64,000 bases of DNA from Aquila chrysaetos chrysaetos. Lineage: Eukaryota > Chordata > Aves > Accipitriformes > Accipitridae. The first letter of the stretch is position 1. Every line of letters begins with the position of its first letter. Shown here piece after piece: positions 1-64,000 of the stretch. The stretch is from contig NC_044009.1 in NCBI RefSeq assembly GCF_900496995.4, positions 8,340,001 through 8,404,000 on the forward strand. The letters run 5' to 3'. Below the pieces are notes generated by a model, which worked only from the letters and a program-made list of their open reading frames with translations, searched no databases and was not told the origin of the DNA. A program made the position numbers and the translations under genes.

Positions 1-430
1 GCCGGGCCCGCTCGCCGCCCCGCCGCCCCCCGCCGGCCGGCTCCGTCCTGCCGGCTGCCCCGGCCCGGCCCCGGCCCGGCCCGCCGGCTGCGGGGTGGCG
101 GCCTCCGTCGCCGCTCAGCGCGCCATGACCGCGCCGGGGCCCCCCGCGGCGGGCGCGGAGGCGAACGGGGCCCCGCGGGGAAGAGGGAGCGGAGCGGAGC
201 GGGGCCGCACTCGTGACGGGCGCCGCGCTCCGCCAGGAACTGAGGTCAGGCGGGAGGGAGGGAGGGAGGGAAGGGAACGGCGCTGCCCGCCCCCGGCACC
301 CGGCAGCGGGGACCGCCCCGCCGGGGAGCCGCCGCCTCCCGCCCCAAATGGCGCCCGCGGATCCCCACAGAGGCGGCGGCGGCGGGGAGGACGGGGACGA
401 CATGGCGCTGGGTCCCTCATGAGGCAGTGA
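1..430. promoter_or_regulatory. CpG island at window edge, probable promoter of the next gene
   Basis: The first 430 bases are extremely GC- and CpG-rich, with runs of GCC, GGC and CCGG, and they end sharply at a lower-CpG repeat. No convincing protein-coding exon can be read; the open frames here are short and low in complexity. The island lies downstream of DDI2. In human the gene that follows DDI2/RSC1A1 in the same orientation is PLEKHM2, so a minus-strand PLEKHM2 promoter or 5' UTR is the natural reading. That assignment is inference from synteny only, because no PLEKHM2 protein sequence is present. Confidence 0.5.
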
Positions 431-830
431 GGGGACCTGAGGGGAGATGGCGCTGGGTGCATCACGGCCCTGGGCTCAGTGAGGGGATGTGAGGGGAGAT
501 GGCGTTGGGGACAGTGAGGGGGTGAAGGGAGATGGCATCGGGTCCCTCGCAGCGCCAGGCTCAGTGAGGGGGTGTGGGGGGAGATGGCATTGGGGACAGC
601 GAGGGGGATGAGGGGAGATGACTTTGGGACCATCATGGCCCTGGCCTCAGTGACGGCCATGAGAGGAGATGGCATCTGGGACCCTCGTGACCCAGTGAGG
701 GGACACGAGGGGAGATGGTGTTGGGTCCTTCTCAGCCCAGGGTTCAGGAAGGGGATGTGAGGGGCATGAGGGAGATGGTTTTGGGTCCCTTACAGCCCCC
801 TGAGGGGACATGAGGGGACAACAGTGTTGG
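402..830. repeat. Degenerate GC-rich minisatellite
   Basis: A block built on repeats of GAGGGGAGATGG followed by a variable spacer containing TTGGGTCCCT, GCCCTGG and CTCAGTGAGGGG. The GGGGAGATGG core recurs about nine times at irregular spacing of roughly 30 to 60 bases. The copies are diverged and carry no conserved reading frame, so the overlapping open frames are by-products of the repeat. Confidence 0.75.
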
Positions 831-3800
831 TGCGCACTGAGAGGACACATGGTGGGTCAGCAGGCCCCAGTTTGGGGACACCAGGCGAGGCGGCCACTGG
901 ACCCCCAGGTCTCCTAGCCAGCCTGTGGCTTTGCTGCGCTTCGGGATGCTGGCAAGGGCCAGCCTCAAAGGAAAGAGAAGTATTCAGTAGCACAAGGGAA
1001 AAATGGGGGGGTCTCCACCTGGCACCCCACCACCGAGGGCTTTAGCAACCCTGAGACAGAGGATCCGCCCCTCTGCTAAGGTTCACGTGCTTGGTGGCAT
1101 GGCACCGTGGAGCCAAAAATGGGCCAGATAAGTGTTGCTCAAGCCCAAACCTCCATTGGTGGGAAAAGATCCTAAAAACCCCAACTACGAGCCCCACTTG
1201 CCATCACAGGACAGAGCTAGGAGCTGGTGCAAAGGCTTAATAGTGGTGGTGGGGTGTTAAAGAAATAAAAGATAAAATTAATAATAAAACCCTCCTCCTA
1301 AGATTCAGGTGAAAGGTCCTGATGCTGGAGCTGTCCCTCCAGGCTGGCTTATCACCCTTGCAACATTCAACACTGATAACTGAAAATGGAACCGAAACTA
1401 AAAGCACTTAAAAAAGGAAAAGCCAGCAGCTCTCAGGGAGCACATTCCCTATGCCATTCCCACCCCTTCCTCTGTAAATAACGTGCTGGCAGGGAAGAGA
1501 AGGGCTGAGCCAGGACTTGGAGGAGAAGACTCACCACACCCAAGCCTGCTCTTTCCCTGCAGTCCCATGAATGGCCCAGCCAGTTTAACAGCTTTGGAAA
1601 CTACGGGAGAAACTCCCAGGGAAAGGAAGAAAGCGCAGCTCGTTAGTGCTTGGGTTAAAACCGAGCCAAACCATAAAACTCTTCTCAGCTCCCCACCAGT
1701 GGCTGGAGAAGCAGAAGTGTTGTATTGAGTGAGATCCCAACAAGGATGCGAGCTTGTCTCGGCACCTGGGGAAGAAGGTAAACCTCTCCTGCTGAACTGG
1801 GGGGAAATTAGAAGAAAACGACCCCACTAAAATGCACACACAACTACTTAGTAGCAGCCCTGAGCATGAAACATTCAAGCCTGATCCCTGACAAGTCACT
1901 GGAGAGACCAGCAAGCCAAAATCAGCCCCTTTTAAAGAAGCCCAACAGATCCAACACACCGTTTTATTCTTTACTGGTGAATTTTAGGATTTAAAGCATG
2001 CTCAGGGTATAAAGAAAACAAGCTGTACAGCACCAGCCAGCAGGTAAGTGCATCTGTTTGCATTCTTCATTGCTCTGGAGGCACTAGATGCAGCATATAC
2101 ACCTGTGTAATCCCATGGTACGGCAGACTTCCTGGTCTCCTACAGTTTTCCTGGATGTTTTGAATGCCTCATGTCTTGTTTTACTTCAAGTAAAATGAGT
2201 TGGTTGTAATCCCTTAAAGCACCCACCACACAATTATGGGTTTATATAGGAAATTCCCTGCTCCCAGCATTTAAAGACATCTCCCATTCTCCCTGGACAA
2301 GCTCAGAAGGAACCATCCCACTCCCACCACATGGGAGGAATCTGCTTCCTACCCTCTTCCCAAGAGATTTTTAACTCTTTGCTCAGTATTTACAGCCTGA
2401 AGTTAGCATGAAGAACATTACCCACAAAGAGAGGAACCATCAGGTCAGGTGTTTGTCACAAAAATGATAGCAAGTAAGGACAGAATGAGTCACTGAGGTG
2501 TATCTCATCTCCTGCAACAATGTGTGCTAAGTGCAAGATACCATCCTCCTAAGATACCTTATCCTGCAGGGCACTTCAATAACGTTGCCAGTGATCCGGA
2601 AGGAAATTAGAGAGACGAAAGAAGCATTTCAGGAGGTAGTAGTATACATTTAGGCAAGAAAAAATTTAGTATTAGGAAAAATACAAGGGAGAAACCGCAG
2701 GCTTATCAGGATAAATGAACAGTGAGCCCTGCATCTCATGACCAACACGCAGCCTTGTGAGCACACCTCCATTTCCACAACCAGGCACAAGTGTTTTGAT
2801 TTTAAAACTCTTCCCATTTTCATTTGTTAACAAAGGGACTCAAGACTAGACACTCCTTTGGCAGCTGCTGTTGTGAGGGATTTCAACCACCAAGCACTCA
2901 CATCCTTGTCTGCGTGACTCAATGCTTTTATTGGCAATCAGGACAGCACCTTGTAATTAGTAAGCTTGGTTGTCAGAGACAATCATGTCATAGTGGAGCA
3001 ACTACACTTCCGAGGGGGTCCTTCACCCCATTTATCCCCGAGGAAAGAAGGGGTAGAGCAGATAATCGATGTAAGGCTGGAATGAATCAAAAGCCAGGCT
3101 GGCCAGCACGATTTCCCAAATCCTATTCTGGTGACAAACCTACCCAAAAAGTGGTTCACTTGGCAAAGCAACGCCAGGCACATGCTAAAACCTTGAGACT
3201 GCAGAGAAGCGAGGCAGTGGATTTAAGTGGGTGGCACTGTGGAATTCATGAGTGATGGCCCAGCCACGTTTCTTCTGTTGACCACTCTGAACTATTCTGG
3301 TGCAGGAAGTCATATGATGCAATACTTACCTCTCTGCATCCAGCTCCTGCTCTTAATGCAGCCTCTGCACCCACATGACTACTCAAAAAAACCTTCATTT
3401 ATAATTTTTAAACTCTAGACCTCTGGGGGAATCCCTTGTCCTACTCCTAAAGCTTCCATAAAAGATAACAAAGGAAATACACCAACTTGCAGTAAGCTTT
3501 ACATTTATTACACAGGGCCTGAACCTCGGCCATACAAGGGGCTGCAGATTTAAAAGTGCTAATGTCCTAATTCAGACAGACTGGGACAATCCCTAACATG
3601 AACCATGCTGTTATGGTTGTGTTAATTTGCACTTCTATACCAAATACCACCTTCATAAAGGAGAAAGAATAAGGCCCAAGTACTCAAAATCATTTTCAAA
3701 CAGTCAGAGCATTAAATTCTTAAATCATCTCCCAGCAGAAGAAACTGCAAACAACGTTTTGGATGTATGAAAACATTGAACAGGGCTGTAGTAGCTGACA

Positions 3801-6800
3801 CGTTAAAACCTTCCCCTTTCCTACCCCAAGACCGGAATTCAGAACGTAGTTTTGCCCTCCTAATTAATACCCACCTTAATGACATAATTTCACTATAATA
3901 GTGACAACAGCATCACATGTAGAGCTCTGAACGTGTGAGGAGAAAACCACTGTCCAAGAAGTGCTTTGTCACAGCAACTGATTCATAACCCTTCGTGGTT
4001 TTGTGTCTCTGGTACCAACACTGACTGCTCTCTGGATATCTGAGATTTAATGGTCAGTGCTCGTCTCAAGGAAAAGTGCATCTGTTTCTCAAGATAGGAA
4101 AAAGGAATTACTGCTCCATGGAACAAATGCTGCCGCTTAGGGTTAGCTGACTGCACCGCACGTTTCAAAGGAGGAAGATCCTCTACTCCACCTTTCGAAA
4201 ACATGTCTATTACATGACACTAAGAGAATGGGACTTTTAAAAAGTTATTTCTAATGAAAACTGTCATGAGCTTTCTAGGGATATAAATGCCAACTTTTTT
4301 ATGTCCCAAGAGATTAGCTTTCAGCTCCAGAAAAATAAACCCAACCATCTCCTAATCTGGTTGGAAATGAGGTATTTACACAGGAGACATAAGGAGTGGC
4401 TCATTCATTTTTCCAGCAGACAGTGCTGTGGCCACGTGCTATGTTTTGTGTGGTACTCTAATGCTCTTCCGAATTCTGCCTGAAGGATTCAGCAGCCCAT
4501 CCCCATAGAAGGCGAATACATTAATTTCTCATGCCTGTTCTCAGGCCCTGTCAGCTGGAATAATTTTAGCCACAGATTTCTACTCGTTATGTTCAAAATG
4601 GCAACATTTATGTTAAGGAAATTCTATCGGCTTTGGGAAAAAAGCCAGAGAAGGATTTGATTGCATAGATGCTGACCTCAGAAACGCAGACAGACCAATC
4701 AAGCAACATTATGATAAAGTGTTTATTCATTTTTTTTAAATATCAAATTTTTTTACACGTCAATTTTGTTGATAAACAGTCCCCCAATATTAAAAAAAAA
4801 AAAAAAAAAATCAAAAAAAGAATCAAGTGTGTATTACTTTGGGCAGAACCACATCCCATTCTCTGATGACACAACCACTCCTCCCTTCAGCCACCTGCAA
4901 GGTCAACCGCAGTATGTTCAGCCCAGAAGAGTAAATGACACAAATGCAACCTTTAGGATTCCTGAGTATTAATTCCCTCAAGTTCCTTAAGTGAGTTTGT
5001 AAAACTCTTCAGCTAAAAAGCATCAGTCAAAGAGTAACCCAAACCGCTACGCATTTGGATCACGGACTAAGCCTCGTCTACACAGTGCAGGAAGAAATCT
5101 CTTGAATGCTGCAGAAGAGAATGATGTACACGAAACCGACCCCATTTCCCAAGCTGACTTCCAAAAGAGGTAGGCAAAAATACCTCTCGATTTCTCCTCT
5201 TTGAATTCACGTCAGAGTTCTGGGGAGCCATTTGGCAAGAAGTCCAAGTCTGGTGAAGAAACCTCTAGGATCTGTTCCTCCTTTTATTTGTAAATGGCAT
5301 AGTGTTTTAAAGAAAACTTATCTGGAAGTTAAGCATTCAGCAAGTACACTTAAATATTGCTACTTTTGAGGAAAGGAGACAGCAAGAGGGAGAGACAAAG
5401 ACAGAAAGAAGGGAACATATCTAGGAGGGACAAGGTTAACAGTCCTGGAGACCAAGTGTCTACGTAGAAAGTTGAACATACGTAGCAACAAGGCAGAGAT
5501 TGTCATGATAACGCAGCGTAGCTCAGCTCTGTCCAGCAGCAGGTAAACATGCCAGGAACTGTCACCAGGAAATAATTTCCTCCTCTTGTCAGAATTATCT
5601 GTGCCCAGCAGCTTTCAGATGTCAGTATTTCACTAAACGTCACCTCTAAACTCACCCAGAGCCTCATGTACGGAAATAGCAAGAGGCCAAGTAAACTCCT
5701 TTAGTATCTTTAAGGAAAAGAATACATCTCGGAAATGAACAGTGAGGTACATGACCACAGTGGCTTCAGGAAACACCCAGAAACAAGCTCTACAGACCCA
5801 CAAGGGTCCCCACAGGTGCTGGCATCTTTATGAAGCAGCTTCCGAGTGTTGCTTTATTCTCTATAGATGGACTTTTCATAGTGAAATCATTCTGCTAAGC
5901 TGATGTGACATTAGTACATTGGAGCAGTGATTAATGAGAAGGGGGAAGAGAAAACAGTGAAAAGCCTTATTTTAGGCCAGGGTACGTGGCTCCTTGGAAA
6001 CCTGAGCAGCTTTTGGCATTAACTTTATCCCCTGCTAGAGCCAACAAGCTGTAGTGGTCTGCCATCCTGCTTAAATAGAAATATTCCCACTTTGTGGGCC
6101 AGGTAAGCACAGAGACCAGTTAAGGGATTGCTAAAGGCTGAGCAAAGGATGTGTGCATACAGCAGAGAGGACACACATGCACATTAAAACAGAAGACAAC
6201 TTTAAGATGGCGTTTGCTAAATACACTTTCTATTACATTTTGTTTTAACCTTAAATACTCACCACTGCCCCAATTTTCTCCAACATAAATCTTGCTCCTA
6301 AAAAACCCCTATTCTCTAATTTAGCAGCACGTAGCCATTCACTCAAAGCAAGGCTCTGAAATTAAGAGATTTAAATCACCAGGCTTGGACCAACTTAATA
6401 AAATAGTTTTACAAGTGTTTATCAGTTGGGGGTCAGGCTTTGTTCCTAGCAGTTCAGAGAAAGTTACCCAGGAAATTCTAGCACTACTGATAAATGCTTC
6501 AGTACAGCTTTGGCAGAAGGGCAGATTTCAAAAATTATATTGACAAAGAATAAAACTGAGCATTGAAGCAAATTGGCTGATGCTCTAAAGCTTTTATAGC
6601 ATAACTTCTGTATATGCAGTCTAAGTAAATGTGGCCATAAAACTAGAGCCTTTAACCAGTTTGGTGCAAAGCAGCAGTACTTCGTCTAGCTATTAGCAAT
6701 TGCTTCTAAAAACATAAAGTGTAAATATGAAAAGGGTATAACATTGAATGGCTAACATCTGATGCTTCAAGAAGCTGGCAGTAGATTGACCTGCAGGCTA

Positions 6801-9202
6801 AGGGCGCAAATTCAGCTCTCGTGCATCCAAGAGAGCCAACCTGCAGCTGGGACCTGCGTACCAGATGGGGGCTTGCTCCCAGGACCACCTCACTGAGACC
6901 TGTGGCATGAATCGGGAGCAGATTCAGCCGTTTAGACTGATGCTCTGGCTCTGAGAGCCTCATTCTTGTTGCTGCTTTTGATAGTGAACCAGATGTAGAT
7001 GGGAATGGATCTAATATATCTTATTTCCTAAGGCTTCTAAGGGAGAGATCTGATGACACTGTACTCCTGTACCAGCCCAAGCGTTACCCTTTAGTGGGGC
7101 CTTTTGCTGATTTGAGGTGGTCATTGCAAGGAGAACATTAAAAAAACACTTCAGCAGGGGTAACTCTTACCACCTGCCCTCTAAAGATCATAAAGCTGTC
7201 GTCTTGCCTCAGTAACTCATTTTGAACAGAGCCTCAAGTGAATTACTCGATGCTGCTCCAGCAAGGGGTTCCCAAACAGCCAAGCACTGCTTCCTACATA
7301 CGCACGGAGCAATGCTTGCTGCCAGCATCACGAGTAGCGGGATATGTGAGCTAAACGTGTCTGGGAGCCCCAGGCCTAGCTGGTACATTCACAGCTCATG
7401 CAAAAGCTCCATTCAACAGAGGAATGCCTTAAAGCTCTTCCTTATTCTAAAGGATCTCCTGGCTGCCCGAGCGCCTAAGAAAAATCTGACAACCACCGCT
7501 CACTGACATCAGAAACTCCTCCAAGTTCACAGATGAAACGAAATTTGTGTTGTTTTTAAATGCCACCCTGCATGGAGAAAAAGCCTAGCATACATGTAGG
7601 CAAATCTGCTAAGCAACAGTGAAAACAAAACACCCGGAACACAGGCCTGAGACAATGGTAACAACAAATGAAAGCCATGAACAAAAACACGTTTCCAGCC
7701 ACTGCTGACCCATCACTTCAGGTTTAGCTCAAAACAGAAAGTTCAAGATGAACACTTGACACAAAGCCACTTCTGAGATTTGCAAGTGGGACTAAATAAA
7801 AGTTCCTACTTAAAATTTGGTATCATGTTTCAGCCACACTTTCCTTCCCCTTCCCCAGCCCCAACAGTGTTCTGTGGCTTTGCAGAGCATCACAAAGTAG
7901 TTCATCCCCCAAAAAAAGCATCTGGAAAGGGCTTTCTACAGCACAGCCTCGATGTGAGGAGATGAGTGCTCATCATGCAGGCTACTCACCAGGGACTTCC
8001 CAGAAGGCCACGATGGTTATAATGCAGAAGCCATGTCAGTGCATTTGTTTCATAAACCCTACTGGGGAGCCCTCGCTCTTTAAGAGGTATTAAATTAGTA
8101 CCCCACCAGCCGCTACAGGCTTTCTGCAGTTTGCATTTCCACAGCTGAGAGGCTGATCATCCCCAAATATCCAGAAAAACTAGTGCAAAGCAGATTTCTT
8201 CATTCTTCTGATCATACCCCTGCTCGGTGCATAGAGAATGCATCCACTGAAACAGTTCATTCTTCCCCAGGCAGAGGGGGATTAAGAGCCGTAACACATG
8301 GTTGGTTGGTTAAAACAATTTCATCATTAAGGTTTTGCCTTAAAGTGGTTGAGCTTGTTCTTTTGTATGAGGGAAACATGATGTGGGCAAGGCTAGGAAA
8401 AAAATAAAAGTAAAATATTCCTTTTCCCTTCCCCCCCCCGCTACAATTAATACCAGCACATCTTCAAATAAGTTAAAACATCTCTTAAGTTTTGGTAGCA
8501 CCAAATTCTATCCCTTCCCTTCTTCTATCCCCACGTTGTAAACTTGAACACACTGGCCCAAGAGCATAAAAGGGTTTGGCAAAAATAGGCATCAGCCTTC
8601 CCCGTGCACACACGAAAACGCACACTTCCAAAACCCCCCTCCACCCCTCACTCCTCTTGCAAAGTGTTACACGTCTGTGGGCATCTACATACCTTTAGCA
8701 GCTGCCGTAATAGTTTCACCAGCATCACAGATGGACATTGGGTTACAAAGCGCAGGAGAACTAAAACAAATCCACAAAGTCCGTTTGGACAAGCACTGTT
8801 TTGTGTCTGCGCCATACCGAACTCAGCGTGCACCTCCTGTCCCGTGCACACGCACACACGGTCAATTCACTTCATAATCTGCTTTGTGCTGGACAGGGCG
8901 GTGATCTTAATGGCTTCTGCTTTTTATTCGTAACACTGGAGCTTATTCAATAATTGTACATTTAAATAAAAACATTAATTTTAATCCAGTATGCATAATT
9001 AAAAGCTATCCTGTCCACACAATGCTAGGACGTTTTCTTTCTTTTAAAAGGCCAAATCTAACGAGTGAAACAGAAGAGAAAAGTTACTTTGGCTGCAAAT
9101 AATTAAAAAATCTGGCTCAACATTCTGCTTGTACATTATGGTGTATAGTTTAGATACGTCCTTTAAAAGAAAAGACACCCCAGTCAGCTACCTCTTCCAT
9201 AG
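831..9202 (-). other. DDI2/RSC1A1 3' UTR and intergenic DNA
   Basis: About 8.4 kb with no recognisable coding exon, RNA gene or named transposable element on either strand. The part beside the RSC1A1 stop must be 3' UTR. Minus-strand AATAAA signals appear at 8923-8928 and again at several places, for example near 3501 and 1962, so the UTR could be about 0.3 kb or as long as about 7 kb. The sequence is AT-rich and contains a 19-base A run at 4792-4810. Open frames of 60 to 143 codons here look like chance: none shows a recognisable domain or splice context. Confidence 0.6.
8923..8928 (-). terminator. First polyadenylation signal after the DDI2/RSC1A1 stop
   Basis: AATAAA on the minus strand, 275 bases after the stop codon. 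It is the nearest canonical signal, but no clear GU-rich element follows, and human transcripts of this locus have long 3' UTRs, so a distal site may be used. Confidence 0.3.
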
Positions 9203-11074
9203 TTATGTAGGAACAACAATACTCTTGGCTAGCAAAATGAGAAGAGCAAGATCTGTGTTTCCATCCGCTTGTTCCAAAGCCTCAAGAGCTTCCCGCATGG
9301 TAAAACCAGCGCCGAGGATCCGATCAACATCAGCCGCAGGGAAAGCAGGTGGTGGAGACGCACCTGAGGTAGGTCCAGTATAGCCAGCTGATGGGTTCAG
9401 CAGTGGTTCCTCACACCCACCCAACGGCCACGGACCTTCAGGAGCAGAACTGCTGCTTCTCCTAGGTGCTGCTGCGAACAGGCTCCGAGTATCTTGAGGT
9501 GCACCTCCATCCAAAGCAGGTGCAGAGGAAATGGACAAGTTTTGCTCCAAAGTCGGACTAGTTGGACTCCAATAACCTTCTGCCAAAACCTCTGCCTGCT
9601 CAGAGCCCTGTTGCTGGTCAGATGTCGCTGCAGAATTCACCATGATCAAATCACTCTTACCTGAAAACTTCTGAATCTCTAAAGCACCTTCTCCGAGAAC
9701 AGACTGCATGTGACTGATAGACCCAGTGCTGATGTTTTCTATGCCAGAATCACAAGGCTGTTGCCCCTCTGCTCTTCCACCTTCAGACCTCACCTCATAG
9801 AAGGAACAACTCTGTTCCTGGCTGGCTGGATCTGAACCTTTCTGTTCATCTTCAGAAAGCTCCTTCTGCTGTGCTGCTGGCTCTTTGTGAACCATTTCCA
9901 GCTGAGAGACTTCTTCAGAGGCAAGGACTTTACATTCTCCTTTCCGACTGATAATCAAGAGTTTGTGAAGCTCTTTCAAGGCTGATGCTAAAGAGAAACA
10001 TGGCTCTTCTGAAGGTCTTCCTGGATCTGTGTCCAGCTGATGGATGCTGGAGGGGGAAGAGCTGTCTTCAGCCGCCAAATTAGACAACTTGTTATACTTT
10101 GCAGGAATTTCACTAGTGCTTTCAGACTGCGGGACATCACCGATGGAAAGCGGATCACTCAAGGAGGATGCAGACTTCAGTGACTCCACCTCCATGGAAA
10201 AGGCATCCACGTTCAGGTCAGATACACTTCTGTTCTCAGCCTGCCGCTTCTGCTCGCTTGCTGAGCTGTGCGCTTCAGCTACAGACTGCTCAACTACATC
10301 TATTTCCATGAAGGGTTCCGTATGCATACAGCTACAGGAGGCTGACACTTGGATACTCCCTTCTGGACAGGAATGACCTGCTTTCTCCTGTCCATCTCCT
10401 CTTGTTTCCGTAGGAGGATTTTCTGGCTGGCTGGCTTCTTCCACAACAGGTTTCTGAACCCCACCAACATGGCAAGGAGGTTCTGGGTCAGTTGTCTCAA
10501 TTTGCTCCTCCAGATGTTCCTTTTCTGGTTCTTTGCACATCTGATGGTCTATGGGAAGCTCACGCCTTTGCTCCTGTTCCACCTGTTCTGAAGACAGACA
10601 TACATCTTTATTTTGCCCGTGCTTAGCAGCAGTGTCAGCCAAACTATTTTCTTTTGTCACTTCCAAAAGGCGTTCCTGACCACGGTCTTGTTCTTTAGCG
10701 TTACATTCCTTTAGACTGTCAGCAATAAAGGTTTCTTTGAGTGTCTTCTGTGAAAGGCAAGCTGGATTGCAACAGGTTACCTCCCCGGTCTGGGGAGAAG
10801 GGTCGTTATTTGCCAAGGAAGCGTTACTGGAAAGATGCTGTAATAAGAGAGGATGTTCTTCTTCTGGGGTTATCTGGCATTCAGTTGAAGACTCAAAAGA
10901 CTTGACGGCTCTAGGATCAATGGGCTCTGCAAGGCTAGATTTGGATGAGCAAATTGAAGCAGGGGCAGAGACAGAACGATCAAGTAATTGATTTGTGGGA
11001 TTACAGATCTTGGAATTTAGTCCTGAAGACTGGACTGGATTTTGAAACCCATCAGAAGCTGGTAATGAGGGCAT
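9203..11074 (-). CDS. RSC1A1: RSC1A1-like reading frame (RS1) with C-terminal UBA domain
   Basis: An uninterrupted 623-codon frame recognisable as the orthologue of mammalian RSC1A1 (RS1). Its N-terminus [10 protein letters not shown] resembles the human start, and the last 46 residues ([10 protein letters not shown] to the terminal IVVPT) form a UBA fold with [12 protein letters not shown] and a [10 protein letters not shown] helix. The middle is acidic, rich in Ser, Glu and Gln, and looks disordered. Mammalian RS1 is described as an intracellular regulator of SGLT1 and OCT transporters that restrains release from the trans-Golgi network. In human the gene is intronless and overlaps the DDI2 transcript. 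Here the ATG lies 32 nt inside a well-formed splice acceptor exon that is in frame with DDI2 exon 8, so a stand-alone protein and a DDI2-RSC1A1 fusion are both possible. The frame is intact. Confidence 0.9.
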   Translation of the reverse strand: MPSLPASDGFQNPVQSSGLNSKICNPTNQLLDRSVSAPASICSSKSSLAEPIDPRAVKSFESSTECQITPEEEHPLLLQHLSSNASLANNDPSPQTGEVTCCNPACLSQKTLKETFIADSLKECNAKEQDRGQERLLEVTKENSLADTAAKHGQNKDVCLSSEQVEQEQRRELPIDHQMCKEPEKEHLEEQIETTDPEPPCHVGGVQKPVVEEASQPENPPTETRGDGQEKAGHSCPEGSIQVSASCSCMHTEPFMEIDVVEQSVAEAHSSASEQKRQAENRSVSDLNVDAFSMEVESLKSASSLSDPLSIGDVPQSESTSEIPAKYNKLSNLAAEDSSSPSSIHQLDTDPGRPSEEPCFSLASALKELHKLLIISRKGECKVLASEEVSQLEMVHKEPAAQQKELSEDEQKGSDPASQEQSCSFYEVRSEGGRAEGQQPCDSGIENISTGSISHMQSVLGEGALEIQKFSGKSDLIMVNSAATSDQQQGSEQAEVLAEGYWSPTSPTLEQNLSISSAPALDGGAPQDTRSLFAAAPRRSSSSAPEGPWPLGGCEEPLLNPSAGYTGPTSGASPPPAFPAADVDRILGAGFTMREALEALEQADGNTDLALLILLAKSIVVPT

Positions 11075-14000
11075 TTCCAGTGAGGTAGTTTCTTTGTCAC
11101 TATTCTCTAACAGAAGACAGAAAGAAAGAAGTAGTTAGGACACAGGAGAACCACTGTTTCCACTGTAGTAGCAAAAACTTACAAACCAATGGCTATAAAT
11201 ACCTGGTCTGTGGCCCACTCCAGCTGCAGTAAACACACACTACATGCATCAAGGCTTCTGACGTTCTGTTTGGATTAGGAAACAAACACACCAAACTTGT
11301 GTTAGCATTCAGAGCACACCACATGCATGGTTATAGTCCTGCGACCTCGCAGCTCCCCTCCCGACTGTCCATCAAGACAGCGTGCAAGCAGCAGGAGCTC
11401 CTCATGTTCACTGCCTTCCAGAAGGTGTTCTCCCTGGGAACTTCGTTACGTCAAGTCAAAAATAACTCTGCTGGAGAACAATTTAAAGGCTGTTCTGTAC
11501 TATCTACGCTGCAGAGTGGTCCGTGGGTGATACTACACACTTGATAAAATATACGCAGCACAAGGCACATGTCTAGCACCATACTGGTTTGTTCCATGTA
11601 AGGCTGAAGATACTCAGGAGGCACGTTTCAGGGAAATGAGAACTGAGATGGCAACACAATTCTTGGACTGTGCTCCCAGCAGTGCCATCACAAGCAAGAG
11701 AAGGTGAGCAAACACCAGCTTGCTGCAAAAGGGAAGCATAAAGATCCTAGTGTGAAAGGCAGAAATCTCCAAAAGGAACTGGGAAGAGCAAAGCAAAGGA
11801 AGAGACAGCCAGAAGTCAAACCCAGCTCACTGTTTCCTTCTCCACACAGAGAACAGATGAATTGCAGATCTCTATCAGTAGCACCAAACACTGGCTCTAG
11901 TTATCAGGAGAGATTAAATAAGTGAACTTATCTTGCTAATAGTCTAATCTTGCTAATGTATCAGCTCTCACGCTCTCCTTAAATCACTAACATGACCTTT
12001 TACTGTAAGAGTGCCTCTTCTTCCATTAAAGCCCTAGTCTGTCCAGTGTCAGTTATCCAGATTTTGTGCTGCATGATTTGTTGCATTAGTTCCCTTTTTC
12101 CCTTCACAGAGGCCTCCAAACTCAGTAGTCTTAAACATATACCACTGTTCTACCTTAAGTCTTTCTCTTTTTACAGATACCCAGGTGTACAGGGGGACAG
12201 CTAACCATGCTCACATGTACAGCCAGGATTTCCTTTACGTTCCACAACATGGAAGAAATCTGCCTTTTTCACCTCAGCTACTTGTTTCTTTTATTCTCCG
12301 TTAAATAAAAATGGTGCACTACATGCTGCGATAGCGCGCCTCTGATACACTTTGGTATAAAATACAGCAGCTGTTGCGCAGAGCAATCCCTTCTGTTCGC
12401 TGCACATCTGGTCTTAATGCAGCTACAACAACTTGGTAAAAGCCAGAATTATCCTGCAGATTTTCAGACTGCTCATCTTTCCTAAGGGTGGCAGAGAGGC
12501 ATGTGACACAGGATACGGATGAAAACTGGAGGGATCTTTTTCTATTTCTACACGGTAGGATTACGTTCACACTCTCTGCTCCCAAACCAATCCTTTAGAG
12601 AGGAAGCAGAACTGTCTTCGACTCAGTGGATTGGTAGTAAGGGTCTGATCAGTCAAACACATCAGGGATTTGCAGTCATTTAAGCTGGTATTCTGCCAAG
12701 CACTCCTCAGGGTCATCCTTCCGAGACCCTTTGTCATCCTCCTCCTGGGGTATCTACAGGAACTGAATCCCAGCCCCATCAAGGATATCGATCCACCTAA
12801 CACCAAGAACAAACCCTTCTCCACAAAGTGCACCATCAGGGATAAATTCCTCTCTATAATGGGAAAAGCCTGAGTTGCATATGTGGTGGCAGTGCCTTTC
12901 TCGTATCGAGGCTGTCTGGATGAAAGCTGTATATGGGGTAAACTACCTGAATACACTTACTCCTAAAGCAACTGTAGTTTTGCTGCCAGTTTTGTAAATC
13001 CTCCATAATCACCGAGTTTCCTGGTGGTGGTGGGAAGCACTGCATATTGGCAGAAAAGAGCAAGCTCTCAGACATAAATGAAGCAGACATGGAGGATCTA
13101 GATCACAGTAAAACATACCAGAACTCCACTACCACCTCAGCTGCCTTGCTGTAGGTGTTGAAACACCAGCAAGTCAGCTGACAGAAATCACGAGGTTTGC
13201 TAAAGTGGGCTTCCGGGGATTAAATAAAGCTCAAGAATAATCCAGGTGCATTCAAAACAAGAACTTTAATAGCCTACAGATGTATGCAGCGATTTCTGTT
13301 GTACCATCTACCAGAAGGCAGCAAAAATTCAAGCTGTTATGACAGAACACAAGCCTTGCGGGGAGCTGAGCTTCTTTGGTCCTGCATTACATTCTCTCCC
13401 TCTCCAGTTTCCTGTTCTTTTACTTGGTTTTCCTGGTACCATCTAGCAGCAGCTAATAGTTTTGGAAGAGAGGAAGAGGGTATACGTTAATATTCTGACA
13501 TCTTAGTATATAGCCTGTGCACCAGAGGCTTGCAATATGCCTAAGACTTAGACGCAGTCAACCTAAACAAGACCTCCCTTAGTTTTGTGCACAGGTGTTC
13601 TACAAGCATTAAGTGAATACACAAAACGAATTTCCCATTCTCATAGATCTTTTACATTCCTCTCGGGCTCAGCACCAATGGAAAACGGTAGACTGCTGAT
13701 TAGTCTGAACAAAGCCATGTGGTCTTTAGAATCGTATTGGTACACAAACAGCTTTAAGTCATTTTAGGCACTTTTCATTTTAAAGCACTCGACTAAAATG
13801 CTTTTATTGTAAAGATTCACATATTTTGGGCCAAGAGGTTTGCTTTTTATTTGACCCTTTCAGCAGAGAACTAAGTCCAACCAGCTGTGATGTCTGCAAA
13901 GTCTCATCTGAAATGGAGAGATACTGCAAAAACCAACCGAAGCTTCATCAGGCTCAAAATTTTAACAGGGAAAGAACTAGTATTTACATCGGCACATTTT

Positions 14001-17000
14001 CTCTGCCAGGTTATGTGAAGAGACATGAGCCCAAGCTACCAAGTCCAACCTTTAGTGATATCAAAACCTGTTAGGGGCAAGGTCAAATCTATGTTTGTGT
14101 TTCTCTCTACTTGCTGCAGCTTCAGTTAATAAGCATTCAGATTTGGCTTTAAAAGTCAAACATGCAAACTGTTTCTTGCTGATTCATTAAAACCAAGCCT
14201 TCCTCTCGAGGTCTCTGCATCTCTGGAAAACTTATATTCTTAGAATGGAAGAAAATTGGTCAAAGGGACCAATAAGTGCAGTCCCGTGCTCCCCTTAACG
14301 TAAACAACTTAGTTATTTGCAAGTAAGTCACTGCTTACGCTTTGGACTATCAAGCAGCAATTGGGAAGTGTTAAAGAAAAATGTCAGTGCATTACAATTG
14401 GTTATATATATATATGGTTAAATCTGGTTATCGCACTTCAATTTTAAATATGGGCATGCTAAGAGTCTTAAAAAATTAGCAATAAAAATGTTGAAGAAAT
14501 CAACTTTATCAGCTTAAACATGACCCAGCAAAGAGTTTTGCATGTGTCTGGGAGCAGAATCTTACTGCGTGCTTTCAGAGGAAAAATTAGCAGTAAAACT
14601 CAAAAGTCTCTACAAAACACTTGCATATAAAATGTTATCTTCCAAAATTTTGGAAAAGGCATAAGGAATACACTTTGTGAGGTATTCACATCTTCACTGT
14701 AATAGTGCGGAAAAAAAATAATGAAGCTTTCCTTTAGTCAAAAGTATATGCTTAAGTTAAGGGAGGAGTTAAACAGAAAATCTGAGTTTCAGACAGTTTA
14801 GCTGAGCTATGGCTCAGCTTTCAGCTATTTTGGCATCTCCACTTAACTCAGTTTTGCAGCTACCAAAATCTTCCATAGCCCAGTGAGTCTGCATTTGTGC
14901 AGCTTATGGGTTCCAGAGGCACAGGGAACAAAACTACAGGGATGGTGAAAATTCTCTTTGCAGATCACATTTAAGGCTGAGGATATACATTAGGATGTGA
15001 ATTCAGGTGTTTCTTTTGAAATTTGGAGCAACAGTAATCTTCAGCAAGAGAAGTAATTCACCTTCCAAGAGCACAAGCACCATTCTAAGGAAAAAATGCT
15101 GAAATAGTACTATTTCTAAAAATTTTTATGAACTTTTGCCCAGAGATTTGTACACTGCTACAGCTCCTCTATTTTTATATGCTGCAGCTATTAAGAACAG
15201 GATTTGTGGAAGCCTCTACAAAGCTGTCCTTACATGAGGCTGCTAAAATATCACACAACTGAACCACGTCCCTGACCAGGCACTACAACTCAACCCAGGT
15301 GATCGGGTGCCAGAGACAACCGTTTATATCCACACCTTCGAAGGCCAAGAAAACAGAGTGGGTAGGAAGTTGCAATGAGAGCACAAATTAAACAGCAAGC
15401 ACCCCTGAATGCCTTCATGCAGACAAATTTTGCTGTACAGAAAGGAAGACAGAAGTGCGGTTAGAGGCCATGAGCAAGAATAAAGCCCCTTTCTCTCCAC
15501 TGTTTACTCGCTGATGCTGCATTAGACTGCGTCTCCTAGGAGTTGAGAAGGGGGACTGCTGACAGACAGCCCGAGGCACAGCAAGAAAACTATGCAGATT
15601 CAATATTTCAACTGGGCTCCTCCTGGTACCTGCTTCCTCTACGGACTTCTGTATTGCTTCTGCTAGTTCCTGGTCTGCAATCTCCTCTGGCCGCACATCT
15701 TCCCGCCCAGCCCCATAAGCCAGCCGGGCACACTCTGGGAGCTCGCCCTCCGGGAGGAAAGTGGTCTGTGAGCCAGTTGTGCCGATCACTAGTACATTCT
15801 TCTTGAGATCAATCGAACACTGTGAAAGAGCATTGAGACATCAGGGGCCTGCGTAAGAGCCAGTCAGTTCCCGGAGAAAAAGGAGACACAAGGTTAAACA
15901 ATCCATTTCCAATGGGAACAGCTCACAGCAGCTACGCGTGGGCCAAGAGCATCAGCTATAAGCAAAGGGCCCTGTATGACTTCATTTGTAATAAATCATT
16001 CAGCTGGAAAGCTCTGAGCATCTCTGATCTGAGCAAAAAAATTCAGGGAGCAGCCAGATATCCTATAGCTATCCATGATGTACATAGTGTATTGTACTTC
16101 TTTCATAACTGGCTGGAAGGTAATCCACCATCAACTCTCCCCAGAAAAATCCTAATAAATTCACAGGCAAAGGCATTTACGTTGCACTTAGCACCTAACT
16201 TGGAAGAGCCTGTAACTGCTTCAAAAGAGTTTTTGATACCTGATGCCTCTTTAGCATATCCAGTCCTAGAAGCATGTCCATGGGCTGCTCTTCAAGGATT
16301 GAGAAGGAGCACGCCAGGAAATCCCCTTCAATCTGGACCTGAGCTGAAAAACAAGGGAGAGAAGTTACCACCTTGCAACACTGCAGCGCAACAAATCTAC
16401 TTTCTGCTCTTCCATCTCCTGGGAAAAGTCTGCACAAACCTGCTGGGCAAATCTGAAACCAGAGCTCTGACGTACTGTTTTGGTCACAGAAAGTCTAGCC
16501 CTGTGCAAGCTGCAGGGACTACCCAGGCCTGCCTTGGTCTCAAGAAGTTAATTATTTTAAAGGCTGACCTGCTCTAGAGCCTTAAGTACTGCTTATCTAA
16601 CCCTCCAAGCTAGCGGAGCTGCGTACAGCTCATTAGAGCGCAAGCCTAAGAAGCAACAACAGTGAAGAGAATCGATTTTTCAGACAATAAGGACAATCTT
16701 CTCTCATCCAGAAAACCTGCACGAGAGCACAGCCAGCCTTCTCTTCCCAAAGGAGTATGAATCACTCCACTATACTGGAACCCTTCCTGAGCAACTCATA
16801 CTGCCCAACAGTCCCACCCCAAACAGGAAAGATCCTGCTATTTCACATTAGCCCTGTTTTTTGCACCCAGAGTGAACACATCCTGAGCTGAGGACTCTCT
16901 CACCTAAAAATGTTAAGGTAATTCCATTAAAAAAGGATTAAATGAGACAGAAGCCAGACTACTGTGCCCGAGACAAACGAACATATTGCAGATGTACTTT

Positions 17001-20000
17001 TATTTTACTCTGCAGGAGTTTCTAACAATTATAGCATTAAACCAGATACTCCTTGGTGCCAAGATTGCGGGAAATGCAGCCAAACTGCCACTACAGCTGC
17101 CCCAAGAAGAATGGCAGTACTCACCTAAGTGCACTCTGCCAATTATTTTCTGCGTCCCTACACCTTTAGCAATGCCAGCCCACCGCCGATCTACCAGTCT
17201 CATAATGTTGCACCTTTCAGCACAAGCTTGGCTCATGATGGTCATCTGGGCACCTACCAGCAACAGAATTCATGTTAAATCCTGACAGCCATCACAAATT
17301 AAAATTCTCTCCTGGAAGGGCTTAAGATCTTGCACTCAGCAGCCGGGAAACCAACCCGCTTGCATCAGGCAACTGCATCAGGGCATGAAGGCTTCCCGTG
17401 AATCCCACTGCGTTGAATTGACTGTATACACACAAATCAGCACTAACAGTAAAGTACGTATTAGTGTAGAGCTGGAATAACCCCAAGTACTTTCGCTTTA
17501 AGGCTGTGGATGGGAAGCACTGCATTAAAAGCATGTGAAATCCCCCATCTGTAAACTGAGATAAGGCACACATGTGGCAGTGACCCTTCTGGCATCAGAG
17601 CCCCAGAAATTCTCACAGGAGCCTTGATCTGGGGTGTTCAAGGACTCACGTGTGCTGCTTCTCACAAGTTTGCTCTGTTCGCCTTAAACAATGCCCAGGC
17701 TGCTTTCAGGTTTTAATTAGGTGCTTCAAAATCCTGTAATGCAGTGCTTTATTACGGAATTTTTGGGAAAAACTTCTGGAGCATTTACAGTCTCCCTCAG
17801 TGAAGGAGAGTGCAAAGAAAGAGATGAAAATGGGGGCAATTCACCTGAGTCAACAAAGGCTTTCACAGGATGTCCATTGACTTTGCAGTTAATATACAGC
17901 ATCACCACCTGGCCAAAACTCTCGGGGGCCTCTTCCATTGCTATCGTCATATTTTCTTCAATGTTTTGTTGCCTGAATTTATCGGAGAAGAGAGAGAAAA
18001 ATCAGACCTTCCATCAGCCAAACCTTATAAGCATCCCTCCGACTTACAAACAGATCTGGTAATCCCACCCGTTGCAGCTCACCTTACAAACAGCATGTTT
18101 AAAGCACAACAAAGACTGCCTCATTAGCTAAACACAGGCTTCTCGGCAGAGGGATTGCTAGTAATGATCTTGGCTTAATCCAGAGACACCAAGTCACTCC
18201 CCAGCAGCCATGAAGACTGCTCCTTCCAACACCTTGCCTAACTCGCACTCCAGCTTCTGATGACCTTTTCTTTGCAACAGAAATCTGTCACCACACAGTT
18301 AACCTGGAAAACTTGTGAGCAAAAAACCTGCGTATTTATTAGTCACTCTAAAATAAAGCACTGAGGGCACACGATGAAGATGTTGCCAGTAGCTACAATG
18401 CTGGAATCCCACACAGGAGCTGAACATTAAAATCCTCCAATGTTTCCCTGGTATCTTTCCTTTTCCAGGCATAGGAAGGGAGGGAGGGGAGCAAAACGGC
18501 AGCGAGAACACCACCATGAGCACAAGCCCTCGGTGCAAATTCAAGCCTACAGAAGAAACACTCCTCAGGAAGCCCATCACGGCCCCTACAGTCATCTTGG
18601 AAGTGATGGGTATCCGTAGCGACTGCATCCAAAATAGCTTTATCTACCAAAAAGGGAAAAGGGCTTCCAATTTTGATGCCATTTCATTTTTCCTCCTCAG
18701 TAGGGGAAGGGAAAAAACCCCAAGCTCCTCTCTTATCCATCTTCTGTACTGTGGTAGCTTTCCCACAACAAGATGGGTAGACATGGCTTCTTGGTGGGGG
18801 AGGAAAATGGCTAACGGCATCCAAGACCTGGCTCACTTGGGAGCTAAAGAGCTAAAGTACCCTGCTGCCCTACTGCCAGTCTGTCCCGCTTCATATAGTC
18901 GTGAAACAAAGAGCCACACATTGTCCTGCCTTTATTACTTAAGCTTAAATCAGATATGCAGTGGTTAATCTTCAGTTTCAGTTCTCTTGTCAAATCTATT
19001 ATTCTGTTTTCTCTGTGCTCTCTCCACTGGAAGGACAGAGACGTGTCTCAAAAAATACGATGCTTGCAATAGCTTCCAGTCAATCTTTGGCAGAGCGCAT
19101 CTAATTAAGCAAGATGTTCAGAGAAACTAAGTGGGGTGTGAAATCTGGGGACTGCTAGATGCCCAGACTGTTCCCTAACAGCTGCACAGCCTTGGGCACA
19201 TCACCTTTATCTGTCCCCTCATCTATGGAAGAAGGAAAGCGTTCCTGTGCCTCTGAGCAATGTTTTGCTATCTACAAACGTGTATTCTTCTGCATTGCTA
19301 AGTTAAGCATTTATCCAGCACCAACACCTTGTCAGTCATAACGCAAGAATGACTGTTACCACAAATGAATTTTGGTTATGACCAGCTATGAGCCTGTATC
19401 AGAAAGACATTTCATTATTGGGTAAAAAAAACACCAGTCATGTTCTGACTCAAGGATTTCTGACTAAATTTAAGAAATCAAGCCTCAGCCCAATGCAATT
19501 ACATTTGGAAGACAGCAAGATGGAGCGAGTGCTAATGAGCAGAACGTATTTCTTTAGAACATCTCTTCTGACAGAAGTGATGTTCAGAGTCTGGAATTCG
19601 CCAGAGAGGCAAAACAATTAGCAGTACGTGAAACCAAATCTCAAAGGCAGCTGGGAGAAATGACACCACATTGCTGTGCAGAGAGCTCAGCTTAGAGACT
19701 AGCACAGGCCCACCTCTCCAGTTCAAAACACGTCCGAGGCAACCAAGTACCACCTCTCGAGGATCTTGGCTAAGTGCTTTCCACAAGTGCTCTTGCTTCA
19801 GAGTGGACCGGCTTAGACAGCTCTGGGACATCACACGCATGGACAGCGGTGCTGCCACCTCGTGATCTGTGCTTAGCTGGATGCATCTAAAGCATGGGGT
19901 GCGCCTACATGTCGCTGAATCCCAACCTTCCCACATGCAAAGGTGGCTCAGAGCATGGCCCTGCAAGCAAATGTGTGTCTTAAGGGAAGATCTAAACACA

Positions 20001-23000
20001 CTCCTTGCATCCTCCAAGGAAAAAGCACCATGGATGGAAGCACCCTGTGGAAAAAAGAGCCGTGAAGACCTCCAAAGCCTGCAAGTGACTTTGGTTTGCT
20101 ACCTTATGTCTTCTTCTATCTTGGCCTGTGCCTCGAGATCAAAAGGGTCAGCTGAATAGAGTCGGATCCTCTCCTGCTCCCGCCGGGCTCGGTCCTGCTG
20201 TTGCTCCAGCAACACCCTGGTGAATTTCTCTGCAGTGACATGGAGACACAGAAATGCTTTTTACTGGAAATTACTCTTACAAGTCAAGTTCTGGCACAGC
20301 AAACTCTTCTTTTTATGCCAGCATGCTCTCAGGGGTAGACTCAGCAGCACAGGCAAAAAAGGCTTCCTCTGAAGGCAGCAGGGATGGACCTCAAAGGATT
20401 GGTGGCAAACTTGGGAACCCACTGAGATGAAAAGCAACTGGACAGAGCCCTTTCTCCTCGTGTCTGCTACCCAAACTCAGCACAATCAAACTCAATTTCT
20501 TTGCATGTACATTTTTATATGGAAGAAAAATGGAAAAAAACATGAAGACAACAATATTTAAAACAAAGAGCTGCCATTAAAACAGGAATTCATTCTTCTA
20601 CTGCAGCAAGAATTGCCTATGCAATACTTCAAAAAAAAAAAAAGCTGCAAGAACAGCAGATAAATGAGACCCAAAGCAGAAATCCAGACTACAGAACCTG
20701 CACAATTCAAACAAGAAGCTTGAGTGCACATGTATTTTGAAGAAGCTTCAGACAGAGCTAGAAGCGAGATTTCATAGCTCTCAGTGAGATGCCCCATCTA
20801 CAAGAACAGCTTGCAAAATCTATCACGTTTTACACTCAGCAATCCCTGGAAAAATAACAGCCTGTAGATCCAGCAAAGAGCAAACACAAAATTGTAAGAC
20901 ATAAAAAGGCTAACAACAAAACTTGCTTTAAACCCAAGCAACATAGGCAAAGACAGAGACATTATAATCCCTGAAGGTGAATACCTACCACTGAAATCAA
21001 GAGGTCCTGGGTGGGACACCTGCTTCACAAAGTCTAGCCGCATGTTTTAAGGACACAGATTTTAGATCCCCACTTTTTGGATGGCTTCTGTCTAATTTCT
21101 ACTGCTTGGATGTGATCACGTACGTTCCCAAAAGGACTTGGCAATAAATTAAGTTCTGTAAACACAGAAGGTTGTGGGTTTGCTTCCAGAAATGCAGTTC
21201 CCATGAAGAAGCTCTCTGGCTCAAAGGCTGTTGTTATATATTCAGGAAGGCATTGGGTATTTTCTTGTTTGTTTGTTTTTTTTTTAAATTAGGCTTCTGT
21301 ACAGCAGGTGCCTTCTAAAGTGCTTGCCGTGCATCCAGCACAGTCATGTGGCATGTATCTATGCATATATTTGGGCATCAGAGCCAGAGCTGAACTGGAT
21401 CTGTGCCCAAATACTGACACAGTAGCAGTACAGAATGATGAGAGCATAACCAGATCAAACCACTTCCTTCTGACAGCCCACTGCGGCGATTTGGGACTAA
21501 AAACGCACGTCTGATTCAAAGTTTAATGTGCACAACAAGACAAGACAGATCAGCGGATAAGCCAGTTCTGGGTGTCTTGGGCTTAACCTCTCATTTTCTG
21601 TGCCAAGAGCAGCACATCTTCTCAAGGTGATGGGAAAAACTCCTGCACTACGGACGCAGCACTTACGAGAAGTGTGAAGAAGCTTGAGAGCACAAAGGAC
21701 ACGGTTTTAAGTCTGGATATGAACTAAAGTCAGAATTAAAAAATGAAATAAGCTGACAACATCCATGCAAGTTCCTTTCTAGCTTCCTTTGACCGAGAGA
21801 AATCACTAGGATGTAACCTTGAAAGAGGAAAAAAAGTCTTCTGCTAGAAGCTCCTCCTCTTCATTCATTTCCCCAAACTCAACAGGATTTATTTCCTAAC
21901 TAAACATCTTGCAGAGGTTTAGAAGCACATCTTCTGATGCCCAAAATACCACTCTGTTTTCATCCTGAAAGGACACTAGAGTTCAAAGCTTTCATCACAT
22001 GAAGAATGAGGGACCAACATCAGCTACTCACCTGCAGAGGAAGTGAAGGACATGACACTAGGCTTCAACTGTGCTCAAAATAAGTGAACACTTTCAAGAT
22101 TAACAGAAACTTAAACATTTACGACTTATGACATTAGACACTATTTGCTTGTTTCTTTTCCTCTCCCTTTCTGACGTCCACTTCCATAGCAGCTAATCAT
22201 TATGGACAGAGTTGGTTTTATAGTGTACTGCTCTCTACTGAGGTCTCAGTGGGTTCTGGGATGCAGCAAACACAATACCATTACTGAAAAATGTGCATTC
22301 GGAGAGTCTTGGCATAAAAATCGGGAGCTGAACCACTTGTGTTCCCAGAAACTCGACTTATCTGTGCGTCTGATATTTCAAAGTAGGGGATAGAGGATAT
22401 TAAAGAAGGTAAGCAGGAGAAATACGCCCAACTCGCCAGAAACGGTCTTGTTAGAAGGAGAGGTACTCTGCCTTGGGTACTCCCAACTGGCACCTTTTAT
22501 CAGCATCATCAATGAGTTGGCAGTGAACATCCCAGCTAGTTAAAAACCTGTAGCTGCCTTTTATTAGAACTGAGCTCAGACAGACTTAAAACCACCTCCC
22601 GCAGATTAAAACCCCAACTTACCAAGGTCTCCACTGAGCAACGCTTCCGCCAAGGGTGGATTGCGCTCCTTCAGCAGGGACAGCTCGTGGGGATTCGCAA
22701 GCAACATCTCCCGTAGCAGCGCCGGATTGTCCAAACCCTGAGGGAACGAAGGTGCATCGGGAGGTGACGGGCGAAGACGCTGTGCTGGTGGCTGGTGCTG
22801 CTGAGTGGATGTCCCAGGAACTGCGATGCTGCTGAAGTCTATCCTCGGCAGACCTTGAGGGAAAAAGAGGTCAGAGGTGTTGGCACTTCACGTTTACAAT
22901 TCTGCTTGAAAAACACAGTGGAAAAACTGTGGGAAGGATGAGCCGCTCTTAATGCTACAGCATTAGACCGGATTCTGTGAATAGCAATTTGTGTCGGAAG

Positions 23001-26000
23001 CACGGCCATGTACTCAGGTTACTGGGTTAGGAATGCTAGCATGTCTTTACGTAACTGGTCTAGCCTTCTATCTGGCCCATTTTTTTATCCCTTGAAATGC
23101 ACTTACTGAATCGCAGACTAGTTATTTCCAGCTTCACAAATGTGAATACCGCACGGAGAGATCGCAAGGCTAAACCCAGTGTCTCTAAGGCACTTCTGAA
23201 TCTCTCAGATTAAAAAAAAAAAAAGCAGGGGAGAGAAAAAAAAAAAGTAACATTTCTGCAGACCTGCATTGCAGGTACCCATCCTCCAGCTGAGGCAGGA
23301 GGATGAAGACCTCAAGCAATGCTCCCACACCCTTCTCAGCCAGCAGTACCTTCTTTTCCAGCAATATTTTATGATGGGGATTTGCTAGGAATTGCTGCAG
23401 AAGGCAGGACAGAGGAGCAGGGCTCCACTCAGACGTTATCGGAGGAGTCTTTCACACATATGCACGGTTGCTTAACTGGGTTTGTCAAGACATGGCTTCT
23501 CTGGGTATTTGTCACAGCACAGATTCAGAGCATTGATACAGCCTTTTAATGTGTCTGAGCCGCACAGACTGCATATTACTGCGCCATTACTCCAAGTGGG
23601 AAGGGAACCAGCGGTCGTATGAAAATTCACACACCTTTACAAAAACTGCTGTTCTGAACCAGTTACCTTTGTTGCTTTCTCTGTATTTCCCAAAAACAGC
23701 AGTAAAACAGTATTCGCTTTCTCAGAATTAAAAACCCCATTACATAACAAGCCCTTTAGCCAATTTTAAAAGCCCCCAGCCTCATCCCCAGCTGCCCTCC
23801 CTTCCTAAGTATTTTGCCTAGCAAGGTACTAAAGGAGACTGACAAGAGACAGAGTCGGTGTTTGATAAATATTGAGATCTTTGCACGCTCAGAACAGAAG
23901 TTAGCACAAATCCTTTCTCACCTGGGAAACGGATGGAGGGCCGTGGCTCTACGGTCTCCTTCTGTCGCAAAATCACCACGTCCCCGTCTTTCAAGCCATA
24001 GGAGGCCAAAGATCTGTTGTTGTCAGTTAGAGGCCGCTCTGCATAGACTATCTGTTCATGGAGAGAGTGCAATGAAAAACACCACGCGTGACAAAGCAGA
24101 CAACATCTTGCTTTTAATTTTGCTTTTTTTAGGAAAGCGTTCCAGTAAATCCTCTGGACACATCTCAAGCTTCAGAAGGGAAGGTGTGCAATTCTCACCA
24201 CAGGCATGGGCAGGCCCTGCCAAAGCACCTCTACCTCAGGCACAGGAAGACCTCACTCAACCAGTAAGTGGCTGGACAGGAACATGGAGTTGGGCTTACC
24301 GAAACCCAGCAATGGTTTCTTGAAACCCAGCATCTTGGAGAAGGGCTGATCTCTCCTAATTAGTGGCCAAGATTATTAAACAAAAGCAAGCCTTACACCA
24401 GGGCTGTTTGCCACACATTTCCAAAATCCAATCTCTACGATTACACATGTCACGGACGACTTCTACAGCATTACCTGCCCCCAAGTCAGCACCTATTGAC
24501 CAAGGACTGACTGCACATGTGCAGGCAGCATCGATCAGGGTAGATCCATGGATGATCCAGTCCCATATCTATGATCTCTGCCTTTTCCCACAACATGGTT
24601 CCCCAGAATAACCAGTTTTACAGGGACCTCAACAATTAGCTCAGTGATTTCCAGTTTACTTCAGTGATGAAACTTGAAGGTTCAGCACCCAAAGACACCA
24701 CTCCCAAGACTGCAGTCAGTCCATGGCAGGGTATTAACTTCTTTTGACCATAAAACACAGTCACATCATTTTCTATTATGATAATCTGACTTAACAAGGG
24801 TTCCGCAGATTAAACATAAAAACATATTGAGATAAAAATGACTAATCACCACAGGAACATTTCTATTAACATTAGATCTATAATACCTACAAGATGTCCT
24901 AAATTACAGGGAAGCAAGAAAAATAAAACAAAGACATGCTTTACAGGAACAAAAGTTCCCAGAAATGGTATCTGCTAAACTTTAAGGTTTCTGTGCCTCC
25001 ATCGGAGTGCAACGAGACTATGCAGATGGGTTCAACAACCTCCTACCCCTGGCAGGAGTCCAAAGCATGAAGCACTGGAGAACTCGGCCTAAACCCCTCA
25101 GGCATATGATCGAATTTCACGTTTACCACCCTGTCTAGCAAGACCGCGTCTCTCTGGGTCTGGAAAAGGCTGGTTCAGCAGCAACAGGTTTGCCGCAGGT
25201 CAGGACTGGCAGAGCCGCGTGGGAGAAGCTTTTGCAGTCCTTGCATGGATGGGCTATGGCTCTACCCGATGCTATCGCAAGTAGCAGATCCAAAAAGAAG
25301 ATCCAAAAAAACCCCAAACACAATTACTATGCATCTTAAGGTCTGGAAGATGTTACAGACTTTCACTGCTTTACTCCAGCAACTCAGAAATATTACACAG
25401 AATCTCGCTAATGCATTCTAACAGTGGAGATGCATCGTCAGCAGTGGTGCCAAAGTAAGATAAGACAGAAAAAGCAAAAATAACAAGAACCACGTACAAC
25501 AGCAATCAGAGCCATCAGAATTAGAGAAACACACACGATTAGAAACAAGCACGAGCTTCCTACCTTCTCATTAACGACACACTTCACAGCCTCAGCAGTA
25601 TTGCACCAGACTGGGTCCCTTCCAAAGCAAACACAGGTCCGTTTGCAAGCTATATTAAGGCGTGCGGTCTCTACTCTGATGGTTTGCAAGACGTTACTGG
25701 CATAATTAAGGTTAGCTTGTGATGGGAAGAGTCCCAGCACATCCTCTCACGTTACTGGGCGCGTCCCACCCGGCCTAACTCAGTGATGCCGCTGCCCGCA
25801 GAGAAAGCAAGCTTGTAATAAATCCCAGCTGCACGTGCAAATCTTAAATGGCAGTTTCCCTGCGTAGACGCTCTGGAAGAGACAAGTTAATCAGTTTAAG
25901 TGAGGTTTTACCTCTGTCATCTTGCTGGGAATGGATTTGTGAGCATTCAGCCTTAAACACCTCAGACGATGAATTAAGCGCCTGGCTCTCACTCTACATC

Positions 26001-28825
26001 CATTATCAGCATGGCTTAATACGCTTTTGACCCATTCTGCTCTGCTGTTAAAACAAACTGATTTAATTTTGCTGCATTTTCATTATCTGGTTTGTAGCAT
26101 ATTTTTGTAGGCTGGCCAGGCACTGGACATGGACTCTTCTGGAGGTGACCTGGGCAGGGATGCAGGCACCGATACTGCACGATGGTTGGATTTTGCATGA
26201 TGCCATAGGGTAGAACGTCCTCATGGAGCAAGGAACCCCAGTCAAGACTGCTAGATAGCACCAGCAATCGTAAATCAATCCAAACTCAGGACCTGTTAAA
26301 TCTTCCTGTGCACGGCCACGCACAGCCAAGGACAGGAGATGCATGGCGTGTAAAGAGAAACGAAGGAAATAAACGGTGCTGCCAGAAAAACGCGGTTCTG
26401 CTGAGAGCCTCCCTGTCCCCTCTCCGGAAAAGCCACCACCTCGATGCGTGAAGGAAACCGCAGTGAGCTGAATTATTTCCCCTCTCCTCGCCCAGCTCCT
26501 CTTATCACCACAGCCTGCCAGCAGCCGTCACCGTTATCTCATGTCGCCCGCCCCGCCTTGCGACCGCAACCATCCCTCGGAAACCTCGCAGCCCCCTGCT
26601 CGCCTCCACCCCAAACTGCAGCACCGGGAATTAATTTCATGAAACAGCAGAGAGTAAGACTGGGATTAACCCTCCTCCACATGCAGCCATGGTTTACTCC
26701 ACCCTGCACAATCATTACTATTAAATTCATCCTCTCTTTTGTGCCAACATGACATCTTTAACACAATGTACGCCTTGGTTACGGAAAAACATCAGTAAAC
26801 CACCAAGTTTGGTAAATGTAATACTGCCTATTTGTGGAGGATGGTTTAAGCATGCAAAATCCTTCTATGCAACAAGCTGCTTCACTGATAGCTTGTATTC
26901 TTATAACTTTCTCCCCACTGAAGGTCCTCAAACTACTTCACAAATGCTGGGCAGAAACAGTAGAGAAAGGAACAATAAGTACACAGCTAGAAAACATGAA
27001 AAGAAATGAAGCAAAATGATGCATAAACGGCAGATGGGTGAGCAGAAGGAAAGCAGAGGTGGCTACAAAAAGCACAGCGCTGATCCCTGTTACCTGCAGC
27101 TGACATAATCACAAAGCTCCGCAGCAGTTTAATTGCAAAGGCAGGGAACTCCCAGGAAAACATAAGCAGAAAAGTCCGTGACCCCTCATCATCCTAAAAT
27201 AGACCCAGAGCTGGCGGGTTACTGTGACGCAAGGGGGACAAAGCTGACAACAAGGAGTTCATGCTCCACGCGCCCAGAGATATTGAAGCCACTGTGTGTT
27301 TGTGGTGTCCCACGCATAGAGACTGTCCCCATTACTGGCCGCAAATTTGGGTGCCTCGCTGGTGGCTGTGATGGAGACATGGGGTGTTTGCTGGAGTGTA
27401 GCAGACAGGAACCTTTATATGAAGTTGTTTCTCTCTTTCTACCTACCAAAAATCAAGTTTTTCCCCTAAAGGAAAATCTACCTCATCTTCATTTTCTACC
27501 CCTGCTTTGGAGACTGCTTCCCACTCAAAACCAACCTCTCATCCCAAAATAAAAGGCTCGCCGAAGGCAGAGGTAAAGCAAAACGCCACGGGTGAAGCGT
27601 CGGGAACCTGCTCGGTGAGGGAACACGTCCACCTCAAGGGCTGCCAGTTCAGCAGTTCTTCCATCGCTGACTAACATTTGCTTGACTGGAAAAATACTTT
27701 ATTAATTTACACTTGGAAACGGCTCGGGAAGCAAAAGCGATCCCCACAAAACTCCACAAACTCTGCCAGAGGTGGCCAGCACCCTGAGAAAAGGCGCTGA
27801 CATTGCCCTGTCCAGCAACGCTTCACCCCTGCTGAAAAACAGGTAGAAATCACACAGGGAAAAAAAAAAAAAAAAAAAAGCAGGACTGAACCCAGAACAC
27901 TGAGGAAACCCCAGACGGACGGACAGACGGACGAGAGCCGCCCCCACACCACAGCCTGCCTCGTGTTTTGGCATGCTTGCGATGATTGAGCCCCGAATTT
28001 GGGCCGGAGGGGGATCTTTGGTGGGGGAAAGCAGGCGGACACAATGTTTGGTCCCCGCACCCATATGGAAAAAAAAAGAGGGAGGAAAAAGCCTCCATCT
28101 GCCTTTTCTGCCTCAGACCCGGGCAGGAATTTGATACGGTAAATAAACCCTTTTCTGAACATTTCAGCCTCATTCCCTGTGGTTTGAGGAGACCACGGGC
28201 CACCACCTTCCCCGCTTCTCTAGCTCCCATTCCTCCCACTCCAAATCCTTCCCCGTCTAAACATGGAATTCCTCTGAAAACTCAATAAACCCCCCCCTTT
28301 TCCCCCTCCCCTTCAGCTCCACCGCGGGAGGAGACCGAGCCTTTCCCGGAGGGACCCCGGTAAGACATCGAGTCATCGGGGACCGGGAGTCCTCTCCGGA
28401 GGGGAAAAGGAGGATTTTAAGGGAAAAAACGACGCGTTTCTCCACAAAACCCGAAAGTTCGGCACGGGGAAGGCCAACCGCTCCCCCAAATAACCCCCGA
28501 ACTCCGTGATCCCGGCGGGGCGGAGGCCCCGGGGGCTGAAGAGGGGACACGGGGACACACACACACACACGCATACAGCCGTTCCCAGCCCAGAGGACCC
28601 CCACCCCGGGGGGGGGAGGGGAACGACCGGGCCCTTCGCCGGTCCTCGGGGCGAGGGGGGGGGGGCGGTCGGCGGGCAGGGCCTGACCTGGCTCTCGGCC
28701 GCCGGGATACCGGACTCCAGCTCGCAGAGAGCTCGGAAGTTTTGCAGTTCGAAGTCGGCGTCCACCTGGAGGGAGAAGGTAAGCTCACTGCGGTCGCGGC
28801 GCAGGCAGAACACGGTGAGCAGCAT
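9203..28825 (-). CDS. DDI2: DDI2, ubiquitin-directed aspartyl protease, nine coding exons
   Basis: Protease of the DDI1 family that cleaves heavily ubiquitinated substrates such as NFE2L1 and shuttles cargo to the proteasome. Coding exons, all with GT-AG borders and matching phases: 28688-28825, 23922-24051, 22623-22853, 20103-20229, 17845-17972, 17125-17253, 16240-16343, 15630-15819, 9203-11106. The UBL domain is residues 1 to about 77; the helical domain about 105 to 205; the retroviral-like protease about 225 to 350, with catalytic Asp250 in FVDSGAQ. Exons 1-8 give 392 residues, nearly identical to human DDI2 (399). Human ends with a few more residues from a short tail. Here I found no equivalent short exon; the only strong acceptor (11107-11130, pyrimidine-rich, ending TTAG) continues in frame into RSC1A1, giving 1026 residues with a terminal UBA. 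The start is the ATG opening MLLTVF, as in human. Exons 1-8 are near certain; the fused end is inferred. Confidence 0.88.
11107..15629 (-). other. DDI2 intron 8 (4.5 kb)
   Basis: The intron between the classical DDI2 C-terminal exon and the RSC1A1 exon. It has a good donor at the exon 8 side (CAG then GTACC) and a strong acceptor at the other. It contains a (TA)n run near 14405-14414. Around 12640-13090 the minus strand shows protein-like reading split between three frames (see findings). No short exon matching the human DDI2 terminal codons was found by eye, but a very small exon could be missed. Confidence 0.6.
15820..28687 (-). other. DDI2 introns 1 to 7
   Basis: Non-coding DNA between the first eight DDI2 exons. 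The largest piece is intron 1 (24052-28687). Homopolymer A runs occur at 23211-23224 and 27860-27879. No nested gene, RNA gene or recognisable transposon was seen. A 221-codon plus-strand frame at 15912-16577 is antisense to exon 7 and has no recognisable feature. Confidence 0.6.
28555..28570. repeat. (AC)n microsatellite in DDI2 intron 1
   Basis: Eight uninterrupted AC units in the CpG-rich start of intron 1, directly after a GGGGACACGGGGAC stretch. Confidence 0.85.
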
Positions 28826-29110
28826 GGCCGACCCGCCGCTGCCGCCGCCGCCGCCACCACCGGCCCCCGCCGCCGCCAAGTGCCGCCGTCGCCGCCGTCA
28901 AGCGCCGCCGTCGCAAAGCGCCCGCCCCGCCGGGTCAGAGACCGGCCGTCAATCAGGGGCGCTCGACCAATCCGTGGGCACCTGGCGGGAGGGGGGGGCG
29001 GGGGAAGCGCCCCCCTCTCCCTGCGACGGCACGTGGGAGGGGCCTCTGCCCCGGCGGGGGGGCCCCCCCCACCCCAAATGTTGACACCCCCCCCCGCCCC
29101 CATCCCCTTA
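28826..29110 (-). promoter_or_regulatory. DDI2: DDI2 CpG-island promoter
   Basis: CpG-dense sequence directly upstream of the DDI2 start codon, with CGCC and GCCGCC runs and a CACGTG E-box at about 29031-29036. The island continues into exon 1 and the start of intron 1 (to about 28280). No TATA box is visible, as is usual for a housekeeping promoter. The start site is not defined by sequence alone. Confidence 0.6.
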
Positions 29111-29189
29111 TTCACCCCTTGTATTCATCGCTGGCCGCCAGCGCCCCTCACCCCGCAGCATGGCAGGGACGGAGGAAACCCCAGCGCCA

Positions 29190-29560
29190 TTTCCCCCTCT
29201 TCCACCCCAAAACAGCCCCGGCGCACCCCAAAAGCCACTCGCTCTGTCCCCCACCCCTTCGGCTCCTCCGCTGCGCCCTGGTTTTCTTGGGATTGCATCT
29301 TCCGGCTGCTTTTTCCTCCCCAGACCCCTCCGTGTGCATTTTGGGGTGCTCCAAGGCCCTCGGTGAGTCCTTAGGGGTGTCCCTGCACCCACCCGTTTGC
29401 ATTTTGGGGCACAGGGTGGCTTTTGGGGTGCCCTGTCTTCCTCAGTGTGCCTTCGGAGACATCCCGGACTCCTTGGTGTGCTTTTTGGGGCTCCCCAAGC
29501 CCCTCTGCACGCCCCAGACTCCCCCCTTTTGTCTCTCGGCGCGCTCCGGCCTCGGCACCA
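29190..29560. repeat. GC-rich degenerate repeat between DDOST and DDI2
   Basis: Diverged repeats built on TTTTGGGGTGC and CACCCCAAAA with intervening CCCC tracts, for example TGCATTTTGGGGTGC, TGCATTTTGGGGCAC, GGCTTTTGGGGTGCC and GTGCTTTTTGGGGC. Open frames of up to 210 codons overlap on both strands; this is expected of GC-rich repeats and shows no domain. It fills most of the short gap between the DDOST polyadenylation site and the DDI2 promoter. Confidence 0.55.
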
Positions 29561-29717
29561 TCCGACCGTTCCCTCGCAGCCCACCCCACAGAACAGCCCG
29601 AGCTGGCGAGGGCGATGCAGGGACACGTCCCTCAGGTGCCACCTGAGTCCAGGGACGCGGGTAAAAGCCCCACGCGGTGAATTCACTTCTTTCAACCCAG
29701 GGCGAGAGGAACGAGAC

Positions 29718-29723
29718 TTTATT
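29718..29723 (-). terminator. DDOST: DDOST polyadenylation signal
   Basis: AATAAA on the minus strand, 312 bases after the DDOST stop codon. It gives a 3' UTR of about 0.33 kb and places the DDOST 3' end about 0.9 kb upstream of the DDI2 start codon. Confidence 0.75.
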
Positions 29724-30034
29724 TTGAAAATGGAATTCATCTCGAATTGAAATCATTCCACCGCGGGGGGAGACAAACATGGCGAACTCGTCAAGGGAAA
29801 ACACCAGAGGCATCACGGTTCTGGCTCTGCAGACACTTCGGCAACAGATTTCCCCCCAAAATTTCATTTTCTTTCCTACTAATCCCTCTTCCACGTGTAA
29901 AAATAAAAAAGACCAAACGCAAATCCACAGCATGTCTGGCACCTACCAGTTCTCACACGGTGACCAACGAGGGTCCCGAGCGCTGCCCGTCCCTGCCTGG
30001 CGCTGCGGAAAAGGCTCTTCCTCCCACAGGGAGC

Positions 30035-34967
<4,933 letters not shown>

Positions 34968-35110
34968 CTTGTTCACCGGCGCCAACCTTCCCCGGAAGCG
35001 GGCGGGCGAACGCAGCCAATCAGTGCCAGGAGCCGATCCCGCGCCTTCCAATCATCGACAGACACCTCTTCGCCGCCGGCCAATCATCGGGACGCTGTCG
35101 TGACAATCCC
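34968..35110 (-). promoter_or_regulatory. DDOST: DDOST promoter with three CCAAT boxes
   Basis: Plus-strand CCAAT occurs at 35016-35020, 35048-35052 and 35080-35084, that is ATTGG on the coding strand, at an exact 32-base interval. An ETS-like CCGGAAG is present at about 34992-34998 and a YY1 motif overlaps the start codon (34960-34970). No TATA box is seen. The CCAAT spacing suggests cooperative NF-Y binding; this is inference. Confidence 0.65.
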
Positions 35111-35209
35111 CCTACCCCGCCGCGCGGCCACCGTAGCGCCCCTGAGGGGAGGAAGATGGGGGTCGGCGGGTTCCCAGTAAAAGACCTCAAAATGGCGGTG
35201 TCAGACTGG

Positions 35210-35215
35210 TTTATT
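35210..35215 (-). terminator. KIF17: KIF17 polyadenylation signal
   Basis: AATAAA on the minus strand (GCAATAAACC), 154 bases after the KIF17 stop codon. Cleavage would fall near 35190, about 220 bases before the DDOST start codon and just beyond its CCAAT boxes. Confidence 0.75.
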
Positions 35216-35368
35216 GCAGCGGAGGGTTGGGGGGTACAGGACGCAACAGCACATGGCGACAGCGAGCTCGCCCTCTGTCCCACGATGTAGAAGCGAGAAC
35301 GTTTTGGTGCAAAACCACAGAGATTTGGCGTCTTCCTGCGTTGCCGGACGCCTTGGGAGTGGCAGGAG

Positions 35369-38300
35369 TCAGAGGGGGCGGCCGACGGATCCGGCTTTGC
35401 CCTTTTTACGCTTGGTGGTGGTTGGAGGGACCACGGTGAGGGCTTGGAGGCGGAAGGGCCGGGGCATGGCGGAGGCACCGCTGGGAGCCCCCTCCGGCCC
35501 CGAGATTGCTGCGAGAGGAGAGGAAGGGGCGTCGGTGGGCATCCACCCTCGCTGGGTGCCAAAAATGGGCCTCGCCTGGCAAAAAACGGCCGAGCCAAAT
35601 CCCGCCCCCCCCCCCCCCCCCAAAAAAAACACCCAAGAGGAAAGTAAAAGAAAGGCGAGGGCCAGCAATCGAAGGGAAACGGCGGTTTTACCTCGGTTCT
35701 CAGTTGGGTCGGGGGGGAGGATGCGGCTGGCTCGCCGGGGTCGGAAGTAGTTGCTGGCGACGGTCTGGCTGTCACTCCTGTTCAGCACCAGCTGGTAGCG
35801 GTCTTCCTCAGGCTGGAAGCGGAAAACGCCGTCAGGAGCAGCGGACTCTGTGCTACCCCTCAGGTTACTGCTTAGAAATAGGGCAAAATTGGTAAAATAG
35901 GGGTATAACACCATACGGTTCGCTCTTGGCTCTCGGCTGAAGGGCTCTTTTGGGCAGGTTTGGTCTGTGGCAGGGCTGGAACTGCTGTGAGAAGAGACGG
36001 GTGTTAAAGGGTTGTTGTCTCTAAAACAATTAATGTTCTCCTGACTGCACTCCCCGATCCCCAACACCGCTCCGGTCACTGGGCTCATTCACAGAGATTC
36101 CCAAAGGATCTGTACCGTGCTTCGCATTAGGTGATGTTGTTATTCAAACTTTCTAGGCAAACTTTTCTGTACGCAGATTTTAGAAGGGAGCACAGCCCAA
36201 ACGTGATCTGCTGAGCCCAGAAGCAGCCACATGCCAGTGGCATGATCGAGACGTTCCTCTTACCTGCGGGCAGGCAGGTTTTTTGAATGAGGGGCTGTGG
36301 AATTTTCCAGCAGCTGGTTTCCTCATCCCAGACGGATTCGCGCTTGATCTTCTCCAGATTGCTGTAGTTACAGTCGCGCCGGACGAGGGACTGCACCTGA
36401 TCCAGCAGCTGCTGGAAGAGCATCAGGTCTCGCTCCAAGCGGCGGATAGTGCTGAGGTAATCGATCTTTTCCAGCTCAAACTCCGACTGCAGATCTTTGA
36501 TCTCGGTCTCGGCAGCCTGCAGCTGGGACATAAAACCAAAGTAAGTCGTTGGGATTATAAAGGAGAGAGACGGATGGTTACTGTGAATACAGGGAGTTGT
36601 CAGGCAGAGGGATGGAAAGACAGGCACAAAAGCTTCAATATTTGGGGAGATTCTAATTTATAGTTAAGAATCAGGATGAGGTTTGCGTGGAGAGATTATT
36701 CCACATCTGTTTTAATGAAAGATTTCTGGTGTTTCTCCAAAATGCTGAGTCTTTGAATGGACCTTAAGTTGATCTTACTAGTGTGGTCTGCATCCAGTGC
36801 TAATGAGCTCTTAGGAATTCCTAACTTCGATGAAAAAGATTCAATATTTCTTTGATAACCTAAATACAGAAATAAAGCAAGTTCTTAACATGCAGATTTA
36901 GGACTACACGTGCATAGATTTTTTGGGAGCTCCTCAGATTCTGCCTTATCAGAGCAAAACTAATTTTCAAGTGTGCCTAAAATTGAAGAGCACTGCTTTT
37001 ATATTTAGGGGTTTTTTTTCCCCCAAAACTTTTTGTGGTGTAATTTCTTCCAGGAGCCCAGGTGTGGTATCTGGGGTGATCAAAACGGGAGAAAGCTGTG
37101 CAATAGATTGCATAGGTCAGTAGAGGGAGTCGCATCCTCTCCCATCACCCCACATCACCCTCTGGTCAGCGTGCTGCACAACGAGGAGACCAGCCTTTAA
37201 AACAGGTGGGCTTTTGGGCTTCAACAACTTAATTCACCACACCCTGAGGGCTGCTGCATCTGATACTTCATAAAAATGCACGCAGACAACCTTATAGGTA
37301 CTAATGCAGGCACACATATGAAATATTTCATGCAGGCAGAGTCACACTCTAAACATACTGCCCTAAAACACCTCCTTAACCCAAAAAAATGGGTATGCAG
37401 ATGAGGAAAGAGATGCTCCCTAAGTCTTCAGCAGGGATAGCAGGGAGCTGCTCACCTTCTTCTGCATCTTCTCCAGAAGCTTGCTCTTGGCTCGAACCTC
37501 CTCCTGGATGGAGTTGTAGACATTAAGCAGAACCCAGTCACTGCTGTCCTCATTAGATTGCTGCAGTGCGGTCACCAGCTGCATCCTCCGCTCGTCCGCG
37601 TATTTTTTCCGGCGTTTATGCTTTTCTTTGAGGTCCTTGTTTTTAGCCTGTTCCCCCCCTACCACCTGTCGCTCGAGTATCTGCAGCCTGGAAAAGGCAA
37701 ACGCTTCTCTTAGCTCAACACTACAAAGAACCATCTGCGTTAAGCATGGAGGATGCACGTCCTGACCTGGATGACAGTTGGGAAGACACAGTACAAAAAA
37801 TAGTGATTTCTGACAAGATTTGCTGTCCAGAGTGATCATGGCAAATTCTACTTTTATTAACAGTTTCTGTCATAGACACTCCTGTGGACCCAAGGCAAAG
37901 CACGTGTTATTCTGAGCACCTTTGTCAACAAGAATGTTTGGAAATCTGTATCTATGCTCACTGAATACTTTTTAAAAACCCTGTTTTGTGGAATTTATAT
38001 TTAAATTCCTATTGAAATATATGTTGAATATGTTATTTTAATTCTTACTTTTTGTTTTGAAAGACTCTCAAAGCAAGCACATAAGGTGCCAAAATTCCAC
38101 AAACTAATATTCTAAATGGTGGATACAGGAGCGGTATGGCTGGAAGCCACAGTATAATTTCCTTTTTGGGGCAATATCAACCAAGGTTGATGACTTGGGT
38201 GACCTCAACGCTGCTGCTTGAGCGCAGGCACAGACCCACACTTGAAATCAAGCTCATCTCACATCCATGCCACATGGCCCCATATGCTCCAACACAGAAA

Positions 38301-41300
38301 TTAAGCCGTGCTCCAGAGCCATTCTCTTTGTCTGCATGGGGATCTGCAGCAGAGCAGATAGCTCAGGTTGGCCAGCACTGGCTCAAATCGGAGAAAATCC
38401 CACTGCTGATAAAACCTCCGCTGATAATAGCCTCTTAGCTATCTTCAAACCCATCCAAAAGAGCTTGTTCTCCACCAGGGATGACCTGCTATTCTACTCT
38501 ACTGCACTTGCCAAGTAGCCTTTGGTTTTGTTTGCTTAATGCGCAACCGAATCCTCGCTCCGCTGAGTGAGGATCAGAGATCTCACAGCCATCCTGGTGT
38601 GTAAAGCTCTTAACAGGCGGCTTTGAAAATCCCCATGCTGGCGGAACCAAACCCTGCTGCCTAATCTGCAGAGAACTTTGATTTTAACAATATAATTAGA
38701 AGAGCATTTTTCACTTGTTTGTCACAAAAAGGAACGCTGCAATAGGACTATTAAGATTTGATATATAATCAAAACGAATGGTTTCTTTGGAGACCTCTCC
38801 ATTAATAGACAGAATTGCCTGCAAATTACAGACACTGTTATTCTAGATTTCTCAATAGCTTCTTTTTTAGCCGGGAGAGGCCCAACAGAGTGACCATGCG
38901 CCACAGAAGCTCACAGTAAAGCTGCAAGACTGGCTGAAAAACGCAAGAATTTTCAGGATCAGCCTCTATCATCCACAATATATCTTACGTTGAGCATTTC
39001 TAGTCTTAATATAATTCCACACAACAGACTAAAAGAAAAATCAGCAGAATTTGCTTAAAGTGTGTATTTCTGAAACAGCACTGAACCCCCACGTAATTTC
39101 AATATGCTGTGTTGTACTTGGACTAAAGCAATTCTCTCAAGATGGCTCTCACCCGGAGGAGAACCTTCAAGACAGGATGCCTCTGGGATGGGCCGAGTGT
39201 GAGTCTCGAGCCCTGCACCCCTCACCTGTGCTCCAGGCCCTGGGTCTAATGCTGCCCCTAAAATGTGATTATTGGGAAATTTTGATGTCAGTTCTGGCTG
39301 ACGTCTTGCAAACATTATCAGATGTGTGAGTTAGAGGCAAAAGTGACCTCAGTGACAGGGGAGAGTTGTGGAGGATGCACTGTCCTCCACCCACACGCAC
39401 AGTGACCTACAGGAAGGCCTGCTTCCTTACTTGCACTGAGAGGGCTCTAAGTGCTCTTCAAGAACCATTTTTAAGAGGAAAAAGAGGCCGCCTCCATACC
39501 CTGTTTGGGCACTTAAGTTCTGTCAGCGACTGCCTCAACTCTATAAACTCCTCATAAATTACACCTGCAAAAAGCCAGAGAAGGAAACGACTTCCCTGCC
39601 TATAAATCTAGGCAGGATTTGTTATCAAGAAAGCATGCTTTTTTGCATCGACATCTGCTGACACAGACCTCTCCAGATTTTTCTCTCTTAATTCTGGCAC
39701 TTGGCATCATTGAATGCTGCAGCTAAGAGCTATTTATCTGCCCAAATAGGGTAAAGTTAATTTTGGGGTAAAGAATACATGTCTGCCTAGTTTTGTTCTG
39801 CACTGAACTGACAGCTGAAGCTCGATGGTTGTAATATCATGGAAGAACAGGATTGCTTCTTGTCCATGTGTGTTGTAAGCAATGCCCAGGAGGCAGTTAA
39901 CAGGAGCAGCATAGTCACTGACCTGGCGAGCACCTGCTGCTGGTCTGCAGGCAATGAAATCCCCTCAGCAGTGACAGCCACCTCTGCTCCAGCAGTCCCT
40001 CCGCTCATACCACCAGTGTCTTGGACAGTCCGAGGTGCTGCTGGGTCCTGAGGACAAGAAGAAACCAAAGGCCGCAGCTCTGAAAAGACGCAATGTGAGT
40101 ACCGGGATAGATGAAGCACGAAGTTACCCACTCGGGTTTATTGTACCCGGAGGGGTAAAGTAGCCTGAAGGGTACCTGGGCTGACGTTAGTTCTTCATCT
40201 GCTGCAGCAACAGAGTCTTCAGGCAAAGGTGTCTTGTCAGGAGTAGTTTCAGTCCTCATGGCCGCTGAAGAGTAAAAGAGGAAATACCCACAATGTCAGT
40301 AATGAGCTCTGCAAAGCTAGAGCATAAATCTGTGAAAACATCACACAAAGTCTTCACCAAAAGCTAAAAACTATGCCTGGAAGGAAAAGGTCTGTTATTT
40401 ATGCTGGTCAGTAAAAGCCATCAAAGACCCAGAGGGTGTATCAGGTAAGGAATGCAGATTTTGTAGGGTTGGGAGAGCCTGGGTCCTCGTGTTAGCACAC
40501 AAATAATCTATTTCAGAGGCTGGGGGGTGCACATTTCTAATCAGAGGCGGGGGGCGGGGGGAAGAACCTCTCACCTGAGAAAGTGATAGCATTAAAAATT
40601 AAGATTATAGGTTCAAGAATTAATATTGGGCAATAAGTGCTGTACAAGGACATTGAAAAATGTGCTCTGAGGCACTGCAGAAGTATAAATGAAAAGCGGT
40701 AACGAAGAGGTTAGCTGGCAACAATTTATAGCTGTGTGAGAGGAATATCCACCCTCCAGCAAAGCCATGGTGTTGATAATCCACCAGGAGACCAAGGGCT
40801 GCGTCACATTTGCATGCAGTGGAAGAGACTGCTGCAGCCACCCTCGTTCTCAGGCGTGTGAGTTGTGCATAGCCAAGCAGATCAAGACAGAGCAGTGCCT
40901 GCCGAGACCAGTCATCTCCGCAGCTCAAACCTCTGCTCGAGAGAAATGCTACCCTAAGTCAGAAGAAACTCGCAGCTACGTGGGCAAAAATCACATTTCA
41001 TTGCCTCAAGGCTTACAGGGTAGGGCCAGGCTGGTTCTGATGGGAAGGAAGTCAGGGAAATAGGGAAGAGGACAAAGCTGGGACAGAGAGTCTCATGAGT
41101 GGCCCAGGAGAGCCAGAGTTACCGCTCCTGCTGTTGATAAGGGAGGGTTGAGAGCAGGGACTGCTGTTGCTGCCAGGCAGCACTTGCTGCAGTAGCAGTC
41201 GCTGCCACTTTAAAGGTTGCAGTGGCTGCCACAAATGTGACTTTGCAAGAACAGTCTGTGTCTGCTCATGCCTAAAGCATCAGGGAACCCTGCGCCTGTG

Positions 41301-44300
41301 CTGCACACCCTCCACCTGCCTCGTCCACACCTGCTTCCTTCCTGAGGTTCTCCTCGAGAGCAGACAGCTTGAGATCGTAGTGATTCCTCAGGCTGCTGAT
41401 GTCCTCTTCGAGGCGGGCACGCGACGCCTGCTCTGCTTCGTAGCTGGCCTTTAGTTGGGCCAGCCTCTCCTCATACTCCTGGAAGGCACAGCAGACAGCC
41501 TGACGCAACAGCCCTGTGACCATACACAAGGTCACATCCAGGTTCATTCTAGGTCACATCTTATGTCCACCCCAATAAAACTTTACCATCCCATATGCAC
41601 TAACTTTTTCTGTGATTTAAGTCAACACAGTATTGATGGATGGTGACTAGTTAGCCCTAGAAACCACTATCTTGGGCAGATGTGGTGACCTGGAAGGAGC
41701 TTTGTAAAGAGCAAGGAGAGAGTTTTATTTCTTTCTGGCCCCCAACTCCTCATTCTTCCTCCTGGCTCCATATCCCCTCTTTATCTTCATCCTTATACTG
41801 TTCCTAACATCTTCTGACTACTGCTTTCCTCCCCCTTATTTCTCCCTCCTCTGACTGGAGGAATCAAAGTTTTACATGTAGTTACTTCAAAAATTCTTCT
41901 TGGGAACCCATTCCAATTCATCTCCAGAGAGGTGGGAACAATGCTGAGAGAAAGTGGCGCTGTAAATAAGGCCTTCATCAATACACATTCTGTCCATAGG
42001 AGACAAGGACCAAAAAATAGGAAGATAAGTGCTCTGAAAAGGCTGAACCATGCAGCCTTACACCATATTTGTAATGATTATTATAAAACCCCACAAGCCT
42101 GAGTCAAAGACGCTATGGGATGCCCCCTCCTGCCTTACTTCTCTGATCAGCTGCTTCTCTGCTTCAGGATCTAACTGGGGTTTGAGGAGGGGTGCTGGCT
42201 TCGCTGCCAGGTGAGCAGTTTCAGCAGGCAGAAGCCCTGCAAAGCAAAGCAAAAATAAAAATCACTCACAATTACTAGGTGGGATTGTCTGTAGAATGCC
42301 TGGAAAAAGAACAAAGAATGTGGCTGCCAGCAAATCCTTTAAACTGCGCTCACGTGTCAGCATCTGTGTTGCCAAAACGCCCACTGGCCTGGGACTCCAT
42401 AGGTGTGGGGAGAGGCGTCAGCACTGAGCCGAGGGGGAGAGGTTTAAGCTTCAGGTATATGAAAGCAAATATAAATCCAATCTCTTTCACAAAATAGCAG
42501 GAGACTTGTTTCCAGGGCTATGCTAATAGATTTGGAAGATAAAAGACATGGGGGAAGGAGATGAAAGGTGCAAGGAAATTGCCTTCTTTCTTCACAGCTG
42601 TTTCTGAAAGGTGGCAGAAAGGCGGGGGGAATAGCTTACAGCCTTATTGCTTTGCTGAAAGTTGCCCCTTTTTAGGGGATAATTCTCAAAAGGTGATCAG
42701 CTCCCTAAAGACTGCTCTCACCCATTTGTTCCCATATTTGCTATTCCTACTTCATAGCAAAGAGCAAGTCTGCTGAGGCTGGGCTGAATCCTCAAAGAAG
42801 GGACAGTGCTGCTCTCTGTAAGCAGTGCCATCAGTGGGGAAAAAATTTTCTTGTAGTGTCAAAGATTCACAGTTTAGGAGAACAGGGTTGAATGCTAACT
42901 TTGAAAACAAACATATATATTTAATAAAGAATTTTACATTATTATTTCTTATGCAGCTCATTTTTGCTCTGCCAGCTGAAACCTCGCTTCTGTGACTGAC
43001 CAAATTCTAGCCAGAATGACCAAGAAGAATCAAGGATTTGAATCATGTCAGCATTTTCTAACAGAATTTGTCATTATCGAAAATACTGGATAATTGAGAT
43101 GGTCTTTACCAGTGGAATAAGGTCAATTTGGCAACGGTGAAGGAAAAGTCCATTACCAGAATGGAGAACTCTTCCTCCAACAGGTAAGGAAAAGGTTGAG
43201 GTGAAATCCAGTGAGCACACATGTAAAAACCACATTTTTCTGTCAAAGAACAAAACATCTCTGGAGCCACTAAGGGCTTTCTTACCTGACAAGTTATGCG
43301 CACTCATCTGTTCAGCTAGAATGGCCTTCAGCTTCTTAATCTCCTTCTGATACTCCCTCAGCAGAGCATCCTTGGGGTCCTCATTGATACAGGGCTTGTT
43401 CTTGATGTTTTTCGCTCGATTAGCATAGCGCAAAGTACTGAGGCTTTCATCATAGTTGTTATCAGCTGGAGATAAGCATGCTACCATCAGGGTCTTGGTA
43501 TTCCCTCCGAGGGAGTCTTGCAGTAGCCTGGTCAGCTTTGAGTCTCGGTACGGGATGTGCTTACACCTGCCATCAACCAGGGCTGAAATGACGTTGCCCA
43601 GAGCTGAGAGGGAGAGGTTGATTTTCGTGGCCTCTTTGAGCCGCTCTCCTGTGGCTCCAGTTTTTGACTGTCTCTCGCTTCCTGCCAGATCCACTAAATT
43701 GAGTTTTGCAGCCCTGAGGTGGTCCTGCCCTTGCTCATCTGCAAGAAAATAATTCCGGCTTAGGCTCTTCTTAAGAGGAAGCATCTTAACAGTCAAGAAA
43801 CCGGATTCTCTGGCATTACGTTCCAGTTCAAGCCCTGTTTTTTGTCTGCATTTGGGCCCTGACTCCCTTAAGTAAATAAATATCTACTTAAAGAACTACA
43901 TGTTTTAGTGCTTTCCTGAACAAGATTCTGCACAGTAAAAATTCATGCCCATTCTTACTCTCCCAGTGAGCTCTGAACACACACACACACACACACCCCC
44001 CTCCACATATTTGCACAGATGCTGAGTGTTTAGAATTTCATGCAAAGCCCTCTGCAAGTAACAAGGTCAGACCATGAGTTTATACAACTTTTTTCTCCTT
44101 AGATTGTTTCATGAAGTTAAACAATGTCTGATAATTGGAGAGAAAGAAGGGAGGAAGCATGAAATGAGGAGTTAATGGGCAGCAACTGGAGCAGGGCTAG
44201 TTGGAGAGCACAGGCAGAAGAGCAGGCTCCCTGAATGCCCATGTGACGTGGAGAGACAGGCAGGAAGATTACCTCTACAGACTACCGTGGAAAGGCTGGA

Positions 44301-47300
44301 GTAGACACTATGCTGGGAAACAGTTTTTCCATGAACTCTCAAACTACAGCTTTTCTCAAGACTGGAATCCAACCTACCCTAATCAATGGAAGTATTCAAG
44401 AAATTTCTTGCTATGCTTCAAAAGAAAGAGCACATCCTATCAGATACCATCAAGGTCCACCATCTGGCTCGAATGTTCAAGAAGCCCACCAGATCTCCCC
44501 TCTCGCCCAGATAACTGTAAAACTGCACCGTGACTCAGCACACAGGCATGCTCGGCGGCATCTGTTCCTCCTCAACTCATGACATTCTCAGTGAGAAAGT
44601 AAAATGAAGGAACACAGGCGAGACACAGGAAAACTGCAAGAAATCGGGACTGTGCTCAGCCCAAACCACTCAGATGAGGCGATGGATTTCAGTGAGTGAG
44701 GAGTCAGACCCAGCAAGCTGGTGCCATTCCCATCGTAACACTTTAAGGCAAGAGAAGATGGGAGCTGAAGTTAACAGCTAGCTCCCCAGCTACCTGGAGG
44801 CACACCTCACGCATATAGCATCTGCTTCCTGACCTGCATTTTGAGGCTGGATTAACGTGATGACACAAATCCCCTGTGACTGAGAGAGAGCACATTTGGC
44901 CGCTTTAGGAACCCCTCGGTTTCACTGGCTACTTAACTTTCCTAGCCTCGTGCAGAGCAAAGAGTTGGACACACATTCCCAAATCACAAACTACTGTCCT
45001 AAGTGCTGGACCACACTCTTGGATGTCCACATCCCAATCATCCCTCACAATGACAACCCAAGTTCAAGTGAAGAGCTCCTTTAGTGCTCCAGGCAAAAAG
45101 AACATCAAGGTTTTAACCAAGTCCACCCTTTTCCAGACAGACTTCTACAAAACCTAGCCTTCAATTTAGTCAGTTACAGCTTTATGGCTGTGGACAATAC
45201 CTAAACATGAGCAATGAGTAATATGATGCATGGGGGAAAGTTAAAAGTTCACAGGTAAACAAAAAAATTCTAAAATCTGTTGCCCCGGGATATTTCCCCA
45301 GTTAGAGCAACAGATTGTTAACTGTGGAACTTAATGTTTGCTGCAAAGCTAACTTCTTGTTTCACTCCAGATCTTTCTGGCATGTCAAGACATGGGAGAA
45401 TTGGGGAAAAAAAACCCAGATGGAGCTTAAATAGAGCGCCCTCTCACTATCCTTTCTGAGAGCTGGGGTGAGTGGACAGTCACAAAAAGTAGGTTTTCTA
45501 ACCCTTTCCCTCCTTCCCCCAGTTTATGTAAACACTGACAGGCAATTAAAAAGTTGTTTTGGTTCCTGCCAGTCCTTTTACCCACAGAGGCTGTTTGTTT
45601 CCATCGAGGAGCTTAGCGGTTTAGTTTCCGTGGTGTAACAAGGTCCCCAGACTTGCTAAAATGCTTGCAGCAGCCCGAAAGTCTTGCCTGTCTAATTCCC
45701 ATACAGCCCATCAGCCAGTGCTCGTGGCATAAGCACTGGCCAAATCTACAACGTCTTTCTCGTTAACTGATCAATCCCTAAGCACAATGCCAAGAAATAA
45801 AACATCTGCTACTCTAAATATGGTAAAAATAGTGATGGTAACTTGCGCATTTCAAACATCTGCAGCCAGAGAACCCGGTATTTGCCACAATCCCGTTCCT
45901 GAATCTACACTGTTACTTCAAAGAGTTATTTTAGTCCACATAATTGCAAAGAGATCCTTTAAAATATCAACTGCCTGTAAGTTATAATTTACTAGAGGCT
46001 CATCTGGAAAAGAAGTTTTAACTTCTCCATGCCCCTCTTCATGAAGTCTAAAGATGGCAACATAAATACCAACTTCATTAACTATTTCAACTAACGATTA
46101 CCCTAGTAGAACCATCCAGTTATGGGGATTGTGCCAGAACCCTCAGCTTTCTCCTCAAATATTCCAGCTATCTTCCATTTAACTGCCAAAACTGCAAGTT
46201 TCCCCACCTGCCATCCTGTTCTGTGTAACATGTTTTCAAAGCTTCAAATCAGAGAAATTGTTGCAGGCTAGTTTAAGAGCCCTGCACCCATCTGGAACTC
46301 AAAAGAGGAGTGTAAATACTTCTTTTTCCTTGTTAGGATTAAAGTTGGGGTTTTATGGACCCACAGAATGCAAGGATTAGCATCCACCGGCTGCACTAAT
46401 TGAGAAATTCCCTAAATCCCACACACACCATTTTGGATAGAGGAAAATGAGGTACTGTCACCAACATCTGAAACCACAATTTAGGAAGACATTGTGTAAC
46501 TTCCCCCACGGCTGAAACAGCTGAAGAAAACAAAGCTGAGCTGTTCACAGCCTCAGCTGGGGTCAAGGACTAGATGGAATATAGGTGACTAATTACTTTC
46601 TTAGCCCGAGAAAAAACCCTTTCGAGGTCCATGTTCGGACCCAGCGAGGCAGCTTTATCAGCTGAAAAAACGCCAATGGAAATAAGATGCTGGAGAATGG
46701 AAAATTAGCCATTAAAACATTATTAAGGGATTCTTTTATTCCATCTTAAACCCCAGATTAGCTGTTTGCTTAAAACATGTGCCCCGTGATTGTTGGGTGA
46801 AATGATCTGACTTGCATTGTAAGGGAGGTCAGACAAGACAGATAACCGTGTAAGTTTCTCCAGGCTGTACAATGCATGAACTCCAAGCCGTTGTATGGGC
46901 TGTGAGATTTAGCACCCTTTGCTGGAAATAAAGGTTTTAGAAGATAAGAAATGGAAGGAGAATTAAATATGTTCCCAGTCTGAGTGTAAGACATTCCTCT
47001 CCCAAGGGGGAATCGAGGAAAAAAAAAAAGACTTTGAATACTCAGTCATTTTGCACTGTGAAGAATGTCCATGTCAGGGCATAATTCTGATTTCTACTGG
47101 ACCTAAAATAATTTTGCTGTGGGGTGACTGGTCGGACCGCACAGATTCTGCGCTCTGCTACGGGCAGGGCATCCAGCTACCTACCTACAGTGTAGATTTC
47201 CATATTGACAGTAAAGATGGAGTGGGAGCGGGAAGAGTCCTTATTCATGAGGGTGTAACCCACTGCTCGGTTTCTCCAGCCTGTCTCCATGATCTGCTCA

Positions 47301-50300
47301 CACTGGACCACACTATGCACAGTGTGCAGAGAGAGCCCCTTCACGTACACCCCTTTCTCTGGGTGCTCCTTCAGCTGCAAACAGGGACAATGCAAGACAG
47401 GTTAGAACAAGACGCACCAAGGCTGTGGGAAGGCACGCTGGAAACTGCCCGGAAGCTTGAGGGCTACACGAGTTTTACAAGTGGAGAAATTAAAACTGCA
47501 GTATGGCAAAAACATATCTGGCTGCCACCAAAAAGCCTTATTGTTTCTGAAGGAGGAATAAAACCACACGAAAAAAGGGAACCACTTTTATGGCTCTGCA
47601 GGCAAAAAGAATTAAAGTTAAAAGTTTGCTGACTGATTCAGAGATCTCCCAGGCCACAAGAAACTCATCTTCTCTGCACTGAGCCACCTTCTACCTCCCC
47701 TATTGTTAAGCTGCATATTTTAAAAAAGAACTGAAATGTTTTTCACCTATTATGGCAAAGGTTCTAATATCTCTTCAGTCATAGGGAGCTTTTTTTAAAA
47801 TCAAAGCACAGATTCAATAGTCATGGATATTGTTACAAGTGCTTTGCTGAAGCCTTCCGCTCTGAGAGGGCGTCTTGATCTCCCTGACAAAATTCCCAAA
47901 GTCACACCCATCACACACAGGCGGACTACAATAATTTTTCTCCAGATTAGCTCATTTTTAATACGCTCTAAAATCCTATTCAGGCACCTGGATAGAGACA
48001 GAGTGTTAGATACCTAACAGCATCTTTTCAGCAATTATCAGTCACGCAGAAGAAAAGTTTCATACAGCATGCTAATAAACGATTGAAATGTTCAAAATCT
48101 TGATCAAACCTACATAAAAAATACAAAACAATCAAGAGATCCCTGCACTCCTACATCAGCCCCCTCTGAAGCTACCTCCACACTGGGAATTTTAAATGAG
48201 CTGAATTAATTTTCAACAGCAATGTTACGCCCCACATCTGCTGAGTTCATAACCAAAACTCTATCTTTATCATGTCAGCTGGGATATCAAGATATGGTTG
48301 TCATGACTCGGTGTCACGGAATGACAGGTATGGCGTTTGGCAGTGTGACTTCCAAAGAAGAGCCTTAGATACTTTAGTGATGCATGCGCCACAAGAAGCA
48401 ATGTAAAATAGAGTATTTGCTGTTAAAAAACCTGCACAGAACAGAGCAGAAGTGGCTGGAAACTAAACGAGGCAGGATTTTAGCCTTGTTCTAAAGCCAT
48501 GACTGCCCAGGAGGAATCCAGTTACAGAATCACAGCCAGACTGTTCATACACTGTGACTTTTGCCTGTGCTACAGGGGAACCCCATGGCTGGCCTGGCTG
48601 TATTTGAGGGTGCTGCAGAGTCCTTGAGGAGCACCCAACCGAGGACATGGTTGTTTAACTCCAACACAGACTGACGGGGGTGTTTTCCTTGCAGAGCTCT
48701 GTAAAACCTGCTCTTCACAGGGTTTTATGCACCAGAGGCAATGGTGGGCTTCTGAGTCACCAAAGTCACTGACATTGAAAGGCAAAAGAACAAACAGAAA
48801 TGGCATTTTGGAGGAGAATTGGGGGACACAGAAGAAAGCAGTGGGTCATCTTGGGCTTTCTGACTCTGCAGGACATGACTCCCTTAATTACTCGATGGAG
48901 GCAGCAACAGGCAGCAGCTGTCACCGGTGTGATGGTGTTACCCTGGAAACTGTTCTGCCCAACTCCTGCCTTCCCAGTGCCAACTGTGGTCGTCATGGAA
49001 ACCGGTGTCACTGCTGATGTGGAACAAAGGATGGGAAACTGCAGCAAGCGCCTTCCGAAACAGTGAGTCCCCTTCTCCCACCCTCCCTCTCGACACACAC
49101 AGGCGCAGCATGCTTGGAACGCGGAGCAGAGAGGGTTTTGCCTCCCTTAAAGCCAGAAGCATGTTAAAAAAAAAAACCAAACAAACTGCCCTGTAAGGCA
49201 GTTTGGGTCTGTCACCATCTCAGCGCATCTGTGCAGCAGATGGTGCTAGTGCCTGGGTTTTCTTCACCGGGGCAGTCCTGCAGGGAAGTAAATTAGGACA
49301 GGAGGTTTGCAGCTCCCTCCAGGAACATGTGCAAAAAGATCTGCAAAGCCACCGAGAGGTAAATTTTATAAAAATCAGCCCCCTGATTAGGATTTCAGGA
49401 AAGTTTACCCTCCTGCATTCCTGGAAACTGTCCACCTTCCCTATGCATTCCCATGGGGAGTAATACCTGCCGCGTCCCCTCAAAAAAGGATCAGCCTTTT
49501 TTGTTTTAGACAGATAATAAGACCATCCACAGCTACACCGGATCAGATTAAACATTCATAAGGCACAGAATCCTCCTGCTTTAGAGACAGCTGTGAGATG
49601 AAGAGGATTAGGAAGAAATTGCCCCATGAGCACTTTGTTCCATCCTTGTCCAGTAATGATTTTCATGCAGCTTCCACTAATCTACTGGCCGCTATCAAGC
49701 AGGACACACAGTCTCTGACTGGATTCTGTTCCTTCTGCCGCTAAACGTTCACTGAAGTCCCTCAAAATCTCCTCATGGCTTCCATATTCATCACTACAAC
49801 TTCATATTCTGTTGTTCAGCTTCTGACAGAGTGTATTATTGCACTTCTGTGAGACATTCACGATAACACTTATCTGAGCAAATTAAAGCACTTCCTAATT
49901 AAGACACATTGACTCCGCCTCACCTCCAACTTCTGCTTGGTATCAGCTCCTAGGAGGTCTCGTATGTCTTCGTTGTAAATCTCCAGGTAGGAAGCTCTCA
50001 CCAAGAACTTGGCATTTTCAGCACACTGCACAGAACAGGAATGATTTTTGGGTAAGGTTCTCAAAATGAAGGCAAGCAGGCAGCCCACATAGATCCTTAG
50101 TGCCAGCTGGGTGCCTACCTCCCTTCAACACTTCATCAAATCTCTCCTGGCATTTCATTCCCAGGTGTAACCACTCAACACACTCGCTATAGGGACTTTC
50201 GGTCCTTAAACATCTCAAGTGCGAGTCCATGAAGTCAGCAGAGATGAGGGTGCAGTTCATCTGACTATACACAGGCCTCAGCTTTTGGATGAGAGGCAGC

Positions 50301-51906
50301 ATACCCCAAAGCCTGTCCACATTCTCACTCCCGAGCGCAATCGGCACTCGCTTCCTGGGGTATGAATGTCTTTCTTGATATCACACAATCTTATAACTCT
50401 TTCACTTTGTTACACGCCTACCTGTACACTCTCAAAAATGTGTTCAAATGCTCTGGGTATTATGCCTTTCTGTATAGAAGGATCCACAACTCCCTGCATG
50501 GTGAATGACTTCCCACTGCCAGTCTGGCCATAGGCAAATATGGTGCCATTGTAGCCTTCGGTGACACCCTGGAAATGAAGGGGAACCAAATAAAATAGCC
50601 ATTACCTTCACACTTTGCATAACTACAAATGCATTGTCCAGAATCAATCCTACCCCGTAAAAGATATTTTAAAGGAAGAGCCGGAACTAAACGTCAAACA
50701 ACTGCTTGATCTTCACATGCCATCAGAGTATAATAATTAAAAAATGCATTCTGCTAGCATATAAATCGATGGTTTTCTCTCAAAAATGGAAAACTTGAAG
50801 AAATGCAGGTGTTGAAAAGTGGAAGGGCAGTTGACAACGCTTAGAAGACCAGAATATTTTTTTCTCTTGGAAAGCTGGCTGAAAGAAGGCCTCACTTTCA
50901 CTTGTTCCTATTTCAGAGAAGCATGGCAGGAACAGAAGATATTTTGATTTCTTAAGGTTCAAATAAAAAGAAAAAGAAATAATCTGTTAACCTAATAATC
51001 TACTGTTTCAGACCCTGGTTGTTCTCCTGAACAGGAACTTCCATCTTAAAATTATCACTGGCCATTTTATCCCTGTTTCATCTTCTAACAAAGTTGGGTT
51101 GGTTTTTTTTTGGGGGGGGGGGGGGGGGGGGGGGGTTTGCTTAACTGGTTCCTTTCTCATCCTAGCTGTTTACCGTGCTGATGTATTAACAGGCAACGAA
51201 CATATCCCCTCTCATTTTGCTATTCTAAAACAGGCTGAGGTTCCCTGTCTTCTCTAAAGTTTCTTGCTTAACAGTAAAAATATCCCTAAAATCATCAGGA
51301 GTCTTTTTTGTCCCCTTTCTCCTCACAACACTTTCTGCTGCAGTTTCTGTCCAGCTACCACCTCTAGGGCCTGCTCAGGGGGGTTCATTTTTCATATAAA
51401 CATCCACCTAAAACAATTAAATGTAATTCTATCCTCAGTGCCCTGCTGGCTGCTGAAGAAGTATTTTTTTCTTCCCAATTTCCCAGCCTATCACTGAGGT
51501 GCTGTTTTGCCCTCCTCTGCACCCCAGGGTTGCATCTAAGTCTCTTGAAGCAGTAGACAGGGCTGTTTCTGTCCATAAATCAGTTCTACTTAGGGATCGT
51601 CTACCCACATAAAACTGCAGCCCACGTCCCAAGCTATGTGTTGGCTGCTTCCAGCTTGCTTCAGGCACCACTTACCTCCACGAGTGGGTAGGCGATCTCG
51701 TTGTAGATCTGCTCTGTACTGTGCTCCTGGTAGTACGCCCCATCGAAGGTGAACTGCTTCGGGGGCTCGCCGGTGGCGGCGGGGTTTTGGAGGAAGCACT
51801 GGCCCCGTGCACTCTCCATGCTGACGACCGCCTTGCAGCCGAGAGCCTTCTCACGCTCGTTCATGGGCCGGCAGCGGACGATCACCTTCACCGCCTCCGA
51901 GGCCAT
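35369..51906 (-). CDS. KIF17: KIF17, kinesin-2 family homodimeric motor
   Basis: Plus-end motor of the OSM-3 class for dendritic NR2B vesicles and cilia. Exons: 51676-51906, 50422-50568, 49924-50025, 47185-47374, 43286-43738, 42139-42236, 41331-41478, 40176-40264, 39923-40047, 37456-37687, 36264-36522, 35917-35984, 35692-35812, 35369-35508. Phases agree throughout; 800 residues. The motor domain shows the P-loop GQTGSGKS (91-98), switch I NKDSSRSH (204-211) and switch II DLAGSE (240-245). Coiled-coil segments follow in exons 6-7 and 10-11. The tail carries a basic KRKKGK nuclear-import-like motif (787-792) and ends GRPL, where mammals have a C-terminus that binds the Mint1 PDZ domain. Human KIF17 has 1029 residues. 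The difference lies between exon 7 and exon 9, where about 250 human tail residues are represented only by short exons 8 and 9. Exon 12 uses a weak GTATGG donor. The gene is certain; exons 8, 9 and 12 are less so. Confidence 0.93.
43977..43996. repeat. (AC)10 microsatellite in KIF17 intron 4
   Basis: Ten uninterrupted AC units followed by a short C run. It is likely polymorphic. Confidence 0.9.
51112..51135. repeat. 24-base G homopolymer in KIF17 intron 1
   Basis: An uninterrupted run of 24 G preceded by nine T on the plus strand, so the KIF17 transcript carries C24 followed by A9. The true length is uncertain because such runs are prone to polymerase slippage and sequencing error. Confidence 0.9.
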
Positions 51907-52530
51907 TTTTCAAGGCCCAGCTCTACCCCACACTCACTCACTTGGTGGGGCTGAGGGGCATCGGGGCCTGGGTAGGCCTGGGGGAAGGCTGGGGCAAGCC
52001 TAAGCGCAGGGCCTGCACCCCTCGGTGGGGTGGACCACTCACTGCTTGCTGGGGGCACTGAGGGGATGGACCCCCCTACAACTTGGCGTGAGGAAGGAGA
52101 GCCAGGGAGGGCACAAATGGCTGGGGTAAAGGAGAGATTAAGGAGGAGAAAAGCTTGGGAGGGATGAAGGGAAAGGGGGAGACTTGGGACAAGTCTGAGG
52201 GGGAACTCGGGCAGGCCGTGGGGGAGGAAACCTGAGGGGATCCTGGGGGCAGGAAAGCCTCAGGTAACTCTGGGGAGCTGGGACAAGCCCAAAGGGGACT
52301 GGGCGAGGGAAAACCTGATGTAAACCTGTAGGTATCGGGCAAGCCTGAGGGAGCGGAGGGAAACCCGAGGCGAGCCGGGGTGCGTGGAAGGAGCCGGGGG
52401 GAGCTCAGGGGAGGCGGGAAGGGCCGTCCGACCCACCGCGCATGCGCGCAGCGGCCCCACGCGGTTACCACAGCGACGGGGTAGCGCGGCGCAAAGGCCC
52501 CGCCCCGCGAGCCACGTGACTGCGGGCGGG
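51907..52530 (-). promoter_or_regulatory. KIF17: KIF17 promoter with NRF-1 site, E-box and possible X-box
   Basis: The CpG-rich part is 52370-52530. It contains a perfect palindromic nuclear respiratory factor 1 site, GCGCATGCGC, at 52438-52447; an X-box-like GTTACCACAGCGAC at 52464-52477, which matches the RFX consensus in the left half and approximately in the right; and a CACGTGAC E-box at about 52514-52521. These lie 530 to 620 bases upstream of the start codon, so a 5' UTR of a few hundred bases is implied. Between 51950 and 52370 the sequence is G-rich with repeated GGGGA and AAGCCT motifs and no coding content. Confidence 0.5.
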
Positions 52531-52549
52531 CACGCGCCCGCGTGCAAGA

Positions 52550-53060
52550 GCCGGCGTGCACCAAAGCGCACGTGTGCAAGGGGGGGGGGGGGGGGGCGGC
52601 GGGCACGAGGGCACGCGTGCGTGGGAGTGCAGGTGCATGGGGGCGCGAGCGTGCAGTGGCACGGCTGCACAGCCGTGCAGTGCACGAGTGCGCCGCCTGA
52701 GTGTGCAAGGGAAGGTGAGTGCACGGGTGTGCAACGGCACGAGTGTGTGAGAGCGCGGTGGTAGCGGTGCACGAGGGTGCAAGAGCACGAGGGCTTTGAG
52801 ACTGCAAGTGCACGGGAGCGCAAGGGCTTGAGTGCAGCCGTGCAAGCACGGGAGCACACACGAGCATGAGTGCGCAGCTGCACAGTGCAATTGTGCAAGC
52901 GTGCGAGCACACGCGGGTGCGAGCGCGTGGAGCAACTATACAAGTGTGTGCACGCACGAGAGCACAAGCGCCCGAGAGCGCAAGTGCCCGAGTGCAAGTT
53001 CATGAGCGTGCACGTGCAGGAGAGCGTGCGAGCGCACGAGCGTGCACGCTTGCACGCAGC
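52550..53060. repeat. GTGCA-core degenerate tandem repeat between KIF17 and SH2D5
   Basis: A purine-pyrimidine-alternating array of short units such as GTGCAAGAGCACGAG, GTGCGAGCGCACGAG and GTGCACG, preceded by a 17-base G run at 52580-52596. Almost every unit carries GTGC or its complement GCAC, so the array is full of small palindromes and Z-DNA-prone steps. Long open frames on both strands (up to 293 codons, rich in Cys, Thr, His and Arg) are by-products of the repeat. Confidence 0.85.
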
Positions 53061-53125
53061 GCCGTGGTGGGGGAGTGGGAAGAAAAGACCTCCAGCAGCC
53101 CTCTCCTGCGGTAGCACGAGAGCCA

Positions 53126-53131
53126 TTTATT
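53126..53131 (-). terminator. SH2D5: SH2D5 polyadenylation signal
   Basis: AATAAA on the minus strand (GCAATAAATG), 136 bases after the SH2D5 stop codon. The 3' end therefore abuts the GTGCA repeat, about 1.2 kb upstream of the KIF17 start codon. Confidence 0.75.
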
Positions 53132-53266
53132 GCCGGAGTCGCGCCGTACAGCCCGCCAAGCGCGCGCGCAGCCCGCGGGAGGGGAATAAATAAGGCAGAT
53201 GGCAGCGATTTAAAGCTAAGTAGGGATTTTGGGGGCTAGCTGTGCCTGAGCGGGGAGCGGCCGGGC

Positions 53267-57614
<4,348 letters not shown>

Positions 57615-57779
57615 GGCAGTGGGGTTTGGGGGTGAAGGCTGGATCGGGATGGGGTTAAGAGGCTTGGGTGCTGCATCCAAATTATCCAAAGCCACCCAGG
57701 GTGATGGTGCGGGAGCCTCCAGTCACGGTCCCTGCGAGGAGGAAGGGGACGGACACAATCTGCCCCCACCGTCCCCAGT

Positions 57780-58340
57780 TTCCAGCCTGCTGAGCCCCAG
57801 GGAGACATCGTGGTCCCCATATGGTGGTCCCCAAGTCCTGACCCCAATGCAGATGTCCCCAAGTTCTGGCTCTGACACAAGTGTCCCCCCATACAGGCCC
57901 CAGTCCTGACCCCAAACCCAACGTGAGGGTCCCCCTGCATCCCAAACCCAATGCAAGGGTCCCCATGTCCCAGCCCCCATGCAAGGGTCCCCCTGTGATC
58001 CCAAGTGCCATGCAAGGATCCCCACAGCCTGACCGTGACCCTGGTGCAAGGGGCCCCGCAGCCTGACCCCAATCACGACCAAAAGGTCCCCATGTCCAGT
58101 CCCCAAGCACCGTGCGAGGGTCCCATGTCCCTGCCCCGAGCAGGATCCAGGTAGTCCCCGTGTCCTGACCCCAAAAGCAAAGTGAAGGTCCCCAAATCCC
58201 GACCCCAAACGTGATGCATGCGGTCCCCACATCCTGGCCCCAAAAAAGAAACCCAAGTGTCCCCACATCCTGACCCCCAGCAAAATGCAAGTGGTCCCTA
58301 CACCCCAAGCACACAGTGCAGACCCTGAGCAAGGTGCATG
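57780..58340. repeat. Minisatellite upstream of the SH2D5 first coding exon
   Basis: About 15 diverged copies of a unit of roughly 33 to 36 bases containing GGTCCCCATGTCCTGACCCC and then AAACCCAATGCAAG or similar. It lies 170 bases beyond the SH2D5 start codon, in the 5' UTR intron or promoter. The transcribed strand is G-rich and yields a 249- to 321-codon Gly/Trp/Cys-rich open frame, which is an artefact of the repeat. Confidence 0.85.
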
Positions 58341-61310
58341 CCATCCCACACACCAAACCCCAGTGAGACTTTGTGGTGTCCCCCATCCGCCCCCCCCCCC
58401 CCAGTGCTCCATCCCACTCCCCACAGGCCATGCAGCACCAAGATGCCTATGGCTGTCCTTCAGGGGCGATCCCCAAAACACCAGCGATGGGGGCGGCAGG
58501 TTTGGGGGTGCTTTTTCAGCCAGAGCACCCACCGGGGGATGCACCCAGCCCCTCTCCAGCCACCCAAAGGGGTTTTGCCCTCTACAGCCCTCAGTCAGGC
58601 TGAGACCGGCGCAACTCCTGTCAGAGGCCACGCCGCAGGTGCCTGGTGCAAACACATGTGAAAGGGGGGGTCCAGCTGCCCCAAGCACATCCTAATGGGG
58701 TGGCGGGGTCTCTATGGTGCTCCTATGCTCTTTGCAAGCTCAGGGTTGCCCCTCTCCTTTCTGGCACAATTTAGGGGGTCTCCCCCCCCCCCCCCAGCCA
58801 ATCCGCGGGCAGGTAGCCCCCAAGCCACGCCCCCTTTTTCCCACGCTCTGTTTCTCAATGGAGCCCCCCAGCCCACCGGCCACCCTGAAGATCCCCAAGG
58901 GAGGGATACTGACCCCAAAATTGGGGGGAGGGGTGTGTGCGGCACCCAGACACCAAACATCCCCAGGGACCCCCATCCCACTGGGCCCCCCCCCCGTCCC
59001 CAGCTCACGGACAGCTGGCTTGGATGGCTCCGGAGAAACGCAGGCAAAAAAATTCCCCCCGCTCCGGCTCTTGGCCTTCGTCCGTTGTTTTCCTTCCCTG
59101 GGGTGGCTCCTCCGGCAGCTCCTGCTGCGGTGCAGGGATGCTCGACCCGTGGGCGTCAGGCCCTCGCCGTCGGCCAGGCCCAGGCGAGCCCGAGCCCACG
59201 TCGGGCACAGGGCAGGCAGCAAACTCTCATTTCCTGCCTCTGATCTGCCCGCGATGAATCACTGCAATTTACCTCCCTGGTTTTCTCCGTTTCTTGGAAG
59301 CGCCAGCGAGCAGAAACGCTCCGGCTTTTTGGAAAACGCGGCTGCAACTGATTTTTTTCTCTCTCCTTTTTCTTTTTTTTCTCTCCTCTCCTACAGCGTG
59401 CCCAGTGGAGAAGCGATTTCTAACCCCGATGCGCACACGTGGTCTCTCGCTCACCACCCCCTGCCCCGATGCTCAGACCCTTTTCACTCCAATTTCTGAA
59501 TTCCCCAGGGAGTTTTGCCCACTGCTATCTGCTTTCGCCAGAAAAAAATAAAGAGGGATGGCTCCGACCTTGCTGCAAAGTGACCGTGCAAACCCAGAGC
59601 CTCAGGTCCCCAAAGTTGGCCGGCCGGCCAAATCCACAGGGCCAAAGTGAAAGCTGCCCCCAGCCCCAGGGATGCACTTGGCTCCTGGAAAGGGAAAGCA
59701 ACAGTTTGGGGAGGAGATAGGGTCTAATCCCTCAGGGATACATCCGAAAATCCCCGTCTCGTGCCCTGGTGCTCCCAAGGGTGTGAAGAAAAGGGTCCTA
59801 AGAGCAGCATTCAAACCTTGGGTCACCGCCAGCGCCGGCTGCTTTGAAATGCTGCGAGATGCCCCGGCAGAGCCCACCGGAAGAGTCAATAGCGTAGAAA
59901 CGGCGGAAAAAAAGAAAAAAAAAAAAAGACAGGACAGATGGGGCTGAAGAAACAACATAACAGAGCCCAGTCTGGTCAGGAAGCGGAGACCGGAGAAGAG
60001 TGAGCGGCAGAGCTGGCACAAACCTTCCCAAACGTGCAGCGGAGCTACTGCTTGCTCCGCCGGCAATGCCACTGTGGGATGAAGATTTTCCCGTTCAATC
60101 CCAGTTGCTACTCCTGGGAGGAAAGGATCGCTCCTTTGGATTCAATACAATCAGAGCCACAGCTTTTTTTTGTTTGTTTTTGGCTTGGTATGCAGAAATC
60201 ACTTAATTAGCAATTAAAACCACAACCCAAAGGATTTTGGTGATGACCAAGGGAGCTAATGGCTGTTTTTAGCATAATTCGAGGTGCCTTGCAGCAAAAT
60301 GAAGCCATTATCATGTGCAAAAAAATCGGTATTATCCAGACCAGCGTTTTAACAAATATCCATGGGGTTGTTGGTGTGGGAATGTTATTGGGAAGAGGGA
60401 GGTCGCAAAATGCCCTGCAGCTGGGTGAGGATGGGCAAGAACTCCTTGTCCCCATAAGCACCTTATCAATGAGAGGTGTTTCCCAAATCTGGCTCACTGT
60501 AGCGCCTGCCTGGAGGAAAATGCTGACAAAACCCACTGCTTTGGTACAAGTAGCCCTAGGAAAGGGCCATTAACTCATGTTTCTAATTGCTTTACATCCC
60601 TGCAGATTACTCTTTGATCGGTGCTTTCACTCTCCCAGTTCTGTATCAGCTGTGATTTTTGTTAATCTGCTGTTTGCACCCTTGTTGCAGGGCTGGGAAC
60701 AATTCAGGGCATTTCTACAAGAATTTTTTAAACTCCCAGTTGTTAGAGGTAGCACACTGGGATGGCAACTGAAACGAATAAATTCAATAAGGTTATTTTC
60801 TCCTTTTCTGGATTTTATTTCTACAGGTACTGCCACTCCTCTCAGCACGGTATGTGCAAAGCTCTTTCCAAGAGCATGTTAAGCAAAAAGAGTGTCAGGT
60901 CACATTTAAATCAGTGGTGTTGCCCTGTCCAAGGGAGAGCCGGGGACATGGGGGAGTGTTTTGAACGTAGACGCTGCTCTGGTGAGCAGGTCAAGAGGGG
61001 GAAAGACTTCAGCTGGTCTTTTTTGTCCCCACTGACTGGGGGCAGAGAGAGAAAAGCAGCAGCAAGAGGTTCAAACAGAGCTTTCTTCTTGCTCACCTTT
61101 GTCTCCAGAGAAACCAGGGAAGAAAAAGGTCACACGTCGGTCCAACTACATAGCTTGGCAGGGGCTCAGGCTAAAACAGCCCCAGTCTTTCACGCTGGCA
61201 ATGTACTTTTAACAAAGATTTGCCTCTGCAGCAATCCACGGTGACTGTAATTCCTCTCTACATTTCCAGGAGAAGAAAGCTGTGGCGAGGAAGAGAAAGG
61301 ACACACAAAG
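58341..61310. other. SH2D5-HP1BP3 intergenic region
   Basis: About 3 kb with no coding exon that I can support. The part 58980-59260 is moderately CpG-rich and could hold a non-coding first exon or promoter of SH2D5. There are C runs at about 58391-58402 and 58782-58795 and an A-rich stretch at 59908-59928. The rest (59260-61310) has no recognisable content. Confidence 0.5.
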
Positions 61311-61332
61311 CAAGCCTGGAATCTAGTTTCAT

Positions 61333-61338
61333 TTTATT
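61333..61338 (-). terminator. HP1BP3: Likely HP1BP3 polyadenylation signal
   Basis: AATAAA on the minus strand (AAAATAAAATG), 897 bases after the HP1BP3 stop codon. The intervening sequence (61339-62234) is AT-rich 3' UTR with a 22-base A run at 62111-62132. Other AATAAA-like sites may also be used. Confidence 0.55.
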
Positions 61339-62234
61339 TTAGCAAACTGCATGTTCTTCACTTATCAACATCTCTACATTAGCAATTGTATAGCTCTCCA
61401 ACTTTTCTTTAAAAAAGGGTAAACAAGAGGTGACAAAACTCAGGCTCTTCATCTCTTAAAAACATTTGAAAGTTGGATTCAAGAAGACTTTTATATATTT
61501 TGGTTTTAAGGTAACAGATGTGGCGTGGAAACACTAATTCAAATCACCCGCCTAACCGAGAACTACCCCTTCTGGAGCCCCTCTGGCATCAGACGATCAG
61601 TAGACGCTGCAGCCTCCGTTTACTGAAGATCTGACTCACCGTCAAACAAACCTTGTTGGTCTGAAGGAGCCGAATGCGCCGCCTCCTCAGCCTGTCGCTC
61701 TAATGGCCGAACAGAAAGAAGCACCTCCAGGACTCAGTGCAAGTGTTGTATATACACTGCTTCTTCACAGAAGCGTTAAGGACCTCATCATGCAGGGGAT
61801 CTAGGAAGGACTCTTCTGCCGTTGTACCTTCTCATTAAGAATCACATTCCCCCAATCATCCTGTTCCTGCTGTCTAAAGATATAAAGATCTTCTTTGAAG
61901 AATTTTTAAAAGCCAACCCTCCCCCCCAAACCCAAGAGGAACACCGTAAAATGTACAGATTATATATGTCCTAGAAAAGTCGTAAAATTATTGCAGAAAC
62001 TAAAGATGACTTGTTCCAGGGGGAGGGGCAGACATGAGGCACAGCATTGAGATCTAACAAATGCTCGGGTTGGTTTGATTTAGTTTTCAGCTTTTTCCCC
62101 ATCATTCAAGAAAAAAAAAAAAAAAAAAAAAATTAAAGAAGTGTTTAAGCATCAGAACTAAAATACAAATGCACGTTGACTTATAAAACAAGATTGTGGA
62201 TTTGACCATGGGATTCCCTGACAGTGGAAAAATT

Positions 62235-63441
62235 TTACTTTTTTGCCCGGAGAGATTTCCTCATGGTGGATTTGCCCTTGGCGGAAGGTTTCACTTCCTT
62301 CCTCCCGCTGGCTGCTGGTTTCTTGGAAGAGCTGCCACCAGAGGGTTTCTTGATGGCTGGGGCTGCTGGTTTGGCTTTCTTAGCAGGGGTTTTAACCTTG
62401 GGAGGGGGCTTTGCTTTCCCCCGGCGGGCTGCGGGGGTTTTTCTTGGCTTGGGTTTGGACTCTCTTCGCTTCATGGCAGGGGCCCTGCTCCGTGATTTTG
62501 GAGGTGGTCTCTTCTGCATCCTGTCAGAAAGAGAGACAGCACAAGATCTCAGTGGAGGCGCAAATGCTACCCAGAGCAGAGCTGCTGTCATCAATTTGCA
62601 TAAATGAAACAGATCTTGGCATTCTTGTTCTTTACCACGGATGTTTCTTTATGCAGCAGTATATTTCATTAGCTAAATCCCAAAGAGCAAGAACTCCTCT
62701 GGTGGATCTTGCCATGCTAAGCACTTCTCAATCCCCACAGTGCTATGCCAGGGAGGTTTTGAACTCCTTTGTTAGGCATATAAACATACAAATAATGACA
62801 ATGAATCAAAGTCAATTGTCAGAACAATTAAGAGACCTAAGCACTATCTCTCCTCTCTAAATGGAATTTTATTACTTAACGAACAACACTTATCTTAAAC
62901 CCACATTCTGAGTAAGGCAGGTTTCTTATCTGGCTATAGAACTGCAAATAATACTGTAAGGAAAAGTTTTCTTAAGGAAACAATAAATACAAAAAGTCCC
63001 ACATGAAACATCACACTTTTGTAAAGCACAAAAGGCGACTTTAGGAGACTAAAGGCAATACAAAGAATAAATACAGGCTCTCTTCTCATCTGGAGGAAAA
63101 AAAGAGGTAAGTTTCAAATTATGGAATGGGGGAGATCCTTATCTCTGGAGCAAGGCCTAATTAGAAAGTTCTTCTTCCAACACCTCTGAGCAACAGCCTT
63201 GTGGATAAACAACCACACCAAGAGAGAAACCCATGCGCTCTACAGCTGTGACAGTCACTTTATTTCATCTGAAGGAGCCCATTTATCTCTTATGCTGCCA
63301 TACCTCTTCTTTGGTGGTGGCTCTTCCTCCTCAGACTCTTCCTCTTCAGATTCTTCTTCCTCCTCAGATTCCTCCTCTTCTTCCTCATCAGATTCCTCAG
63401 AGTCCTCATCCTGCTGCTTCTCTGGGTAGAGCACATCTGGG
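62235..63441 (-). CDS. HP1BP3: HP1BP3, last two coding exons (partial, 5' part beyond window)
   Basis: Heterochromatin protein 1-binding protein 3, a linker-histone-like chromatin protein. Only the C-terminal part is present. The final exon (62235-62520) codes for a Lys/Pro/Ala-rich tail similar to that of histone H1, from MQKRPPPKSRSR to the terminal MRKSLRAKK. The preceding exon (63304-63441) codes for PDVLYPEKQQDEDSEESDE followed by a long Glu/Ser run and EEPPPKKR. The junction phase agrees (AG plus G makes Arg). The upstream acceptor at 63442 is a candidate chosen by phase and AG context. The H1/H5 globular domains of the family lie upstream of the window. I found no further exon in 63442-64000. 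Confidence 0.85.
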
Positions 63442-64000
63442 CTACAAGAGGGCTCTCGTCAGAGCGTGACTGACTTCTAAGAATACAACTCCAGGGTCGG
63501 CAAGCCTTGGGTAACCCTGGCTCTCAGCAGGCACTGCTGCCCACCCTCCTGTAAGGTTACAGCTTTGAGCCTAATCCAGAAACACCCTGAAGACTTCTGT
63601 GTTTGCTGCTATCTAAAATCAACGTTATTTAGTCTCTGCAATGGCAGAAGTGTGATGGGTTGTAAGTCACCAGGAACGTCCCAGCCCTAAGCCCGCCTTT
63701 TCTCTGGTTCTCTTCCCCATTGCTCCTTCGTGCAACACAGGAAGGCAGACAACAAAGGGACAAGATCAGACTTCAGTGACTCTGAACACAGGCTGAAGCT
63801 GCTGAGGACTTTGTATGTATGCAATAAAAGAAGGTGGGGAGCAGAGACTTTAATGACTATGCTGCCATTTGGCTCTTTGTGGGACACTAAGTCACCGTCC
63901 CTGGGCTCCATGTGGCCCAGCACAATACAATATACACTCACAGCAGGAGAAGAAAGGCTGGTTTAGTCTAACAGTAGCTAATCTAGGTCATCTTCCCTCC
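63442..64000 (-). other. HP1BP3 intron, window end
   Basis: Upstream intron sequence of HP1BP3. No exon, repeat or RNA gene could be supported here. Confidence 0.5.

Follow-up and report, generated by a model that had tools for sequence, protein, structure and literature searches.

Yeast Ddi1 consists of a UBL, a helical domain, an RVP domain and a C-terminal UBA, in that order, and its S. pombe ortholog Mud1 is described as lacking the UBL. Vertebrate DDI2, with 399 residues, is stated to have no UBA in passages of three papers (PMC4962041, PMC9062259 and PMC5028754). In the relevant passages of Siva et al. 2016 (PMC4962041), the UBA of DDI2 was placed in RSC1A1, which was taken for a gene that had been inserted there, so the link between a DDI2 UBA and RSC1A1 is not new. 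RSC1A1 (RS1), a regulator of SGLT1, is treated as a protein in its own right in a body of SGLT1 work, to judge from parts of PMC7462918. A first-pass annotation of this DNA added the proposal that the DDI2 and RSC1A1 frames are one coding unit joined by splicing, and the data bear it out.

The window is a stretch of 64,000 nucleotides from the golden eagle, in which the DDI2 gene lies on the minus strand (Table 1). Exons 1–8 together with the short ERQKP end correspond to the short DDI2 of humans and other vertebrates, and the corresponding solved structures matched the eagle protein: 2n7d, the human DDI2 UBL, over residues 1–76 (E = 2.1e-39), 5k57 in the helical domain (E = 3.3e-47) and 4rgh in the RVP domain (E = 5.7e-96). 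PF00240 was found in P0001, a protein identical to the eagle long form, and the catalytic residues D250, S251 and G252 were invariant in an alignment of 20 sequences. The region around exon 1 has a GC content of 0.70 and a CpG observed/expected ratio of 0.81.

Table 1. Exons, alternative ends and UBA of the DDI2 gene in the eagle window.
Feature	Position	Strand	Remarks
DDI2 exon 1	28688..28825	minus	ATG at 28825; start of UBL domain; donor CAG/gtcagg
DDI2 exon 2	23922..24051	minus	
DDI2 exon 3	22623..22853	minus	
DDI2 exon 4	20103..20229	minus	helical domain; PDB 5k57 matches residues 114–210
DDI2 exon 5	17845..17972	minus	protease, catalytic DSG; donor gtgaat
DDI2 exon 6	17125..17253	minus	protease
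DDI2 exon 7	16240..16343	minus	protease
DDI2 exon 8	15630..15819	minus	protease end and UIM-like segment; PDB 4rgh matches 204–358
Alternative terminal exon 9a	13337..13452	minus	CaaX C-terminus
Alternative end 9b	11249..11265	minus	codes for ERQKP*, with exon 8 supplying the first base of E; ends short DDI2
21-nt cassette AGVGHRP	11203..11223	minus	phase 1-1; donor gtattt; 96-nt intron to 11107
Exon 9c (RSC1A1 exon)	9203..11106	minus	RSC1A1 ATG at 11074–11072; disordered linker, UBA, stop
C-terminal UBA	9206..9346	minus	residues 980–1026 of long form

Exon 8 ends with GAG GAA GCA G at 15630, followed by gtacca, a phase 1 donor (G/gtacca) that is common to the alternative DDI2 ends. The proposed in-frame join from here to 11106 was confirmed: the acceptor TTAG lies at 11110–11107, the exon starts with AGAATAGTGAC at 11106, and the frame closes with a TAA stop at 9205–9203. 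Exons 1–8 contribute 392 residues, and the split junction codon plus the last exon contribute 634, giving the predicted protein of 1026 residues (CDS of 3081 nt including the stop), with the architecture UBL, helical domain, protease, long linker and UBA. The longest open run in each of 1000 order-1 Markov sequences of matching length was 106 codons on average and 243 at most, which puts a run of 634 far outside the range expected by chance. The joined protein is 100% identical over 100% of its length to P0001, the NCBI gene model "protein DDI1 homolog 2 isoform X1" of the golden eagle, showing that the 1026-residue isoform was already annotated. The eagle and bird long form is known from gene models, and the names of most joined proteins mark them as predicted isoforms. 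One detail of the first-pass annotation did not hold: between exon 8 and 11107 lie other usable acceptors, at 13453, 11266 and 11224, each of which matches database isoforms. Two further ends reached from exon 8 had been missed, namely ERQKP-stop (acceptor side at 11265) and an exon ending in CVLS (13452–13337).

Among the matches listed, 134 of the 345 proteins collected were joined DDI2–UBA proteins, spanning bowfin, gar, sturgeon and teleosts to platypus, marsupials, cattle and monkeys. Models with the same junction were found in platypus, bilby, opossum, dugong, cattle, buffalo, whale, seal, lemur, Aotus, Chlorocebus and Nasalis. A (T/S)TS motif follows the junction in 128 of the 134 joined proteins, at the same offset in 123. 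The suggestion that the join survives in this bird lineage alone was rejected in view of the joined fish and mammal proteins, and so was a decayed acceptor in mammals, where protein models show a placental junction reading EKSGKETTSLGM or EKSGKESTSLGM. Among the matches listed, none was named as coming from a shark, coelacanth, lamprey or invertebrate, so the origin is bounded only at the bony vertebrates. Viral contigs, searched for RSC1A1 DNA of other species, contained no relative.

The joined models might be annotation artefacts or products of rare read-through, in which prediction pipelines merged neighboring frames that were then copied by homology. The prevalence of predicted isoforms among the joined rows is in line with this, and some models join elsewhere, with 6 of 134 lacking the (T/S)TS motif. 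Against it, the junction residues are better conserved than the sequence around them: in 20 hand-picked amniote long forms, the ten residues preceding the RSC1A1 Met had a mean pairwise identity of 0.886, a value reached by 1 of 563 linker windows, whose median was 0.371 (coding constraint being judged here from proteins alone). Joined rows also came from NCBI, UniProt, EukProt and a further contig source. Finally, the fish-like P0260 holds a complete long form of 914 residues within a single, transcript-sized contig of 2922 bases, which must therefore be a spliced transcript or a copy of one. We consider an artefact highly improbable.

A second possibility, found in passages of Siva et al. 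2016 (PMC4962041), is that RSC1A1 is a gene in its own right, without introns, that lies inside the DDI2 locus, starts separately and captured its UBA when it was inserted. RSC1A1-type proteins of fewer than 700 residues without a DDI2 part accounted for 72 of the best 120 rows, in keeping with this scenario and with the RS1 literature, as sampled in PMC7462918. The eagle exon has the same frame as RSC1A1 from the ATG at 11074, and this frame is 90% identical to condor RSC1A1 (P0034). Unlike RSC1A1 as described, it is a 3' exon of DDI2, preceded in frame by 11 extra residues, of which ten are well conserved, and its start is not conserved. The start Met occurs in 42 of 52 tetrapod rows and in none of 76 ray-finned rows among the matches listed, being missing in opossum, bilby, Rhea and several lizards. 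The conserved start codon expected of an independent gene was therefore not found, whereas conservation of the joined frame and its junction residues extends from bowfin to primates. There is also no CpG island near 11100 in the eagle (CpG observed/expected 0.28), which leaves room for other promoter types. Nor is an insertion needed, because linker length varies widely in any case, with joined forms ranging from 689 to 1201 residues. We regard an independent gene as improbable and rank insertion second to the one-gene reading.

RSC1A1 is thus best read as the 3' exon of a single DDI2 gene, and as the C-terminal part of DDI2 rather than a gene of independent origin, as the first-pass annotation had argued from the joined frame. 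We put the probability at roughly 0.86 that RSC1A1 is the 3'-terminal coding exon of DDI2, that acceptor choice after exon 8 yields alternative C-termini, and that the long form represents the ancestral UBL–protease–UBA protein in vertebrates.

A further variant, compatible with the long form, is that amniotes make both a spliced long DDI2 and a separate RS1, the latter from the Met gained in tetrapods, via transcripts that use the 11265 acceptor and have the 96-nt intron spliced out. Short tetrapod isoforms end in ERQKP, EHQKP or DQQKP, and the cassette is read through (AGVGHRP/ENSDKE) in P0026 as well as in P0046, P0054, P0064 and P0120. In the latter four, which are transcript-like and bird-like, the 9b exon is joined to the 11106 acceptor, placing the RSC1A1 frame after the stop, a point against the one-gene reading. 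Such bird rows imply transcripts of the required kind, the Met is present in most tetrapod rows, and RS1 has been studied as a protein of its own in the work represented by PMC7462918. Against this, the frame lies downstream of the ERQKP stop within one mRNA, a position from which efficient translation of RS1 would be unexpected, and the Met is absent from the marsupials, Rhea and lizards named above. We consider production of both proteins possible, but doubtful.

The eagle tail is a C-terminal UBA of the Ddi1 type. With the full-length eagle protein as query, PF00627 scored 18.1 bits (E = 0.0024), below the cut-off of 22.4, but with the last 50 residues alone it passed at 23.6 bits. It matched 13 of 13 tails at E ≤ 1, with the eagle above the cut-off. 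When tail profiles were compared with 177635 PDB sequences, in which non-vertebrate UBAs were represented in the comparison by chains of two yeasts only, the best single UBA domains, and thus the nearest among solved structures, were those of Ddi1 and Mud1; the two UBA repeats of NUB1 lifted it above Ddi1 when whole chains were scored. AlphaFold predicted a three-helix bundle at residues 591–630 of the 634 (block pLDDT 79–86), the rest being poorly predicted, and this bundle aligned to the Mud1 UBA with a TM-score of 0.84–0.88 by target length and to the Ddi1 UBA with 0.78. Foldseek returned no match at E ≤ 0.001, owing to the disorder in most of the model, and it serves as support for the UBA fold only. 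The eagle long DDI2 has the same domain order as Ddi1, and a UBL that Mud1 is said to lack. It differs from both in having ≈580 disordered residues between protease and UBA, in keeping the UBA behind an optional splice, and in its first loop, which reads AGF in place of LGF/MGF, so ubiquitin binding is possibly weak.

H-Ras ends in CVLS, and so does eagle exon 9a, making its C-terminus a CaaX prenylation box. The exon 9a tail is identical in P0189 (Accipiter gentilis isoform X4), and an ATTAAA lies near the exon at 13270. The tail is common to 15 sauropsid proteins, first gathered by Cys at -4, in which this Cys is the sole invariant column and a1/a2 are conserved as mostly aliphatic residues. 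A control profile built without the last six residues matched 14 of 129 short tails, and all 14 had Cys at -4. This end is kept in birds, crocodilians, turtles, tuatara and squamates, and basic residues precede the box in the gavial and several squamate versions. P0201 has Cys at -4 without being an exon 9a tail and was excluded from the 15. In Alligator P0036, the exon 9a sequence runs on into the RSC1A1 exon, without the CaaX end. In six papers that name DDI2 alongside CAAX or prenylation, the passages on them contained no link between the two. The proteasome-associated AIRAPL/AIP-1 uses a CAAX for ER-membrane association, according to a passage of PMC11799193, and is a ubiquitin–proteasome protein with UIM and CaaX end, like the exon 9a form of DDI2. 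Compared with H-Ras and AIRAPL, the exon 9a product is an isoform of the DDI2 protease, and its prenylation is predicted from sequence.

These observations suggest the following model. Use of the 11265 acceptor would produce short DDI2, leaving the RSC1A1 frame within the 3' UTR; use of 11106 would produce long DDI2, with UBL, helical domain, aspartyl protease, UIM-like segment, ≈580 disordered residues and UBA; and the sauropsid exon 13452–13337 would add the CaaX box. The UBA would then still exist, shifted to the end of a linker that has lengthened and evolves fast, and made optional by splicing. In the likely mode of action, the UBL attaches to the proteasome and the flexibly tethered UBA holds the substrate by its ubiquitin chains for cleavage by the protease dimer; the short form, lacking the UBA, probably depends on weaker contacts. 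Gene structure, frame, conservation and domain identity are shown directly by the data; we infer both ubiquitin binding and the timing of each end's use. A ubiquitin-binding tail would fit the requirement of Nrf1 processing by DDI2 for long polyubiquitin chains, as stated in part of a review (PMC12765900). More broadly, and at what we judge to be even odds, the exon 8 donor may act as a switch that directs a single protease core to one of three destinations: to ubiquitin chains through the UBA end in bony vertebrates, to membranes through a prenylated CaaX end in sauropsids, or, through the short end, to neither. In that case vertebrates would never have lost the Ddi1 UBA, the effects of RS1/RSC1A1 on SGLT1 would be effects of the DDI2 C-terminus, and a membrane-anchored sauropsid DDI2 could act on membrane substrates.

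How a UBA-less DDI2 binds ubiquitin is a question raised in one of PMC4962041, PMC9062259 and PMC5028754, as far as their passages show. With a long isoform that has a Ddi1-type UBA and is present in gene models of fish through to mammals, that question can be put to a direct test. If the one-gene reading is true, studies of RS1/RSC1A1, including the mouse knockout reportedly described by Osswald in 2005, may have altered DDI2. From the conserved CaaX exon, a DDI2 protease bound to membranes is predicted, and its substrate NRF1 is described, in the passages available, as an ER-anchored protein.

The eight DDI2 exons lie on the minus strand between the ATG at 28825 and the donor at 15630, with GT/AG at all exon ends. 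Upstream of it, also on the minus strand, lie the OST48 middle domain (DDOST; 29943–30662) and kinesin motor exons (43074–43883). Two degenerate minisatellites lie at 54282–54574 and 34469–34794, with 41-nt and 61-nt units; the long open frames that they overlap, present on each strand, are probably not genes.

Exon 8 ends in phase 1, and the frame entered at 11106 (Table) stays open down to a TAA at 9205–9203 (minus strand). The first-pass annotation had predicted that exon 8 joins this RSC1A1 exon in frame, with no stop for 634 codons and a product of 1026 residues, and the predicted frame was confirmed: from end to end, the protein assembled from the window showed 100% identity to database protein P0001, which represents a cluster of 26 sequences and carries the NCBI name "protein DDI1 homolog 2 isoform X1 [Aquila chrysaetos chrysaetos]". 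The 1026-residue isoform is thus already among the gene models. The 634-codon run is not a product of chance, since the longest run in 1000 Markov sequences with the dinucleotide statistics of the exon was 243 codons. The acceptor itself is a tandem, TTAG/AG/AATAG at 11110–11105 (minus strand); use of the AG 2 bases downstream would yield ...EEAE-stop, and therefore a 2-nt slip would switch off the long form.

Table. Features of the eagle DDI2 locus; slashes mark splice junctions
Feature	Position	Strand	Remark
DDI2 exon 5 end	17845	-	
Exon 9a	13452-13337	-	AAARWYQ...RKACVLS-stop; same as Accipiter gentilis isoform X4 (P0189)
ATTAAA	13270	-	beyond exon 9a
Short-DDI2 acceptor	11266	-	aaacag/AACGTCAGAAGCCTTGA; leads to ERQKP-stop; 159 nt upstream of 11107 acceptor
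Cassette AGVGHRP, 21 nt	11223-11203	-	optional between 9b end and RSC1A1 exon; seen in database protein P0026
RSC1A1-exon acceptor	11110-11107	-	TTAG; exon starts at 11106

Residues 1–392 matched the human DDI2 structures of the UBL (2n7d), helical domain (5k57) and protease (4rgh). At the other end, all of 13 selected tails, spanning birds to fish, matched PF00627 (UBA) at E ≤ 1, and the eagle tail exceeded the Pfam cut-off. When the 634-residue exon product was modeled by AlphaFold2 with 15 aligned bird sequences, the mean pLDDT was 37.9 and only a three-helix bundle at 591–630 was well predicted (block means 79–86). A fold search with this model gave 84 matches at E ≤ 10 and none at E ≤ 0.001; UBA or UBA-like domains made up most of the best 50 of the 84, including S. 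pombe Mud1 (TM by target 0.84–0.88, rmsd 0.6–0.7), termed the ortholog of Ddi1 in a passage of PMC5028754, and yeast Ddi1 (TM by target 0.78). A profile of the 13 tails was run against 177635 PDB sequences, and the best single domains were the yeast Ddi1 UBA (25.3 bits, best domain) and Mud1 (23.5); NUB1 outscored Ddi1 by whole chain only through adding two repeats, the better of which scored 18.0 bits. A 20-tail profile with more fish ranked Mud1 (23.9) and Ddi1 (23.7) ahead of Ede1 (YBL047C; 19.7) and NUB1 (15.2). With Ddi1 and Mud1 the best single domains in both profiles, and with the UBA fold matches, the UBA belongs to the Ddi1 type, within what 40 residues can show.

Three protein searches, each taking the best 120 ranked by similarity to the query, yielded 345 distinct proteins. 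A script scored a protein as joined if the exon-8 motif was followed by over 250 residues and a UBA core lay inside the last 62, and at least 134 of the 345 qualified. They came from fish (bowfin, gar, sturgeon, paddlefish, salmonids, cyprinids, characins, catfish, percomorphs), one frog, turtles, crocodile, lizards, many birds, and mammals (platypus, opossum, bilby, dugong, cattle, whale, seal, lemur, monkeys). (T/S)TS stood directly past the junction in 128 of the 134, at an identical offset in 123; typical junctions read EDA/EKSGKETTSLGM in placentals and QES/DTADGQTTSPQP in teleosts. The remaining six (two landfowl, alligator, hamster, two cichlid models) had the junction elsewhere.

In an alignment of 20 hand-picked amniote long forms, the ten residues before the RSC1A1 Met (393–402) had a mean pairwise identity of 0.886, compared with 0.399 for the linker (405–976; window median 0.371). 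Only 1 of 563 ten-residue linker windows equalled 393–402, and it lay within the conserved ALKELHKLL segment. This segment, residues 764–776 of a linker that otherwise evolves fast, is conserved in amniotes with an LxxLL-like core and recognizable in fish (ALKELHKLL in P0260, ALRELHELL in P0213); it is likely a binding motif. The supposed RSC1A1 start Met was present in 42/52 tetrapod rows but in 0/76 ray-finned rows, where rows are clusters or isoforms rather than species, sorted by name with P0260 placed among the fish. The ten tetrapod rows without it were Pogoniulus, Rhea, bilby, opossum, Anomaloglossus, Phrynocephalus, Pogona, Anolis and Paroedura (two isoforms); the bird RSC1A1 records P0069 and P0097 have T in its place. 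Another start may exist in ray-finned fish despite the missing Met, because the next Met is often close and would leave a median 95% of the exon product. Judged by these rows, the joined frame is kept more widely than the separate RSC1A1 start, since the Met is lacking in 76/76 ray-finned and 10/52 tetrapod rows.

RNA-type evidence is thinner, and the records gathered included no eagle or bird read running from exon 8 into 11106. P0260 (source lgn) is a complete 914-residue fish-like long form within a 2922-base contig, and 2922 bases cannot fit the introns. Four further lgn records, P0046, P0054, P0064 and P0120 (78–86% identical), read continuously where eagle DNA has a 96-nt intron (11202–11107); if their genes are built as in the eagle, the 11106 acceptor would be used in bird RNA.

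The 11107 acceptor, taken at first as the next one after exon 8, is not the first, being preceded by acceptors at 13453 (exon 9a), 11266 and 11224. Short DDI2 of tetrapods ends in ERQKP, EHQKP, DQQKP and similar. Two isoforms, of Lagopus and Leptosomus (P0124, P0167: AKSVC..KAFG), appear to use an intron-8 acceptor near 15432 (minus strand), tgtacag/CAAAATTTG..., and so to have yet another DDI2 end.

Exon 9a encodes a CaaX end. The collected set held 15 such tails, all database models, from four birds, gavial, three turtles, tuatara, skink, two lizards, two geckos and python, ending in CVLS, CALL, CVLL, CVLQ, CILL, CVIF or CILA. When aligned, Cys was the sole invariant column, with Leu at -2 almost invariant. 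As the tails had initially been picked by Cys at -4, a profile was built from them minus the last six residues; against 129 short tails, P0189 not among them, it matched 14, with Cys at -4 in 14/14, although it recovers its own members by construction; the informative outcome is that none of the 129 was a similar tail without Cys. Cys at -4 occurred in 16/345 proteins, the 15 tails and P0201, a turtle model of a different kind; among the 345, no fish, frog or mammal row had a CaaX end. Because Cys is the only invariant residue in the 15 sauropsid versions, a prenylated DDI2 isoform is predicted.

The link between DDI2 and the RSC1A1 UBA is already published: Siva et al. 2016 (PMC4962041) placed the UBA of DDI2 in RSC1A1, seen as a gene inserted into the locus, and stated that DDI2 of vertebrates has no UBA; judged by listing, this is the only open-licence PMC paper naming RSC1A1 and DDI2 that treats both together. 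The absence of the UBA from vertebrate forms is stated again by Trempe et al. 2016 (PMC5028754) and, later, by Collins et al. 2022 (PMC9062259), and an excerpt of a review (PMC11799193) loosely places DDI2 among UBL-UBA proteins. In the open-licence PMC literature searched, DDI2, RS1 and SGLT1 were nowhere named together as whole words, the text available, including that of PMC12765900, did not tie DDI2 to CAAX or prenylation, and the titles and abstract starts of the matches listed gave no such account of DDI2 isoforms or splicing. We did not meet in that literature a vertebrate DDI2 retaining its UBA through alternative splicing, or a conserved CaaX end on sauropsid DDI2.

The first-pass annotation had interpreted RSC1A1 as part of DDI2, still joined in the eagle's lineage. 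The one-gene interpretation stood; the confinement to that lineage did not, as joined database models extend from bowfin to monkeys. On transcripts using the 11266 acceptor the RSC1A1 frame is 3'UTR, which would explain why RSC1A1 seems an intronless gene inside DDI2.
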